Assembly (NCBI GenBank): GCA_023666705.1
Contig: JAMPBO010000001.1
Location: forward strand, 1-64,000
Length of the DNA stretch: 64,000 nt
From: Bacteroides sp.
Lineage (GTDB): Bacteria; Bacillota; Clostridia; Lachnospirales; Lachnospiraceae
Direction: 5' to 3'
Shown here piece after piece: positions 1-64,000 of this stretch. The first letter of the stretch is position 1; each line of letters begins with the position of its first letter. The notes under the pieces are model-generated. The model was not told the DNA's origin. It was given only the letters and a program-made list of their open reading frames with translations, and did no database searches. The position numbers and the translations under genes are program-made.

Positions 1-402
1 GCAGTGGAGTAAGGAAAACAGGCTGGGTAACGATAAAGAATCAAAAGTATTATTTCTCACCAAGCAACGGCAAGATGGTGACAGGAAAGAAAAAGATCGG
101 AAATGCGACCTATTATTTTGGCAGTAATGGAGCCAGAAAAACAGGCTGGGTAACAATAAAGAATAAAAAATATTATTTCTCACCAAAGATGGTGACGGGA
201 AAAAAGAAGATTGGAAATGCGACCTATTATTTTAACAGCAATGGAACAAGAAAAACAGGCTGGGTAACAATAAAGAATAAAAAATACTATTTCTCACCAA
301 AGATGGTGACGGGAAGTAAAAAGATAAAGAATGATACCTATTATTTTAACAGTAAAGGAATTTTGCAGACCAACTGTATTGTAGGAACCCAAAAAAGCGG
401 TT
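1..402 (+). repeat. 114-bp in-frame tandem repeats
   Basis: Units start at 75, 189 and 303, each opening with ATGGTGAC, an exact 114-base (38-codon) period. The first two are nearly identical at DNA level, the third diverges after its first third, and a partial unit precedes base 75. They encode the wall-binding repeats. In the second and third junctions the SPSNGKMV loop is shortened to SPKMV. Confidence 0.85.
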
Positions 403-914
403 ATTTTTATGTAGATGAAAAAGGATGCAAGGTAACGGATACCGAGGTCATGCAGGCGGTGGCATTTGTAAAGGCACACACCGAGGATTCATGGTCAAAT
501 GAAGTGAAATTACAAAAGTGCTTTGATTATATGTGGAAAAATTCTACCTATCAACGGTTTTACGGCACGCCGTCAACGGCAAGTGAAATGTCGGGGTATG
601 CCAATTATGTATTTTCTACCATGCGTGGAAATTGTTTCCGGTATGCGGCAAGCTTTGCCTATGTTGCCAAGGTTTTGGGATATGATGCACGTGCGGCAAT
701 TGGAGAGGTTTCTTCCTTGTTGGGTGGCATGACCCCTCACGGATGGACAGAAGTAAAAATAAATGGACAGTGGTATATATGTGATGTAAATATGAAACGG
801 AACCACCCAAATGTCAGTACCTATATGCGTACAGAGGCAACGTATCCATACAGGCACAATTGTAATGTCAGATACACATTAACATTTCAAAATGGACATG
901 CAGTATGGAATTAG
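3..914 (+). CDS. Wall-binding repeat protein with transglutaminase-like domain (5' end missing)
   Basis: The reading frame is open from the first full codon (base 3) without a start, so the ATG at 75 is internal and the gene begins left of the window. The N-terminal part is a run of aromatic-rich repeats (GWVTIKN, KYYFSP, TYYFNSNG) of the choline/glucan-binding wall-anchor type. The C-terminal part is a transglutaminase-like papain fold: counting from the ATG at 75, Cys187 (RGNCFRYA), His222 (TPHGWTEV) and Asp237 (YICDVNM) fit the Cys-His-Asp triad. A secreted, wall-bound enzyme acting on peptide or peptidoglycan bonds is likely; substrate unknown. It lies 21 bases before an O-acyltransferase pair. 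Confidence 0.85.
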   Translation, partial: SGVRKTGWVTIKNQKYYFSPSNGKMVTGKKKIGNATYYFGSNGARKTGWVTIKNKKYYFSPKMVTGKKKIGNATYYFNSNGTRKTGWVTIKNKKYYFSPKMVTGSKKIKNDTYYFNSKGILQTNCIVGTQKSGYFYVDEKGCKVTDTEVMQAVAFVKAHTEDSWSNEVKLQKCFDYMWKNSTYQRFYGTPSTASEMSGYANYVFSTMRGNCFRYAASFAYVAKVLGYDARAAIGEVSSLLGGMTPHGWTEVKINGQWYICDVNMKRNHPNVSTYMRTEATYPYRHNCNVRYTLTFQNGHAVWN

Positions 915-935
915 AGATTAGTTAAGGAGAAAAAA

Positions 936-2351
936 ATGGTTTTTAGCTCATTGGTGTTTTTATGTATATTTTTTCCAGTTATATTTTGTCTGCACAGTGT
1001 AATACCATCCATAAAAGCAAAAAATGTGCTGTTAATCATGGCAAGTCTGGTATTTTATGCTTTTGGGGAACCTGTTTATGTAGTTTTAATGGTTTTAAGT
1101 GCATTTTTAAATTACCTGTGTGCCCGCTTTATGGGAAAAGCAAACCGTAAGGCTGTGTTAGCTCTGGCAGTCGTGGTCAATATCGGGATTTTGGGTGTAT
1201 TTAAATATAGTGGATTTTTGGTAACAACAATAAACAGCGTATTTCATTTGAATATAAATGTTCCGGAGATTACCCTGCCGATCGGTATTTCATTTTTTAC
1301 ATTTCAGGCATTATCCTACGTGATTGATGTGTACCGTGGACAGGTTGAGGTGCAAAAAAACTTTGGAAAGGTACTGCTTTATATATCATTTTTCCCACAG
1401 TTGATTGCAGGACCGATTGTAAAATACAGGGATATTGCATATGAGATTGACAACCGCAGCACCAATTTGAAGGAAGCTGCCCTTGGCATGAGACGTTTTA
1501 TTTGCGGACTGGCAAAAAAGGTGTTAATTGCCAATGCCATGGCAGTTGTTGCGGATGCAGTCTTTATGCAGGCACCTGCCAATGTAAATATTGTTGGGGC
1601 ATGGATTGGTGCTATTGCCTACACAATGCAGATTTATTATGATTTTAGCGGATATAGTGATATGGCAATCGGGCTTGGACGTATGTTTGGCTTCCATTTT
1701 AAGGAGAATTTTGAACATCCGTATGGCTCGCTTACAATTAAGGAATTTTGGCGACGCTGGCATATTTCCCTTTCCTCATGGTTTAAGGAGTATGTATATA
1801 TTCCACTTGGAGGAAACCGAAAGGGACGGCTCCGGACAGGGATCAATAAGGTTATTGTATTTTTTCTGACAGGTCTTTGGCATGGTGCCAACTGGACGTT
1901 TGTTGTGTGGGGATTGTTTCACGGTGCATTCAGCTTTTTGGAAGAATTTGTGCCAAAGCTTAAAAAGCTGCCCAATTTCATATTCCATATTTACACCATG
2001 CTTGCCGTAACGGTGGGCTTTGTGATTTTCAGGGCGGATACGCTTAAACAGGCGTTTACTTTTATCGGTAAAATGTTTGCAGGCTTTGAATTTTCTGCTG
2101 TTTCCATGTCCTTTGCATGTCAGCAGCTCACACCGTTTTTCATTGCAATGCTGATTGCGGCAGTGATTGGCTGTGGAATGCTTCGGAACCTGACAATGAA
2201 ATTAAGAGCCGTGTCGGAACAGGAGGAGCTGACCAAAAAAGAAAACATTGTACAGGTTATTTTATTTACGGCTGCGTTTTTATTGCTTTCGTGGTGCATC
2301 ATCAGACTGTCAGGCGGCTCGTATAATCCTTTTATCTATTTTAGGTTTTAG
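936..2351 (+). CDS. MBOAT family membrane-bound O-acyltransferase (AlgI/DltB-like)
   Basis: A 471-residue polytopic membrane protein with the MBOAT signature: YYDFSGYSDMAIG (about 234-246), FWRRWHISLS (271-280) and GLWHGANWTF (313-322) carrying the conserved catalytic His316. Length and motifs match the AlgI group, which passes acyl groups across the membrane to extracytoplasmic polysaccharide. A strong site (AAGGAG) precedes ATG 936. The next gene encodes a DHHW/AlgX-like partner, the usual pairing for polymer O-acetylation. The polymer modified here is not identifiable from the sequence. Confidence 0.92.
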   Translation: MVFSSLVFLCIFFPVIFCLHSVIPSIKAKNVLLIMASLVFYAFGEPVYVVLMVLSAFLNYLCARFMGKANRKAVLALAVVVNIGILGVFKYSGFLVTTINSVFHLNINVPEITLPIGISFFTFQALSYVIDVYRGQVEVQKNFGKVLLYISFFPQLIAGPIVKYRDIAYEIDNRSTNLKEAALGMRRFICGLAKKVLIANAMAVVADAVFMQAPANVNIVGAWIGAIAYTMQIYYDFSGYSDMAIGLGRMFGFHFKENFEHPYGSLTIKEFWRRWHISLSSWFKEYVYIPLGGNRKGRLRTGINKVIVFFLTGLWHGANWTFVVWGLFHGAFSFLEEFVPKLKKLPNFIFHIYTMLAVTVGFVIFRADTLKQAFTFIGKMFAGFEFSAVSMSFACQQLTPFFIAMLIAAVIGCGMLRNLTMKLRAVSEQEELTKKENIVQVILFTAAFLLLSWCIIRLSGGSYNPFIYFRF

Positions 2352-2404
2352 GAATGTAAAAAACAATTTTTGAATGTGACAACGTTCAAAAAAGGAGATA
2401 CTAT

Positions 2405-3799
2405 ATGAAAAAATATTTGATATTCATAATCGCCTGCCTTTTGGTCTGTCTGCTGCCATTTGTTGGAATGGCAGTGCGTCCGACGACGGTTAGCACGGAA
2501 AATAAAGCGATGGCTGAATTTCCAAGTCTAAAAGCAGACGACGGAAAATTAAATTTAAAATATTTTGAAGAGCTTGAGGAATATTTCAATGAACATTTTG
2601 CATTTCGGAATGAGCTTGTTTATGCAGATGCAAAGCTTCAGACCTCCATCTTTCAGGTTTCCAATGTGGACACGGTAACCTATGGAACGGACGGCTGGTT
2701 GTATTATTCCTCGACCTTGGACGACTATTTGGGAAATCAGGTCATGTCCGGGCGGCAGATATATAATCTTGCCCATAACCTGTCCATTGCCAAGCGGTAT
2801 GTGGAGGAAAAAGGCTGTGACTTCATGCTGGCAATTCCGCCAAACAAAAACACCCTGTATGGGGAGCATATGCCATATTATAATTCTTACATTGTGGATG
2901 AAACCCACAATATTGATTTGCTGACACCGAAGCTTGAAAAGCTTCATGTTCCTTATGCCGATTTGCTTCAAATGTTTCGGAACGAAAAGGAAACCTTGTA
3001 TTTGAGACGGGATTCCCACTGGAACAATAAGGGTGCCGTCATGGCATACAACTGTATGATGGATACACTTGGATATCAGCATGAAAATTATGCGGATTGT
3101 GACGTTACCCGTACGAAGGATACGGACGGCGATTTAAATAAAATGCTTTATACTTTTTATGGAGAGAAGGAGTTAAATTACAACTACCATATAGAACACG
3201 GTTTTACATATTCCGAAAAGTTTGAAAGCGTTGAGGACGGATGGATTGAAACCAAAGGCGGAACAGGAAACGGTTCACTGCTGATGTTCCGTGATTCTTT
3301 TGGCAATACACTGATACCGTTTATTGCGGATCAGTTTGAACAGGCATGGTTCACCAAGGAAAATCCGTATGGGCTGGAAAGTCTGATGGAGCAGTACATG
3401 CCTGATACAGTTATGTTTGAGTGTGTGGAGCGGAATATCGTTCGGTTTATCAATATGCCGCCGATTATTTCAGCAATCAAAACAGAGACACCTGTAATTG
3501 GGGAACGCATGGAGACAGACACAAAAATAGACATAAGCCCATTGGAGTATGACAGTAATTATTATAAAATCAGCGGAAATGTGGATGAAAAGCTTTTGGA
3601 AAATGAGACGGATATTATCGTGCGGCTGAATGATACCTGTTACGAAGCATATCATACAGGTGAAAATACATATGAGCTGTATATAAAAAAGGATACGATT
3701 GTAAGTCAGCCGTTGGAGCTAGAGGTTTTGCTTCGGGATAGTGAAAACTGCAGATCGGTTCAGATAAAAAACATAGATGAAGGAGAACGATTACAATGA
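2405..3799 (+). CDS. DHHW/AlgJ-AlgX-like SGNH-fold acyltransferase partner
   Basis: A 464-residue protein with an N-terminal hydrophobic signal/anchor (about 4-23) and an extracytoplasmic domain. The DSHW motif at 203-206 and the Ser in FRDSFG (about 295-300) match the Asp-His and nucleophile Ser of AlgX/AlgJ SGNH-like domains. With the upstream MBOAT it probably completes O-acetylation of a cell-surface polymer. The ribosome site (AGGAG, 2393-2397) abuts a 10-bp hairpin at 2367-2392. The stop overlaps the next start (ATGATG), so the downstream lipoprotein is translationally coupled. Confidence 0.85.
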   Translation: MKKYLIFIIACLLVCLLPFVGMAVRPTTVSTENKAMAEFPSLKADDGKLNLKYFEELEEYFNEHFAFRNELVYADAKLQTSIFQVSNVDTVTYGTDGWLYYSSTLDDYLGNQVMSGRQIYNLAHNLSIAKRYVEEKGCDFMLAIPPNKNTLYGEHMPYYNSYIVDETHNIDLLTPKLEKLHVPYADLLQMFRNEKETLYLRRDSHWNNKGAVMAYNCMMDTLGYQHENYADCDVTRTKDTDGDLNKMLYTFYGEKELNYNYHIEHGFTYSEKFESVEDGWIETKGGTGNGSLLMFRDSFGNTLIPFIADQFEQAWFTKENPYGLESLMEQYMPDTVMFECVERNIVRFINMPPIISAIKTETPVIGERMETDTKIDISPLEYDSNYYKISGNVDEKLLENETDIIVRLNDTCYEAYHTGENTYELYIKKDTIVSQPLELEVLLRDSENCRSVQIKNIDEGERLQ

Positions 3800-4761
3800 T
3801 GGCAAAAGGAACGATGAAAAAGATACTGATACTTGGCACGGCAATGCTTTTTTTACTTGGACTGTGTGCATGTGGAAAGGCAACAGTTCAAATTCAGGAC
3901 GGCGGTGTTATGACGGAGCTTGAGGTTTCCGTACCAAGCACGGTAGAAAAAATATTAAAGGATGCGGATATTGTCTTAAATGATGGGGATGAGGTAAGCC
4001 CATCACTTGACACAAAGATTAAGGATGCACAGGAAATCGTAATATCCAGAAAGGTTACGGTTAAGCTGACGGTTGACGGAGAAACAAGGGACATTGTTAT
4101 GGTTGGCGGTACAATCAGCGACCTTTTAGCACAGGAGGGGATTACCCTTGGAGAAAAGCAGCATGTAAATTATGACTTAAATGAATACCTTACAGATGGA
4201 ATGGAGGTTAAAATTCTGTATTCCTTCAATGTAGAGGTAGTATGTGACGGTAAAACCCAAAAGCAGGAAACAGAGGCAGAGACGGTAGATGCTGTATTGA
4301 AGGAATTAAACATTACGTTAGGTGCGGATGACCGTGTGACGCCTGATGTGACAGCAGCAGTAACCGATAATATGCAGATTATTGTAAACCGTATCACCTA
4401 TGATACAGTTGTGGAAAAAGAGACCATTGAATATGAAACTATACGTGAGGAGGATTCCTCCATTACACAGGGACAGGAACAGATTAGTGTAAGTGGGGAA
4501 AACGGCGAAAAGGAAGTGACTTACAAGGTTACCTATGTGGATGGTGTTGAGGATGCAAGGGAGGCCGTGGAGGAAACGGTTACAAAGGAAGCGGTCAATG
4601 AAGTAATTAAGGTTGGCACAAAGGTGGCATCAGGCTCAGGAGGCTCTGGTGGTGGCAGAGAGGAAGTATCCAGAAAAGCATTTTATGATTGCGACGGTTC
4701 GGGACACGGCTACTATGAGATAACCTATTCAGATGGTACCGTGGAGTATGTAGACTTTTAA
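3796..4761 (+). CDS. Lipoprotein with DUF348 (ubiquitin-like) repeats and G5 domain, YabE-like
   Basis: A 321-residue lipoprotein: Lys-rich start, hydrophobic stretch and lipobox LCAC near residue 26. Three DUF348-type modules follow (about 33-80, 83-128, 140-185), then a G5 domain (about 200-280, with YETIREED and VKVGTKV-type strands). This order is that of YabE/Rpf-like cell-wall proteins, but the catalytic 3D domain that normally ends them is absent. The protein closes with a Gly/Ser linker and a short tail. A wall-associated binding protein is more likely than an enzyme. It overlaps the preceding gene by 4 bases. Confidence 0.85.
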   Translation: MMAKGTMKKILILGTAMLFLLGLCACGKATVQIQDGGVMTELEVSVPSTVEKILKDADIVLNDGDEVSPSLDTKIKDAQEIVISRKVTVKLTVDGETRDIVMVGGTISDLLAQEGITLGEKQHVNYDLNEYLTDGMEVKILYSFNVEVVCDGKTQKQETEAETVDAVLKELNITLGADDRVTPDVTAAVTDNMQIIVNRITYDTVVEKETIEYETIREEDSSITQGQEQISVSGENGEKEVTYKVTYVDGVEDAREAVEETVTKEAVNEVIKVGTKVASGSGGSGGGREEVSRKAFYDCDGSGHGYYEITYSDGTVEYVDF

Positions 4762-4773
4762 TTATAATATAAA

Positions 4774-4850
4774 GGCTGTCGCAGTAAGGGTTTAAGGCAT
4801 ACGGGTAAACAACTGTGTGCCTTAAACCCTTACTGCGAACAGCCACTTTT
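4774..4850 (+). terminator. Large hairpin terminator-like structure
   Basis: The left arm 4774-4799 and right arm 4818-4844 are complementary over about 26 bp with a single inserted base (GGCTGTCGCAG...CTGCGAACAGCC). The loop is 18 bases and ACTTTT follows. It lies between the G5 lipoprotein stop and the his promoter, so it most likely ends the envelope transcript. The stem is long for an ordinary terminator and may be of repeat origin. Confidence 0.7.
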
Positions 4851-4881
4851 ACCTTATAGGAAAGTACTTCGTATTTTTATA

Positions 4882-4910
4882 TTGACAGTCGGAATTTTAA
4901 TGGATATAAT
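4882..4910 (+). promoter_or_regulatory. Sigma-A promoter of the histidine operon
   Basis: TTGACA at 4882-4887, a 17-base spacer and TATAAT at 4905-4910: both hexamers match consensus. The leader to hisZ is about 70 bases. It contains a small hairpin (GTGCTA 4926-4931 / TAGCAC 4946-4951) but no T-box or histidine-rich leader peptide was recognised. Confidence 0.85.
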
Positions 4911-4983
4911 AGCAATGTTTTTATTGTGCTACTTAGTTAGCGAATTAGCACTTTAAATCATTAAAGTAAACAAGGAGATTGAT

Positions 4984-6240
4984 ATGAACGATAAATTGTT
5001 GCACACCCCTGACGGAGTCAGGGACATATATGGAATTGAATGTAAGAAAAAGCTTAAAATTGTTGATAAAATCCATCATGTGCTTGCACTTTTTTCTTAT
5101 CAGGATATAGAAACGCCATCCTTTGAATATTTTGATATATTTAACATGGACAAAGGCTCAGCTCCCTCAAATGAGATGTATAAATTTTTTGACAGAAATA
5201 ATAATACGCTTGTGTTAAGACCCGATCTTACACCAAGCGTTGCAAGGTGCGTTGCAAAATATTATGCCAATGAGGAGCTTCCAATCAGGCTGTGTTATCA
5301 GGGAAATACATTTACAAATGCACCGCTGCATCAGGGAAAGCTCAATGAATGTACACAGATAGGCGGTGAGCTTGTAAATGATGACAGCTCTGCTGCAGAT
5401 GCCGAGGCAATCGCATGTGTCATAAGCTGCTTAAAAGCATCAGGGCTTTCGGAATTTCAGATTGAAATCGGTGAGATAGAGTATTTTAAAGGACTGATTG
5501 AAGAGGCAGGACTTGATATTGATATGGAAAATAAAATCAGGGATTATATTCATATCAAGAATTTCTTTGGTTTAAGCGAGTTTGTTGAAACCCTTGATAT
5601 AAGCAGCGGGATGAAGCGTGCATTTACGTCCTTTGAGACATTGTTCGGCGGTCTTGACATGCTGGAGCGTGCAAGAGGGCTTGTCTCAAACAGCACGTCA
5701 CTTTTGGCGATTGACCGCATGGAAAAGGTATATCACGCCCTTACAAATTACGGATATGAAAAATACGTGGACTTTGACCTTGGAATGTTAAACAGATATA
5801 ATTACTATACAGGAATTGTATTCCGTGGGTATACATATGGAACGGGAGATGCCATTGTAAAGGGTGGACGATACAATAACCTTCTGTCCCAGTTTGGCAA
5901 GGATGCAGCGTCAGTCGGTTTTGCCATTTATGTGGACGAGCTTATGATGGCTGTGTCAAGAAATAAGGTAGAGGTAGAGGTTGATTATTCCAATATTCTT
6001 GTTTTGTACGATATAGAGTATCAGGCAAACGCGATAAAGCTTACCACGAGCCTTAGAAATAAAGGAAAGAAAATTGAGCTTATCAGAAAATCCTCAAAGC
6101 ATACGGTGGAGGATTATGTGGAATATGCAAAGAAAATGCATTTGTCAGGAGTGTATCATTTTACATCACAGCTTGATATTAACGTGATTTCCGTTATTGA
6201 TGATGCAAAAGAAACCATAAAGCTTGGGGATATCATGTAG
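4984..6240 (+). CDS. hisZ: ATP phosphoribosyltransferase regulatory subunit HisZ
   Basis: 418 residues, class-II histidyl-tRNA-synthetase paralogue without the tRNA-binding half. Recognisable elements are TPDGVRD near the start, the motif-2-like LRPDLTPSVAR (about 78-88), YYTGIVFRGY (about 275-284) and the glycine-rich KGGRYNNLL (about 295-303). HisZ forms a hetero-octamer with short-form HisG and confers histidine feedback. The pairing with a 213-residue HisG just downstream supports this over hisS. AAGGAG lies 6 bases before ATG 4984. First gene of the his operon. Confidence 0.95.
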   Translation: MNDKLLHTPDGVRDIYGIECKKKLKIVDKIHHVLALFSYQDIETPSFEYFDIFNMDKGSAPSNEMYKFFDRNNNTLVLRPDLTPSVARCVAKYYANEELPIRLCYQGNTFTNAPLHQGKLNECTQIGGELVNDDSSAADAEAIACVISCLKASGLSEFQIEIGEIEYFKGLIEEAGLDIDMENKIRDYIHIKNFFGLSEFVETLDISSGMKRAFTSFETLFGGLDMLERARGLVSNSTSLLAIDRMEKVYHALTNYGYEKYVDFDLGMLNRYNYYTGIVFRGYTYGTGDAIVKGGRYNNLLSQFGKDAASVGFAIYVDELMMAVSRNKVEVEVDYSNILVLYDIEYQANAIKLTTSLRNKGKKIELIRKSSKHTVEDYVEYAKKMHLSGVYHFTSQLDINVISVIDDAKETIKLGDIM

Positions 6241-6282
6241 CAAATTTTTATTTTGCGGAAGGAGACGCTTCAATTAAAATTA

Positions 6283-6318
6283 GACATTTTCAAAATATAG
6301 AGTTTCGCAATTGATTAA
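6283..6318 (+). repeat. Solo end of a dispersed palindromic repeat
   Basis: Bases 6283-6313 match the reverse complement of 23540-23570 at 26 of 31 positions and share TTTCGCAATTGATTA with the copy at 9081-9127. It sits between hisZ and hisG. It looks like a remnant end of the element inserted after proB. Confidence 0.6.
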
Positions 6319-6352
6319 ATTAAAATAATTGAAAGGACAACAGGTATATAAG

Positions 6353-6994
6353 ATGAGATATTTAACATTTGCACTTGCAAAGGGTAGGCTTGCAAAAAAA
6401 ACGCTGACCCTTTTTGAAAAGATGGGAATCTCCTGCGGGGAAGCCCTTGACCCCGACACGAGAAAGCTTATATTTACAAATGAGGAGCACAAAATAAAAT
6501 TTTTCCTTGCAAAGGCTTCGGACGTTCCGACCTATGTGGAATACGGAGCTGCGGACATCGGTGTTGTTGGAAAGGACACCATATTGGAGGAGGGCAGGAA
6601 TCTCTATGAGGTCATGGATTTAGGCTTTGGAAACTGTAAAATGTGTGTCTGTGGTCCTGCGTCTGCAAGGGAGCTTCTTACAAAAAATGAGATAATCAGG
6701 GTGGCAAGCAAATATCCTAACATTGCACAGGATTATTTTCAGAATAAAAAAAATCAGACAGTGGAGATTATTAAGCTGAACGGCTCCGTAGAGCTTGCAC
6801 CTATTGTGGATTTGGCTGAGGTTATTGTGGATATTGTTGAGACAGGCTCAACCCTTCGCGAAAACGGGCTTGAGGTGCTTGAGGAGATTTGTCCGCTTTC
6901 TGCAAGGGTCGTTGTCAATCAGGTAAGCCTTAAAATGGAGCATGAGCGTATCAGAAAGCTGTTAAATGATTTGAATGAGCTGATAAAAGAGTAG
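6353..6994 (+). CDS. hisG: ATP phosphoribosyltransferase, short form HisG
   Basis: 213 residues from ATG 6353; a TTG at 6329 would add eight residues but family members begin right at the (L)TFALAKGRL motif. It catalyses the first step of histidine biosynthesis (ATP + PRPP to phosphoribosyl-ATP). Visible features: [10 protein letters not shown], a nucleotide-binding ADIGVVGKD (about 65-73), and the PRPP loop region [14 protein letters not shown] (about 160-173). The regulatory C-terminal domain of long HisG is absent, which explains the need for HisZ. Confidence 0.95.
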
Positions 6995-7057
6995 GCGTAC
7001 TATATTTATGGTGAAACGAAGAAAAAGGAATTTAAAAATAAACAGGAGTAATCAGCT

Positions 7058-7756
7058 GTGAAAAAAGAAAAAACGAGGTTTATTTTTTTAATTTTACTGA
7101 TGGTATTCATTGAATGTTATGGTATATGGTGTTTGATTACCGGAATTGGAGCACTAGCGAGCAAGACAACTGGTAATTTATTTGATAATGAAGCTGTAAA
7201 TACATATGTATCAGGGGAGACCGCTTTTGCTGCCAAGGTATGTGAATATAAACATTCAATCAACTTTATTCCCGTCGGAACAGAGTATTATTATGCAGTG
7301 GTAGATGAGAGCGGTACAAATTATTGTATTGTCAGAGCAAACAAATCATGGTATAAAGATAATTTCGGCAGCAATGGGTTTGCTGCCCAAAAGGTTGTTC
7401 TTGAGGGAAGGATAACAAAATATCAGTCGAAGGTTAAAAATCTGATTGAACAGCACAATATAGACTTGGCTGAAAATGGAATACAGTTTAATACATCAAA
7501 TTATGTTGATTTATCCTATGCAGGTTTTGCGTGGTGTAAGGTAATTGGCGGAGCATTTCTTTTAGCAGGTTTTTTGATGGCTGTATACATAATACGTGTA
7601 AAGAAACCGCAAGATCATCCCATGGAATATAAAAGTGTGCAGCCATCCGGACTTAATTCTTTGGGATATAAAAGCGTGCAGCCTTTTGGATTTATTTCCA
7701 TTATGATGTATTTAATTGGTTGCATTTTATGCTTTTGGATTTTGATGTTTTATTAA
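7058..7756 (+). CDS. Unknown membrane protein in the his operon
   Basis: 232 residues from GTG 7058 (AGGAG at 7044-7048). One membrane segment lies near the N-terminus (about 8-30), then an external domain of about 125 residues, then two C-terminal segments (about 159-181 and 212-232). Between the last two a YKSVQP motif is duplicated. I do not recognise a named family. The layout and some local patterns (aromatic YYYAVV..., ...LEGRI.K...K...L) recall the protein at 29565-30272, so the two may be distant paralogues. No enzyme motif; a histidine-related role is not implied beyond co-transcription. Confidence 0.7.
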   Translation: MKKEKTRFIFLILLMVFIECYGIWCLITGIGALASKTTGNLFDNEAVNTYVSGETAFAAKVCEYKHSINFIPVGTEYYYAVVDESGTNYCIVRANKSWYKDNFGSNGFAAQKVVLEGRITKYQSKVKNLIEQHNIDLAENGIQFNTSNYVDLSYAGFAWCKVIGGAFLLAGFLMAVYIIRVKKPQDHPMEYKSVQPSGLNSLGYKSVQPFGFISIMMYLIGCILCFWILMFY

Positions 7757-7777
7757 TATAAATGGAGGAGATTAGTT

Positions 7778-9067
7778 ATGCGAATTATAGAATTAAACGA
7801 GGAAACAAAAAAAGATATCCTTGCCAACCTGTTAAAGAGAAGTCCTGACAATTACGGCTCCTACGAGGCGACCGTCAAGGAAATCGTTGAGGACGTCCAT
7901 AAGAATGGTGACACTGCATTGTTTCAGTATACGGAAAAATTTGATCAGGCAAAAATCAATCAGGACAATGTAAGGGTAACAAAGGAGGAAATTGACGAGG
8001 CATACAGTCTTGTAGAACCATCTTTGGTTGAGATTATAAGAAAAGCAAAGGCAAATATAAAGGAATACCACGAAAAGCAAAAATGCTATAGTTGGTTTGA
8101 CTCCAAGGACAACGGAAGTATGCTGGGACAGAAAATTACGCCAATTGACAAGGTGGGGGTATATGTCCCGGGTGGAAAGGCAGTATACCCATCCTCCGTT
8201 CTTATGAATGTCATACCTGCAAGGGTTGCAGGTGTTGGAAGCATTATTATGACTACTCCATGCAACAGTGAGGGCAAGGTATATCCGACTACGCTTGTAG
8301 CTGCAAATGAGGCAGGGGTTGACATAATTTACAAGGCGGGGGGAGCACAGGCAATTGCCGCACTTGCATACGGAACGGAAAGCATCCCTAAGGTGGATAA
8401 GATTGTGGGACCGGGCAATATATTTGTGGCAATTGCAAAACGGTGTGTATTTGGACATGTGAGCATCGATTCCGTTGCAGGTCCAAGTGAGATATTAGTC
8501 CTTGCCGATGAAACGGCAAACGCAAGATATGTGGCTGCCGACCTTTTATCACAGGCAGAGCATGACGAGATGGCGTCAGCAATCCTGATTACAACGTCAA
8601 AAAAGCTTGCCGAAGCAGTATCAGAGGAAGTGGAGCAGTTTATAAGTGAGCTTTCAAGAAAGGACATCATGAGTAAATCCGTTGACACCTACGGATATAT
8701 TCTTCTTGCAAGGAATTTGCAGGAGGCAATTGATACCGCAAATGAAATTGCAAGCGAGCATCTTGAAATTATGACGGCAAATCCCTTTGACACAATGACA
8801 AAGATTAAAAATGCAGGGGCAATCTTTATTGGGGATTATTCCTCAGAACCGCTTGGAGACTATTTTGCAGGACCAAACCATGTGCTTCCGACAAACGGAA
8901 CGGCAAAGTTTTTCTCGCCTCTTTCCGTCGATGATTTCATAAAGAAGTCAAGCATTATTTATTTCTCAAGGGAAGCACTGCAGCCTGTTTCACAGGATAT
9001 TATAGATTTTGCAACGGCAGAGCAGCTTACGGCACATGCAAATTCCATAAAGGTGAGGTTTGAGTAA
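7778..9067 (+). CDS. hisD: Histidinol dehydrogenase
   Basis: 429 residues, the usual length. It carries out the last two NAD-dependent oxidations, L-histidinol to histidine, with a zinc ion. Diagnostic stretches are YVPGGKAVYPSSVLMN (about 129-144), the signature running from IDSVAGPSEI (about 230-239) and the metal/catalytic QAEHDEMA (about 260-267), ASEHLE near 328, and GPNHVLPTNGTAKF near 368-381. It lies 21 bases after the unknown membrane gene, in the same operon. Confidence 0.96.
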   Translation: MRIIELNEETKKDILANLLKRSPDNYGSYEATVKEIVEDVHKNGDTALFQYTEKFDQAKINQDNVRVTKEEIDEAYSLVEPSLVEIIRKAKANIKEYHEKQKCYSWFDSKDNGSMLGQKITPIDKVGVYVPGGKAVYPSSVLMNVIPARVAGVGSIIMTTPCNSEGKVYPTTLVAANEAGVDIIYKAGGAQAIAALAYGTESIPKVDKIVGPGNIFVAIAKRCVFGHVSIDSVAGPSEILVLADETANARYVAADLLSQAEHDEMASAILITTSKKLAEAVSEEVEQFISELSRKDIMSKSVDTYGYILLARNLQEAIDTANEIASEHLEIMTANPFDTMTKIKNAGAIFIGDYSSEPLGDYFAGPNHVLPTNGTAKFFSPLSVDDFIKKSSIIYFSREALQPVSQDIIDFATAEQLTAHANSIKVRFE

Positions 9068-9080
9068 GCCCAACTTCGCC

Positions 9081-9127
9081 ATTGCACAACGGACGTTAGC
9101 GAAAATTTAAGTTTCGCAATTGATTAG
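9081..9127 (+). repeat. Solo end of a dispersed palindromic repeat
   Basis: Bases 9081-9122 match the reverse complement of 23540-23581 at 32 of 42 positions, including the uninterrupted ACAACGGACGTT and TTTCGCAATTG. It lies just after the hisD stop. Second partial copy of the element family found complete after proB. Confidence 0.65.
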
Positions 9128-9157
9128 TATGAGTGATTATTATCAAGGAGAAAATAT

Positions 9158-10159
9158 ATGAATGATGTAAACTATGGTGTTTCTGATTTGGAGACGCTTA
9201 GAAAAAGAGCACAATTATTTAAAAGGCTTCGGGACGGCGGCTTTGTTGTTTTGTTTATCAGTCTTTGGATTGTACCGTTAATCATGTTTCAAATTACAGG
9301 CGGAACATTTCTTGCTTTTTTGTTTTATGCAATTTATGCGATTGTGGAGGTTTATTTTTTAAAAAGTGCCAAAAAGACGAAGAAGATATATATAAAAGCA
9401 TATAAGGAGGCACTTGTAGTACCTTCCCTTGCAAAAAATTTCCAAAAATATACATATCGTCCTGAGGGGCAGATTAGTAAGGACGAGATAATGAGTCTGG
9501 GACTGTGGAATCAGCAAAGAGATGCCTACGAGGTAAGCTCAGAGGATTTGCTTACGGGAACATATAAAGACGTGTATTATGAACAGGGAGATTTGAATGT
9601 AAGGTTCCATTCTAATAATGGCAAGGTTATGTTAGTCTTTTATGGTGCAATTTCTAAATTCCGTTTTAATAAAAAGGTTTCAGGAAGATTGATTGTTACT
9701 ACGGAGAAGAATTCGCAATATTTTTCTGCCAATGGACTGCCTGCCATAGAGACGGAAAATCAGGAATTTAATTATAAATTTGGCATTTATGCGGAGGAAG
9801 GACATGATGCATTTTATGTTCTGACACCCCACTTTATGGAATATGTGCTCAAGCTGTATGAAACAGTGCCACATTCCCCAAAAAGCGGAAGAGAAATGGT
9901 AATTATGTTTGATGGCAACAGTATGACGATACTGAGAAGTAATGTCAGAATGTTTGAGGTTTCCCTGGAAAAAGAATTTGATTATTTTAAGCTTCAGCAG
10001 GAAATTATAAGCGATATGGACAAAGTACTTAGTGTCGTGGACATTTTGAATATCGGCAGGGAGGAGCTGCCGCAGGAGAAAGCAACGCAGAAAGAAGCGG
10101 TAGAGCAAGAAAATAAAACAGAAAATAATGGAGCAGTTGCTAAATTCCGATTAAAATGA
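9158..10159 (+). CDS. DUF3137-like membrane protein
   Basis: 333 residues with two adjacent N-terminal membrane segments (about 27-45 and 48-68) and a large cytoplasmic domain. The pattern FRFNKKVSGRLIV...FGIYAEEGHDAFYVLTPHFMEYVLKL resembles the DUF3137 family, whose function is unknown. The C-terminal 25 residues are Glu/Gln/Lys-rich and probably disordered. AAGGAG precedes ATG 9158. It is embedded between hisD and hisB, which makes co-expression with histidine genes certain by position but says little about its role. Confidence 0.7.
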   Translation: MNDVNYGVSDLETLRKRAQLFKRLRDGGFVVLFISLWIVPLIMFQITGGTFLAFLFYAIYAIVEVYFLKSAKKTKKIYIKAYKEALVVPSLAKNFQKYTYRPEGQISKDEIMSLGLWNQQRDAYEVSSEDLLTGTYKDVYYEQGDLNVRFHSNNGKVMLVFYGAISKFRFNKKVSGRLIVTTEKNSQYFSANGLPAIETENQEFNYKFGIYAEEGHDAFYVLTPHFMEYVLKLYETVPHSPKSGREMVIMFDGNSMTILRSNVRMFEVSLEKEFDYFKLQQEIISDMDKVLSVVDILNIGREELPQEKATQKEAVEQENKTENNGAVAKFRLK

Positions 10160-10202
10160 TATAATTTATAGTTGTATTTTTGAATGTTAGGAGCGTGATT
10201 GT

Positions 10203-10802
10203 TTGTCTGACAGAGTAGCAGAGATTTCCAGAAAAACAAATGAGACAGATATACGGATGACACTCAATTTAGATGGCACGGGATATGCGAAGGTTGATAC
10301 GGGCATCGGTTTTTTTGACCATATGCTGATTAGCTTTGCAAAGCATGGATTTTTTGATTTGGATTTGACCGTAAAGGGAGATTTATTTGTAGACAGTCAC
10401 CATACCATTGAGGATACGGGCATTGTTCTCGGACAGGCAATACAAAAGGCGTTAGGTGACAAAAGCGGGATAAACCGATTCGGAAACTTTATGCTTCCCA
10501 TGGACGAGACACTTGTGATTTGTGCACTTGATTTGTCAGGAAGACCGTATCTTTCGTATGATTTAAATCTTACGGTTCCACAGGTGGGTTATATGGATAC
10601 GGAGATGGTAAAGGAATTTTTCTATGCCGTTTCATACAGTGGGGCGATGAACCTCCACATAAAGCAGATATCGGGACAAAATAACCACCACATGATAGAG
10701 GCAGCCTTTAAGGCATTTGCAAGAGCACTTGATATGGCGTGTACCTACGACCAAAGGCTTGAAGGAAAAATACTTTCGACAAAGGGAAGCCTGAATGGCT
10801 GA
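10203..10802 (+). CDS. hisB: Imidazoleglycerol-phosphate dehydratase
   Basis: 199 residues from TTG 10203, with AGGAG upstream and the SDRVAEISRKTNETDI start typical of the family. Monofunctional dehydratase (no phosphatase half). The two manganese-binding histidine motifs are visible: DSHHTIEDTG (about 62-71) and NNHHMIEAAFK (about 160-170). GIGFFDHML (about 36-44) is the conserved substrate region. Converts imidazole-glycerol phosphate to imidazole-acetol phosphate. Ends 18 bases before the HisF-like/HisIE fusion. Confidence 0.96.
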   Translation: MSDRVAEISRKTNETDIRMTLNLDGTGYAKVDTGIGFFDHMLISFAKHGFFDLDLTVKGDLFVDSHHTIEDTGIVLGQAIQKALGDKSGINRFGNFMLPMDETLVICALDLSGRPYLSYDLNLTVPQVGYMDTEMVKEFFYAVSYSGAMNLHIKQISGQNNHHMIEAAFKAFARALDMACTYDQRLEGKILSTKGSLNG

Positions 10803-10820
10803 TGATTACAGGGAGGAAAA

Positions 10821-12086
10821 ATGATGGATTACAAAAAGATAGTACCTTGTATTTCTCTTGAAAATCCCATAGAGGACGCATTGTTTTTTAATGATGCGGG
10901 TGCAGATGAAATTGCATTTTTCGACAGCTCCTGTGATAGGGAGGACATTGATAAAAACATTGCAATTATAAAGGAAATCACAAGGCAGATAGATGTACCG
11001 CTGATTGCATGCGGAGGTGTAAGACGTTTAGAGGACATCAAAAAGCTTCTCTATGCAGGAGCGTCAAAGGTATGCATGAAAAGTGCACCGCTGCTTGATA
11101 TCGGAATTGTCAGGGAAGCGTCCGAGCGGTTCGGCTCCGAGCGGATTATCGTGACCATTGATCTTACGGATTGTGACAATCCCGTGGAGTATGGCAGAAG
11201 CCTGAAGAAGAACGGTGCAGGTGAGCTTTTGCTCATACATAAAAATGAACTGAATAATTATGCGGATGTTGTCAAGACTATCAGAAGGGAAGTGGGACTT
11301 CCGGTTATGGCACAGTCCTACTCTGACCACGCAAAGGATGTCTCCTCGCTGCTTAAGGCTACGGAGGCTGAGGTTATCAGCCTATACAACATAAACAGAC
11401 ATGATATTATGGAAATCAAGCAACAGTGTAAGTCTGACGGTGTTTTGGTAAATCTGTTTGAAAGCCGTATAAAGTTTGATGAATTTAAGACAAACAGCGA
11501 CGGACTGGTACCGGTTATTGTACAGCATTACAAAACCGATGCGGTTCTGATGCTTGCCTACATGAATAAAGAGGCATTTGAAAAAACAATTACAACGGGA
11601 CGTATGACATATTACAGCCGAAGCAGACAGGAGTTGTGGACGAAGGGAGAGACAAGCGGACATTTTCAGTTTGTCAAGTCGCTTACCCTTGATTGTGACA
11701 AGGATACCATTCTTGCAAAGGTTTCACAAATCGGAGCGGCATGTCACACGGGAAGTCCTACATGCTTCTTTACAGACCTTGTAAAGAAGGAATATAACGA
11801 TACCAATCCACTCAAGGTGTTTATGGAGGAGTATGAAATCATACGGGACCGTAAAAATAATCCGAAGGAAGGCTCATACACCAATTATCTTTTTGACAAG
11901 GGTATTGATAAGATACTGAAAAAGGTTGGTGAGGAAGCAACCGAGATTGTGATTGCAGCAAAAAATCCTGACCGTGAGGAGGTCAAATATGAAATATCGG
12001 ATTTTCTCTATCATATGATGGTGCTTATGGTAGAGTGTGGTGTTTCATGGGAGGATGTAATAAAGGAACTTGCAGACAGAAGATGA
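10821..12086 (+). CDS. hisIE: HisF-like domain fused to phosphoribosyl-AMP cyclohydrolase/phosphoribosyl-ATP pyrophosphatase
   Basis: 421 residues in three parts. Residues about 1-215 follow HisF ([41 protein letters not shown]), but the catalytic Asp of the CLDV motif is Ser, and the DRDGT and late SGGAG phosphate-binding loops are replaced by HKNEL and QSYSD. Residues about 225-325 are HisI, with the metal-site elements DCDKD and ACHTGSPTC. Residues about 340-421 are HisE (VGEEATE, DFLYHMM). HisI and HisE should be active (steps 2 and 3); the HisF-like part appears non-catalytic. ATG 10821 and 10824 are both possible starts. Confidence 0.92.
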
Positions 12087-12106
12087 TATGATAGGAGGAT
12101 ATTGAA

Positions 12107-12250
12107 ATGGGAGCACTTTTAACTGAGGTTGTCACTTATATTATTAAATTTTTTGCAATGATTTTTTGTGCCGGACTTGGAATTTACGTTGGCAAAATAT
12201 TGAGAAAGAGAAAAAACGAAAAGATAGCTGCTGAAAATACCGAGCAGTAA
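12107..12250 (+). CDS. Small single-pass membrane protein (47 aa)
   Basis: A 47-residue frame from ATG 12107, preceded by AGGAGG (12093-12098) at good spacing and lying 20 bases after the his fusion gene and 16 before alaS. One hydrophobic segment (about 8-31, YIIKFFAMIFCAGLGIYVGK) is followed by a basic/charged tail (ILRKRKNEK). The tight operon fit and good ribosome site make it a real gene; family and function not recognised. Confidence 0.7.
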   Translation: MGALLTEVVTYIIKFFAMIFCAGLGIYVGKILRKRKNEKIAAENTEQ

Positions 12251-12266
12251 TCAGGAGGACAGTAAA

Positions 12267-14903
12267 TTGAAGAACTACGGTGTAAATGAACTTAGAAAAA
12301 TGTTTTTGGAGTTTTTTGAGAGCAAAGAGCATCTTAAGATGAACAGCTTTTCGCTGATTCCACACAATGATAACAGTCTGCTGCTCATCAATTCGGGAAT
12401 GGCTCCATTAAAGCCTTATTTCACGGGACAGGAAATTCCGCCGAAAAAAAGGGTTACAACATGCCAGAAATGCATCCGTACAGGTGATATTGAAAATGTG
12501 GGAAAGACAGCAAGGCATGGTACATTCTTTGAAATGCTTGGAAATTTCTCCTTCGGGGATTATTTTAAGCATGAGGCAATTGCATGGACATGGGAATTTT
12601 TAACGGATGTGGTAGGTCTTGATGCAGACAGGCTCTATCCGTCTGTCTATGTTGATGACGATGAGGCATTTCATATCTGGAATCAGGAGATTGGAATTGC
12701 TCCGGAAAGAATATTTAAGTTTGGCAAGGCGGATAACTTCTGGGAGCATGGTGCAGGACCTTGCGGACCTTGTTCTGAGGTTTACTATGACAGAGGCGAA
12801 AAGTATGGCTGTGGCAAGCCTGACTGTACGGTTGGATGCGACTGTGACCGGTATATGGAGGTCTGGAACAACGTATTTACCCAGTTTGACAATGACGGTA
12901 AGGGCAATTATGAGGAGCTTGAGCATAAGAACATAGATACAGGAATGGGGCTTGAACGGCTTGCAGTTGTGGTTCAGGACGTTGATTCCATATTTGATGT
13001 TGATACGATAAAGGCAATTCGGGATAAAATTTGTGACATGGCACATGTTACATATAAGGAAAATGAAAAAAAGGACGTATCAATCCGTCTGATTACGGAT
13101 CATATCCGCTCCGTCACATTTATGACCAGTGATGGCATTTTGCCGTCCAATGAGGGCAGGGGATATGTGTTAAGGAGACTGCTTCGCCGTGCAGCACGTC
13201 ACGGAAGGCTTTTAGGCATTGAGGGAAGCTTTTTGGCAAAGCTTTCTAAGACTGTGATTGAGGTGTCACATGATGCATATCCTGAGCTTTTGGAAAAACA
13301 GGAGCACATTTTCGCGACCTTAAATCAGGAGGAGGAAAACTTCAACAAAACGATAGACCAGGGACTTTCCATACTGAATACATTTATTGCAGATATTAAA
13401 AAGTCGGGCAAAAATGAGCTTGGTGGGGAACATGCATTTAAGCTTTATGATACCTATGGATTTCCACTTGATTTGACAAAAGAAATCTTGGAGGAGGCAG
13501 GTATTTCGGTTGACGGGGACGGCTTTGACAAGGCGATGCAGATTCAGAGGGAAACTGCACGTAAGGCACGTAAGACTACAAACTATATGGGAGCAGACGC
13601 TACCGTATATGAGCAGATTCCTGCCTCGGTTGAGACAAATTTTGTGGGCTATGACAAGCTTACGGCTGAATCCTCCATCGTAGCCATGACAAATGAGGAA
13701 ACGGTTGTTGATAAGCTTTCCGAGGGCGAATCAGGTGCTATCCTTGTAGTGGATACACCATTTTATGCCACCATGGGTGGACAGTGCGGTGATACGGGAA
13801 TCATCAAAACATTAAACAGCACATTTGTGGTAAAGGATACGGTCAAGGTTGTAGGAGGAAAGACGGCACATATCGGCTATGTGGAGTCAGGTGATTTTTC
13901 GTTAAACGAGACGGTAACGCTTGTTGTGGACAGCGAGCAAAGAGCACTTACCTGTAAGAACCATTCTGCAACCCATTTGCTTCAAAAGGCACTTAAGATA
14001 GTGCTTGGGGGACATGTGGAGCAGGCAGGCTCCTATGTGTCAAAGGACAGATTAAGGTTTGATTTTACCCATATGCAGGCGATGACCAAAGAAGAAATTG
14101 AAAAGGTCGAGGCAATTGTAAATGCGGAAATCGAAAAGGATTTAAGTGTTTCTACAGATGTTATGAGCCTTGAAGATGCAAAAAAGACAGGTGCCATGGC
14201 ACTGTTTGGGGAAAAGTACGGGGATACGGTAAGGGTTGTATCCATGGGTGAATTTTCCAGGGAGCTTTGCGGTGGTACGCATGTTCCAAATACAAATGTG
14301 ATAGGAAGCTTTAAAATAATTTCAGAGCAGGGTGTTGCCGCAGGCGTAAGAAGAATTGAGGCACTTACGTCCAAGGGAGCCATGGAGTATTATGCAAAGC
14401 TTGAGGAGGAGCTTTTGTCTGCTGCTGCAGCGGCGAAGACGGAGCCTGCCAAGCTGGCTGAGCGTATTACGGCAATGCTGGCTGAAATAAAAGCACTTCA
14501 GGCAGAAAACCAGAAGCTTAAGGATAAGATGGCAAAATCCTCTGTGGGTGATGCAATGGCGGACGCAGTAGAGGTATCGGGTATAAAAATTCTTCCTGTA
14601 AAAATGAAGGATGTTGATATGAATGCCCTCCGTAATCTTGGTGATGATTTTAAGGCAAAGCTTGGAAGCTCAGTTATCATTCTCGCCTCCGATATGGGAG
14701 ACAAGGTAAACCTGATTGTTATGGCGACGGACGATGCAGTTGCCAAGGGAGCACACGCAGGAAATATAATTAAGGAAATTGCTCCTATGGTTGGCGGTGG
14801 CGGTGGCGGACGCCCGAACATGGCACAGGCAGGCGGAAAAAATCCTCAGGGAATTGACGATGCACTGGCAGCCGGAGTAGATAAGGTGAAGGCACAGTTA
14901 TAG
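12267..14903 (+). CDS. alaS: Alanyl-tRNA synthetase
   Basis: 878 residues, full length. TTG 12267 has AGGAGG 8 bases upstream. Charges tRNA-Ala. Class-II core motifs (RTGDIENVG..RH.TFFEMLGNFSFGDYF), editing-domain zinc motif HSATHLL (about 570) with CGGTHV (about 668), and the C-terminal DHHA1 region ending in a Gly-rich GGGGGGRPNMAQAGG. A cysteine-rich insert at about 175-195 (CGKPDCTVGCDCDR) is seen in many bacterial AlaRS. Last gene of the his transcript by spacing; no separate promoter or T-box was seen before it. Confidence 0.97.
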   Translation: MKNYGVNELRKMFLEFFESKEHLKMNSFSLIPHNDNSLLLINSGMAPLKPYFTGQEIPPKKRVTTCQKCIRTGDIENVGKTARHGTFFEMLGNFSFGDYFKHEAIAWTWEFLTDVVGLDADRLYPSVYVDDDEAFHIWNQEIGIAPERIFKFGKADNFWEHGAGPCGPCSEVYYDRGEKYGCGKPDCTVGCDCDRYMEVWNNVFTQFDNDGKGNYEELEHKNIDTGMGLERLAVVVQDVDSIFDVDTIKAIRDKICDMAHVTYKENEKKDVSIRLITDHIRSVTFMTSDGILPSNEGRGYVLRRLLRRAARHGRLLGIEGSFLAKLSKTVIEVSHDAYPELLEKQEHIFATLNQEEENFNKTIDQGLSILNTFIADIKKSGKNELGGEHAFKLYDTYGFPLDLTKEILEEAGISVDGDGFDKAMQIQRETARKARKTTNYMGADATVYEQIPASVETNFVGYDKLTAESSIVAMTNEETVVDKLSEGESGAILVVDTPFYATMGGQCGDTGIIKTLNSTFVVKDTVKVVGGKTAHIGYVESGDFSLNETVTLVVDSEQRALTCKNHSATHLLQKALKIVLGGHVEQAGSYVSKDRLRFDFTHMQAMTKEEIEKVEAIVNAEIEKDLSVSTDVMSLEDAKKTGAMALFGEKYGDTVRVVSMGEFSRELCGGTHVPNTNVIGSFKIISEQGVAAGVRRIEALTSKGAMEYYAKLEEELLSAAAAAKTEPAKLAERITAMLAEIKALQAENQKLKDKMAKSSVGDAMADAVEVSGIKILPVKMKDVDMNALRNLGDDFKAKLGSSVIILASDMGDKVNLIVMATDDAVAKGAHAGNIIKEIAPMVGGGGGGRPNMAQAGGKNPQGIDDALAAGVDKVKAQL

Positions 14904-14952
14904 ACGTTTTTGAATGAAAGTACAAAAAATTGCCAAAAAAAACATTTTTTAG

Positions 14953-14980
14953 TTGACGAAAAAATATATTGTGTTATAAT
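14953..14980 (+). promoter_or_regulatory. Promoter of rpsU
   Basis: TTGACG at 14953-14958, a 16-base spacer and TATAAT at 14975-14980 with an extended -10 (TGT just upstream). About 90 bases of leader follow before rpsU. Confidence 0.75.
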
Positions 14981-15078
14981 TAAGGATGTGCAATTTGGAG
15001 AATACCCAAACAGTTGTTGATTGGCACGAAAGATTTGATATTTGATATTTTGCAACTGGAGGGAGGGTGAGGATTAGT

Positions 15079-15255
15079 ATGTCTAACGTAATCGTAAAAG
15101 AGAATGAGACTTTGGATAGTGCACTTCGCAGATTCAAGAGAAACTGTGCGAAGGCAGGTATTCAGCAGGAGATTCGTAAGAGAGAGCATTACGAAAAGCC
15201 GAGTGTGAAGCGTAAGAAGAAGTCAGAAGCAGCTAGAAAGCGTAAGTATAAATAA
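15079..15255 (+). CDS. rpsU: 30S ribosomal protein S21
   Basis: 58 residues from ATG 15079, preceded by GGAGGGAGGGTGAGG; an upstream start at 15067 would add MRIS and is not needed. Sequence [20 protein letters not shown] followed by a very basic tail ([15 protein letters not shown]) is S21. It is monocistronic: its own promoter lies upstream and a hairpin terminator follows within 15 bases. Confidence 0.97.
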
Positions 15256-15267
15256 GCTTATTATAAA

Positions 15268-15298
15268 GATGTTACCTTTGCGGGTGGCATCTTTTTTT
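15268..15298 (+). terminator. Rho-independent terminator of rpsU
   Basis: A 9-bp stem including two G-T pairs (GATGTTACC / GGTGGCATC), a 6-base loop and seven T residues. Confidence 0.85.
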
Positions 15299-15335
15299 AT
15301 TGCGGGGAATATATTTAAAACAAAATGAGTTTTTT

Positions 15336-15539
15336 ATGACCAGAGTAACCTTGGTAGACCAGAAAAAAGTATACATAGACGGTTATAAAACCGTGGTATC
15401 CATAGACGACAACAAAATTGTCATTGATTGCAAAAACAAGCTGCTTGAAATTAACGGTTCCAATTTAAGCATCCTGCTTTTTACGGGGATTGAAATGACA
15501 GTTGCAGGCTTTATCAGCAGTATTGCGTGGAAATATTAA
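15336..15539 (+). CDS. yqfC: YabP/YqfC family sporulation protein
   Basis: 67 residues from ATG 15336; TTG 15300 would add 12 residues, and neither start has a clear ribosome site. The body (TRVTLVDQKKVYIDGYKTVVS...INGSNLSI) is the YqfC/YabP fold. The N-terminal helix present in Bacillus YqfC is almost missing. Required in sporulation in Bacillus, under sigma-E. The following yqfD-phoH-ybeY order is the standard neighbourhood and supports the assignment. Confidence 0.8.
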   Translation: MTRVTLVDQKKVYIDGYKTVVSIDDNKIVIDCKNKLLEINGSNLSILLFTGIEMTVAGFISSIAWKY

Positions 15540-15557
15540 ATTTTTGTGGTGATATAT

Positions 15558-16766
15558 ATGATAAAAAAAATACTAAATTTTTTAGCGGGATACGTTCTTG
15601 TCTCCATACATGGTGACGGGGTTGACCGTTTTATCAATATCTGTATGGCAAAAAAACTGCATATATGGAGCATCAAAAAGGATAAAAATAAAACCCTGCT
15701 TTATGTCAGCAGAACGGATTTTCAGAAATTCGGTTCCTTTGTGGAAAAGACAGGTGTAGAAATTCATGTTATAAAAAGCTTAGGAATCCCATTTCTGTAT
15801 GAAAAAAACAAAAAAAGAAAGTGCTTCGTCATCGGTTTTTTTCTGTTTTTATTTTTGGTATGGGAATTTACTACATTTGTATGGGATATCAATATAAGTG
15901 GCGAGGGCAGGTATTCTGCGGAGGAAATAGAAAAGAACATCAAGCAAAATTATGTGCAGCTTGGGACAAAGCTTACAGAGGTAAACTGTTCGGATTTAGA
16001 AAAAATGCTCAGGGATGAATATTCTGACATTGCATGGATTAGCTGCGAACTAAAGGGCACCCAGCTGAATATAAAGCTGACTGAGACGATTTTGCCTGAG
16101 GATATAGAAAAACAGAGCAAGCCCTGTAATATTGTTGCGTCAAAGGACTGCATTATATCGGATATGATTATAAAAAACGGTACGGGAATGTTTGAAGCAG
16201 GTGCGGAGGTCAAAAAGGGAGATATCATTATTACGGGTGCGGTAAACATTTACAATGAATATGATGAGCTGATTGAGACAAACTATGTTCCGGCATCAGG
16301 AATTGTGTACGGGCAGAGCAAAATGCCTTATGAGGATGCATTTGATTTGTCCCATTACGAAAAAAACTATACGGGGAAAAAGAAGCACTATTACGGAATT
16401 ATTTATGGTGACAATTTATTTGAACCGTTTCAGTATGATATGAGCTACAATAACTGTGACATCATAACAAGCTATGACGGAGTACGTATATTTGACACCT
16501 TTTACCTGCCGCTTACCTGCAAGAAAACCACGGTTTCCGAGTATGAGCCGGAGCTTGCAGCGTATACGGAACAAGAGGCGGTTGAAAAGGCAAAAAATAA
16601 GCTGAATGTATATATGGCAGAGCTTAAGAAAAAAGGGGTGGAAATACTGCAAAATAATGTTAAAATATACGTTAAGGACGGCAAATGTATTGCCTCAGGA
16701 TATCTTGTGGTAAAGGAGATTGTGGGGATTCCATTAGAGCTGTCTGTATTTGAACAAGGAGATTAA
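15558..16766 (+). CDS. yqfD: Sporulation protein YqfD
   Basis: 402 residues from ATG 15558 (GGTGAT just upstream; GTG 15546 is an alternative). Begins with NFLAGYVLVSIHGDGVDRF, as in the family. One membrane segment lies at about 91-110, then an external region (DINISGEGRYSAEEIE...) of POTRA/FtsQ-like appearance. Needed for sporulation in Bacillus and usually made in the mother cell. It sits 18 bases after yqfC and its end nearly touches phoH, so the group is one operon. Confidence 0.9.
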   Translation: MIKKILNFLAGYVLVSIHGDGVDRFINICMAKKLHIWSIKKDKNKTLLYVSRTDFQKFGSFVEKTGVEIHVIKSLGIPFLYEKNKKRKCFVIGFFLFLFLVWEFTTFVWDINISGEGRYSAEEIEKNIKQNYVQLGTKLTEVNCSDLEKMLRDEYSDIAWISCELKGTQLNIKLTETILPEDIEKQSKPCNIVASKDCIISDMIIKNGTGMFEAGAEVKKGDIIITGAVNIYNEYDELIETNYVPASGIVYGQSKMPYEDAFDLSHYEKNYTGKKKHYYGIIYGDNLFEPFQYDMSYNNCDIITSYDGVRIFDTFYLPLTCKKTTVSEYEPELAAYTEQEAVEKAKNKLNVYMAELKKKGVEILQNNVKIYVKDGKCIASGYLVVKEIVGIPLELSVFEQGD

Positions 16767-16773
16767 ATTACGT

Positions 16774-17751
16774 ATGAGTTCCTATTCTGAAAATATTACC
16801 ATACCGGGTGAGCATATCCAAAATGTGTTTGGACAGTATGATAAAAACATCAAAATAATCGAAAAGGAATATAACTTAGCGGTTGTACTTCGGGATGACA
16901 CCTTAAAGCTTGTGGGCGGAGAGGTTAATGTAAAAAGAGCGGTATCTGTTTTGGAGGAAATGATTAAGTTAGCCCAAAATGGTAATGCTATTACAGAGCA
17001 AACGATTAAATATGCAATTTCCATGTCAAAAACAGGAAATACACAGGTGGTAAGTGAGCTTGATATGGACGTAATCTGCCATACCGTAAGCGGTAAACCC
17101 GTGAAACCAAAGACACTTGGACAAAAGAAGTACTGTCAGGCGATTGAGAAGAACATGATTGTTTTTGGTGTGGGACCGGCAGGAACGGGAAAAACCTATC
17201 TTGCAATGGCAAAGGCAATTACTGCATTTAAAAACAATGAAGTGGGAAGAATTATTCTTACAAGACCTGCCATAGAAGCTGGGGAGAAGCTGGGATTTTT
17301 GCCGGGTGACCTGCAAAGCAAGGTTGACCCCTACTTGAGACCGCTCTATGATGCACTTTATGAAATTATGGGTGCAGAATCCTTTCTCCGGAATATGGAA
17401 AAGGGATTGATTGAAGTAGCACCGCTTGCTTATATGAGAGGCAGAACATTAGATAACGCATATATTGTTTTGGACGAGGCTCAAAATACAACGCCTGCCC
17501 AAATGAAAATGTTTCTTACCAGAATCGGTTTTGGCAGCAAAGCAATTATCACAGGTGATTTGTCCCAAAAGGATTTGCCGAGGGATACAAAATCGGGGCT
17601 TGAAATTGCCTTAAAGGTAATACGGTCAATCGAGGAAATATCGGTTATTCATTTTACAAGTGATGATGTAGTGAGACATCCTCTTGTACAAAAGATTGTG
17701 GATGCATATGAGCAATATGATGCAAGACAGTCGAGGGCAAAAAATAAGTGA
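16774..17751 (+). CDS. phoH: PhoH family ATPase
   Basis: 325 residues from ATG 16774 (AAGGAG at 16756-16761; TTG 16750 would overlap yqfD). N-terminal KH-like segment (about 1-85), then a P-loop domain with Walker A GPAGTGKT (about 135-142) and Walker B YIVLDEAQN (about 230-238), and SDDVVRHPLVQKIV near the end. PhoH-like proteins are cytoplasmic nucleotidases linked to RNA metabolism. Adjacent to ybeY, a rRNA maturation factor, as in most Firmicutes. Confidence 0.95.
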   Translation: MSSYSENITIPGEHIQNVFGQYDKNIKIIEKEYNLAVVLRDDTLKLVGGEVNVKRAVSVLEEMIKLAQNGNAITEQTIKYAISMSKTGNTQVVSELDMDVICHTVSGKPVKPKTLGQKKYCQAIEKNMIVFGVGPAGTGKTYLAMAKAITAFKNNEVGRIILTRPAIEAGEKLGFLPGDLQSKVDPYLRPLYDALYEIMGAESFLRNMEKGLIEVAPLAYMRGRTLDNAYIVLDEAQNTTPAQMKMFLTRIGFGSKAIITGDLSQKDLPRDTKSGLEIALKVIRSIEEISVIHFTSDDVVRHPLVQKIVDAYEQYDARQSRAKNK

Positions 17752-17819
17752 ACCCTTGATAAGTCTCATCTGATATGATAAAATGTGTTAGTTATGACAA
17801 AGGATGCGAGGTTTTACCC

Positions 17820-18332
17820 ATGAGTGTTTTTTTTGATATTGATACACCGCTTGAGGTTCCTACTAACTATGAGGCGATAGTTACGGATATTATTGAAGCA
17901 TCCTTGGATTATCTGAAATGTCCTTATGATTGTGAGGTAACTGTTTTATTTACCGATAATTCCGGAATTCAAGCCATTAATCAGGAACAAAGAAGCATTG
18001 ATAGGCCTACGGATGTTTTATCGTTCCCTATGCTTGAATTTGAGACGGCAGGTGATTTCTCATTTATCAGGGATGAGGAAATGTGGAATTTTAATCCGGA
18101 CAGCGGAGAGCTTCTCCTTGGAGATATTGTGTTAAATATCAACCGTGTTGAGGAGCAGGCAAAAAGCTATGGTCATACGAGAAGAAGGGAGCTTGCGTTC
18201 TTAACGGCACACAGCATGCTTCACCTTGCAGGCTTTGACCATATGGAGGATGATGAAAGAATCATAATGGAAGAAAAACAAGAAGAAATTCTTAACATGA
18301 AAGGATACACGAGGGATAATGAAAAAGAGTAA
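17820..18332 (+). CDS. ybeY: Endoribonuclease/rRNA maturation factor YbeY
   Basis: 170 residues from ATG 17820, which has GCGAGG 7 bases upstream; the longer frame from 17775 has no ribosome site. The zinc motif HxxxHxxGxDH is present as HSMLHLAGFDH (about 135-145), and RPTDVLSFP (about 62-70) is the conserved substrate region. Acts in 16S rRNA 3'-end processing and ribosome quality control. Overlaps the next gene by 14 bases. Confidence 0.95.
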   Translation: MSVFFDIDTPLEVPTNYEAIVTDIIEASLDYLKCPYDCEVTVLFTDNSGIQAINQEQRSIDRPTDVLSFPMLEFETAGDFSFIRDEEMWNFNPDSGELLLGDIVLNINRVEEQAKSYGHTRRRELAFLTAHSMLHLAGFDHMEDDERIIMEEKQEEILNMKGYTRDNEKE

Positions 18333-19398
18333 AAGAATCGCGTGTGCATTGCTGGGCACGCTCATATTATCAACAGCTTTGTCAGGCTGCGGCAAGGACA
18401 AAAATAAGGAGGAAAAACAGGATACCTCATTAAATATTACACCTACCGCAACGATGGGGGATGCGGAGGATATTGCAGTATATTCCAAGGAAGGCTGTAT
18501 TTTAAATGACTTTACGGGAGAGTGGATTGACGAGAAATTTGAGAACAAGCGGGCACTTTGTATCATGATTAATAATTTAAGTGATGCAATGCCACAGTCG
18601 GGTATACAAAAGGCGGATGTAACCTTTGAGTTCCCTGTTGAGGGCGGTATTACAAGATATCTGTGTGTATTTCAGGATTACACTGATTTAGAGAAGCTTG
18701 GACCAATCAGAAGTGCAAGACATTATTATGTGTACACTGCCATTATGTTGGATGCGTATTATGCCCATTATGGCTGGTCTGTTTTTGCTGAGGATGCAAT
18801 CAAGACAACGGGAATGGACAACTTAAACGGTCTTACCTTAGATGGAATCATGTATTACAGGGATAACAGCAGGAGTGCTCCACATAATGTTTACACAGAC
18901 AGTGACTACATTCAGGCAGGGCTTGACACCATGGGATACAGGGATGAGCATACAAGTTCCTACGAAAAAATGTTTAAGTTCAACACAAAGGATACAAACC
19001 TTGACAATGGCACCACTGCCGATAAGGTAAGCCTTTCCTTCAGCAACTACCAAAATCCTTGGTTTGAGTACAATAAGGAGGATGGCTTATATTATAGATT
19101 CCAGTATGGCGGTGAGCAGATTGATGCCAATACGGGTGAGCAGCTTCACTACAAAAATGTTTTGATTTTTGCTGTCAGTATGCCTGAGATTGTAGACGGT
19201 CTTTTGGATGCGGATTTATATTCCGGCGGCGAGGGCTATTATGCAACAAACGGTGAGTACGAGAGCATCAAGTGGAAGCGGGACGGTGACGTAATCAAGT
19301 TCTATACAGAGGACGGCGAGCAGCTGAAAATGAATCCAGGTAATACATTTATTGAGGTAATGAAGACAACACAAATGGATACGATTTCTTTTGAATAA
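18319..19398 (+). CDS. DUF3048 lipoprotein (YerB-like)
   Basis: 359 residues with a lipoprotein signal (LSTALSGCGKDK, Cys about 25). The remainder is DUF3048: CIMINNLSDAMPQSGIQKADVTFEFPVEGGITRYLCVF and GPIRSARHYY are its conserved blocks. Function of the family is unknown; it is an extracytoplasmic lipid-anchored protein, and Bacillus YerB is a homologue. Starts inside ybeY, so translation is coupled. Confidence 0.9.
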   Translation: MKKSKRIACALLGTLILSTALSGCGKDKNKEEKQDTSLNITPTATMGDAEDIAVYSKEGCILNDFTGEWIDEKFENKRALCIMINNLSDAMPQSGIQKADVTFEFPVEGGITRYLCVFQDYTDLEKLGPIRSARHYYVYTAIMLDAYYAHYGWSVFAEDAIKTTGMDNLNGLTLDGIMYYRDNSRSAPHNVYTDSDYIQAGLDTMGYRDEHTSSYEKMFKFNTKDTNLDNGTTADKVSLSFSNYQNPWFEYNKEDGLYYRFQYGGEQIDANTGEQLHYKNVLIFAVSMPEIVDGLLDADLYSGGEGYYATNGEYESIKWKRDGDVIKFYTEDGEQLKMNPGNTFIEVMKTTQMDTISFE

Positions 19399-19410
19399 TT
19401 AAATATGTTT

Positions 19411-19460
19411 ATGGAAATAATTTCTTCAAGGAGTGACTGCCATGAAGAAATTATTTTTAT
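19411..19460 (+). promoter_or_regulatory. Hairpin enclosing a ribosome-binding site and start codon
   Basis: 19411-19428 pairs with 19443-19460 over 18 bp, the inner 14 bp perfect (AAATAATTTCTTCA / TGAAGAAATTATTT). The 14-base loop holds the AGGAG site, and the ATG at 19442-19444 straddles loop and stem. This could control translation of the following gene. Confidence 0.6.
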
Positions 19461-19822
19461 ATATCGTAATCGTTACTGTTATATTTTTTTGTACCTTTTA
19501 TTATGCACGAACCTTTTACAGGGAGAAAATGCAGGCGAAGGCACGATATACACAGGAAGCGGAGGCTACAAGTGAGGAACCAAATGAGGAGACAATTGTT
19601 CTGCCACAGCCGGAGGAAACGGAAGAAAAATACATTGCAGGCATAAAAAACGGATATGTCATTGTGTATATGGATGATGAGGATACGGTTTTTGAGTACA
19701 CGGACATAAGCGTTGATGCAATCAGGGCTACGCTTCCTGAAATGTACAAGAAGCTGCAGCGGAAGATAGAATTTGAGGATAAAAAAGAAGTCTTTGAGTT
19801 CCTTGAGGACCTGGCAAGTTAG
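19442..19822 (+). CDS. Small membrane-anchored protein with BofC-like C-terminal domain
   Basis: 126 residues from ATG 19442 (AAGGAG at 19428-19433). One N-terminal membrane segment (about 4-22), an acidic linker (about 36-62), then YIAGIKNGYVIVYMDDEDTV...VFEFLEDL, which resembles the C-terminal domain of the forespore regulator BofC. If correct it would act outside the membrane during sporulation, but the match is by pattern only. Its start codon is embedded in an 18-bp hairpin. Confidence 0.65.
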   Translation: MKKLFLYIVIVTVIFFCTFYYARTFYREKMQAKARYTQEAEATSEEPNEETIVLPQPEETEEKYIAGIKNGYVIVYMDDEDTVFEYTDISVDAIRATLPEMYKKLQRKIEFEDKKEVFEFLEDLAS

Positions 19823-19831
19823 GAGACTAAA

Positions 19832-21049
19832 ATGTACGATGTGATTGTAATTGGCGGAGGGGCAGCCGGAATTGCTGCAGCTATTTCGGCAGGCCGCCTC
19901 GGTGCCAAGGTACTGATATTGGAAAAAAACAAAAAATTAGGGAAAAAGCTTTATGCAACAGGAAACGGAAAATGTAATCTGGCAAATGAGGATACCTCAA
20001 TTTTGAAAAATTATTTTTCATGGGGAGAATTTCCAGATTTTCTGAACAAGGTCTTTCTGGGAAACCCAATGGAACGAATGACAGACTTTGTCCATTCCAT
20101 CGGGGTAGGTACATACGCAAAAAACGGATATATTTACCCGCTGGCAAATCAGGCGTCGGCTGTCGTGTGGGCAATGCTGGATGAACTGTCGCGTGTCGGG
20201 GTGGAAATTGTAACCAATACGGCAGTGACGGAGCTTGCCGTGGAGCCGGACAGGGTGCGGGTGATGACCGCAGGCGAAGTCTATGTCGGAAAGCATGCTG
20301 TTTTGGCATGTGGAGGGAAAAGCTACGAATCGCTTGGTGGCTCGTCCATGGGTTATGAGCTTGTAAAAGCCCTTGGCGTAGAGCTTACCCCAATCAAACC
20401 GGCGTTATGCCCCGTAGTTACAAAACAGGATTTATCGAACGCATCGGGCGTAAGGGTGGCGGCATTTGCGACACTTTTTGTGGATGAGGTTTTTATGTAT
20501 GAGGAGCGGGGAGAGCTTCAAATAACGGATTACGGGCTGACGGGGATTATGATATTTAATTTCTCCTCCTATGCAGCAAGAGCCTTGACGCTCAAAAAAA
20601 AGGCATGGCTTTCCATTGATTTCGTTCCGCAGCTTTCCAGATCCGAAATATGGGCAATGCTTTCGGCGGCAAAGGAAAGAACCTGTCTCGGTTTTTTAAA
20701 TGGGCTGATAAACGATAAGCTTGCACGCCTGCTCCTGCATGACTGCAAAATTGATGCTAAGAAAAAAACGGATTGTCTTACCAAAACAGAGATTAACAGA
20801 CTTTTGGATAGCTTAACGTCATATCGGGCAGACATTACAGGCTTAAAGGATTACAATCAGGCACAGGTTTGTTCCGGAGGCGTTTGTCTGTCTGAAATTG
20901 ATGCAGACAGTATGCGGCTAAAAAAGTACGGCAACATTTATGTGGCAGGGGAGCTGGTAGATATTGATGGTAAATGCGGGGGATATAATCTCACATTTGC
21001 AATACTTTCAGGAATAAAGGCAGGTACAAGTGCTTATGCTTACGATTAA
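19832..21049 (+). CDS. HI0933/YhiN-family FAD-dependent oxidoreductase
   Basis: 405 residues. N-terminal dinucleotide-binding motif VIGGGAAGIAAAISAGRLG (about 6-24), EKNKKLGKKLYATGNGKCNL (about 31-50) diagnostic for the HI0933/YhiN group, and a second FAD motif near the end (GNIYVAGELVDIDGKCGGYNL, about 368-388). Usually annotated NAD(P)/FAD-dependent oxidoreductase; physiological substrate unknown. Its end overlaps the next oxidoreductase by 20 bases, indicating coupled expression. Confidence 0.9.
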   Translation: MYDVIVIGGGAAGIAAAISAGRLGAKVLILEKNKKLGKKLYATGNGKCNLANEDTSILKNYFSWGEFPDFLNKVFLGNPMERMTDFVHSIGVGTYAKNGYIYPLANQASAVVWAMLDELSRVGVEIVTNTAVTELAVEPDRVRVMTAGEVYVGKHAVLACGGKSYESLGGSSMGYELVKALGVELTPIKPALCPVVTKQDLSNASGVRVAAFATLFVDEVFMYEERGELQITDYGLTGIMIFNFSSYAARALTLKKKAWLSIDFVPQLSRSEIWAMLSAAKERTCLGFLNGLINDKLARLLLHDCKIDAKKKTDCLTKTEINRLLDSLTSYRADITGLKDYNQAQVCSGGVCLSEIDADSMRLKKYGNIYVAGELVDIDGKCGGYNLTFAILSGIKAGTSAYAYD

Positions 21050-22661
21050 TCAGGTAAAGGTGCCAGTGGAGGCAGATCAGGCGGCGATACATAAAAAGAT
21101 AGCCCACATGCTTGGTACTTCTAATTTTAAAATAAACAGGATAACAAAAAAATCTATCGATGCACGAAAGAAGAATGAAATTTATTATATTTATTCCTTT
21201 GAGGTTTCATGTGAGCAGGAAGCCCAGATAGTAAGACATAATAGCAACAATAATAATATTATGTCAACCGAAGAAAAGAAATACACATTTCCATACACGG
21301 CTACACAGAAAAATGAATTAAAGCCTGTCATTGTAGGAGCAGGACCTGCAGGGTATTTTTGTGGACTGTATCTTGCAAGGGCGGGATATGAGCCGATTAT
21401 TCTTGAGCGTGGAAGACAGGTAGAGCAGCGGACAAAGGATGTAAATAAATTTTGGAATGAAGGTATTTTAAACCCTGAGTCAAATGTTTCCTTTGGCGAG
21501 GGCGGTGCAGGTACGTTTTCTGACGGAAAGCTGAACACGGGCATTAAGGATAGGGAAGGAAGAATCAAAGCCGTTATAAACGATTTTATAGCGTGTGGTG
21601 CACCTGAGGACATCGGCTATTTGAGTAAGCCCCATATCGGAACGGATCACCTGTTTCATGTAGTTGCCAATATGCGGCGTGAAATTGAAGCAGTGGGTGG
21701 CAGGGTATGCTTTGAAACATGCTTTACAGGGTTTGAAAAGAACGGCGGCCGTATAAAGGCATTGGCACGGATAACAGGTGCTGACGGAGAAAAGGAAACT
21801 GTTACATTTGACACAAAATCGCTTGTGCTTGCGATTGGTCACAGTGCAAGGGATACCTTTGCAGGTCTTCATCAATTAAATGTATGTATGGAGCCGAAGG
21901 CATTTGCCATGGGGGTACGGGTAGAGCATTTAAGAAGCCTGATAGACGAAAGTCAGTATGGAAGCCGCTATAAGGAGGTGCTTCCAGCGGCTGATTACAA
22001 AATGACCTATAGAAGCAGCAGTGGAAGAAGTGTGTACAGCTTTTGTATGTGCCCCGGCGGCTTTGTTGTCAATGCCTCCTCGGATGTAGGGCAGAGTGTT
22101 GTCAACGGAATGAGCAACCACAGCCGTGATGGGGAAAATTCAAACAGTGCCATTGTGGTCAATGTGACCCCTGATGATTTTAGGGAGGATGGCTTTGACA
22201 AGTACGGCGTTCTGGCGGGTGTGGAATTTCAAAAAAAATATGAGGCATTGGCGTATCAGGAGGGAAAGAGAGGGATTCCCATACAATTATTTGGCGATTA
22301 CAAGGCAGGTAAAGTATCTGCGGACATCGGACATGTAACGCCAAATATAAAAGGGGCTTATTGCTTCGGAAACCTGAATAACTGTTTGCCACCCTATGTA
22401 AATAATGCTATAATTGAGGGGATAGAATATTATGGCAATAAGCTTCGGGGCTTTTCCGGTTACGATACGGTTTTGTCGGGCATAGAGACACGCACGTCAT
22501 CCCCGGTAAGGATTTTACGTGACGAAAATTTTATGAGCATAAGCACGGCAGGCATTTTCCCCTGTGGCGAGGGTGCAGGCTATGCAGGCGGTATAACATC
22601 GGCGGCTGTGGACGGCATTAAGGTTGCCGAGGCAGTGGCAAGATATTTAAATGAAATGTAA
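21030..22661 (+). CDS. COG2509-type FAD-dependent dehydrogenase
   Basis: 543 residues (ATG 21030, or 21036). An N-terminal ferredoxin-like segment (about 1-90) precedes the FAD-binding GAGPAGYFCGLYLARAGY (about 104-121), a GEGGAGTFSDGKLNTG block (about 155-170) and the C-terminal FAD motif FPCGEGAGYAGGITSAA (about 510-526). This is the long uncharacterised FAD dehydrogenase group COG2509. Overlaps the gene before and ends within the proB leader, so it is in the middle of one operon. Confidence 0.88.
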   Translation: MLMLTINQVKVPVEADQAAIHKKIAHMLGTSNFKINRITKKSIDARKKNEIYYIYSFEVSCEQEAQIVRHNSNNNNIMSTEEKKYTFPYTATQKNELKPVIVGAGPAGYFCGLYLARAGYEPIILERGRQVEQRTKDVNKFWNEGILNPESNVSFGEGGAGTFSDGKLNTGIKDREGRIKAVINDFIACGAPEDIGYLSKPHIGTDHLFHVVANMRREIEAVGGRVCFETCFTGFEKNGGRIKALARITGADGEKETVTFDTKSLVLAIGHSARDTFAGLHQLNVCMEPKAFAMGVRVEHLRSLIDESQYGSRYKEVLPAADYKMTYRSSSGRSVYSFCMCPGGFVVNASSDVGQSVVNGMSNHSRDGENSNSAIVVNVTPDDFREDGFDKYGVLAGVEFQKKYEALAYQEGKRGIPIQLFGDYKAGKVSADIGHVTPNIKGAYCFGNLNNCLPPYVNNAIIEGIEYYGNKLRGFSGYDTVLSGIETRTSSPVRILRDENFMSISTAGIFPCGEGAGYAGGITSAAVDGIKVAEAVARYLNEM

Positions 22662-22674
22662 AGGGATATACAGT

Positions 22675-23526
22675 ATGAATTACAGGGAACGACTGAAGGA
22701 TAAGAAAAAGATAGTAATTAAAATAGGCTCGTCCTCCATTATACATGAGGAGACAGGTGGTGTAGATTTCAGAAAGCTGGAGCATCTGGTAAGAATTTTA
22801 TGTGACCTTAAAAATCAGGACAAGGATGTTGTGCTTGTTTCATCAGGTGCAATCGGAGTCGGTATACAGGCGATGGGGCTTGCTACAAAGCCGAAGACCG
22901 TATCCTTGAAGCAGGCATGTGCCGCTGTTGGACAGGGGCAGCTCATGATGATGTACCAGAAGCTTTTTATGGAATATAACCATATGGCAGCACAGGTACT
23001 TTTAACCTTTGATGCCATAACCAATGACGAGAGACGGAGAAATGCGGTCAATGCCATGAATGAGCTTCTCCAGCAAAATATTATACCTGTTGTCAATGAA
23101 AATGACACGGTTGCCACAGAGGAAATTGAGTTTGGGGATAATGATACCCTATCAGCAATTGTTGCCCATCTTATCAAAGCAGATTTGCTTATTTTGCTCA
23201 CGGACATTGATGGATTTTATACGGATGACCCCCATAAAAATGCGGATGCAGAGAAGATATCCGTGATAGAGCAGATTACGGATGAATTTAAGGCGATGGC
23301 AAAGGGCTCAAACACGATGTACGGAACGGGCGGAATGGCGACCAAGATTGCCGCTGCAAGAATCGCAACGGATTCAGGGGCAGATATGGCAATCTTACAT
23401 GCATCGGATTTAAGCCTGATTAATTCACTGATAGATGGAGAGGATGTCGGTACATTATTTCTTGCACATGACAGTGAGGACTTTGACACATTTGACTTTA
23501 TAATCAATAAAAAATATCTGAATTAG
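22675..23526 (+). CDS. proB: Glutamate 5-kinase (without PUA domain)
   Basis: 283 residues from ATG 22675, preceded by AAAGGGA; ATG 22651 overlaps the upstream gene and lacks a site. Amino-acid-kinase fold: KIVIKIGSSSI (about 13-23), VSSGAIGVGIQAMG (about 55-68), FGDNDTLSAIVA (about 150-161), MYGTGGMATKI. It starts proline synthesis by phosphorylating glutamate. The C-terminal PUA domain of E. coli ProB is absent, as in many short forms. ProA is encoded nearby; an inserted element separates proB from the DUF896 gene. Confidence 0.95.
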   Translation: MNYRERLKDKKKIVIKIGSSSIIHEETGGVDFRKLEHLVRILCDLKNQDKDVVLVSSGAIGVGIQAMGLATKPKTVSLKQACAAVGQGQLMMMYQKLFMEYNHMAAQVLLTFDAITNDERRRNAVNAMNELLQQNIIPVVNENDTVATEEIEFGDNDTLSAIVAHLIKADLLILLTDIDGFYTDDPHKNADAEKISVIEQITDEFKAMAKGSNTMYGTGGMATKIAAARIATDSGADMAILHASDLSLINSLIDGEDVGTLFLAHDSEDFDTFDFIINKKYLN

Positions 23527-23757
23527 GGAGTTTAATTGGCAATTGCGAAATTCTGCCTTTTGAAAACGTCCGTTGTACAATATAGACAAATCACCACAAG
23601 GCACACTTTCGTTATGTGTCGCACGTAACGGTACTAAGCTCGAAGAAACCTCGCTAAGTACCGACGGCTCCACAATGCCTTGCTTGTGATATTGTCTATA
23701 TTATACAACTACTTTTCAGTAATATGACATTTCGCAATCACCTATTAGGGAGTTTAA
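23522..23757 (+). mobile_element. MITE-like palindromic element with 14-bp target duplication
   Basis: A 14-base direct repeat ATTAGGGAGTTTAA occurs at 23522-23535 and 23744-23757. Between them lies a roughly 208-bp sequence with perfect 10-bp inverted ends ATTGCGAAAT (23542-23551) and ATTTCGCAAT (23729-23738). The two halves of its interior are imperfectly complementary (for example AATATAGACAA...AAGGCA on both arms), with an inner CGGTACT...AAGTACCG stem. It encodes nothing recognisable. The left duplicate contains the proB stop and the right one supplies the ribosome site of the DUF896 gene, so removal of the element restores a tight operon. Confidence 0.75.
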
Positions 23758-23982
23758 ATGAACGAGGAAAAAATACAGCGTATCAATGTTTTATATAAAA
23801 AAAGCAAGTCCGGGGAAGGGCTTACCCCCGAGGAGACAGCGGAACAACAGGCACTTAGGAGAGAGTATATTGAGGATTTTAAGAGAAATCTCCGTGGAAC
23901 ACTTGACAATGTAGATATAAAGGAAAAGGACGGTTCCATTACACATGCCAAAGATATCCCAAACAGGCATAAGAAAAAGTAA
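23758..23982 (+). CDS. DUF896 protein (YnzC/YozC-like)
   Basis: 74 residues. RINVLYKKSKSGEGLTPEETAEQQALRREYI is the two-helix core of DUF896, a small cytoplasmic family associated with the SOS regulon in Bacillus; function unresolved. The AGGGAG ribosome site lies in the right-hand 14-bp duplicate of the inserted element, 5 bases before ATG. Followed after 12 bases by fthC. Confidence 0.88.
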   Translation: MNEEKIQRINVLYKKSKSGEGLTPEETAEQQALRREYIEDFKRNLRGTLDNVDIKEKDGSITHAKDIPNRHKKK

Positions 23983-23994
23983 CCGAACAAAGAT

Positions 23995-24525
23995 ATGGAT
24001 GATAAAAAGAAACTGCGGAAACGGATGCTTGCACTTAGAAGTGGGCTTGCAAAAGCTTATGTCATAGAGGCATCCCATGAAATCTGTACATTGCTTCAGA
24101 GGTGCCAGACCTACAGGAAAGCAGACAATATATGTCTTTATGTGCCTGTAAACAATGAGGTTAATGTCACAGAGCTTTTTGAAAGTGTATCGGCTAAGAT
24201 TTACCTGCCTAAGGTACAGGAAAACATTATGGAATTTTATCTGTATACGGGAATGGAACACCTTGTAAATGGAGCTTACAACATTCCTGAACCTGATAGT
24301 GGTGTCCCCTTAACGCCTGATGATCATACGCTTGTTGTTATGCCGGGTGTTGCATTTTCCCGCGATGGATATAGGCTGGGATACGGAGGCGGATACTATG
24401 ACAGGTATTTGCAGCGGTATCCGCAATGTAATAAAATTGCAGTATGCTACAAGGAGCAGATGGTTGACACAATTCCGTTTGAGGCATATGACGTGAAGCC
24501 TGATTCCATTATTTCAAATGAGTAA
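23995..24525 (+). CDS. 5-formyltetrahydrofolate cyclo-ligase
   Basis: 176 residues. KKLRKRMLALR at the N-terminus (ATP-binding), YVPVNNEVNV (about 43-52), PGVAFSRDGYRLGYGGGYYDRYL (about 120-142) with the diagnostic GYGGGYYDR loop. Converts 5-formyl-THF to 5,10-methenyl-THF using ATP, recovering folate from the stored form. Short spacing to DUF896 and placement between proB and proA suggest one transcript. Confidence 0.93.
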   Translation: MDDKKKLRKRMLALRSGLAKAYVIEASHEICTLLQRCQTYRKADNICLYVPVNNEVNVTELFESVSAKIYLPKVQENIMEFYLYTGMEHLVNGAYNIPEPDSGVPLTPDDHTLVVMPGVAFSRDGYRLGYGGGYYDRYLQRYPQCNKIAVCYKEQMVDTIPFEAYDVKPDSIISNE

Positions 24526-24612
24526 GCTTTTATGAAAGTGTGATTGCATCATTGATATTGCAGAACGTTACCAATAATTATATTATGTAAACAAATAGGA
24601 GAATTATGATTT

Positions 24613-25854
24613 ATGTTGAATGAACTTGGAAAAAAAGCAAGGGCAGCCAGCCGTATTTTGGCAAAGCTTTCCCAGACAGAAAAAAACAATGCACTGCTTG
24701 CCGTAGCGGATGCACTGGTTGCAGATTGTGACGAAATCATTGCGGCAAATGATATTGATATGGAGGCGGCAACAAAAAATGGCATGTCGCCTGCACTGTT
24801 GGACAGACTGAAACTCACAAAACAGAGATTTGAAGACATGGCTGAGGGAATCAGGCAGGTGGTTCGTCTTGAGGATCCGATTGGTGAGGTTTTGTCCATG
24901 AAGGAGCGTCCAAACGGTCTTATCATCGGACAAAAGAGAGTTCCGATGGGTGTCATCGGCATCATATATGAATCCCGTCCAAATGTGACGGTTGATGCAT
25001 TTTCTCTGTGCTTTAAAACGGGAAACGCAGTCATTCTAAGGGGTGGAAGCGACTGTATCCACTCAAATATTGCCCTTGTCAAGGTGATCAGGAGTGCCCT
25101 GTTATCTGCAGGTGTTACGGAGGATGCCATTTCCCTGATTGAAAATACAGACAGGGAAGTTGCAAGGCAGTTTATGAGACTCAATCAATATGTAGACCTG
25201 CTTATTCCAAGGGGTGGTGCAGGGCTGATTAAAACCGTGGTGGAAACTGCAACGATACCTGTTATTGAGACGGGAACGGGAAACTGTCACATTTACGTTG
25301 ATAAAACTGCGGATTTGGATAAGGCGGTCGCCATTATTAAAAATGCAAAGCTTCAGCGGCTCGGCGTCTGTAATGCCTGCGAATCGCTTGTGATACATAA
25401 GGATATCGCACAAACCGCAATTCCGCTTATTGCAGGTATGCTCAAGGAAAATGACTGTGAAATAAGGGGTGATGCGGACTCGGCTGCAATTTCATCTTAT
25501 ATTGTTCCTGCCACGGAGGAGGATTACGGGACGGAATATCTTGCGAAAATTATATCCGCTAAGATTGTGGACAGTCTTGATGAGGCAATTGAGCACATTA
25601 ACAATTACAGCACAGGTCACTCGGAGGCGATTATAACCAACGATTACGAAAGTGCCCAACGGTTTTTGGCAGAGATTGACTCCGCTTGCGTTTATGTCAA
25701 TGCCTCAACCAGATTTACGGATGGATTTATGTTTGGATTTGGTGCAGAAATAGGCATTTCCACGCAAAAGCTTCATGCAAGGGGACCGATGGGGCTGCTT
25801 GCACTTACTTCCACAAAGTATATTATTTATGGAAATGGTCAGATCAGAGAGTAG
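24613..25854 (+). CDS. proA: Gamma-glutamyl phosphate reductase
   Basis: 413 residues from ATG 24613 (AGGAG at 24597-24601). Aldehyde-dehydrogenase fold with [18 protein letters not shown] (about 111-128), the catalytic Cys region [12 protein letters not shown] (about 250-261), and [22 protein letters not shown] (about 377-398). Reduces glutamyl phosphate to the semialdehyde, second step of proline synthesis after ProB. The 87-base gap before it contains a sequence resembling half of a dif site. Confidence 0.96.
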
Positions 25855-25885
25855 TAATTTATATAAAAGATAAGGAGAGTAATGT

Positions 25886-26704
25886 ATGTCAAACATGAAG
25901 TTTACCGGCTCGAAGCAGTATGTTGCTTCACAGGAGCTGATGGCAGCCGTGGATGTTGCGAGAGCACTTGAGAAGCCTTTGTTGATTAAGGGGGAACCGG
26001 GAACAGGAAAAACAATGCTTGCGGACGCAATTAGTGAGGCGTTTGGAATGAAGCTTTTTATCTGGAATATTAAGTCCACAACAAAGGCACAGGATGGTCT
26101 TTATGTGTACGATACCATCCAGCGTCTTTATGACAGCCAGTTTGGCGAGGAGGGTGTTGATGATATTGCAAGATATATCAAGCTTGGCAAGCTGGGCGAG
26201 GCATTTAAGTCTGAGGAGCAGGTGATTTTGCTGATTGACGAGATTGATAAGGCAGACCTTGAGTTTCCGAACGATTTGCTCTGGGAGCTTGACAAGATGG
26301 AATTTTATATCCATGAGACAAAGGAAACCGTCAAGGCAAAGACAAGACCAATCGTTATCATAACGTCAAATGCCGAAAAAGAGCTTCCGGATGCGTTCTT
26401 GCGAAGATGTATTTTCCATTATATCAGCTTTCCTGAAAAGGAGGAAATGCAGGAAATCGTAAATGTTCATTTTGAGAATATGGACGAGAATCTGTTAAAG
26501 CATGCCATGGATACCTTTTACTGGATCCGGGAGATAAAGGAGGTCCGAAAAAAGCCAAGCACATCAGAACTGATTGACTGGCTGAATGCACTTATCATGG
26601 GCGGAATAGACCCTGAAACACTGCGGGAGAAGCTTCCGTATCTGGGTGTGCTGATTAAGAAGGATGAGGACATAGAGACTGTAAAGAAGAGGAGAATATT
26701 TTAA
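25886..26704 (+). CDS. MoxR-type AAA+ ATPase
   Basis: 272 residues. Walker A GEPGTGKT (about 36-43), Walker B VILLIDEIDKAD (about 112-123), sensor-1 PIVIITSNAEKELPDAFLRRC (about 152-172) with arginine finger. MoxR ATPases act with von Willebrand A proteins as chaperone-like assembly or maturation modules; such a VWA gene starts with zero intergenic bases downstream. The client is unknown. Confidence 0.92.
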   Translation: MSNMKFTGSKQYVASQELMAAVDVARALEKPLLIKGEPGTGKTMLADAISEAFGMKLFIWNIKSTTKAQDGLYVYDTIQRLYDSQFGEEGVDDIARYIKLGKLGEAFKSEEQVILLIDEIDKADLEFPNDLLWELDKMEFYIHETKETVKAKTRPIVIITSNAEKELPDAFLRRCIFHYISFPEKEEMQEIVNVHFENMDENLLKHAMDTFYWIREIKEVRKKPSTSELIDWLNALIMGGIDPETLREKLPYLGVLIKKDEDIETVKKRRIF

Positions 26705-27901
26705 TTGTTTACGGATTTTTTGTACGTTTGCAGAGACAAAGGTTTAAAAATATCCCTTACGGAGTGGATTACATTTATGGATGCACTTGACCGTGGGCTT
26801 GCATATTCTTCCCTTGAGGGCTTGTACAATTTGGGAAGAATGATACTGGTAAAGACGGAATCGGACTACGATAAGTACGACATTGCCTTTATGGAGTATT
26901 TTAAAAATGTCCATGTGGAGGAGGAGCTTCCTGCCGATATTCTGAAATTTCTGGATAAGGGCGAGATGGACACAACGGATTTGAATAAGGATATTTACAG
27001 CTTTGACCGTGAAGTTAATATGGACGAAACCAAGCGTATGTTTCGTGAGCGGGTTACGGAGCAAAAGGAGGAGCATAACGGCGGAAACTATTGGATTGGA
27101 ACAAGCGGTGGCTCTGCATTTGGACATGACGGACGCAATCCCGGCGGTATACGTGTGAGCGGACAATCGGGCATGAGAACGGCATTTCAGGTTATGGGAG
27201 AGCGGAAATATGCTGATTTCAGACACGATAAAACTTTGGATATCCGCCAGTTTCAGGTTGCTTTTAGAAAGCTCAGACAATTTTCAACAAGGTTGGATGT
27301 TGCCAAGACAGAGCTGGATTTAGATAAGACAATTGATTCCACCTGCAATAACGGCGGCTACTTAAAGCTTGAGTTTGATAAGCCGAGAAAGAATTCCGTT
27401 AAGCTTCTTTTGCTGTTTGACTGCGGCGGTACGATGATGCCGTTTAGTGAAATGTGTAATGACCTGTTTCAGGCAGTTCACAAGGCAAATCATTTTAAGG
27501 ATGTAAAAACCTATTATTTCCACAACTGTATTTATAGTAAAGTGTATAAGGATGCTGAGTGCGAATATGGGAACTGGATTGATTTAGATGATTTATTCCG
27601 CCATACTGACAAGGATTACAAGGTAATTATCGTAGGAGATGCACAGATGGCGCCGGAAGAATTATTTGATAAAAACGGAAATTACCGGGGTCCAAATGAT
27701 GGACGAAGTGGGTATGAATGGAATAAAATGTTTAGAGAGAAATATAAAAAGGCTGTGTGGTTAAATCCAAGATTTCATGGCAGGCTGAATTCACTGGCAT
27801 GGATGGAGTCCGAAAAAACCCTGGCTGAGATATATGATATGTATCCGCTTACGGTTGATGGTCTCAAGGAAGCAATAACAAAGCTAATGGCTCCAAGATA
27901 A
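26705..27901 (+). CDS. VWA (CoxE-like) partner of the MoxR ATPase
   Basis: 398 residues from TTG 26705, directly after the MoxR stop, with GAGGAG about 10 bases upstream. The N-terminal half is helical and charged; the C-terminal half is a von Willebrand A domain beginning LLLLFDCGGTMMPF (about 235-248). The metal site is D-C-G-G-T instead of canonical DxSxS, as in some CoxE-like proteins. Predicted cytoplasmic adaptor of the MoxR ATPase. Confidence 0.87.
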   Translation: MFTDFLYVCRDKGLKISLTEWITFMDALDRGLAYSSLEGLYNLGRMILVKTESDYDKYDIAFMEYFKNVHVEEELPADILKFLDKGEMDTTDLNKDIYSFDREVNMDETKRMFRERVTEQKEEHNGGNYWIGTSGGSAFGHDGRNPGGIRVSGQSGMRTAFQVMGERKYADFRHDKTLDIRQFQVAFRKLRQFSTRLDVAKTELDLDKTIDSTCNNGGYLKLEFDKPRKNSVKLLLLFDCGGTMMPFSEMCNDLFQAVHKANHFKDVKTYYFHNCIYSKVYKDAECEYGNWIDLDDLFRHTDKDYKVIIVGDAQMAPEELFDKNGNYRGPNDGRSGYEWNKMFREKYKKAVWLNPRFHGRLNSLAWMESEKTLAEIYDMYPLTVDGLKEAITKLMAPR

Positions 27902-27931
27902 TACACAGTCTGATAAATGAGAGGTGATTAC

Positions 27932-28906
27932 ATGGGTGAGGAATACAAAACAGGAACAGGTATTGTTTTAAATGGCGGCGGTGGAAAAGGTGCGTATCAG
28001 ATAGGTGTGTTAAAGTCCCTGAAGGAAAACGGGATTTTGGACAATGTAACAGCTATTTCCGGCGTTTCAATCGGGGCAATCAATGCCATGCTTTATGCCA
28101 TGGATGATTTTTCCCTTATGTATGATGCATGGCGGGATATTGATATGGAAACCGTGTTTGATATTGATTTGGATATGCTTCTTTCAAACCGGTTTCATTT
28201 TTCAAGGGATGAAATGCTTGAAATGATATCAAAATACATTAATTTTGAGAAACTGATTAATTCACCTTATGATATTTATGCAACCATGTGCAGACTCGGA
28301 AGTTCGGAAAACGGAAACCCTGAGCTTGTGGAACTTACAAACAGTATAAATGGCGGTCAAACTGAGCCAAAATATGTACGGATAAAGGATTATGATACAG
28401 AAAACATTAAAAAAATTCTACTTGCATCAACAGCACTTCCGATTGTATATGAGGCAGTGGAGTTTGAGGGTGGTTATTACCGTGATGGCGGAATATGTGA
28501 CAATGAGCCGATTAAACCGCTTTATGATGCAGGGATACGCGATTTTATTATAATCGGTCTCCAGCATGGAAAAAAGTTTGACGGTTCCAAATGGAAGGAT
28601 GCGAAATTTGTAACTATATATCCAAGCTGTGACTTAGGAAGCCTGATATCAGGTACATTAAATTTTACGGACAGGGCAGTTGATTTCAGACTTATGCTTG
28701 GTGAAAAGGATGGGCTTCGGGCAATTAAAACACAATTTGAAAAGGATGATGCATACATACGTATGGAGCCGGCACTTGCCAAAATGGATTACGATGAAAT
28801 TACAATGCGTTTAAAGACGGAGCTGACAGTAAAAAATGTCGAGTCCCGTATCAACTCCAACATAGATAAATTTAATAAGCTTGCACAACAATTTGAAAAT
28901 TATTAA
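27932..28906 (+). CDS. Patatin-like phospholipase
   Basis: 324 residues from ATG 27932 (GAGAGGTG 7 bases upstream; ATG 27917 has no site). Glycine-rich oxyanion loop LNGGGGKGAYQIGVL (about 12-26), nucleophile elbow GVSIG (about 45-49, Ser47) and the DGG catalytic Asp (YYRDGGICDNEP, about 187-198). Ser-Asp dyad lipid acyl hydrolase of the bacterial RssA/YlbK kind, no signal peptide. Substrate and regulation not visible. Confidence 0.92.
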   Translation: MGEEYKTGTGIVLNGGGGKGAYQIGVLKSLKENGILDNVTAISGVSIGAINAMLYAMDDFSLMYDAWRDIDMETVFDIDLDMLLSNRFHFSRDEMLEMISKYINFEKLINSPYDIYATMCRLGSSENGNPELVELTNSINGGQTEPKYVRIKDYDTENIKKILLASTALPIVYEAVEFEGGYYRDGGICDNEPIKPLYDAGIRDFIIIGLQHGKKFDGSKWKDAKFVTIYPSCDLGSLISGTLNFTDRAVDFRLMLGEKDGLRAIKTQFEKDDAYIRMEPALAKMDYDEITMRLKTELTVKNVESRINSNIDKFNKLAQQFENY

Positions 28907-28927
28907 AGGTTAAAAGGGGGTATTTTT

Positions 28928-29542
28928 ATGTCAGACAAAATTATTACAATCGGAAGGCAGTTTGGAAGCAATGGAAGGGAAATCGGAAGAACACTTGCAT
29001 CAAAGCTTGGAATTCCTTTTTATGACAAGGAACTCCTTAACGAGACAGCAAAAAACAGCGGCATGAGCGAGGCTGTACTGAAAACCCTTGATGAAAAGCC
29101 ATCAAAGAGCTTTTTGTACTCCATCGTCATGGATCCGTACAGCTTTGGATTTGCTGCAAACGGCTATCATACGGACTTAAACCAAAAGGCGTTTCAGGCA
29201 ACCTTTGACACCATCAATAAAATAGGAGAGGATGGACCATGTGTTATTGTTGGACGATGTGCAGATTATGCCCTCAGAAAAAATCCAAATCTGGTGAGCC
29301 TGTTTATCCATGCTCCTTTAGAAAAACGGATTGAACGGATTATGGAGCGGTTCAATCTGACCTACGACAAAGCGAAATCCCAGATTTCAAGGGAGGATAA
29401 GGCAAGGGCATCCTATTACAATTTCTACACGTCAAAAAAATGGGGTGCACTTGACAGCTATGACGTATTTATAAATAGCAGCTTGATGAGCATTGAAGAT
29501 AATGTGGATTTTATTATTGAATACATGAAGAAAATAAAGTAA
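28928..29542 (+). CDS. Cytidylate kinase-like family protein
   Basis: 204 residues. ITIGRQFGSNGREIGRTLASKLGIPFYDKELL is the cytidylate-kinase-like P-loop variant (GRxxGSxGxEIG) and CVIVGRCADYAL (about 98-109) a second conserved block; IERIMERFNLTYDKAKSQI is the lid. This family replaces the usual GKS(T) Walker A and its substrate is not established. Canonical cmk is not in the window. Starts 21 bases after the patatin. Confidence 0.88.
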   Translation: MSDKIITIGRQFGSNGREIGRTLASKLGIPFYDKELLNETAKNSGMSEAVLKTLDEKPSKSFLYSIVMDPYSFGFAANGYHTDLNQKAFQATFDTINKIGEDGPCVIVGRCADYALRKNPNLVSLFIHAPLEKRIERIMERFNLTYDKAKSQISREDKARASYYNFYTSKKWGALDSYDVFINSSLMSIEDNVDFIIEYMKKIK

Positions 29543-29564
29543 CTAGGAAAGGAAAGACATTGCA

Positions 29565-30272
29565 ATGAAACGATTGATAAAAAGCTTTTCAAGAGCTTCA
29601 CTGATACTTTTGTTTGCTGGGGTTGTTATGCTTGCCTCACTAATAAGGAGCAATACATTTCCACAGCTTTTTATGCCTGCCCATGATTATGATGAGGTGC
29701 TAAAGGACGGCTTGAAGAAAGGACAGCATATTAAAGGCAGTATTTATTACAGTTTTGGAAGCTTTGCATCGCAGGAAAGCTACACACAATATGAAAATTC
29801 AAGGACAGCCTCAAAAACCACAGGTTATTTTTATATGATTCCTGTAGGTGAGCAGGGCATGGCAGCAATTTATGTCCGCAAAGATGATTTGAGTGCAATG
29901 AAAGCTTTAACAGAGGAAACCGAAGCTTATCTGGCAGGCGGTGAATTACCAAAGACAACCATACATTTTGAAGGCACTGCAGTTAAAATGGAAAAACAGC
30001 TGAAAGGTTTAGAGGCGGCTTTCAGGGATGAACTGAAGCAAGCGGGTTACACGGAAGCTGACATAGAAGAAATGATTTCAACCTACACCGATGGCGAATG
30101 TCTTGTGCTTTACGGACCTGCGGATATGTCCGTCATGTATGTTATGACTGCCATTGCATTTGTACTTATTTTGATAGGAATTGTTTTAGTTGTGCGGAGG
30201 TACCGGAAAGTGGCGGAATATGATAAGATGGGAACAGGCGGATTGACACAGACGACAGATGGGGTTGAATAA
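29565..30272 (+). CDS. Unknown two-TM membrane protein
   Basis: 235 residues: an N-terminal membrane segment (about 9-27), an external domain of about 155 residues and a C-terminal membrane segment (about 186-206) followed by a basic stop-transfer RRYRK. Architecture and scattered patterns (TGYFYMIPVGEQG, HFEGTAVKMEKQLKGL) resemble the protein at 7058-7756. No named domain recognised. A hairpin terminator follows at 30331. Confidence 0.7.
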   Translation: MKRLIKSFSRASLILLFAGVVMLASLIRSNTFPQLFMPAHDYDEVLKDGLKKGQHIKGSIYYSFGSFASQESYTQYENSRTASKTTGYFYMIPVGEQGMAAIYVRKDDLSAMKALTEETEAYLAGGELPKTTIHFEGTAVKMEKQLKGLEAAFRDELKQAGYTEADIEEMISTYTDGECLVLYGPADMSVMYVMTAIAFVLILIGIVLVVRRYRKVAEYDKMGTGGLTQTTDGVE

Positions 30273-30330
30273 GATAGGAATGGACATCTGTAAAGATGTA
30301 TGGTGTAAATGGATAGGCAATTGCTGATTG

Positions 30331-30359
30331 AAAGCATCCACGTGAGTGGGTGCTTTTTC
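30331..30359 (+). terminator. Rho-independent terminator
   Basis: AGCATCCAC / GTGGGTGCT stem of 9 bp (one G-T pair), loop GTGA-type, then TTTTTCTT. It ends the core gene block before the accessory island. Confidence 0.85.
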
Positions 30360-30723
30360 TTACTTAAAATAAATTTGAAATTTTTGTATAAGAGACCTGT
30401 TTATAGGACTTATAATGTTGTATAATATATAGGAGAAGTAAATCTTCTAGCCCGCAAAGGTATAATAAATATTTTTACATTTGGCATAACAAATGTGCCT
30501 TTCTGTCCCTTTACTTTCTGTATAAATTAATTTAATATAAATTAGTATAAATAATTTAGGGAGAAGCGAAATGGAAAAAAGCAATTTTAGAAATGAGCAA
30601 AATATTTTGATTTAAAAATATAGTTATATTATATAAGGTTACAAGAACATTGTCCGATGTATATATTCTAAAGATTAGAGTTTTGCTCATAGGTATTTTA
30701 AATTATAAAGGAGGTGAATGAAA

Positions 30724-30849
30724 ATGATACATAATTTGTTATATTTGATACTCTGCCCATTTATTTTTTTATGGAATGGTCTTGTTGGAACCCATAGTAT
30801 AATTTATTTAATACTTCTCATAGGCATGCTGTCTACTCGAAAAAAATAA
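30724..30849 (+). CDS. Small hydrophobic membrane peptide (41 aa)
   Basis: A 41-residue frame from ATG 30724 with an excellent AAGGAGGTGA site (30710-30719). Sequence is two hydrophobic stretches (about 5-20 and 25-37) joined by a short polar turn and ended by STRKK, so a membrane hairpin. Not recognised. Possible roles are a membrane-active peptide or small transporter accessory; it lies alone at the island's left edge. Confidence 0.5.
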   Translation: MIHNLLYLILCPFIFLWNGLVGTHSIIYLILLIGMLSTRKK

Positions 30850-31106
30850 TATTTTATAGATATTAGTAAAACGCATTATTAATTATACTATTTGAGGTTG
30901 ATGTAAGTGTAGCATCGGTAAGCGGGGCGGTAATAGACAAAGAAACAGAAAATTCTGATTGCTCAAATGATGTTGAAAATTCACATTTTTTGTAATATAC
31001 TAAAATTATTGTAAATAAAAATAAGAGCTACTCAGATGACAACAAGTTATAAAAAACTTTGAAAATTACTGATTGTCTTGCAAGATGAGTATTCCGTTTT
31101 AAATAA

Positions 31107-31169
31107 GCACCTTTTTCGGAAATTCAGAGCATTCTTTTCCGAAAAAGCAGTGCATACCTTTCCAAAAAA
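31107..31169 (+). promoter_or_regulatory. Three iteron-like repeats and a 12-bp inverted repeat upstream of the helicase operon
   Basis: Related units start at 31107 (GCACCTTTTTCGGAAA), 31129 (GCATTCTTTTCCGAAAAA) and 31152 (GCATACCTTTCCAAAAAA), spaced 22 and 23 bases, about two helical turns. The first two also form a perfect 12-bp inverted repeat, CTTTTTCGGAAA (31111-31122) and TTTCCGAAAAAG (31136-31147). This could be an operator or an RNA hairpin. Confidence 0.4.
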
Positions 31170-31318
31170 GAGTGTAGGTATCAATTAATACTCAGATGGA
31201 ATCTCTATTTCATGCTCTATCTGAAAAAGGTGAAGGTTATCCTTCTTAAAGCTTTGATTACACAAAGTTCGTTGTATATTGGTGCAATTCATTAGACGCA
31301 AATGTATACCGAGCAAAA

Positions 31319-32779
31319 ATGAAAATAAAAAACGAAAGGATTAAGTATTGTTATACTGGTAAAATTATGCAGGTAGCTTATGATACATTTTTGCAATCTA
31401 AAGTTTTTGCTACACAAAATTGTTTGGATGAACCCTATAGATATGTGTGTACTTATTGCGGTGAAGAAGTATTTATTGCTGCAAAGGACAGCAATAGCAT
31501 GGTAGCTCATTTTAGACATCGTAGTGGTAATAATGATGTTGATTGCGACAAGTATCTTGGCAAATTTGGATCGGTAAGTGTAAAATCTGAAAGTCAAAAG
31601 AGCGATAGGGAAAAGGTGGAATTCTATTTCAATAATACTACGAAGTGTTTTACTATAGGGATTCGCTTTAGTGAAAATGAAATATTAGAATATGAAGGGA
31701 AAAATGCTGTCCTTGAGATAAGCATTCGCAGAGATGCCAAGCCGTTCTTTAGTCAAAAAATAAATAGTGCAAATTTTCCGACGGATGATGCAAAATTGGT
31801 TGTGCTTGAGACATTTTCCCCAGTTTATTTTATATCAAATTCATTTAGTCATAATAAAAAACCATATATGATATTTCGTGAAAAAGAACCTTCTTTTTTT
31901 AAAATCAAAGGAAAAGAGCAGGAATTCAACGCAAAATTAGTTAGAAGCGATGCATTATATACTGGTGTCCGATATTTCGTTGCACTTGCGGGTAGCAATA
32001 GAGTTCAATTAAAACTAAGAAAGTTGTCAGGAATATATATTGAGCAGGAATTTGATTTTATGTTTATTGAAAAGCATATATGGGCTTCTGTAATTATGAT
32101 TAAAAATAAAACAACTGAAATTGACGATGCTCTTGCACAGTGGAACTATACACTTGATACTTCCGAAGCTATTATGTTATTATGGCCGCCTTCTTATGAA
32201 ATTGATGACATTAATTTTATATGTGCAAATGAAGCATTTTTATCAAGTAGTTTTCAACTACAACCTTGCAGAAATATTAATACAGATTTTGATAGTATTC
32301 AAGCAATTGATTCGAATATTACAAAAGTCACAGTTGACAAGCACATCAAGATTTCAAGAAAGGGAGCTGAAATAGAGATAAATGCTCGAAACTCTAATTT
32401 GCTTTTAAAACAAAATAATGTTGGGGAGCAATTTGTAGAAAAATTTACTGTTCCTAAAGAGAATAGATATTATCTGTTTTCTGATAGTGGCGTACGAGAA
32501 TTGACATATGGTGAAAATGTTGTATTAACTGGAAATTCTTATATATGTGAATACTCAAATGGATGTCTGATACGAATTATAAAGACAGTTGAAGATTCTG
32601 AACTAAAGGGAGAAGAACTGTTTATTGACATAATTAAACATTATAAAGTTTTTGAACCATATAAAGGTATTTGTGCCGATGGGAAACCTGATTTCATAGT
32701 GAATTACATAAATAGTTGTAAAAAAACAGGAATAATTAATTCTTTAGTCAAAAAATATATTGAGGAGAGCAAATTATGA
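31319..32779 (+). CDS. CoiA-like zinc-finger protein, first gene of the helicase operon
   Basis: 486 residues. Near the N-terminus Cys44-x2-Cys47, His64-x2-His67 (HFRH) and Cys76 form a zinc-finger like that of CoiA-type competence/nuclease proteins (C..C ... HF.H). The rest is mostly predicted beta-strand with no family I recognise. I see no clear PD-(D/E)XK nuclease core, which CoiA proteins usually carry. The start has only a weak ribosome site (GAG). Its stop overlaps the next ATG (ATGA at 32776), so the two are translationally coupled. Probable DNA- or protein-binding component of a defence-type system. Confidence 0.6.
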   Translation: MKIKNERIKYCYTGKIMQVAYDTFLQSKVFATQNCLDEPYRYVCTYCGEEVFIAAKDSNSMVAHFRHRSGNNDVDCDKYLGKFGSVSVKSESQKSDREKVEFYFNNTTKCFTIGIRFSENEILEYEGKNAVLEISIRRDAKPFFSQKINSANFPTDDAKLVVLETFSPVYFISNSFSHNKKPYMIFREKEPSFFKIKGKEQEFNAKLVRSDALYTGVRYFVALAGSNRVQLKLRKLSGIYIEQEFDFMFIEKHIWASVIMIKNKTTEIDDALAQWNYTLDTSEAIMLLWPPSYEIDDINFICANEAFLSSSFQLQPCRNINTDFDSIQAIDSNITKVTVDKHIKISRKGAEIEINARNSNLLLKQNNVGEQFVEKFTVPKENRYYLFSDSGVRELTYGENVVLTGNSYICEYSNGCLIRIIKTVEDSELKGEELFIDIIKHYKVFEPYKGICADGKPDFIVNYINSCKKTGIINSLVKKYIEESKL

Positions 32780-34335
32780 AATATTTAGATCTTTTATCAT
32801 CGGAAGAAATACAATATATTTGCACCTCAATACCACATTGTGATATCATAAAATATTTTAAAAAGAATCCGAAGGAATTTACTAAAATTCGTCCGGGATT
32901 TCGCCCTGCCACCGTAACCCCAAAGGATGCTACAAAACTTTTGACAAGTAATATAAGTCGTAATTTTGTGTCTTCATTTGTTGAAAAGATTATAGAAAGA
33001 TGGCTATTGCAAATACAGGATGCATATGAAAGATATCTTGATGAAGAAAAAAGTGAAACGGCGGCTATTGTTCATACATTATCTCAGTCTTATTTTTCAG
33101 ATAATGTTGTGGCATATTTTAAATTGACTGATAAGGATTATTCAGATGAACAGATTTCTTTGATTTCTGATATGGTGTATGATTACAAAATCACCAAACA
33201 ACAGATAGAGGATTTAAATGAGAGCATTCAAAAACTTAAAACAACTATTCAGAATATGGAATCAGAGACAAAAAAGAAAGATTTGGAAACAAAAAAAATT
33301 CAAAAGAAACTTCAACAAGCTTTAAAGGAATTAGAACTTTTTCAGGGAATTTCATTAGATTTAGAAAGGTGCAAAGATAAAGTAATAACTTTAGAAGTTC
33401 AAAAGAAACAACAAAAAAAACGGATAGATGAGCTTTTGTTGCAAAAAAATGAAATTATTAAAGAAAAAGAAGCATTAGAGAGCGACATAGTTTTACGTAT
33501 CGAAAACGAAAGAAAGAGAAAATTAAATTCAGGTGTTCGAGAGTTTTCTTTATTGAGACCAAATGATATGAAAGAATTTCAAGAAAATCTATCTTATATT
33601 TTTGAAGACTTGGGAATCGGAGGTTCTGTACCTGGTATTGCATTGTTGAATAAATATCTTGCTAATGTATTGTTTTGTGGTATTCCCATAATAATAAGCG
33701 AACAATCAGGCTTGACGCTTGCCATGTGTGTTGCAAACGCTTTAATTGGGACACAAGAAATATCTTTATTAAGGTATACTCCAGATGTAACTGAAGAAGA
33801 TATTTTAAATTTTCTGTCTGAGTCTAAACGTGTTATTCTGTTGGATAACTTTATCGGTAATTATAACGAAACATTATTACTTCCGATTGTAAGAATGTAT
33901 GGAGATAAGATTATTTTTATGACAATACCATACGATCGTACGTTGAACTATATTTCTTCAGAGTTTTTAAAATATTGTAGTTACATAAACGTAAGTCATT
34001 TTAACCAGTTTACTGCCCAAGTTAAAATAAATGAGGATCCCCTTACAGTAACTGAAGAAATATATTCAATGGAAATTTCTAATAAACGAAGTCGTCATCT
34101 AAGAGTATTAAACGAAATTCTTGTGGAATTGTCTCTTGAATATTTGTCAACAAGTGTAGAACTGCATGGAATTTCAAATGATGATGATATTTCCGCTGAA
34201 CTAATATATAATATACTTCCTTATTGTACTTATGTTTGTAACAAACAACCTATGCGTTTGTCGGAAAAATTACAGAAGTATATGGGTAGATGTTCCTATA
34301 ATAAGTTGATTGGAGAATGGTTTACGAATGAATGA
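32776..34335 (+). CDS. Coiled-coil protein with degenerate P-loop-like domain
   Basis: 519 residues. A helical N-terminal region (1-135), a long coiled coil (about 138-250, Lys/Glu/Leu heptads) and a C-terminal alpha/beta domain. In the latter, IIISEQSGLTLA (about 305-316) occupies the place of a Walker A but lacks the Gly-Lys-Ser/Thr, while RVILLDNF (352-359) resembles a Walker B. This looks like a decayed AAA/STAND-type ATPase, perhaps a sensor or scaffold. Overlaps both neighbours (4 bases before, 8 after). No family recognised. Confidence 0.6.
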   Translation: MKYLDLLSSEEIQYICTSIPHCDIIKYFKKNPKEFTKIRPGFRPATVTPKDATKLLTSNISRNFVSSFVEKIIERWLLQIQDAYERYLDEEKSETAAIVHTLSQSYFSDNVVAYFKLTDKDYSDEQISLISDMVYDYKITKQQIEDLNESIQKLKTTIQNMESETKKKDLETKKIQKKLQQALKELELFQGISLDLERCKDKVITLEVQKKQQKKRIDELLLQKNEIIKEKEALESDIVLRIENERKRKLNSGVREFSLLRPNDMKEFQENLSYIFEDLGIGGSVPGIALLNKYLANVLFCGIPIIISEQSGLTLAMCVANALIGTQEISLLRYTPDVTEEDILNFLSESKRVILLDNFIGNYNETLLLPIVRMYGDKIIFMTIPYDRTLNYISSEFLKYCSYINVSHFNQFTAQVKINEDPLTVTEEIYSMEISNKRSRHLRVLNEILVELSLEYLSTSVELHGISNDDDISAELIYNILPYCTYVCNKQPMRLSEKLQKYMGRCSYNKLIGEWFTNE

Positions 34336-35320
34336 AATGATAAAATCCATGTCTATTGATATGAAAATTTTGCCATATACAGCGGAGAGTGAAGATTCTT
34401 TTATATATCGAGTTTTATTTTCTGCTTTGGGACAATGGTGTTTGTATATTCCACTCGGATCACAAAATGGTAGTCATGGAACAACAAAACATAACCAAAC
34501 ACATATATTAAACAATTTAATAAGCAAGTATAACGAGTTGTTTCCTAATACTGAAAAATCTCTCTGTTCTGATGAAGTTCGGTTATCTGTATTGATTAGA
34601 CATATATATCAAGAAGTTGGATATCTGTTTACAGACAATGAAAATCACAATCATTTATGTGATGTACAACGTGTTGTTAACACAGGAACCTCAAAGTTAT
34701 GTTTGAATTTATTGAATAAAAGTGAAATCAATGGACTGGGAGTATTTGACTTAGAAGTTGCTCCTTCGATTACATGGCAAGAACTTCTAATAAGAGATTC
34801 ACTTACGCCAAAACAGTATATAAATTCAAAATATGATATAGTTATGTTTGAGGATAGAGATTTGAATTATGATGATATGCAGTTTTTTAATCCGCTAGCC
34901 CATGCTTCTCCATCTCAGTCTTGGAATAATAAGATTTGCACAGAATTTACCATAGGACGTAAAAGTCTCACAGGACCATTTTATTTAATTCAGTCGTGTG
35001 ATGGGAATATTCTATATAGTTTGGAAGAGCAAAGTGCAACAGATTATAAACTAACAGCATTTGAGTATAGAAGGTTATATTTTGCACTAAAAAGTTTTTA
35101 CAATAATCCTGTAAAGATGCGAATTAAAAAAATAGATAATACATATTCCAAGCTTGTTTTTCAAGGTCATCTTCCAAATAGAGAATATTATTTACTGTTG
35201 CTTATTTCTTGGCCGGATCAGTGTGCTTTTAATAAGACAGAGTATATAATTAAAAATAGTTTTTTGCCATTTGTTTCTGAGGTAATATCAAATCTTGGAA
35301 TCAAAATTATAGGAGGTTAA
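34328..35320 (+). CDS. Unrecognised protein of the helicase operon
   Basis: 330 residues from ATG 34328, 11 bases after GGAGA and overlapping the preceding gene by 8 bases. No signal peptide or membrane segment. Notable patterns are a His-rich segment (NHNHLCDVQ, about 109-117), a central acidic FEDRDLNYDD and a C-terminal beta-rich part. I recognise no domain. Its fixed position just before the helicase (stop 35320, helicase ATG 35324) argues for a physical or functional partner. Confidence 0.6.
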   Translation: MNEMIKSMSIDMKILPYTAESEDSFIYRVLFSALGQWCLYIPLGSQNGSHGTTKHNQTHILNNLISKYNELFPNTEKSLCSDEVRLSVLIRHIYQEVGYLFTDNENHNHLCDVQRVVNTGTSKLCLNLLNKSEINGLGVFDLEVAPSITWQELLIRDSLTPKQYINSKYDIVMFEDRDLNYDDMQFFNPLAHASPSQSWNNKICTEFTIGRKSLTGPFYLIQSCDGNILYSLEEQSATDYKLTAFEYRRLYFALKSFYNNPVKMRIKKIDNTYSKLVFQGHLPNREYYLLLLISWPDQCAFNKTEYIIKNSFLPFVSEVISNLGIKIIGG

Positions 35321-35323
35321 ATT

Positions 35324-38300
35324 ATGGCTAACAATGGAGTACAACAATATTATGATGAGATTAGAAATCGTCTAAGTAATTATATAAAATCAGATTATCT
35401 TGCCAATAGTGAAACTTTATTACTATACGCTGAGGATCTCCTTGGTAAAACATGTTCTGATGCTACTAATATTGCAAAAGAACCATATATTGAAACGGCT
35501 GCGTCATATAAAAAATTGAAGAGTGGGATTAAGAACTCTACAGAGGAAGAAATACCCACTCATATAAAGGAGTTTTTGATAAAGCTAACAGAAGCGAAAC
35601 TTGGTGTATTTGAGGATCCATTTGAGCATCAGGTTAAGGCATTGCAATCCTTCATTTCAGGAAAAGATCTTTTTGTATCAACTGGAACAGGTTCAGGTAA
35701 AACAGAGTGCTTTATTTGGCCGATTATTTCTAAATGTATTGATGAAGCTAAAAAAAGACCAGAATCATTTAAATATAATGCTGTCCGTACCTTGATTATT
35801 TATCCGATGAATGCCCTTGTTTCCGACCAATTGGCACGTTTTAGAAAAATAATGGGTTCACCCAAATATATTGAATATTTTACAAAAGATGCAAAAGCGA
35901 ATAGAATTCCTCATTTTGGTATGTATACTGGCAGAACTCCTTATGCTGGTGATGCAAAAATAGCAAGCAACCAAGAACTGGCAAAAACTTTTAGAGAGAA
36001 TTATTTGGCGGATGAAAATGCTACCGAAGAAATACAAAGACAACAAAAATTAAATATTGATGGATTACATCGTATTAATAAGTACCCAGCTAGATATGGC
36101 GAAAATGGTATGCTAAAATTCGTGGAAAATTTGGAAAAGAACATTCATAGCCCTGCTCCACTTGATGCGGAATTTATTACTCGGTTTGAGATGCAATCTT
36201 GTCCTCCGGATATCCTTATAACTAACTATTCAATGTTAGAGTACATGTTAATGCGTCAAAGAGAGTCACACATTTGGGACAGCACAAAACAGTGGCTAAA
36301 CAAAGCTGAGGAAAACAAGTTGCTTATTGTTTTAGATGAAGCACATATGTATAGGGGCTCTTCTGGCGGCGAAATAGCACTCCTGCTAGAACGCCTTTTT
36401 ATACGATTGGGTATTGGTCTTGAAAAAGTTCAATTTATTTTAACCACTGCCAGTATGCCTCTTGAAGAGCAGAAGGCAATCAATGATTTCTATATAGGAC
36501 TTACAGGAAAAGCTCCGTCTGACTGTGAGTTTTTATTTGGCGAAAGAGAGGAAATCCCTGAAGAATCTGAGATTTCTCTTAATGTTGATGCTTTGGCAGG
36601 AGTTGGTCCTGAACAGGTTCAGGATGATGAGATTGCTAACAAAATCAAAAAGTTCGCCAAATTAGTGTATTCAGAAAGCTTACCAAAAGATATTACGGGC
36701 AAAGAAGCACAAGAGTGGCTTTATAATAATTTGCCTCGATATGCGGCGTTTGTTGAATTAAATAAGCTTTGCAGAGAAGGTGCCAAATCGTATAGTCTGA
36801 TAAAAACTAAGATTTTTGGCAAGCATCAAAAAGCAGAATTAGCGTTGGACTCTTTGCTGTCCATAGTTTCTTTGGCATGTAAAGATGGCAATATTCTTTT
36901 TCCTGTTAGACTGCACATGTTCTTGCGTGGTTTACAAGGAATATATGCTTGTTCGAATCCCAATTGTTCCTGTGCCAGATACTCAGAAGAAGAAAAATTA
37001 AAGCTTGGCAAAGTAATTTCTCTTCACAAAGAAAACTGTGAATGTGGTGGACGAATATATGAATTGGTAAACCATGTAAAGTGTGGTGCATTGTATTTAA
37101 AAGTGTATGTCCAACGTAATGAAGGACAATCCTATTGGTATGTATTCTCACAACGTGGATTAAATGGTGATGTGAATTCTCTAAAAGAGATGCTTTTGTA
37201 TATCATGCCTGAGAACTATGATAGAAAACCTAAAGATAAAATTGGCTCTCTTGATCCCTTTACGGGTAAATTATACTTATCCGAGAAAGATGATCCTAAC
37301 TTATTAAAAATTATATATACAGAGAAATTTGATTCAAAAGAACAAACATATACTTTTGCAACTTGTCCTAAATGCAGAAAGCCAATGAGATTGAAAAAAC
37401 CGAGCGATTTCTCTACAAAAGGCAATATTCCTTTTTATAATTTAACAAAAGCACAGTTTGAATTGCAACCATCAAAATCTGATATGATAAATCGAGGGAA
37501 AAAGGTCTTATTATTCTCAGATTCGCGTCAAAACGCAGCGAAACTTGCACGAGATTTGTCAAAATCTTCAGATGCGGATGCATTTCGTCAAGCTGTTATG
37601 CTTTCTACTCTATTGCTTAAAGTAGATGAAAAAGAACATTCATTAGCAGAATTATATCCGGCATTTTTGGATGTCTGTATCCAAAATCAATTGACATTTT
37701 TTAGTGGATCAAGCAGAGATAAATTTCAAGACAACAAGAGAACCTTTGAAGATACAAAAAAGCGTTATGCACGAAAGGGTAAACCTATGGATTATTCTGT
37801 CTTGGCACAAGAGTATCAGAATCTTCCCAATGAGTATTACGAACAACTGCTAACTTTTTTTACTGAAAGCCCTCGATCCTTTAAGGATATAGGAATTGGT
37901 TTCCTTGCTCCTGTTTCAGAGGCGTTAGAAGATTGCGTTTTTGATTTAGAGAATCAAGGAATAGAAATTAATTCCGACGATTTGTATAAGGTGTTAGTAT
38001 TGTTATTCTGGGATGTTATGGATGATTGTGCGGCACTTGGTGAATCCATACCTGACGATATACGAAGAGATTTACCTGGTCGTAGTAAGGCTCAGGATTT
38101 TGGTCTTGCCTTTGATTTTTTGTCTGCTTTAGACTCGAAATTAATTAAACTACTTCCACAATATCTTGGTATTCAAGAATCAAATAAGGAAGCTGTAATT
38201 ACAAAGATAAGAGATGTATTTTTTGGTTTTGGATCAAATAATAATAGGTATTACATTAAACTTTCAGAAGTGAAAATCGAATTGACTGATGAAAATTTCA

Positions 38301-40537
38301 CATGGTATAGATGTACAAAGTGTGGCAAGTTGTCTCCGTTCAAGTTGGGTGATTATTGCGGGGCATGTTTTGAAAAACATAAGCTTATAAAAATAAGTGA
38401 CACCGATTTGGAACGTTTTGATTTTTGGCGTATACCAGTTATAAATGCCCTTGAGAAAATTGATGAGATTCATACTATTGACACAGAGGAACACACTGCA
38501 CAACTATCTCATAAGGGTATTAAGAATGAGACTTGGAGTCGGACTGAAAAATATGAAATGCGTTTTCAAGATATTAATGCTGGAGAGCATGGCGAAAATT
38601 CTATCGATGTTCTTAGCTGTACAACCACTATGGAAGTTGGTATTGATATTGGTTCTCTGACAGCAGTTGGGATGAGAAACATTCCACCAATGCGTGAGAA
38701 TTATCAGCAACGAGCCGGACGAGCTGGACGAAAAAATGCAGGCATATCAACAATTGTTACATATGCTTCTGGAGGCGTCCATGACAGCCACTACTTTGCA
38801 CATCCAGACGAAATGATATCAGGTCCCCCAAGAAAACCTTGGATAGATAGAGATAATCCAAAGATTTTGCAACGGCATAAAAATATGTTGATTATTAATG
38901 GTTTCATGTCATTACCAAAGATGAAGGAACGTTTTGATAGCATTATGGACATTGGTGTTATAACCTTCTGTGAAGAATTTGGGGCAGCGTTCATAGAATA
39001 CGCAAAGGACTTGCCTTTTGACACGGAAAGAACAACTGAAAGTTTTGAAAAAATCAAATTAACGGTTCTTGCCGAAGGAAAACGAGCACAATATACTGCA
39101 AATGATAAAGAAACAGATGCTTTTGATGTGTTTTATAGCGAAGGTTTTATTCCGTCATATTCCTTCCCTAAAAATGTAGTTCGTTTTTTTGTTGAAGAGG
39201 AATCAAAAAAAGGAAAACGTGCCCCTCGAGAAATAAAATATGCACCTGAACGTGACATTGCTGTTGCTTTGAGTGAGTATGCCCCTGGGCGATTTGTTAC
39301 TATTGATAAAAGAATTTATCGGAGTGGTGGTATTTACGCAAATCCCCGACCAAAAGGGTTTGAAGCTAATCAGGCAGAATACTATTTCGATAGCCCAGAT
39401 TATTACAGTGATGTTTTTGTGTGTACGGAATGCAACTGGTTTGGAACCAAAGAAGAGAATGCTCAGGAAGGAGTTTGTCCTTATTGTAGTGCATCTGTTG
39501 ATCGTCGGAAAATGTTAAAACCATGGGGATTTGCTCCTGTCAAAGGCGATGAAGTACGACATGAAGATGAAAGTGAAGAATTCACCTATACGGAAGCTCC
39601 GTACTATTCATATGTACCAAGTACATCTGACACCATGCAAAGTTATGGTAAAAGCAATATAAAGTATACGGAGCTTTCTGATAAAAAAGTTCTTACAGTG
39701 AATATGGGTAAGCACAAAAATGGATTTAATATATGCAAAAAATGCGGTGGTGCTGATGTGGCGGAAGAAAATAATGCCAATAACTATAAATTCTCACAAC
39801 CGTATCATGATTATCTATTGTGTAGACACAACGGAACTGTCATGCAAAACATTTTTCTTGGATACGAGTTCATGACAGATATGTTTATGTTGGATTTGGA
39901 GTATGATTCAAATAGATTGGTGGGAATGGGGGACTCTAAGGAAAAAGCAATTTTAAGAGCGGCTGTAACAACATTGCACGAAGCGATGAAAAAAGCTATT
40001 TCATTGGAGCTTGATATCGATTATAATGAAATTAGCGGGGGATGGAGACCTCGTATTGAAAGAGATGGAAAGTCTCATATTGAAATGTTCTTCTATGATA
40101 ATTTAACAAGCGGTGCTGGATATTCGTCTTTAATTGGGACAATTTTAGATAAGGTTCTAAATAGAACTCGGGATATTTTGAGCAATTGTGAATGTTCCAG
40201 ATCGTGTAAAAATTGTCTTGATAATTATTATAATCAGAGGAATCATTATCTCTTTGATAGAAATCTCGGATTGCAGTTGTTGGATTATGCAGAGATGAAC
40301 AAATATCCATCTAAATATGAAAAGAAGGAAAAAGAAGTTATGCTTTATCCTTTGTTGAAACTGTTAGAGGAAGATAGTAGCAGAGAGCTTTCTGAAACTT
40401 TAAGTTTTGAAGTCATCCCTGCTCTCATAAAAAAGGATATTACAAATCCACAAAAAATTTATCTTAATCCGTATGATTTAACTGATTGGTTGCCTAATAC
40501 ATTTATGGATGTTAAAGATTTACTTAGTATGATATAA
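35324..40537 (+). CDS. Giant SF2 DEAH helicase with zinc clusters and DUF1998-type C-terminus
   Basis: 1737 residues. Helicase motifs: [10 protein letters not shown] (about 119-128), [12 protein letters not shown] (motif Ia), [10 protein letters not shown] (about 335-344), TTASMP (motif III), [11 protein letters not shown] (motif IV region), [11 protein letters not shown] (motif V) and [10 protein letters not shown] (about 1127-1136). Cysteine pairs suggest zinc sites near 542-575, 681, 997-1015, 1366-1390 and 1470. The C-terminal [18 protein letters not shown] (about 1623-1640) is the hallmark of DUF1998. This COG1205-like arrangement is that of DruE of Druantia and, split in two, DrmA/DrmB of DISARM. 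Predicted ATP-driven DNA translocase, core of a defence-type operon. Confidence 0.88.
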
Positions 40538-40590
40538 TAAATGAATATCGTCATCTATATCTGGCGGAAATAATCACTTGGAGGTATAAT

Positions 40591-41502
40591 ATGGCTCAAA
40601 GGAATAAACAAGACACAAAATTAAAGAATTATTCTCCACTTAGATATCCTGGTGGTAAAAGTAAACTTGCATCTTTTGTTTCTCTGGTAATCAAAAAAAC
40701 TGATATAAAAAGTCCTATTTATATTGAGCCTTTTGCAGGTGGAGCAGGGATAGCTCTTGAGTTACTTTTTAATGGAACAGTCGATGAAATAGTCATAAAT
40801 GATTACGACAAAGCGATATATTCTATGTGGCGAGCGATATTAACGAATACTCGAAAGTTTATTGAGCTTATAGAAAATACTCCATTAAATGATGCTGAGT
40901 GGAGAAAGCAAAAAAATATTTATATCACTCAAAACAAAAAGTATTCGCTTGAACTTGGTTTTGCAGCATTTTATTTGAATCGTACAAATCGTTCAGGAAT
41001 ATTGAGTGCTGGTCCCATTGGTGGTCATAATCAGACAGGAAATTATCTTATTGATGCAAGATTTAATAAAGATGATTTAATTGCACGAATCAAAAAAATT
41101 TCAAAACATAAACAAAGAATTCATTTATACAATCAAGATGCACAGAAATTTTTAAATGGCTATGCACGTAGATATATAAAAGATGCTTTTATTTATTTTG
41201 ATCCACCGTACTATCATAAAGGTAAACAATTATATAAAAATTATTTTGGACATAAAGATCATCTGAAGATAAGAGATATAATTGTAAAGCTAAATTGTCC
41301 ATGGATGGTAAGCTATGATAATGTTGTGCAGATTCGGGAAATGTACAATATGTATCAAGGATATAATTTTGATTTGGTATATAGTGTAGCAAACACTGGT
41401 TTGAATTCAGAAATTATGTTTTTAAGCAATCAAGCATTGGTACCATCAACTAATGAATTAAAAGCAGCAAATATAAAAATCAATTTTAGAGAATGTACTT
41501 GA
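40591..41502 (+). CDS. D12-class DNA N6-adenine methyltransferase
   Basis: 303 residues. RYPGGKSKL (about 18-26) and EPFAGGAG (46-53) bind AdoMet, and DPPY (204-207) is the catalytic motif; the order is that of the alpha (Dam/DpnM) group. N6-methylates adenine in DNA; target sequence unknown. It follows the helicase after 53 bases with its own TTGGAGG site. No partner restriction endonuclease is recognisable nearby, so it probably marks self DNA for the helicase system. Confidence 0.9.
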   Translation: MAQRNKQDTKLKNYSPLRYPGGKSKLASFVSLVIKKTDIKSPIYIEPFAGGAGIALELLFNGTVDEIVINDYDKAIYSMWRAILTNTRKFIELIENTPLNDAEWRKQKNIYITQNKKYSLELGFAAFYLNRTNRSGILSAGPIGGHNQTGNYLIDARFNKDDLIARIKKISKHKQRIHLYNQDAQKFLNGYARRYIKDAFIYFDPPYYHKGKQLYKNYFGHKDHLKIRDIIVKLNCPWMVSYDNVVQIREMYNMYQGYNFDLVYSVANTGLNSEIMFLSNQALVPSTNELKAANIKINFRECT

Positions 41503-41758
41503 CTATTCTTTAGACTTCCACGCTCCTCCGTGGTATAGAAAAACGAATGAACTCAATTATCTTCGACACTTAACATATAGTGTGATTGCTACATAACTGG
41601 AGTGGGGATGTAAAAGTATTTCATAATATGTGGATAAGCTAAATAAATTTGAATTATAGGATAGAAGATTAGATTGATGTGAGGTGTGGAAATTCAGAAA
41701 ATATAGAAGAATTCTAAAATGCACTGATATTAGATTGGTACATTTTAGAATAAAGTCA
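41503..41758 (+). other. Intergenic stretch between methyltransferase and mazEF
   Basis: About 255 bases, A/T-rich. A short hairpin CCACG/CGTGG at 41518-41534 lacks a T-run. ATTGCTACATAA at 41585-41596 recurs exactly at 42439-42450, so the toxin-antitoxin genes are bracketed by a 12-bp direct repeat. No gene seen. Confidence 0.5.
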
Positions 41759-41791
41759 TTGACAAAGTATATACTATTGTATATACTTTGT
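41759..41791 (+). promoter_or_regulatory. mazEF promoter with overlapping operator palindrome
   Basis: TTGACA (41759-41764), 17 bases, TATACT (41782-41787). A perfect 13-bp inverted repeat ACAAAGTATATAC (41762-41774) / GTATATACTTTGT (41779-41791) covers the spacer and -10, the geometry expected for autorepression by an antitoxin or antitoxin-toxin complex. Confidence 0.8.
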
Positions 41792-41811
41792 GTTTAAAAG
41801 GAGATGAATTT

Positions 41812-42063
41812 ATGCAGGCAACGATTCAAAAATGGGGGAATTCACAGGGTATAAGAATACCTAAAGCATTTCTTGAAGCATTGGGAATGATGGAAAATGA
41901 TCTTGTGGAACTTAGTAGAGTTGATGATAACATTGTAATTACAAAAGTTAAAAAGGAAAAAGAACTTACACTTACATTAGAAGATATATTCAAAGATTAC
42001 GATGGAGAATATTCAGCAGAGGAATTTGACTGGGGAGCTCCTGTTGGAAAGGAAGTGTGGTAA
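41812..42063 (+). CDS. mazE: MazE-like AbrB-fold antitoxin
   Basis: 83 residues from ATG 41812 with AAGGAG (41798-41803); the longer frame starts inside the promoter. MQATIQKWGNSQGIRIPKAFLE is the SpoVT/AbrB swapped-hairpin DNA-binding domain of MazE. The acidic C-terminus (DIFKDYDGEYSAEEFDWG) is the toxin-neutralising tail. The gene abuts mazF with no gap. Confidence 0.92.
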   Translation: MQATIQKWGNSQGIRIPKAFLEALGMMENDLVELSRVDDNIVITKVKKEKELTLTLEDIFKDYDGEYSAEEFDWGAPVGKEVW

Positions 42064-42390
42064 ATGTATAATCCGAAGCAAGGGGACATAGTTTTTTTGG
42101 ATTTTTCTCCACAATCCGGACATGAGCAATCGGGAAGGAGATCAGGAGTGATTATCAGCAATGAACAGTTCTTTATAAGAACTAAATTTGCTGTAGTGTG
42201 TCCGATTACGAACACGAGCAATAAATTTCCATTGCATATTCCGTTAGATAATAGAATAAAAACGACAGGTGTTATACTAACGGAACATATGAAGTGTTTG
42301 GACGTTATCAGTAGAAATATTCAGTTTGTCGAGAGAATGCCAGAGGATTTATTAAATAAGACATTGGCATATATAAAGACATTTTTCTAA
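42064..42390 (+). CDS. mazF: MazF/PemK family mRNA interferase toxin
   Basis: 108 residues. PKQGDIVFLDFSPQSGHEQSGRRSGVII (N-terminal) and VVCPITNT with TTGVILTEHMKCLD are MazF hallmarks, including the Arg and Thr residues of the active site. Cleaves single-stranded mRNA at short sites when free of MazE. Starts immediately after the mazE stop. It is the last + strand gene in the window; the next gene converges from the other strand. Confidence 0.92.
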   Translation: MYNPKQGDIVFLDFSPQSGHEQSGRRSGVIISNEQFFIRTKFAVVCPITNTSNKFPLHIPLDNRIKTTGVILTEHMKCLDVISRNIQFVERMPEDLLNKTLAYIKTFF

Positions 42391-42504
42391 TAGAGTGCAT
42401 TCAAACAACTACACAGGTTAAATACCATTTCAAGCATAATTGCTACATAATAGAAATTTACAAATATACATATATTCGCATAAATATATACGCATGAAAA
42501 AAAT

Positions 42505-43557
42505 TTAAGACTTTTCCCGGAGCTGCACCTTATTTCTTGCAGTTCTCCGTCTGTTTTCGTCAATATCGGCATAATGCCGCCTTGTTGTATTGACATCGGT
42601 ATGTCCCAAAACATCAGCAACAAGGTAAATGTCGCCTGTTTCCTGATAAAGTGACGTGCCGTAGGTACTGCGGAGCTTATGCGGCGTAATATGCTTTAAA
42701 GGCACAGAGCAGGCAGAATATTTTTTAACCATGTTTTCAACTGTCCGAACACCGATTCGTTTACGCTGGGAAGACAAAAACAATGCATTTTCATGTCCCT
42801 TTTCAGGCGTTATTTTCTTACGTTCCTCCATATAAACAGCTAAAGGTTCAGCAGCCTCGTCGCTGAAATATACAATGGCTTCCTTGCCACCTTTTCTTGT
42901 AACCTTGATACACATTTTATCATAATCCACATCTGATAAATCTAAACCGACACATTCCGATATACGGATACCTGTGCTTAACATAAGCGTTAAAAGGGCT
43001 AAATCGCGGTTTTTTGACTTAGAATGAAATTGTAACTGTCTATCAGTCAAATGATTGCCATATTCAACGGTATCAAGAAATTCTGCAACCTCGTTTGGTT
43101 CCATGCGGATAATCTGTTTTTCGCGTATCTTAGGCATTTCCACCTTAACAAGCGGATTTTGGCTTACAAGGTCATTCTTGTACAAATATGCGTAAAAAAT
43201 TCTTAAACTCGTTAATTTACGCTTTAATGCAGCCTTGCCGTTTGTGTATATTTTGCCGTTTTTAGAATATTTCTGCAGATAGTCAAGATAATCCTCAATA
43301 AACATGGAATCTACATCATTTAAAACATCGAGAGAAATGTCCTTTAAACTGTCGAACGATTGTTTATCATAAGACTCATATATGTATTCAAAGAATGTTT
43401 TTAAATCACGGACATAACCAAGCTGTGTACGTGAAGCTTTTGATTGCTGGATACCTCGGACAAATCGTTTTACATATGGAGGAAGTTCCTCACAAATTGC
43501 ACGAATATAATCTAAGTTTTGCATTTCGTTTTGTTCATGATAAGTGTAGTCAGCCAT
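42505..43557 (-). CDS. Tyrosine recombinase (XerC/XerD-like)
   Basis: 350 residues, AGGAGG just upstream. N-terminal SAM-like core-binding domain (about 25-130) and catalytic domain with Arg198 (STGIRISE), Lys222 (TRKGGKE), His293 and Arg296 (PHKLRST), His319 (LGHTDVNTT) and nucleophile Tyr329 (RRHYA). All residues are present, so it should be active. It may be a chromosomal Xer-type or island integrase; the N-terminal extension (about 25 residues) is longer than in XerC/D. No clear attachment-site pair was found. Confidence 0.9.
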   Translation of the reverse strand: MADYTYHEQNEMQNLDYIRAICEELPPYVKRFVRGIQQSKASRTQLGYVRDLKTFFEYIYESYDKQSFDSLKDISLDVLNDVDSMFIEDYLDYLQKYSKNGKIYTNGKAALKRKLTSLRIFYAYLYKNDLVSQNPLVKVEMPKIREKQIIRMEPNEVAEFLDTVEYGNHLTDRQLQFHSKSKNRDLALLTLMLSTGIRISECVGLDLSDVDYDKMCIKVTRKGGKEAIVYFSDEAAEPLAVYMEERKKITPEKGHENALFLSSQRKRIGVRTVENMVKKYSACSVPLKHITPHKLRSTYGTSLYQETGDIYLVADVLGHTDVNTTRRHYADIDENRRRTARNKVQLREKS

Positions 43558-43646
43558 ACATAAAACCTCCTGTGAATATAAGTTGCATGATAAGATGGTA
43601 TAAACATTAATTTAATTAATCCATTAATTGGAAATGCCATAGATTA

Positions 43647-43674
43647 ATTATAACACTTCTGTCGTAAAATGCAA
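43647..43674 (-). promoter_or_regulatory. Promoter of the tyrosine recombinase gene
   Basis: On the - strand: TTGCAT (43674-43669), a 16-base spacer and TATAAT (43652-43647) with a TG extended -10. Just upstream lies a near-perfect 10-bp inverted repeat TTCGTAAAAC (43684-43693) / GTTTTGCGAA (43698-43707) that could bind a regulator. Confidence 0.55.
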
Positions 43675-43948
43675 AGTTTTATTTTCGTAAAACCTGAGTT
43701 TTGCGAATAAATTTATCAAAACACACCACTACTATTTGTTAGCTGAATTATAAACTTACATACATTAACATTAAAGGAATTCACGACTTTATTATTTTAT
43801 GATACAGAAATACAATGTCAGAATTTAAATAATAAAGCTTGTCTGCCGATGCATTGGCTATACCGTGCAAACAGCAAACAAGCTCAAAAATTGTGTAAAA
43901 CCGCAGGCATGATAAAACAACAGCCATGCGATAACGATAATTATCATA
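43675..43948. other. Gene-free stretch between recombinase and surface-protein genes
   Basis: About 270 bases with no plausible gene. Contains the inverted repeat at 43684-43707, a hairpin AGCTTGT (43836-43842) / ACAAGCT (43878-43884) and the terminator candidate below. Confidence 0.5.
43902..43930 (-). terminator. Possible terminator of the surface-protein gene
   Basis: On the - strand CGCA(T)GGC pairs with GCCTGCG (7 bp, one bulge) around a 14-base loop, followed by GTTTTACACAATTTTT. It lies about 20 bases after the surface-protein stop. Confidence 0.45.
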
Positions 43949-46900
43949 TCAATTTTTTCTCTTGATTTTCAAGGACACACCCAATATGCTTAAGAGAAAC
44001 AAAATTCCAAGTCCAATAACACCGACTGGCTCTGCATTATCTCCTGTTTTTGGACTGGCTGGAGTTTTTGTAGTCGGTGCCTCTGTGATTGATGTTTCAA
44101 TAGTTGATGCTTCTGTGGTCAATGTCTCTGTGGTTGATGTTTCCGTAGTCGGTGTTTCCGTGGTCGTTGCCTCAGTAGTCGTATTTTCCGTAATTGGTGT
44201 TTCCGTGGTTGTTGTCTCGGTAGTTGTATCTTCCGTAGTCGGTTCCTCAGTAGTTGCCTCTTCTGTGGTTGTTGTCTCGGTAGTTGTATCTTCCGTAGTC
44301 GGTTCCTCAGTAGTTGCCTCTTCTGTGGTTGTTGTCTCGGTAGTTGTATCTTCCGTAGTCGGTTCCTCAGTAGTTGTCTCTTCTGTGGTTGTTTCTTCTG
44401 TGGTCGTTTCTTGATTTTCCTCATAAACAGGTGTCAAAACAATAAAGGCATCTTCTGTGCTGAGCGTATTACCTGCAACAAAGCTGTTGTCGTTATTATC
44501 TTTCCAGCCTGTAAAGGTAAAGCCGTCTACTGGTTCACCTGCTTTTATTGTATAGATAAATTTCTTATTATCCGAGCTTATCTGATAAACGGTTATTCTT
44601 TCCGTACTCAGGATTGTACCGTCTTTTTTCAGATAATCCAGCCGTCCTTGTTTTTCGTATACACAATAAACATCTAAGCCGTCAAGAGAAACCGTTACAT
44701 CATCTCCTGCCTTCAATAAATCATCAGCAGAAGAAACAGCGGCATCCCCGTCAATGACATATCCGGCAAAGGTATTTTCTCCACCGGCATTATATGCAGC
44801 CAACCCGCACGCTATCTCGTCCTGGTTGTTGTAAAAGGAAACGGCGGTTCTGTAATCCGAGGCGGTATCATATGTATGATAATTGATATAAGCCGTCTTT
44901 TTATATATGGCATATAAGGTAATATTCTCCCTTTCTGCCGTAAGTGTAGTAAGTCCTTCTGTTGCGTTTTGGTCTGTATTCCAACCCACAAACTCATATC
45001 CTGTCTTAGAGGCGGTATAGGTTAAATCGATAGCATTTCCGTTAAGATAGCTGAATCGTATCAGTTTTCCACCACTGAAAGTATCACCTCCGTTTGTTGT
45101 GACATCGTAGGTCACATTACAACCTGCTGCGAAAATGGCATATGTAGTGTTGCCATCCTTCTCTGTTGATATCACAAAGCCTTCTTTTTTTGCAAACATT
45201 TGAGAGGTAATATCAGTGGACAGTGTTGCAATCCTTCTACCAATTGTATATCCTGATTCGACTGTGTCAAAAACTGCCGTGTCGTGCAAATTATTTACGC
45301 TGAATGTATACATTCCATTGGCTGTTCCCAAATAATACACACTGTCATCACTATATAAATCATTCGCACTAATAACAACCCTATTCTTAGAATATACATT
45401 ACCAACCCCACCACCGGTAAGCCTTCCCTCTGAGCCGCTAATGATAAAATTTGCATAAGCACTGGTGGAGTCATCGTATACATTCCATTCCAGATTATCG
45501 TAAACCTTAGATTCAGAAGCAAGCACTACATTGCCTGCACTCTCCGCCATATAAAGCCCTGTTTTACAATCATGTACATTCACTGTTGCACTCGTTAAGC
45601 TTCCTGTGATTTTAATTCCATAATTGTCACAATTATATATTTCCAGCCGATTCTTCCATTCCATTGGACTTGATGTGATAAAATAAGCATTAAGACCATC
45701 ATTGTTACAGTTACGTATCGTATCCGTGTGTGTATCCGTAAAGTTAGGAATATTTGGATCTATATTTTTATATAAGCCGTACACTTCCATTCCGTTATTA
45801 CAGTTTTCAATCAGATTATTGCCATAAGAATAATTATTATTGTTCGATAGTTTCAAGCCGGTTTCACAATCATGTACATGGGTATCTGCAATATTCACAA
45901 CTCTTACAGAGTCAATCCCTGTCTTACAATTAAAAATCTCAGATTTCCCATCATTTACATTTCTGTCCGTATATTGCGTCAAATCAGCGTAAACTCCCCC
46001 ATTAGGAGAATAATAAGGGCGTTCTAAGCTGTATACATGTAATGTGCCTGCACCTGATTCCACAGAAATCCCCGATTGTGTTGTATCAGAATCTCCCTCC
46101 ACAACACAGCCATAAAAATAGGATGTGCCACCTCTCATAAGTACAGATGTTTTTCCACCGACAAAGCTTGTATCATAGACAGTTGTCTGATAAGCACCTA
46201 TGAGGTTTTGGTCCTTGTTTTGGTATCTGCAACCGATAACCGTCGTATTAGATGAAGCATGCAAATCACTTCCAACATTAAAATCAGTGATATCACAATC
46301 TATCAGATAACATATATAATTTGTTGTAACTCCGACGGAATATACGGAATCTCTTGCCTGCAATGTTGTGTCAACTATGGCAACGGCATCGCTTGTTATT
46401 TCAATTCCTGATTTGCAATCTGATATCCCGCAGCCTGATATTACAGCCGTGCAAGAGCTTAAGCAAATACCTGTATCGAAGCCTGTGATATGGCAGGCTT
46501 TAATTTGAGGCATCTGGCTAAAGTCATAATCAACCGATGCGAAATCTTTTGAAGTTAATTTTCCGTCGCCCTTATATCCGACTGTGTCGGAAGCACCCTC
46601 CCGTGCCTCCATGGTTAGGTTTGAAATAATTGCATTTTCATATCCTGACAGATATTTGATGTAAAGTCCGGTAATACAATCTGTAATTGTAGTGTCGCTG
46701 ATTGTGACTGTATCCATATCAGAAATAGAACTGACATTACATCCGGAAAGATTAATTCCCGTATCAAAGCCTGTGATTGTACAGCCTGTAATTTCTCCTA
46801 CTGCACTGCCACCATGATCAATCGCAGTTTTTCCCGGCTGTGAGGTGCTAAGCTCACAATTGGATATTGATTCAATAATATAAGGGGTGGCTTTGGAATC

Positions 46901-47791
46901 TGCTGTCGTCTGTCCAAGAACGGTTCCTGTACAGTTTTTTGCCGTAATATTGGAAAAGCTTGCCCTGCATGAAGCGTTTGTAGATTTAAATAAGAGTCCG
47001 CAGTTATCCATATTGCAATCAGAGATGCTGACAGGGCACGGTGCACCCTTCGACCATATACACGGCTCTGGGCAATTCATAAATTCACATCCGGTGATAT
47101 ATGTTCTTTCTGTTACAGCATTTGTATACAATTCAACTGTCGCTGCGGAAAACTGACTGTCTGTACAATCAAATTTGATGTGTCCCTGCACATATAGTGC
47201 TCCATTTTTGATATGTGTATTCTCGATTGCTACGGTATTTGCCACAAGGGAAAATGTATGTCCGTCTGTATCTATGCTGTGACCATTACCATAAAGAACA
47301 AAATCCTTTTTGACATCCTCAATCTGCTGACAAACTAAAGTAGCATTGGAAGACAATGTGATATCATCATTTAAAATAATGACTATTGGATTTTTCTTTT
47401 CGAAGTATATTGCTGTTGTTGCTCCTGAAGTAGTCCACCCACTGCCATCACCTGCCGCATGGCTGAACAGGACATTCCAATCATCCTGAGAATTAATTTC
47501 AATGCAATATCCTCCCTCTGGCACTTCCAGAGGTGCCGCATTTAACAACGTATCTATTGCCGTGACAGACGCAATGTAGATATCCGTTATCTTTGTATCA
47601 GTTGTTGCATAGACAATCCCTGTCATGTCCGTATCTGGAGCATCCATATAAGTTGCATCCATGTAGGTAGCATCCGTATCTGTCGCTTTTTGCCCTGTGT
47701 TTTCGGCATAAGACATAGGACCTGGCATATTTAGCATCAACAGACATGTACACAGTATTGCACAACTAAGATTCCTCAGTTTTCTTCTCAT
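43949..47791 (-). CDS. LPxTG-type beta-helix surface protein with Thr-rich repeats
   Basis: 1280 residues. Signal peptide (about 1-31, cleavage after MSYA), then a long right-handed parallel beta-helix region (about 90-860) of repeated N/D-C-x-G/T-I rungs. It is followed by an InlB/Listeria-Bacteroides repeat (TGYEFVGWNTDQNA), a second MucBP-like segment, a Thr/Glu-rich stalk and a sortase signal SPKTGD followed by a membrane helix and KIKRKN. The sorting motif has Ser in place of Leu as written (SPKTG). Wall-anchored adhesin or glycan-binding protein. AGGAGGG precedes the start. No sortase gene is in the window. Confidence 0.88.
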   Translation of the reverse strand: MRRKLRNLSCAILCTCLLMLNMPGPMSYAENTGQKATDTDATYMDATYMDAPDTDMTGIVYATTDTKITDIYIASVTAIDTLLNAAPLEVPEGGYCIEINSQDDWNVLFSHAAGDGSGWTTSGATTAIYFEKKNPIVIILNDDITLSSNATLVCQQIEDVKKDFVLYGNGHSIDTDGHTFSLVANTVAIENTHIKNGALYVQGHIKFDCTDSQFSAATVELYTNAVTERTYITGCEFMNCPEPCIWSKGAPCPVSISDCNMDNCGLLFKSTNASCRASFSNITAKNCTGTVLGQTTADSKATPYIIESISNCELSTSQPGKTAIDHGGSAVGEITGCTITGFDTGINLSGCNVSSISDMDTVTISDTTITDCITGLYIKYLSGYENAIISNLTMEAREGASDTVGYKGDGKLTSKDFASVDYDFSQMPQIKACHITGFDTGICLSSCTAVISGCGISDCKSGIEITSDAVAIVDTTLQARDSVYSVGVTTNYICYLIDCDITDFNVGSDLHASSNTTVIGCRYQNKDQNLIGAYQTTVYDTSFVGGKTSVLMRGGTSYFYGCVVEGDSDTTQSGISVESGAGTLHVYSLERPYYSPNGGVYADLTQYTDRNVNDGKSEIFNCKTGIDSVRVVNIADTHVHDCETGLKLSNNNNYSYGNNLIENCNNGMEVYGLYKNIDPNIPNFTDTHTDTIRNCNNDGLNAYFITSSPMEWKNRLEIYNCDNYGIKITGSLTSATVNVHDCKTGLYMAESAGNVVLASESKVYDNLEWNVYDDSTSAYANFIISGSEGRLTGGGVGNVYSKNRVVISANDLYSDDSVYYLGTANGMYTFSVNNLHDTAVFDTVESGYTIGRRIATLSTDITSQMFAKKEGFVISTEKDGNTTYAIFAAGCNVTYDVTTNGGDTFSGGKLIRFSYLNGNAIDLTYTASKTGYEFVGWNTDQNATEGLTTLTAERENITLYAIYKKTAYINYHTYDTASDYRTAVSFYNNQDEIACGLAAYNAGGENTFAGYVIDGDAAVSSADDLLKAGDDVTVSLDGLDVYCVYEKQGRLDYLKKDGTILSTERITVYQISSDNKKFIYTIKAGEPVDGFTFTGWKDNNDNSFVAGNTLSTEDAFIVLTPVYEENQETTTEETTTEETTTEEPTTEDTTTETTTTEEATTEEPTTEDTTTETTTTEEATTEEPTTEDTTTETTTTETPITENTTTEATTTETPTTETSTTETLTTEASTIETSITEAPTTKTPASPKTGDNAEPVGVIGLGILFLLSILGVSLKIKRKN
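44208..44387 (-). repeat. 60-bp tandem repeats in the Thr-rich stalk
   Basis: Three copies with an exact 60-base period (44208-44267, 44268-44327, 44328-44387); the first two are identical and the third differs by few bases. Each encodes 20 residues rich in TTE/TTT. Flanking DNA is a decayed version of the same pattern. Such arrays readily change copy number. Confidence 0.9.
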
Positions 47792-47881
47792 TGTTATGCC
47801 CTCCTCTTTTGTAATTTTCGAACCAATTTAAATACATTATAATATATTTTCAGGGGAAAAAACACAAAATACGCTTATTTA

Positions 47882-48226
47882 TTATAGTGAAAATACGATA
47901 ATTCCGATGATAATTAAGACATTTCCAATGATTTTGTTTTTTGTCATTTTTTCCTTTAAAATTGTTGCACCAAGTATTGCGACATAAATGTAACCCGTCG
48001 CCTCCAATATGGGACCAAACGACAAAGGAACCCCCTTGTATGCCAAGGTGGTCATAAGTGTGGACAGGAAAAACATACCGTATGCCAGTATAACCATCGG
48101 ATTTAAATATTCTTTGATTTTGTTTTCATATTGTTTGCGTGAAGATAATTTTAATATAATCTGTGAAATTGAAGAAATAAGCACAGATATAAGAAATATA
48201 ATCACATAAATGAAACTAACCTTCAT
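47882..48226 (-). CDS. EmrE/ArnF-like small membrane transporter subunit
   Basis: 114 residues from ATG 48226, overlapping the preceding gene by 11 bases; ATG 48253 would add nine residues. Four membrane segments typical of the SMR/EamA half-transporters, with GPILEATGYIYVAILGATILKEK in the third and fourth. Paired with the next gene and a GtrB/ArnC-type transferase, it most likely forms a heterodimeric flippase for an undecaprenyl-phosphate sugar rather than a drug pump. Confidence 0.75.
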   Translation of the reverse strand: MKVSFIYVIIFLISVLISSISQIILKLSSRKQYENKIKEYLNPMVILAYGMFFLSTLMTTLAYKGVPLSFGPILEATGYIYVAILGATILKEKMTKNKIIGNVLIIIGIIVFSL

Positions 48227-48572
48227 GATCCTTTGCAACCATCCATATTCCAATTATTATAATAACAGAGCCGACAATCATATTCCAAGATATTTTTTCC
48301 CTGAAAATAATGGCACCCCAGACAATACCGAATAATATGACTGCCGCTTTGTTGGCATATGCAATCGTTAAATCAAATTTCTTCAGGATTTGCTGCCAAA
48401 CAATTGCATAGGCAAACATGATAACCAATACCATTCCGTATGCCAAAAGAAATTTCAGGGAAAACATTTTCTGCCGTGCGGCTAATTTGGAAAAAACGGA
48501 GCCTAGGGAGTAAAGTAACAATATGGAATATAACAATATATAATTTTTTATGTTATTTTTCTGCTGTTCCAT
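48216..48572 (-). CDS. EmrE/ArnE-like small membrane transporter subunit
   Basis: 118 residues, four membrane segments, with ANKAAVILFGIVWGAIIFREK as the SMR-like signature. Start ATG 48572 lies inside the end of the glycosyltransferase gene (20-base overlap). Unequal paired SMR proteins downstream of an ArnC-like enzyme are the known arrangement of lipid-linked aminosugar flippases (ArnE/ArnF). Substrate predicted from context only. Confidence 0.75.
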   Translation of the reverse strand: MEQQKNNIKNYILLYSILLLYSLGSVFSKLAARQKMFSLKFLLAYGMVLVIMFAYAIVWQQILKKFDLTIAYANKAAVILFGIVWGAIIFREKISWNMIVGSVIIIIGIWMVAKDHEG

Positions 48573-49500
48573 CTGAGCTTACCTTTTCCCTGATAATGTA
48601 TTGTGGTGCCTTATTTAGGCATATGTAAATCCTGCCGATATACTCTCCTATAATGCCGAGCACGATTAAAATAATTCCGCCAAGCATAAGTAACACTGAC
48701 ATTGTCGAACTCCAGCCGAGCAAAATTGCTCTTGGATGATGTACCTTTCTTATAATCAGTGAAAGCATAAATATAAATCCTGCAATGGCAACAAGAAAGC
48801 CAACACAGGTTGCAATTCTGAGGGGTTTTACGGAAAATGCAGTAAAACCGTTTGACCACAATGAGATTAATTTTTTTAATGAGTAACCCGATGTTCCGTC
48901 TAACCGTTCCCTGTGGGTCACGTCAACATTTGCAATGTTTTTTGTGGAGCGAAGAACAAGTCCTATTACATATGGATAAGAATTTTCGTACCGTATCATT
49001 TCATCCACGATAAAGCGTTTTACGGCAAAATAACTGGATATGAACAGATTATGGGGCTTGTCCAGCAGATATTCCGCCATTTTACTGTTGATTTTGCTGC
49101 CCAAATTACGGAAAAATGAATGTTTTTTGTGATTATATTTTGCATATACCACATCATAGCCATCCTCTATCTTCGAAATCAGCTTTCCGACCTCATTTCC
49201 GGGTGTTTGTCCGTCATCGTCAAGACATACAATAATGTCACCCGTGACATTGTTAAAGCCTGCCATCAGTGCGGCATGCTGTCCGAAATTACGTGCAAGA
49301 TTAATACCGCAAATATTGGGATATTGGTTACACAGCTCCTTTATCACCTGAAATGTATTGTCAGGAGAACAGTCGTTGACAAGGACAAATTCCCAGTTAT
49401 ATTTATTTAGCTGCTGCATGGCAGCATTTATTTCTTCTACTACCAGACTAAGCGTATGCCCGGAAGCATAACATGGTATCACAAATGAAATTTTATCCAT
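48553..49500 (-). CDS. GT2 undecaprenyl-phosphate glycosyltransferase (GtrB/ArnC-like)
   Basis: 315 residues. GT-A domain: FVIPCYASG at the start, LVNDCSPDNT (about 41-50), LARNFGQHAALMAG (about 68-81) and CLDDDGQTP (about 91-99, nucleotide-sugar DxD). Two C-terminal membrane helices (about 230-250 and 265-287) complete the DPM1/GtrB/ArnC form. It would load a sugar onto undecaprenyl phosphate on the inner membrane face. Next to WecE and a GNAT gene the sugar may be Fuc4NAc-like. Confidence 0.9.
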   Translation of the reverse strand: MDKISFVIPCYASGHTLSLVVEEINAAMQQLNKYNWEFVLVNDCSPDNTFQVIKELCNQYPNICGINLARNFGQHAALMAGFNNVTGDIIVCLDDDGQTPGNEVGKLISKIEDGYDVVYAKYNHKKHSFFRNLGSKINSKMAEYLLDKPHNLFISSYFAVKRFIVDEMIRYENSYPYVIGLVLRSTKNIANVDVTHRERLDGTSGYSLKKLISLWSNGFTAFSVKPLRIATCVGFLVAIAGFIFMLSLIIRKVHHPRAILLGWSSTMSVLLMLGGIILIVLGIIGEYIGRIYICLNKAPQYIIREKVSSDGTAEK

Positions 49501-50014
49501 TGTGCTCCTCCTTTATCATCCCCATCAATATCATATCATAAAACCTGCCATCGATACAAACCTCATCCTTTAAGTAGCCCTCCCTGCAAAAACCTGCTTT
49601 TTCATAGCTTTTTACCGCACCTAAGTTAAAGGCAAATACCCGAAGCATAATTTTGTGGAGACCAAGAACAGAAAACCCATAATCCGTAATCAATTTTGCG
49701 GCTTCCGTTCCATAACCCTTTCCCTGGCTTTCGCTGTCCCCGATAAATATGCCGTACTCTGCTTTTTTGTGTGTTTTGTCAATATCCTTAAGGAATACCG
49801 AGCCGATTTTTTTATTGTCCTGTTTTACTTTTATGACAAACTGCACTGCCTTTCCTGCCCGGACAACGTTATTTAACCAGCTTGTATGGCTTTCCTCCGT
49901 AAATAAATTTCGGTCAATAAATTTATCACGCACGCTGTTACGCCATTTCACAATGTCTTTTGTATCATCCTCACAGATTGAAATTAAACATATCTTGTCC
50001 CCATTCAGTTCCAT
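49493..50014 (-). CDS. GNAT N-acetyltransferase, PseH/RimJ-like
   Basis: 173 residues from ATG 50014 (AAGGAG 7 bases upstream; a longer start at 50041 overlaps wecE). DIVKWRNS, AEYGIFIGD and the acetyl-CoA loop GDSESQGKGYGTEA, followed by GLHKIMLRVFAFNLGAVKSYEKAGF, are the RimJ/PseH pattern. By position after wecE it is the likely 4-amino-sugar acetyltransferase, the job done by WecD in E. coli. Overlaps the glycosyltransferase gene by 8 bases. Confidence 0.85.
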   Translation of the reverse strand: MELNGDKICLISICEDDTKDIVKWRNSVRDKFIDRNLFTEESHTSWLNNVVRAGKAVQFVIKVKQDNKKIGSVFLKDIDKTHKKAEYGIFIGDSESQGKGYGTEAAKLITDYGFSVLGLHKIMLRVFAFNLGAVKSYEKAGFCREGYLKDEVCIDGRFYDMILMGMIKEEHNG

Positions 50015-50037
50015 TTTGCTTCTCCTTAATTTGAATA

Positions 50038-51168
50038 TCAACCTTGATAAAAGCTGCCAATTTTCTCAATGATGTAGTCAATCTCACCCTCGGTTAAGCC
50101 GTAATACATCGGAAGTCTGACCAGTCTTTCGCTTTCCCTTGTCGTGTATTTATCCTCACCTGAAAACCTTCCGTACCGCATTCCTGCAGGTGCAGTATGA
50201 AGCGGAATGTAATGGAACACAGTTAAAATTCCCTGCTCCTTTAAGTATGCAATCAGGTGGGTTCTCTCCTCTACATCCTTTACCTTAATATAAAACATAT
50301 GGGCATTATGTACACAGTCTGATGGCACGACAGGAAGCTCAATCAAGCCTTTGTCTGCCAATGGGGATAACCCGCTATAATAATGCTTCCATGAGATAAG
50401 GCGGTTTTCATTAATTTGGTCAGCTATCTCAAGCTGTGCCCATAAATATGCCGCATTCATGTCACTTGGTAAATAGGAGGAGCCTGCATCCACCCATGTA
50501 TATTTATCTATCTGTCCCCTGAAAAATTTACTTCGGTTTGTTCCCTTTTCACGTATAATCTCAGCCTGTTCAATATGTTCAGCGTCCCTGATAAGCAGGG
50601 CACCGCCCTCTCCCATGCTGTAATTCTTTGTCTCGTGGAAGCTGTAACAGCCGTAGTCACCAATGGTTCCAAGGGCACGTCCCTTGTATGTGCTCATCAC
50701 GCCCTGTGCCGCATCCTCCACAACTGCAAGCTGATATCGTTTTGCAATATCCATAATCGTATCCATCTCACATGAGACGCCTGCATAATGGACAGGAACA
50801 ATCGCCTTTGTCTTTTCGGTAATTGCATGTTCAATCAGTGTTTCATCAATATTCATGGTATCAGGTCTGATATCCACAAACACGACCTTAGCCCCACGTA
50901 AAACAAATGCATCTGCTGTTGAGACAAATGTGTAGGATGGCATAATAACCTCATCACCCTGCTTTATGTCAAGGAGCAAGGCTGCCAGTTCTGTTGCATG
51001 GGTGCATGAGGTTGTAAGCAATGCCTTTTGTGTCAGCATTTTTTCCTCAAGCCAAGCGTTACATTTTTTGGTAAATTCGCCGTCTCCGCATATTTTATTG
51101 TTTGACACTGCCTGTCTGATATAGTCAATTTCTTTACCCGTATAAGGTGGTACATTAAAATTAATCAA
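50038..51168 (-). CDS. wecE: dTDP-4-amino-4,6-dideoxygalactose transaminase
   Basis: 376 residues. DegT/DnrJ/EryC1 PLP aminotransferase closely following E. coli WecE: VFVDIRPDTMNIDETLIE, PVHYAGVSCEMDTIM, EDAAQGVMSTYKGRALGTIG, SFHETKNYS (PLP Lys), REKGTNRSKFFRGQIDKYTW. Converts dTDP-4-keto-6-deoxyglucose to dTDP-Fuc4N with glutamate as donor. dTDP-sugar supply genes (rmlA/B) are not in the window. WecE is best known from enterobacterial common antigen, so its presence here marks a surface-sugar pathway. Confidence 0.93.
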   Translation of the reverse strand: MINFNVPPYTGKEIDYIRQAVSNNKICGDGEFTKKCNAWLEEKMLTQKALLTTSCTHATELAALLLDIKQGDEVIMPSYTFVSTADAFVLRGAKVVFVDIRPDTMNIDETLIEHAITEKTKAIVPVHYAGVSCEMDTIMDIAKRYQLAVVEDAAQGVMSTYKGRALGTIGDYGCYSFHETKNYSMGEGGALLIRDAEHIEQAEIIREKGTNRSKFFRGQIDKYTWVDAGSSYLPSDMNAAYLWAQLEIADQINENRLISWKHYYSGLSPLADKGLIELPVVPSDCVHNAHMFYIKVKDVEERTHLIAYLKEQGILTVFHYIPLHTAPAGMRYGRFSGEDKYTTRESERLVRLPMYYGLTEGEIDYIIEKIGSFYQG

Positions 51169-51195
51169 TTGATTTCCTCTCCTGTAAACTATTTT

Positions 51196-52536
51196 CTATA
51201 AATATGCCGGCATTATGATATCCACGGTAGCACTGATACTTGTCATAATATAAATGCAAATAAAGCATGCCGCCACATAATTTCGTTTTTCATGAAACAG
51301 CTTATCCGCCAGCTTGTACCAGCCGTGTACGAACAGCACACTTAAGGAAATAAGCATTGGCAAAAGATATCTGCCCTGTGCCTGAAAATCATTGACATAG
51401 GAATAATAAATGCTAAGTGACATGGTGATGGCACACATCAAAATCATTAACACCCGCATCAAAGCGTTGTTATAGTTGTCTTTATCCTTACGCCATTTAT
51501 GGATATCGATAAAGTATCCCAAAAGACCAAGTGTAAATAAGCTCCATATAAAATAATAGCTTGATTTGTTCAGGGAAAGACTCATATAATCAAACTGACC
51601 GACAAAGCTTTTTAAGGAAAGATAAAGCCAACGCATACCGACAAGCATTTGTGGCAGGGTGATACCCATTCTCTGCGGGGTGCTTCTGTTTGACGGCTTA
51701 TATGCCTCCTGTGCATACAGCTCACCGCACTCATTGCTGGCACGCATGCCAAGCAAATCGCCGTCATACAATATGAAGTTACGGATAAACCACCAGCCTG
51801 CAACAAGAAATGCAGCAAGAAACACCCACAGAATCCGCTTGAAAATAAAGCTTACTTTATGTTCAATCCGTTCATCATCCAACACGGATTTCACCGAGTA
51901 AATCAGTGCAACGACAATAATACCATAACAATTGTAATAGGATATCAGACAAAGACCGATGCCGACGCCGAGAAATATGCAGTCTCTAAGCTGCCATTTA
52001 TGTTCCTTTGCCTTTAGCATGGCATAAATAATCCAGCTCACCGTAAAGATGCCAAATGCATCATTATTTACATAGGAGGATATAAAAACAAATTGTGGCA
52101 GGAGCACGATGGAGCAGACAAACAGTCTGGCATATACCTGATCAAATAGCAGTTTTCCTATTTTGATGCAGAAAACGACCGTTCCGATGGAAAAGCATAC
52201 ACTTGTAAAACGTGCCGCAACAAGTAAGGCGGTAGCACTTGTGGAAAAAATGCTTACAATTTTCATAAATAAGGCACTGATGATATAGGAAAAAATAGGC
52301 GTAAAGCCATAAGAAATACCCCAGATTTCGTTCCGTATCCGTTCGTCATCCCCTATAGGCAGCTTGCCATATTTGTATATAAAATCAGGAATTGCATATC
52401 TCATATGCTCATCCGGGGCATGGTTATACGGAATCATGACTGACCATGAAAAAAACAGCAAAAAGCATATGGTAATTATTATGAAATAAAAAACTTTATC
52501 AGAATTTAAATTAATCTTTTTCATATCCATATACAA
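51196..52536 (-). CDS. Multi-pass GT-C-type glycosyltransferase
   Basis: 446 residues with about ten membrane segments. An acidic pair in the first outer loop (NHAPDEHMRY, about 38-47) is the GT-C catalytic feature (DxE/DE), as in PMT/ArnT-type enzymes and DUF2142 proteins. ATG 52536, 52530 and 52524 are all in frame without a clear site. It would take the lipid-linked sugar outside the membrane and place it on a surface polymer or protein. First gene of the six-gene sugar module, with a promoter at 52600-52628. Confidence 0.8.
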   Translation of the reverse strand: MYMDMKKINLNSDKVFYFIIITICFLLFFSWSVMIPYNHAPDEHMRYAIPDFIYKYGKLPIGDDERIRNEIWGISYGFTPIFSYIISALFMKIVSIFSTSATALLVAARFTSVCFSIGTVVFCIKIGKLLFDQVYARLFVCSIVLLPQFVFISSYVNNDAFGIFTVSWIIYAMLKAKEHKWQLRDCIFLGVGIGLCLISYYNCYGIIVVALIYSVKSVLDDERIEHKVSFIFKRILWVFLAAFLVAGWWFIRNFILYDGDLLGMRASNECGELYAQEAYKPSNRSTPQRMGITLPQMLVGMRWLYLSLKSFVGQFDYMSLSLNKSSYYFIWSLFTLGLLGYFIDIHKWRKDKDNYNNALMRVLMILMCAITMSLSIYYSYVNDFQAQGRYLLPMLISLSVLFVHGWYKLADKLFHEKRNYVAACFICIYIMTSISATVDIIMPAYL

Positions 52537-52599
52537 AGCAAAATTATATTTTTCCTGCCCTTTCTTTGGTATTGTAAGACTCTGCCATAAATTGCATCT

Positions 52600-52628
52600 A
52601 TTTTACACCATAACATTTTACAATACAA
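52600..52628 (-). promoter_or_regulatory. Putative promoter of the surface-sugar operon
   Basis: On the - strand TTGTAT (52628-52623), 17-base spacer, TAAAAT (52605-52600), about 65 bases upstream of the GT-C gene. Hexamers depart from consensus. Confidence 0.4.
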
Positions 52629-52678
52629 TATGAATATTAAAATCTTAAATATTATTTAATAATTCAAAAATCTGCGGT

Positions 52679-53599
52679 TTATAAAAGCCTACTTAAAACC
52701 TTTTGGAACTGTTCAGGCAAATCTGCACGAAACTCCATGTACGCCCCGCTCACTGGATGCTGAAAGCCAAGAATGCCTGCATGAAGCATCTGTCCATCCG
52801 TCTTAAATGGCTTGGATTTTGGACCATATAAGTCATCGCCAAGCAAAGGATGATTGATGCTTGCCATATGAACCCTGATTTGATGGGTTCTCCCCGTTTC
52901 AAGACGACATTCCAGCAGGGAAAAATTGTTTTTCAGCTGATTGACCACCGTGTAATGGGTAACTGCAGTTCTGCCGTTTTGTGTGTCAATTGCCATTTTT
53001 TTCCGGTCCGTTTTGTGGCGTGCAATTGGTTTGTCAATGATACCGCAAGGCTCACTAAAATGGTTATATACAATGGCTGTATACACTCTTGTGATATCAT
53101 GTACCTTAAACTTTTCCGCCATGACATGATGTGCCGTATCATTTTTGCAGGCAACGATAAGCCCTGTCGTATCCCTGTCTATTCTATGTACAATTCCGGG
53201 ACGCATGACACCGTTAATCTGTGATAACGAATCCCTGCAATGGTACATCAGTGCATTTACGAGTGTATCATCAAAATGTCCAGGTGCAGGATGGACAACC
53301 ATTCCCTTTGGCTTATTTACCACAATAATGTCAGCATCCTCATAAACAATATCAAGAGGAATATTCATTGCCTTTATTTCAAGTGCCTCAGGCTCAGGAA
53401 TACAGATGTGTATGCTGTCACCTGCACGAAGCTTATAATTGGATTTTGTAGGGGCAGCGTTTACGGTTATGTTTTTACTGTCCAAAAGCCTTTGGATATA
53501 GGATCTGGAACACGAATTTAAGGCAACAGAAAGATATTTATCAATTCTGTTGCCTATATTTTCGTCTTCTGCTTCAATTTCAATGAAATATTCTTCCAT
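52679..53599 (-). CDS. rluD: RluA/RluD-family 23S rRNA pseudouridine synthase
   Basis: 306 residues. N-terminal S4 RNA-binding domain (about 14-75), then the catalytic domain with GIVHRIDRDTTGLIVACK (about 132-149; catalytic Asp in HRIDRDTTG) and ETGRTHQIRVHMA. Modifies uridines in helix 69 of 23S rRNA if truly RluD; other RluA members cannot be excluded. Starts 3 bases after lspA, the frequent Firmicute pairing. No terminator was seen after its stop. Confidence 0.9.
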   Translation of the reverse strand: MEEYFIEIEAEDENIGNRIDKYLSVALNSCSRSYIQRLLDSKNITVNAAPTKSNYKLRAGDSIHICIPEPEALEIKAMNIPLDIVYEDADIIVVNKPKGMVVHPAPGHFDDTLVNALMYHCRDSLSQINGVMRPGIVHRIDRDTTGLIVACKNDTAHHVMAEKFKVHDITRVYTAIVYNHFSEPCGIIDKPIARHKTDRKKMAIDTQNGRTAVTHYTVVNQLKNNFSLLECRLETGRTHQIRVHMASINHPLLGDDLYGPKSKPFKTDGQMLHAGILGFQHPVSGAYMEFRADLPEQFQKVLSRLL

Positions 53600-53602
53600 A
53601 AT

Positions 53603-54163
53603 TCAAACCTGTTCTTCTTCGTTTTCTTCCACCGTTTCACGATTCCCGGCATTATTTCGTATGCGTAAAATCTCGTTAAATTCTTCATCCCCATATTTAA
53701 AAATAATAAGGATAAAAAGTAAAATCATACCGACAACAACCATGATATCGGCGACATTAAACACGGGAAAGCTGATAAGCTCAAAATCGAGAAAATCCAC
53801 TACATAGCCAAGCCGTATCCGGTCAATCATATTTCCAAGGGCACCTGAGATAAGCAAAATAAGGCAGATACGCACAGGAATATAGCTTCTGTTTCCGGAA
53901 ACATTGTAATAAATCTTAAATGCAAACAGTAACGCAATCACCGTCAGGATAATAAACAGGACTCGCTTGCCCTGAAACATTCCCCACGCAACCCCTGCAT
54001 TTCTTATATAGGTTAGTGAAAATACACCGTTAATAAGCGGATGCGACTCATATAATGCAAAGCTGCTTGTAACCATAAATTTTGTAAGCTGGTCAAAAGC
54101 AGTTAAAAATCCAATCACGATAATTGGTAAAATAAAAATTGGGATGGTTGATTTATTTTTCAT
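53603..54163 (-). CDS. lspA: Prolipoprotein signal peptidase (signal peptidase II)
   Basis: 186 residues with four membrane segments. The two catalytic aspartates are in GNMIDRIRLGYVVDFLDF and FPVFNVADI; YIRNAGVAWG is the conserved NxG region. Cleaves the signal peptides of lipoproteins such as the two found at 3796 and 18319. A Glu-rich C-terminal tail (EETVEENEEEQV) is an extension of roughly 25 residues. Spacing of 36 bases from aroB. Confidence 0.94.
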   Translation of the reverse strand: MKNKSTIPIFILPIIVIGFLTAFDQLTKFMVTSSFALYESHPLINGVFSLTYIRNAGVAWGMFQGKRVLFIILTVIALLFAFKIYYNVSGNRSYIPVRICLILLISGALGNMIDRIRLGYVVDFLDFELISFPVFNVADIMVVVGMILLFILIIFKYGDEEFNEILRIRNNAGNRETVEENEEEQV

Positions 54164-54199
54164 GTAGCCAATGTCCTATCTTCTTCTGGTATCAGTTCA

Positions 54200-55303
54200 C
54201 TATAACTTTGGATTTACGGTTGCAATATAATTTGTCATTGCCATTTTCATATCCTCGTCTGTAACATTCATATCAATATAAGCATTGCCAATTTCCTTTA
54301 TTAATATGAATTTAACCTTATTTCCTGACATCTTTTTATCATTCTTTGTAAATGCAATTACTTTTTCAATATCAAAATCTTCAGGAAGCCTTGGGATGTC
54401 ATACATTAAAATACTATCAATAACGGTATCCAAGGTTTCTTTTGTTATATTGCCTTTGTCATAGGATATCTGACATGCCAAAATCGTTCCGATAAAAACG
54501 CACTCTCCATGTAAAAATTGAAAATTCATATATTTTTCGATTGCATGTCCAAGAGTATGACCAAAATTAAGCAGTGCCCGGTCTCCCTGCTCTGTCGGAT
54601 CCTGTTCCACAACATCCTTTTTGACAACGTTACTTTCCCGTATCATTTTTGCGACAGCCTCCATATCACGGCTGGCAATTAGTGTTGTATTTTCTTTCAG
54701 CCATTGAAAATAGGCGGCATTTTTAATCAGTCCATGCTTTAGGATCTCACCCATGCCTGCATGATACTGTCTTTTGTCAAGCGTGCCCAGCACGGACAAA
54801 TTCATATACACAAGCTTTGGCATGTGGAATGCTCCCACCATATTTTTGTAGGAGTCAAAATCAACTCCCGTCTTGCCGCCAATACTTGAGTCTACCTGTG
54901 CCAAAAGACTGGTAGGAATTTGGATAAAATCAATACCGCGAAGATAGGTTGCTGCAGCAAAGCCTGTTAAATCACCTACCACACCGCCGCCAAGTGCAAT
55001 TAAGAGGTCACCTCTGTCAAAATGCTCTAATATCAGCTTTTCATATAAATCCCGTACAACATTTAAATTTTTGCTCTGCTCTCCTTCAGGAAATACAAAG
55101 CTTACCGCCTGTAAACAACATTTTTCTATAGAAACCAATATAGCATCCATATATAAGGATGCTACATTCGTCTCTGATACTACACAAATTTTTCTTCCCG
55201 CATAGCCAAGCTCCAAAAGCCTGTCAGGGAGTAAATCAAAGCTGTCTGTGTATACAATGTCATATATAGGCTTACCATCTTTATGTACTGTTAAGTCATG
55301 CAT
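54200..55303 (-). CDS. aroB: 3-dehydroquinate synthase
   Basis: 367 residues. EGEQSKNL, ALGGGVVGDLTGFAAATYLRGIDF (about 103-126) and STSLLAQVDSSIGGKTGVD (about 131-150) are the NAD- and zinc-binding blocks; NFGHTLGHAIE and HGECV supply metal histidines. Second step of the shikimate pathway (DAHP to dehydroquinate). No other aro genes are nearby, so it appears to be carried within the division-cluster transcript. Confidence 0.95.
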   Translation of the reverse strand: MHDLTVHKDGKPIYDIVYTDSFDLLPDRLLELGYAGRKICVVSETNVASLYMDAILVSIEKCCLQAVSFVFPEGEQSKNLNVVRDLYEKLILEHFDRGDLLIALGGGVVGDLTGFAAATYLRGIDFIQIPTSLLAQVDSSIGGKTGVDFDSYKNMVGAFHMPKLVYMNLSVLGTLDKRQYHAGMGEILKHGLIKNAAYFQWLKENTTLIASRDMEAVAKMIRESNVVKKDVVEQDPTEQGDRALLNFGHTLGHAIEKYMNFQFLHGECVFIGTILACQISYDKGNITKETLDTVIDSILMYDIPRLPEDFDIEKVIAFTKNDKKMSGNKVKFILIKEIGNAYIDMNVTDEDMKMAMTNYIATVNPKL

Positions 55304-55340
55304 GGTATGTTACGCTCCTATCAACATTATTTTTTATATA

Positions 55341-56486
55341 TTATACAAACTCGAAACCGTCCTCGTCTTCATTTTCATTTGGCTCGGTTCCATCACCAAT
55401 CAGTGCGGTTTCATTGACATCAACCTCAACATCATCAATGACAGTCTCGATGGTTGGGATTTCTGCTTCTGCCTGCTTTGGTTCACTTTCCTTTACAGAT
55501 TCATCCTTCTTTGGTTCCGGTTCAACCTTGTTTTCCTCTTTAGGTTCAGGCTTTACTGTTTCCTTTGCAGTTGGTTGTTTTGGTGCAGGTCCAGGCTTAC
55601 TGTCCTTTTCAGCAGCAGTTTCCTTCTTTGCACTCTGTGCGGATGCTGCCTTGCCTGCTGTCTGTGAGGATGTTCTTCTTGAGCCTGACTTTCCTGTATT
55701 TACCTTAAAGGTTGTCCCACCCTTATTTTTCTCTGTAACTGTTCTGCCGTCATATGGATTGTAGCGTCCTTCGCTGTTCCCCTTATCAGGATTAAATGGG
55801 TCAACAAAGTTTTCATTTGCACCAAGATTAGCAGTATATACAGCACTTGTACTTGTCTTGCTGTCATCGCCGTATCCACCGTCACCAAAGCCGCCTCCAC
55901 CAGAAGCTCCTCCTAGTGTGGATTCATCCCTCATTTGAGGGTCGCCTGAGAATGAACCAAAGGAACCGCCGCCTGCCGCATTTGCTGCACCACCGCCGCC
56001 ACCCGGCAATAAGCTAAGTGCCTTCTCGTCTATGTAAGCATCTACATCAAAATCATTTTCCTGAAGAAATTCAAACTGCATTTTCATAAGGGAGCACAAA
56101 TTAGATTTGTATGCAGCATACTGTGTTTCAAGAACCTTGATTTCCTCTGTGATTTTGGCAAGTCTTTTTTCTGCATCGCTGAGAATATTTTTTGCTTTGT
56201 TTTTGGCGTCAAGCTCAATGTTTTTGGCTTCCTTCGTTGCACGCGACTTTGTATCCTCGGAGTCCTTTTCTGCAAGCATGAGAGATTTCTCCAGTGCTGC
56301 CTCCTTGGATTTATAATTTTGGAGTCCGTCAGTCAGCGTGTTTACACTTTCCTTAAGCTCTGCATTTGAGCGGTAAAGCTTTTCGTAGCTGTCTGCTACC
56401 TCCTTGAAAAATTCGTTTACGTCCTTCTTGTCGTAACCGATTCCCATGTGAAACTTTTTCTGCTGAATATCAACCGGTGTTAACAT
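55341..56486 (-). CDS. DivIVA-domain protein with long disordered tail
   Basis: 381 residues. The N-terminal DivIVA lipid-binding motif LTPVDIQQKKFHMGIGYDKKDVNEFF (about 2-27) is followed by coiled coil (about 28-140). A Gly/Ala-rich region (about 160-210) and a Lys/Glu/Pro-rich region of low complexity (about 265-340) end in an acidic tail. DivIVA-type proteins bind curved membrane at poles and septa. It adjoins sepF, as expected for the divisome cluster. The tail is much longer than in Bacillus DivIVA and may recruit partners. Confidence 0.87.
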   Translation of the reverse strand: MLTPVDIQQKKFHMGIGYDKKDVNEFFKEVADSYEKLYRSNAELKESVNTLTDGLQNYKSKEAALEKSLMLAEKDSEDTKSRATKEAKNIELDAKNKAKNILSDAEKRLAKITEEIKVLETQYAAYKSNLCSLMKMQFEFLQENDFDVDAYIDEKALSLLPGGGGGAANAAGGGSFGSFSGDPQMRDESTLGGASGGGGFGDGGYGDDSKTSTSAVYTANLGANENFVDPFNPDKGNSEGRYNPYDGRTVTEKNKGGTTFKVNTGKSGSRRTSSQTAGKAASAQSAKKETAAEKDSKPGPAPKQPTAKETVKPEPKEENKVEPEPKKDESVKESEPKQAEAEIPTIETVIDDVEVDVNETALIGDGTEPNENEDEDGFEFV

Positions 56487-56519
56487 CCCATAACCCCCTC
56501 GTAAATATAATGATATTTG

Positions 56520-57179
56520 TTAATATCTTCCCAATTGTGGAGATACTGTTGATTCATTCAGTATTTCCTCACGTAAATCGCCGGTTACCTCGATATTGTC
56601 CGGTGCGGCAATAAATATATTGGCAGAAATTGCCTGTAATGTACCGTTTAAAGCATAGCATGCACCGCCGATAAAATCGATAATACGCTGTGCCGGGGCA
56701 AGCTCCACCCCTTCCATGTTAATCACAATTGTCTTTCCATTTCTGAGGAAATCCGTTACAGTCTGTGCTTCATTGATTTCTTGCGGTTTAATTACATACA
56801 CTTCGCTTCTACCCCTATAACTTTCTGAACGCTGTCTGCTGTTACTGTTAAATTCCACTAATTTGTTGTTGCTTGCTGTCGGTCTGCTTGCCTGAGCCTG
56901 CTTTGCGGCAGCGTAGGCTGATGTTGACTGCTGTGCTTTGTATAACGCATTTGACTGACTGCCGGAATAGCTTGTCTGCTTTGGCTGACTCGTTGCAGTT
57001 GGCTTTTCCGAAGATGCAGTTTTGCTTCCGCCTTTCTTTGTTGATTTGGATGAGTAGTAATCGTCGTCATCATCATCGTCGTCATCGTCATCAAATAAGT
57101 CATCATCAAATTCATCGTCGTCTAAATCTTTCATTTTAAAAAAGTCTAAAAAACTTTTTTTTCCTGCTTCTTTAGCCAT
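56520..57179 (-). CDS. sepF: Cell division protein SepF
   Basis: 219 residues from ATG 57179 (AAGGAG 7 bases upstream). N-terminal FLDFFKM membrane-anchoring helix, then an acidic linker with an uninterrupted run of 11 Asp (about 31-42), a Ser/Gln-rich linker, and the C-terminal SepF domain (EVYVIKPQEINEAQTVTDFL, NMEGVELAPAQRIIDFIGGACYALNG) that polymerises and binds FtsZ. Longer than Bacillus SepF (about 150 residues) because of the linker. Confidence 0.93.
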   Translation of the reverse strand: MAKEAGKKSFLDFFKMKDLDDDEFDDDLFDDDDDDDDDDDYYSSKSTKKGGSKTASSEKPTATSQPKQTSYSGSQSNALYKAQQSTSAYAAAKQAQASRPTASNNKLVEFNSNSRQRSESYRGRSEVYVIKPQEINEAQTVTDFLRNGKTIVINMEGVELAPAQRIIDFIGGACYALNGTLQAISANIFIAAPDNIEVTGDLREEILNESTVSPQLGRY

Positions 57180-57197
57180 AAGCAATCTCCTTATTTA

Positions 57198-57893
57198 TTA
57201 ATGTTTACTGTAATTGCGCTCACCAAAAATACCTGTTCCGACACGAACCATGGTAGCACCCTCTTCAATTGCAACCATGTAATCATTCGTCATCCCCATT
57301 GAAAGTACATTCATACCAATATTATCAATGTTTTTGGATTTTATGTCAAGTGATAATTGGTACAATTTTCTAAAATGGACCCTGTTTTCTTCGGGATTTT
57401 CCACAAAAGGAGCAATTGTCATCAAGCCTTCCACCTTAATGTTCTTAAAATCCTTAATTTGCTCTATAAAATCATCAAGCTCTGACACATCCAGACCAAA
57501 CTTTGTCTCCTCGTTTGCGACGTTCACCTGAATTAAAATATTGCATACGACACCCTTTTTTGCAGCTTCCTTGTCTATCTCCTTTGCAAGGTGTACGGAG
57601 TCGACGGAATGAATCAGACATACCTTGTCAACGATGTATTTTACCTTGTTTGTCTGCAGATGTCCAATCAGATGCCATTTTACAGGTCTGGAAACCGCTT
57701 CGTATTTATCCACAAGCTCCTGTACCTTGTTTTCACCATAGCATTCCATGCCGTATGTCATAAGCTCCTCAATATCGGATAAGGGCTTTGTTTTGCTCAC
57801 GGCAATCAGCGTTACATCCTCTATGGGACGTCCTGCTTTTTCACAGGCTGCTTTTATGTTAGTCTGTACCTGTTCTAAATTTTCCTTAAGCAC
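57198..57893 (-). CDS. yggS: YggS family PLP homeostasis protein
   Basis: 231 residues. TLIAVSKTKP (PLP Lys about 34), YGENKVQELVDKYE, WHLIGHLQTNKVKYI and LSMGMTNDYMVAIEEGATMVRVGTGIFGER are the full set of YggS/PLPBP motifs. Binds PLP without a known reaction and buffers free PLP. Located just before sepF in many Gram-positives (ylmE-ylmF), which supports both calls. Confidence 0.95.
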   Translation of the reverse strand: MLKENLEQVQTNIKAACEKAGRPIEDVTLIAVSKTKPLSDIEELMTYGMECYGENKVQELVDKYEAVSRPVKWHLIGHLQTNKVKYIVDKVCLIHSVDSVHLAKEIDKEAAKKGVVCNILIQVNVANEETKFGLDVSELDDFIEQIKDFKNIKVEGLMTIAPFVENPEENRVHFRKLYQLSLDIKSKNIDNIGMNVLSMGMTNDYMVAIEEGATMVRVGTGIFGERNYSKH

Positions 57894-57908
57894 CGTAAAA
57901 GCTCCCTT

Positions 57909-59294
57909 CTAATAAATAATTTGATTTTCCTTTACACTGGAAGAATCAAGTATAATGTTATCATATATTTTTAGGGTACCGTCACTTTCAATCAATGCAA
58001 ATTCATCAATTGTCTTTATGATATTGACAACCTTAAATTCGGCGGTTCCCCTGTTTGCAGAATAAACGCCCTCAAGCTTTGTCGTCTCCAAAACAGAAAC
58101 GGCAAGGGTTTCGTTTGTATCAATATTGTACAGCACATCCGAGGCTTCAAGCGAGGATGGGTCAATCAGGCAATACTCCCCGTCTGTTTCGTAAATGGTA
58201 GGTGCAATCTGCTTGATTGTAAGCTCGCCGTCATCGCTTTTTGCCTGCAAATTAAGTCTGTTTGTACCACTCTGGTTACCACCGCCCGAGAAAAAGCTGA
58301 CTGGTACTTTGTAAACCTCTTTTTCAACAATGGAAGAAACCGGAATTTTAAGTCCTGATTCCTCCTCCATGAAAATCTCAATTGACAGATACCGCTCACT
58401 GATAAAATTGGACAGGTATTTGTCTATTTTAATGTTGATATAGCTTCCATCTGAGCCTGTAAATATTTCAAAGGGCATAATAATCTTGTAGCTTGAATTA
58501 TTGATGCTGAAGCTTATCTTCGTCTTTTCACTGAGCTTACTAATCTGCTCCGCAGTTACGGGTGCTATGATGTTCCATTCCTCACTCGGAATAATTTTTA
58601 CGATGGGATTGTTTGCCGAAACAATATCTCCCGTCTTAAGGGTCTGCTTATTGTATTCGGATTTGTCGAAATCCTTGGCTGAAACACTGTTAATGTCAAA
58701 GCTCTCAAAGCCGTCCGTGTAATAGGTGACAAGTCCGCTGTATGGTGCGGAAACTGCGGAGAGCACTGCCCGTTTATTGTCCCCGTTTTTAATCTCCTGC
58801 ATCAGGACTTCATTTGACAGCTCAAGTACCTTGTTGTTGACATCAATTTGAAAATGGTATGCGGAGTAAAAGTTGACATCCTTATATCCGACCTTATACA
58901 AGGATATCAGGGAACGGATGTCTTCGTAATCTTCTGTCTTTAAGATATTTTCCATCGTTTCCGTGTTGTTTATCGTGTCATATACCTGACCTGTCTCGTC
59001 GATGGTGCACACGGTCGAATTATTTTTTACTTTTTCTCCGTCACGGATATAGTAGCATATGTAGCCTGTTTTGTCAGACATAATAATCTGTTCATCCCTT
59101 ATGGCAAGACCTTCTAACTGGATGTTGTTGTCAATACTGCTCTTGTTGACCTTATAGGTAGTAATGGGGTCTTTTCTGGATGCAACAAACACAGAAATCA
59201 GTACATAAATAAGTATGGCAAAAATGAGGACTGTTGCCACGTTTATTTTGATATCCCTGTTAAATACTACAATTTTGTTATCTCTTTTATCCAT
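57909..59294 (-). CDS. HlyD-like membrane-anchored protein of the division cluster
   Basis: 461 residues from ATG 59294 (AAAGGA 12 bases upstream; a longer frame to 59417 overlaps the dac gene). One N-terminal membrane segment (about 18-36), an external lipoyl/barrel-sandwich-like half (IQLEGLAIRDEQIIMSDKTGYICYYIRDGEKV), helical hairpin region and a beta-rich C-terminus. This resembles periplasmic adaptor (HlyD-family) proteins, but no ABC or MFS exporter gene is adjacent. It sits between yggS and a carboxypeptidase; its job is unknown. Confidence 0.7.
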   Translation of the reverse strand: MDKRDNKIVVFNRDIKINVATVLIFAILIYVLISVFVASRKDPITTYKVNKSSIDNNIQLEGLAIRDEQIIMSDKTGYICYYIRDGEKVKNNSTVCTIDETGQVYDTINNTETMENILKTEDYEDIRSLISLYKVGYKDVNFYSAYHFQIDVNNKVLELSNEVLMQEIKNGDNKRAVLSAVSAPYSGLVTYYTDGFESFDINSVSAKDFDKSEYNKQTLKTGDIVSANNPIVKIIPSEEWNIIAPVTAEQISKLSEKTKISFSINNSSYKIIMPFEIFTGSDGSYINIKIDKYLSNFISERYLSIEIFMEEESGLKIPVSSIVEKEVYKVPVSFFSGGGNQSGTNRLNLQAKSDDGELTIKQIAPTIYETDGEYCLIDPSSLEASDVLYNIDTNETLAVSVLETTKLEGVYSANRGTAEFKVVNIIKTIDEFALIESDGTLKIYDNIILDSSSVKENQIIY

Positions 59295-59311
59295 ATTGCA
59301 TATGTATCCTT

Positions 59312-60289
59312 TTATTGTATGTAACACATAATTTTTGCAATGTCCGTATAGAGCTGATTTCTTGAGTCTGCATTGGAGGCAACAAGAAAATAATCCTTGC
59401 CGTCTTTTGTCAGCCATAATGCCAGACAGTTGCCTGCTCCTGTTGTCGTTCCTGTCTTGCAGGCACTTATTTTAAAGCCTGACGGTAACGAAGCTTTTCC
59501 GCTCACAAACATATTTGTTGTTTTTGTTTCCGTCTCCACTTTAATGCCATAGGAATCCTTATAAACATAGGAAAAGGACGCCAACTGGCATATTTCCTGT
59601 ATGTATGTATGTATGTTAGCCTCTTTTGTAATTAAATATAAATCATAAGCTGTGGAATAGTGCTCAGGGTCATCCAGCCCGTGTGGATTCATATAGTGGG
59701 TATTGGTTGCCCCGATGGCATATGCCTTTTCATTCATGAGGGAACAAAAACTTTCTACATCGCCTGCAACATACTCTGCAAGAATCAGTGCGTAATAATT
59801 GTTTGATTCAATCAAAAGCCCATGCATCAAATTGTCAATTGTTATCTCACAGCCTGCCGTAAGCTCACAAGGTCCGACACCGGGTGTGGTAATATAGTAA
59901 TTATGGCTTAAGCGTACCACATCATCCGTGCTTATGGTTCCGTCTTCGATTTTTTCACAGACAACAATAGCGGTCATAAGCTTTGTCATGCTGGCAGGAT
60001 ACATTCTCTGGTGCGGATTTTTTGCAGCAAGAACAGTTTTGTCCGTATCATCAATGAATAAGCTGTAGTACAGCTCATCATATCCATCTGCGTTTACGTT
60101 TTCCGTGCGGGACACAACAGTATCTACATCCGTATAGGAAATACCTGCATGTTCCACCAAATCCATGTTTATGTATACGCTGCCGTTATCATATTTATCT
60201 GATACGCCACTTTTTATAAAGCCAATTACAAAGATTGCAGCAGCCGACATGATTACTGCTGCAATAAGCTTTTTTATCTCTCGATTCAT
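59312..60289 (-). CDS. D-alanyl-D-alanine carboxypeptidase (peptidase S11, DacF-like)
   Basis: 325 residues with an N-terminal membrane/signal segment. Penicillin-binding motifs: SxxK as SMTKLMTA (about 105-112), SxN as ESNNYYALILAEY (about 165), KTG as ACKTGTTTGAG (about 282). Removes terminal D-Ala from peptidoglycan stem peptides outside the membrane. The beta-rich C-terminal domain of DacA/DacF is missing or very short. Placed in the wall/division cluster 18 bases upstream of the HlyD-like gene. Confidence 0.9.
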   Translation of the reverse strand: MNREIKKLIAAVIMSAAAIFVIGFIKSGVSDKYDNGSVYINMDLVEHAGISYTDVDTVVSRTENVNADGYDELYYSLFIDDTDKTVLAAKNPHQRMYPASMTKLMTAIVVCEKIEDGTISTDDVVRLSHNYYITTPGVGPCELTAGCEITIDNLMHGLLIESNNYYALILAEYVAGDVESFCSLMNEKAYAIGATNTHYMNPHGLDDPEHYSTAYDLYLITKEANIHTYIQEICQLASFSYVYKDSYGIKVETETKTTNMFVSGKASLPSGFKISACKTGTTTGAGNCLALWLTKDGKDYFLVASNADSRNQLYTDIAKIMCYIQ

Positions 60290-60294
60290 ATTGA

Positions 60295-60693
60295 CTAATG
60301 CTTAAAAAGCTCCCTCCAATCTAAGTCTCCCCGGTCAAGTGCCTTAATCATAAGCTCCGCCGTTGCAAGATTTGTTGCAAGCGGTATATTGTGTATGTCA
60401 CACAAGGAAAAAATATTATTTATATCTACCTCATGGGATTTCTTGGTCTGTGGATCCCTGAGGAAAATCATCATATCCAATACATTACTTTCAATCATGG
60501 AGCCAAGCTGCTGCTCTCCTCCTGTATGTCCTGCCAAAAATTTATGGACGCTTAAGTTGGTAACCTCCTCAATCATCCTGCCTGTTGTACCTGTGGCATA
60601 AAGCTCATGACGAGACATAATATCTCTGTATGCGATACAAAAATTCTGCATTAACTTTTTCTTTGCATCATGGGCAATTAAACCAATGTTCAT
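60295..60693 (-). CDS. mgsA: Methylglyoxal synthase
   Basis: 132 residues. LIAHDAKK near the start, ATGTTGRMIEE (about 37-47), GHTGGEQQLGSMIE (about 55-68) and the catalytic Asp region MMIFLRDPQ. Converts dihydroxyacetone phosphate to methylglyoxal, relieving phosphorylated-sugar stress. Its place between rodA and a D,D-carboxypeptidase follows a conserved clostridial gene order. Confidence 0.95.
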   Translation of the reverse strand: MNIGLIAHDAKKKLMQNFCIAYRDIMSRHELYATGTTGRMIEEVTNLSVHKFLAGHTGGEQQLGSMIESNVLDMMIFLRDPQTKKSHEVDINNIFSLCDIHNIPLATNLATAELMIKALDRGDLDWRELFKH

Positions 60694-60707
60694 TTAACAG
60701 CTCTCCT

Positions 60708-61811
60708 CTAGTATTTTAGTTTTTGTATACTGACATTTAATACCATACCTATACCAAAAGATATACTGAGCAGGGAACTAAGTCCGTAGCTGATGAAAGG
60801 TAATGGTATTCCGGTGTTTGGAAGAATTCCGGTTGCCACACCAATATTTATAAAAGATTGATACGCAATTAGCATGCCCACTCCGGTTGCAATCAGCATG
60901 CCCTTTGTGTCCTTTGCCTTTCTGCCTATACTTATACATTGTAACACTATTAACAGTATAATTGCAATAATAATTACACTTCCAATGAAGCCTAATTCTT
61001 CTCCCACAACGGAGAAAATAAAATCAGTCTGCTGCTCCGAAATAAAGTTTGCATCCTTTACGGTTGCCATGGTAGATGTGTTTAGACCCTTTCCCGAAAG
61101 CTGTCCGGAGCCGATAGCCATAACGGAATTATTTTGTTGTGAGAAATCATCACCGTACTGGTCAGGATAAATAAACTGTAATATTCTTCCAACCTGATAT
61201 TCCTTAAGCAGCTTCTGGTCAGGTCTTTGTATATACCAGAGAAAGCTTCCTGCAATCGGCACGAGTATCAGTATGGCAAGTCCAATAATTTTGTAGCTGA
61301 TGCCTGCTATATATAAAATTGTGACAAGTATCATGGCAAGACAGATTGTCGTGGAAAGATCCGGCTCGGCAATGACAAGAAATAATGCAATTGCACAATA
61401 TAATGCATACTGTGCCAGACATTTAAATGTATTTATCTCATCCTTGTATTTATCAAGAAATGCCGCACTGAATATAATCATAAATATCTTGGTTAATTCT
61501 GATGGCTGGAACTGGACACCTGCTATAACAATCCATCTTCTTGCATTATTTACGGTTGTACCAAATAAAAGCACCATTACAAGCAGTATTGCATTAATGA
61601 CAAATAATATCTTATAAAATTTGCAGATAAATTCGTAGTCAATAAGCGAGACAAATATCATTACGATAAAGCCTAATACCACACCAAAAAGCTGTCTGCT
61701 TAAATAGTCGCTGTTTGCACTGTTAATAACAACGGTTCCGATTGCTATAATAAGCATCACCGAAAAAAGCAATTTAAAATTATAATCCTTGCGATTGAAC
61801 TTTGTGAACAT
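60708..61811 (-). CDS. rodA: RodA/FtsW-type peptidoglycan polymerase
   Basis: 367 residues, about ten membrane segments. SEDS motifs: NNARRWIVIAGVQFQPSELTKI, LVIAEPDLSTT with the catalytic Asp, GSGQLSGKGLN, EQQTDFIFSVVGEELGFIG and PLPFISYG. A SEDS glycosyltransferase working with the class B PBP encoded three genes upstream. The start overlaps the minD end by 32 bases. Spacing and pairing with mrdA favour RodA (elongation) over FtsW or SpoVE. Confidence 0.93.
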   Translation of the reverse strand: MFTKFNRKDYNFKLLFSVMLIIAIGTVVINSANSDYLSRQLFGVVLGFIVMIFVSLIDYEFICKFYKILFVINAILLVMVLLFGTTVNNARRWIVIAGVQFQPSELTKIFMIIFSAAFLDKYKDEINTFKCLAQYALYCAIALFLVIAEPDLSTTICLAMILVTILYIAGISYKIIGLAILILVPIAGSFLWYIQRPDQKLLKEYQVGRILQFIYPDQYGDDFSQQNNSVMAIGSGQLSGKGLNTSTMATVKDANFISEQQTDFIFSVVGEELGFIGSVIIIAIILLIVLQCISIGRKAKDTKGMLIATGVGMLIAYQSFINIGVATGILPNTGIPLPFISYGLSSLLSISFGIGMVLNVSIQKLKY

Positions 61812-62589
61812 TTTTATCCTTCTTCTTAAACAACTTGAAAAGACCTGTGCCTTCTCTGTCTTTCTCTATCAGCATCCCTGAAATTTTTCTTGCAATGTTA
61901 TCGTATGCAGTTCCTGATTTGCATTTTGTTCCTGCAACCGGTTCTCCCCTGTTTGAGGAAATGACAATGTTTTCGTCATCCATGATAGTTCCAATCAAAT
62001 TAATGGAAAGGATGTCCACAACATCGTCAACGGACATCATGTCACCGCGTCTTACCATGTCCTGACGGATTTTATTGATAATCAAATCAATTCTTGGCAT
62101 TTCATTTGCATCCAATATACCGATGATTCTGTCCGCATCCCTGATTGCCGATACTTCAGGCGTTGTAACTACAATTGCCCTTTGGGCTGCTGCAATGGCA
62201 TTTTTAAAGCCATGCTCGATTCCTGCAGGACAATCAACTAATATGTAATCATATTCCGGTTTTATCTGCTCAATCAGCTTTCGCATCTGCTCCGGTGATA
62301 CGGAAGTTTTATCTCTCGTCTGTGCAGCAGGAAGCAAAAACAGTCCGGGACACTGCTTGTCCTTTATGATTGCCTGACTTGCCCTGCAATTGCTTTCAAT
62401 AACATCAACAAGATTATATACAATTCTGTTTTCCAGTCCCATTACAACGTCAAGGTTCCTTAACCCGATATCCGTATCGATAAGCAAAGTCCTGTATCCC
62501 AGCTTTGCCAGACTGTAACCAACATTTGCGGTTGTAGTCGTTTTTCCCACACCGCCTTTTCCAGATGTAACAACAATAACTTCACTCAT
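61780..62589 (-). CDS. minD: Septum site-determining ATPase MinD
   Basis: 269 residues from ATG 62589, preceded by AGGAGGGG. Deviant Walker A TSGKGGVGKTTTTANVG (about 8-24), DTDIGLRNLD (about 39-48), Walker B DYILVDCPAGIE. A C-terminal amphipathic helix (LFKLFKKKD) fits the membrane-targeting sequence. Places division inhibition at poles with MinC. Overlaps minC by 4 bases (ATGA). Confidence 0.95.
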   Translation of the reverse strand: MSEVIVVTSGKGGVGKTTTTANVGYSLAKLGYRTLLIDTDIGLRNLDVVMGLENRIVYNLVDVIESNCRASQAIIKDKQCPGLFLLPAAQTRDKTSVSPEQMRKLIEQIKPEYDYILVDCPAGIEHGFKNAIAAAQRAIVVTTPEVSAIRDADRIIGILDANEMPRIDLIINKIRQDMVRRGDMMSVDDVVDILSINLIGTIMDDENIVISSNRGEPVAGTKCKSGTAYDNIARKISGMLIEKDREGTGLFKLFKKKDKNVHKVQSQGL

Positions 62590-63098
62590 GAATACCCCTC
62601 CTGATATAAGCCATATACAAAAGTATTTTCCCTGCCTCCGCATCCGGAAAGAACCTCGCCGTTTATGTTTCCTATGACAACAACGTTTCCTTCCGATGTT
62701 ACCGACCCGCCATACTCAATATCGCCGATAATAACAATGCTCTCCTTTGCCTCGAGAGACTGACCGTTTTTTATATTGCCGATATAAAATAGTCCGTCCG
62801 TATCTTTTGGTACAGCTTCCGCTTCATCATGGGTATCTTCTATTTCTTTTATTTCCTTTTTTGTTTGAATATTTAGTCCTGTATTTTGTAAAAGAAAAAT
62901 AATTTCTTCCTCGTCTTCCTTGGTAAGCATTTTTCCTTCAAAGGTAACTTGAATCGGATTATTATTTTCACAGTATTGTTTTTGTGTGCCAAAGCGTTTC
63001 AGAAGCTCGTCCTTAATCAGCTCCACCGACGCCGTTTCCTCCATAATAATTCTAATTCCCACGTTATTACCCTTGACAATAACGGGACAATTGTTCAA
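62586..63098 (-). CDS. minC: Septum site-determining protein MinC, compact form
   Basis: 170 residues from TTG 63098, with GAGGTGAT at suitable spacing. The N-terminal FtsZ-inhibitory domain (VIVKGNNVGIRIIMEE...) is followed by a linker and a C-terminal beta-helix (FYIGNIKNGQSLEAKESIVIIGDIEYGGSVTSEGNVVVIG). The C-domain ends with INGEVLSGCGGRENTFVYGL; the usual rung (ADGNIIVLGxLRGxAHAG) is skipped, so the domain is one turn shorter than in E. coli or Bacillus MinC. Coupled to minD. Confidence 0.9.
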   Translation of the reverse strand: MNNCPVIVKGNNVGIRIIMEETASVELIKDELLKRFGTQKQYCENNNPIQVTFEGKMLTKEDEEEIIFLLQNTGLNIQTKKEIKEIEDTHDEAEAVPKDTDGLFYIGNIKNGQSLEAKESIVIIGDIEYGGSVTSEGNVVVIGNINGEVLSGCGGRENTFVYGLYQEGYS

Positions 63099-63125
63099 AT
63101 ACTTATCACCTCAATATGAATTTGA

Positions 63126-64000
63126 TTAATCTCCACCCACATTGTCACCACTCATGTGAGCATTGACAAGCTTTTCAGGGTCATACAGATATGCATATAT
63201 AAAGCCGGCAACCTCTCTTGCATTACCGGAATAAAAACCATTTTGAATAACACAAGTTATGGCAACCTCAGGATTCTCATATGGTGCATACGAAACAAAC
63301 AGTGCATGGTTTCTTCCGACGTCGCTCTCCTGTGCAGTACCTGTTTTTCCTGCAACTGCAACATCAAGTCTTTTTACAATATCACCGTAGGAGGTAACAA
63401 CCTGCCGCATTCCCGAATGAATGGTATTCCAGTTATATTCGCTTAGCTCTATTGTGTCATACACCTCCGGTTCCTGTTCCATTACGATGTTTCCCTCATA
63501 ATCAGTAACCTTATCAATGAGCGTGAGGTCATAACAGGTTCCGCTGTTTGCGACTGCTGTTATATATTTTGCAAGCTGAACCGGCGCATAGGAATTTCTT
63601 CCCTGTCCGATTGCACTACGGACCGAGTCATTGTTTGACACAACCGGCTCTATCTCAGGAACCTCAACACCCGAAACCTCAGAAAGTCCAAATTTTTCTG
63701 CATATTTTGACAACCGTTCCAGCCCGTACGAGTCTACATATTGATGTTTTTCATTGATGGCAAGACTATATCCCACATTGTAAAAAAACATATTACAGGA
63801 TGCGGCAATTGCACCCTCCACGCTAAGATATCCGTGCCCGTAGTTGTACCAGCATTTTGGTGATGGGTCAATCTTGTCAAAGACATCATAGCAAAGAAAG
63901 CTGGTTGATGTGTCAATTACGCCCTCCGATAAGCCTGCAACAGAAGACAAAACCTTGAATGTGGAGCCTGGTGCGGTTCTTTGCTGGGTTGCCCTGTTAT
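63126..64000 (-). CDS. mrdA: Class B penicillin-binding protein 2 (5' part outside window)
   Basis: The frame stays open to the right edge (residues NRATQQRTAPGSTFKVL at 64000-63948), so the start is beyond the window and the TTG at 63950 is internal. All three transpeptidase motifs are visible: SxxK as STFK (about 63965), SxN as SCN (ASCNMFFYN) and KTG as GKTGTAQ. Cross-links peptidoglycan in elongation with RodA. Order mrdA-minC-minD-rodA fits the Lachnospiraceae/clostridial mre-min region; mreBCD would be expected just past the edge. Confidence 0.93.
   Translation of the reverse strand, partial: NRATQQRTAPGSTFKVLSSVAGLSEGVIDTSTSFLCYDVFDKIDPSPKCWYNYGHGYLSVEGAIAASCNMFFYNVGYSLAINEKHQYVDSYGLERLSKYAEKFGLSEVSGVEVPEIEPVVSNNDSVRSAIGQGRNSYAPVQLAKYITAVANSGTCYDLTLIDKVTDYEGNIVMEQEPEVYDTIELSEYNWNTIHSGMRQVVTSYGDIVKRLDVAVAGKTGTAQESDVGRNHALFVSYAPYENPEVAITCVIQNGFYSGNAREVAGFIYAYLYDPEKLVNAHMSGDNVGGD

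What the first reader, a model, noticed from the sequence alone, without database searches (positions are those of the whole stretch)
31319..41502. Candidate undescribed defence-type operon built on a giant DUF1998 helicase
Five same-strand genes, four of them overlapping or within 4 bases, encode a CoiA-like zinc-finger protein (486 aa), a coiled-coil protein with a decayed P-loop (519 aa), an unrecognised protein (330 aa), a 1737-aa DEAH helicase with zinc clusters and DUF1998-like end, and a D12 adenine methyltransferase. The helicase form is that of DruE (Druantia) or fused DrmA-DrmB (DISARM), but the three upstream proteins match no Druantia or DISARM component I know, and DISARM lacks this methyltransferase type. 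The block is more A/T-rich than its neighbours and is followed by mazEF and a recombinase, a typical defence-island setting.
Basis: partly seen in the sequence, partly recalled or inferred. Interest (0 to 1): 0.88.

Follow-up and report, generated by a model that had tools for sequence, protein, structure and literature searches.

The report
DruA-less Druantia operon with swappable methyltransferase
This is a known kind of bacterial anti-virus gene cluster (Druantia) in a Clostridia genome that lacks one usual gene and instead carries a DNA-methylating enzyme, of a family also found in other defence systems, that has been exchanged during evolution and may mark the cell's own DNA as self.

Summary
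The five genes are there, co-directional and tightly packed. PADLOC models fit ORF1 (DruB), ORF3 (DruD) and the 1737-aa helicase (DruE) over nearly full length. ORF2 escapes the DruC model, but profile comparison links it to DruC-position proteins and its model resembles AAA+ ATPases without a P-loop. So 'undescribed' is mostly wrong. Two things differ from canonical DruABCDE. DruA was found in 0 of 15 Clostridia genomes and in 2 of 2 controls. A D12-class methyltransferase follows druE in 11 of 12 assessable loci of this clade. DruB, C and D co-diverge with DruE (r 0.97-0.98; methyltransferase 0.86). The clade's methyltransferases reject one origin (AU p 8.8e-6; 6.7e-4 after dropping three long-branch rows) and have kin beside PD-Lambda-5_A and ATPase genes. 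I read it as DruBCDE guarded by an exchangeable modification enzyme; that function is inferred. It lies about 2 kb from a dif-like site, where a sister species has CRISPR-Cas. New variant of a known kind.

The parts
31319..32779 (+). druB homologue (ORF 486 aa; likely start ATG 31367, 470 aa); CoiA-N-like zinc ribbon near the N-terminus
   Evidence: PADLOC PDLC00003 DruB1 450.5 bits, profile 1-477/477, protein 17-486; weak DUF7830 and CoiA_N matches below Pfam cut-offs; alignment A4
32776..34335 (+). druC-position gene (519 aa): helical N-terminus, long coiled coil, C-terminal AAA+-like domain without a GK[ST] P-loop
34328..35320 (+). druD homologue (330 aa)
   Evidence: PADLOC PDLC00008 DruD1 386 bits, profile 1-334/338; alignment A1
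35324..40537 (+). druE: 1737-aa SF2 DEAH helicase of the YprA/MrfA kind with CxxC clusters and MZB (DUF1998) domain
   Evidence: PADLOC PDLC00013 DruE1 1956.6 bits over 3-1774/1776; DEAD, Helicase_C and MZB over Pfam cut-offs; GTGSGKT, DEAH and QQRAGRAGR present in 12 of 12 complete clade-1 sequences
40591..41502 (+). D12-class DNA methyltransferase (303 aa, DPPY motif), PD-Lambda-5_B family; no restriction-enzyme family match among the eight window proteins scanned
   Evidence: PF02086 86.8 bits; PDLC04018 PD-Lambda-5_B 380.9 bits; directly follows druE in 11 of 12 assessable clade-1 loci, window included
41812..42063 (+). mazE-like antitoxin gene, neighbour, not counted as part of the cassette
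   Evidence: PF04014 52.1 bits
42064..42390 (+). mazF/pemK-like toxin gene, neighbour; a short stretch similar to it lies beside the Xer gene in a sister species
   Evidence: PF02452 74.3 bits; 54-bp match of 42252-42305 in L080
42505..43557 (-). Xer-type tyrosine recombinase, conserved chromosomal gene flanking the insert
   Evidence: XerS model 210 bits, below its cut-off 267; in 9 of 12 same-genus genomes at 61-92% and 8 of 8 of other families at 47-50%
43680..43712 (+). dif-like site beside the Xer gene
   Evidence: kept with at most 5 mismatches of 33 at the Xer gene in 9 of 9 same-genus loci looked at, L064-L072; only copy in the genome at up to 3 mismatches of its 24-bp core

Best explanation
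It is a DruA-less relative of Druantia type I: a conserved core DruB-DruC-DruD-DruE with a D12-class DNA methyltransferase as fifth component. Proposed working: the methyltransferase modifies a short DNA motif in the host chromosome. DruB (zinc ribbon), DruD and the pseudo-AAA+ coiled-coil DruC form a recognition and regulatory assembly on DruE, a large SF2 DNA helicase/translocase. Incoming DNA without the mark lets the assembly load or fire, and DruE then unwinds or blocks the replicating phage DNA; any cutting would be by an unrecognised or host nuclease. The methyltransferase can be exchanged for another of the same family, which would change which motif counts as self. Shown here: gene identities, co-divergence of B, C, D and E, linkage of the methyltransferase to this clade and its several origins, lack of a P-loop in the DruC-position protein, no nuclease family match in the operon's proteins above Pfam cut-offs except the helicase's ResIII domain hit, which is a helicase-type match. 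Inferred: antiphage activity, methylation of the host, self/non-self use of the mark, complex formation.
For: DruB/D/E near full-length model matches. Link of ORF2 to DruC-position proteins and its AAA+-like model. Order B-C-D-E in 13 of 13 clade-1 loci; methyltransferase directly downstream in 11 of 12 where the contig allows. One DruE clade at 100/100 support, 12 rows. B, C and D identities track DruE (r 0.984, 0.971, 0.979 over 21 pairs of seven loci) while the methyltransferase does less (0.858; window-L029: DruE 68%, methyltransferase 37%). One origin of the Druantia-linked methyltransferases is rejected (AU p 8.8e-6 for 10 of 17 rows; 6.7e-4 for 9 of 14 rows after three long-branch rows were left out). 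The same family is the B part of PD-Lambda-5 and lies beside PD-Lambda-5_A homologues or AAA-type ATPases in seven loci elsewhere. No type II restriction-enzyme family matched in the eight window proteins scanned. DISARM and ARMADA, built on related helicases, also carry a methyltransferase, and a mutation in ARMADA's catalytic motif abolished protection (PMC12458937 section 5 and passages).
Against: No experiment. The clade-1 locus L030 lacks the methyltransferase and none was found in its genome (genome 76% complete), so the core may work without it. L059 has a split druC and an interrupted methyltransferase while druE is open. Nine distant type I-like loci with at least 1.2 kb downstream of druE have no methyltransferase of this family there. 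The canonical type I gene set named in the papers I saw (DruABCDE) has no methyltransferase, so methylation-based self-recognition is not a general Druantia feature. Published type III work points to activation by a phage protein and to ssDNA-containing replication intermediates, not to methylation (PMC13316683 passages; PMC13192584 abstract start).
Confidence: 0.6

Rival explanations
1. A Druantia BCDE core that works as other Druantia do (sensing phage replication products or proteins); the methyltransferase is a passenger or a separate guard, for example against phage-borne or resident restriction systems, and has no part in the Druantia reaction.
For: L030 has no methyltransferase; nine distant type I-like loci lack it downstream, and at least 4 of the 11 distant loci sit next to ordinary restriction-modification genes (L031, L032, L036, L062; the others were not scanned for this), so neighbourliness with modification genes may be loose; the methyltransferase is a mobile family.
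Against: It stands directly after druE in 11 of 12 assessable clade-1 loci although its lineages differ; in the window no type II restriction-enzyme family matched beside it; loose passengers would not be expected to be replaced by the same enzyme family at the same place.
Confidence: 0.3
2. A genuinely undescribed defence family unrelated to Druantia in its three small proteins.
For: ORF2 matches no PADLOC, Pfam or NCBIfam model above noise and shows no similarity to the DruC of the P. putida control alone.
Against: ORF1 and ORF3 match DruB and DruD models over nearly their whole length; ORF2 joins DruC-position proteins with E 8.5e-12 outside its coiled coil, controls at E 0.16 or worse.
Confidence: 0.03
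3. A decaying remnant: a Druantia operon that lost druA and is no longer active, kept beside a methyltransferase.
For: DruA was not found; L059, a relative, has a split druC and an interrupted methyltransferase.
Against: All five frames in the window are open with helicase motifs intact; [quoted passage not shown]
Confidence: 0.07

Closest known systems
Druantia type I (DruABCDE)
   Same: DruB, DruD and DruE homologues and a DruC-position protein in the same order. Control locus L041 on a P. putida plasmid has annotated DruA, PADLOC DruB and DruC, then two further genes ending in the helicase
   Different: No DruA found; a D12-class methyltransferase added; DruC-position protein below detection by the PADLOC DruC model; DruE 1737 aa against 1841 aa in L041
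PD-Lambda-5
   Same: The methyltransferase belongs to its B family (380.9 bits). PMC9519451 (passages) describes PD-Lambda-5 as looking like a compacted RM+Abi system
   Different: Its A partner was not found among the eight window proteins scanned; Druantia genes stand in its place
DISARM and ARMADA
   Same: DUF1998/YprA-type helicase plus a methyltransferase (PMC12458937 section 5 and passages)
   Different: Theirs is a PglX-like enzyme with a BrxHII/RapA-like helicase; no separate gene of either kind among the eight window proteins scanned (DruE itself has partial BrxHI/BrxHII hits of at most 52.5 bits); DrmA models score 37.5 bits or less on DruE
Druantia types II and IV
   Same: DruE-type helicase; PMC12458937 (passages) says types I and II encode inactivated homologues of the McrB-like CnuB, the type II one with an extended coiled coil
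   Different: No DruF, DruG, DruM or DruL among the PADLOC hits shown for the eight window proteins (complete lists except for DruE, 25 of 37 shown)

Membership tests
Druantia (any type) | DruE: large DEAD/DEAH helicase with DUF1998/MZB domain | tested here: met
   PDLC00013 1956.6 bits over 3-1774/1776; MZB 54 bits over its cut-off 24.2
Druantia type I | DruB | tested here: met
   PDLC00003 450.5 bits, 1-477/477
Druantia type I | DruC | tested here: inconclusive
   PADLOC DruC1 E 0.66, coiled coil only; linked to DruC-position proteins of other Clostridia loci (C-terminal part E 8.5e-12) but not to the L041 DruC alone (E 0.35)
Druantia type I | DruD | tested here: met
   PDLC00008 386 bits, 1-334/338
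Druantia type I | DruA (PF14236) | tested here: not met
   no match in the window's genome (where no control rang) nor in any of 15 Clostridia genomes, this one included; 2 of 2 positive-control plasmids found. Hence filed as a DruA-less relative, not as canonical type I
DISARM | DrmA/DrmB helicase pair with DrmC (gene set recalled) | tested here: not met
   DrmA models at most 37.5 bits over short stretches of DruE; no DrmB or DrmC among the hits shown (25 of 37 families shown for DruE); NCBIfam DrmA 11.8 bits against cut-off 999
PD-Lambda-5 | B methyltransferase | tested here: met
   PDLC04018 380.9 bits
PD-Lambda-5 | A partner beside it | tested here: not met
   no PD-Lambda-5_A among the hits shown for the eight window proteins scanned (for DruE the best 25 of 37 shown)
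Any antiphage system | Protection against phage | not testable with these tools
   needs plaque assays

The most novel reading that the evidence does not exclude
A subtype of Druantia in which DruA has been dispensed with and self/non-self discrimination is done by an interchangeable methyltransferase module drawn from a family that also serves PD-Lambda-5-like and ATPase-based systems. The motif that counts as self would change each time the module is replaced. This would put a Druantia helicase system on the same footing as BREX, DISARM and ARMADA.
Probability: 0.45. Interest if true: 0.62.

Novelty: new variant of a known kind. Interest (0 to 1): 0.42.

Why it matters
I found no account, in the papers and passages I saw, of how Druantia type I tells phage from host; the two mechanism papers I saw concern type III. 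A natural variant that carries a methyltransferase, replaced more than once by kin of the same family, gives a direct handle: change or remove the methyltransferase and see whether self-recognition changes. It also shows one modification module shared among several architectures of defence-type loci.

Tried and rejected
Undescribed family: rejected, DruB and DruD models fit nearly full length. DISARM: rejected, only short DrmA similarity. Mobile-element integrase at the right end: rejected, the gene is a conserved Xer type. Flanking direct repeats of an integrated element: none that bracket the block among the repeats reported. tRNA genes and Rfam families in the window: none reported. Plasmid and phage collections: no DruD match at E 1e-5; DruE matches 168 plasmid records, all under 60% identity; no DruE match in viral contigs by the six peptide patterns used. 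Solved structures for ORF2 by sequence: E 0.006 at best, and the matched ranges lie mostly in the coiled coil. The profile test of ORF2 was uneven: the C-terminal part matched one four-sequence set (prob 97.5) and the mixed eight-sequence set (97.9), but only weakly L032/L036/L037 (36.5) and not L036, L041 or L044 alone (2.9, 0.2, 0.1); the N-terminal part matched L032/L036/L037 (98.1) and L036 (99.5), less the four-sequence set (63.4), and not the mixed set, L041 or L044 (8.6, 0.9, 0.4). The link to DruC rests on these and on gene position. The 'pdb_via' result is a second look at Foldseek's matches, not a search. A structure of DruB was ordered but had not finished, so DruB's fold is untested; ordinary PDB and viral fold searches were never accepted. 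In print: searches with Druantia, DruA, methyltransferase and related terms and passages of PMC12458937, PMC11090510, PMC8565338, PMC13192584, PMC13316683 and PMC7251935; nothing I saw describes this arrangement. Supplementary files could not be read and the Druantia discovery paper (PMC6387622) is not held, so it may be listed there. PADLOC models that fit almost end to end suggest that close relatives of B, D and E were in its training data.
Full report
Observation. The block is A/T-richer than its surroundings. Gene order recurs in other genomes, so the operon is real. ORF1 probably begins at ATG 31367, where relatives and the PADLOC match begin.

Relatives. One genome-contig scan returned 6 loci, 4 of them of this clade. 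DruD searches over 392 order, 397 family and 391 class genomes gave 12, 8 and 3 genomes with a match (the last at a stricter limit); a DruB search over 391 class genomes gave 4. The samples overlap. After removing repeats there are 13 loci of the window's clade: window, L018, L019, L020, L021, L028, L029, L030, L057, L058, L059, L060, L105. All 13 have B-C-D-E in order; in L105 druE is cut by the contig end, in L021 druB lacks its usual N-terminus, in L059 druC is split. The methyltransferase directly follows druE in 11 of 12 that can be judged; L030 lacks it, and none was found in that genome, which is only 76% complete. In L059 the methyltransferase frame is interrupted. A more distant group of 11 type I-like loci (L031-L039, L061, L062; several cut by contig ends) has no methyltransferase of this family after druE in the nine with at least 1.2 kb downstream; L036 has a more distant D12 enzyme there, with an NgoPII-family restriction gene. 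At least four of the 11 sit beside restriction-modification genes (Eco57I-like in L031, Eco47II in L032, NgoPII in L036, EcoO109I in L062); the other seven were not scanned for this, apart from one SIR2-like neighbour in L034.

DruA. PF14236 was absent from the window's genome (where no control rang) and from all 15 Clostridia genomes searched, while both plasmid controls with annotated DruA rang at E 1.2e-82 and 5.8e-82. Genomes first met later (those of L057-L062 and L105) were not searched for it. Type I is described as DruABCDE (PMC13316683 passage; PMC7251935 passages), so this is a DruA-less relative and not a canonical member.

The methyltransferase is the informative part. It matches PADLOC's PD-Lambda-5_B model at 380.9 bits. 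In 299 family genomes, 11 have such a gene at E 1e-40 or better: 5 are Druantia loci and 6 lie beside other partners. Of those six, three lie beside an AAA-type ATPase (L096, L097, L099), two beside such an ATPase and a PD-Lambda-5_A homologue (L098, L100), and one beside PD-Lambda-5_A alone (L101). L102, and in the genome of the distant locus L032, also has PD-Lambda-5_A (Pfam AAA_15/21 was tested on L096 and L097 only). PMC9519451 (passages) says PD-Lambda-5 appears to be a highly compacted RM+Abi system. DruE of the window's clade forms one group at 100/100 (12 rows; that tree's long DruA-linked branches lie outside the group). The methyltransferases of the same loci do not: holding 10 Druantia-linked rows of 17 together costs 63 log units (AU p 8.8e-6), holding 9 of them without L029 is also rejected (p 2.1e-4), and after dropping the long rows L029, L101 and L102 the test on 9 of 14 rows still rejects one origin (p 6.7e-4). 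The interrupted L059 gene was in none of these trees. One remaining row (L100) is long, and the direction of transfer is open. Identities tell the same story: B, C and D follow DruE closely (r 0.984, 0.971, 0.979 over 21 pairs of seven loci), the methyltransferase less (0.858); window against L029 is 68% for DruE but 37% for the methyltransferase, where window against L018 is 70% and 61%. So the core travels as a unit and the fifth gene has been replaced by kin.

Base modified. The nearest solved structure is 7m6b (E 2.8e-26 with the family profile, 3.9e-17 with the window protein), then DpnM 2dpm. PMC8616854 (passages) calls 7m6b M.CbeI, an N4-cytosine methyltransferase, although its PDB name says adenine-specific. 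The DPPY motif is present in 7 of 7 aligned family members. m6A or m4C cannot be decided here.

Place. GC skew changes sign near 42.5 kb, with two small exceptions to the right, and the longest ORFs are on the + strand to the left and the - strand to the right, as expected at a replication terminus. The Xer-type gene at 42505-43557 is conserved, and beside it lies a 33-bp element kept with at most 5 mismatches in 9 of 9 same-genus loci looked at, whose core is unique in the genome: probably dif. In the same-genus single-contig genome G1096 the Xer gene and the left-flank kinase-like gene are about 110 bp apart (L083), and in G1091 the same flanks hold a CRISPR-Cas cluster with Cas1, a Cas3-type helicase, Cas4, Cas6, a DevR-type protein and Csx8 (L080). 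The insert therefore lies between about 30591 and 42251, where similarity to G1091 stops and resumes. This is a terminus-linked defence hotspot, described from three genomes only.

Mechanism. I propose that the methyltransferase marks the host and DruBCDE acts on unmarked DNA through the DruE motor; apart from the helicase's ResIII match, which overlaps its DEAD domain, no nuclease family matched over Pfam cut-offs in the operon's proteins. The linkage, the repeated exchange within one enzyme family and the lack of a matched type II restriction enzyme support this, and methyltransferases belong to the related DISARM and ARMADA systems, where a catalytic-motif mutation in ARMADA's abolished protection (PMC12458937). 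L030 and published type III mechanisms speak against methylation as a general requirement. All function is inferred from sequence.

Noticed in passing
window 43680-43712, with Xer gene 42505-43557: A probable dif site next to a single Xer-type recombinase (XerS model 210 bits, below cut-off) at the GC-skew switch; the core is unique in the genome and kept in the genus. The pairing of XerS with difSL in cocci is recalled, not looked up.
   Followed up: partly
L080 (G1091), 9513-17628, with repeat-like short ORFs at about 3000-9400: A CRISPR-Cas cluster (Cas1, Cas3-type helicase, Cas4, Cas6, DevR, Csx8) occupies the same chromosomal site in a sister species, with a 54-bp stretch similar to mazF near the Xer gene. 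The repeat arrays were judged by eye.
   Followed up: partly
L096, L097, L098, L099, L100, L101, L102: The same methyltransferase family lies beside AAA-type ATPases, PD-Lambda-5_A homologues, or both; the three-gene form (L098, L100) may be a defence architecture worth its own look.
   Followed up: partly
L030, L037, L038 (genome G249): One 8.8-Mb, 76%-complete assembly holds three separate type I-like Druantia loci; its size suggests it may be mixed.
   Followed up: no
L031, L032, L036, L062: Four distant type I-like loci sit beside restriction-modification genes of four different families.
   Followed up: no
window 43949-47791: A 1280-aa protein on the - strand with a T/E-rich stretch near its C-terminus (15-nt repeat at 44061-44405) followed by what looks by eye like a cell-wall anchor; a relative in L081 is 55% identical over 1169 residues.
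   Followed up: no
L018 1551-2159 and L020 4314-4919: A similar 200-aa ORF precedes druB in two of the close relatives but was not seen in the window; not identified.
   Followed up: no
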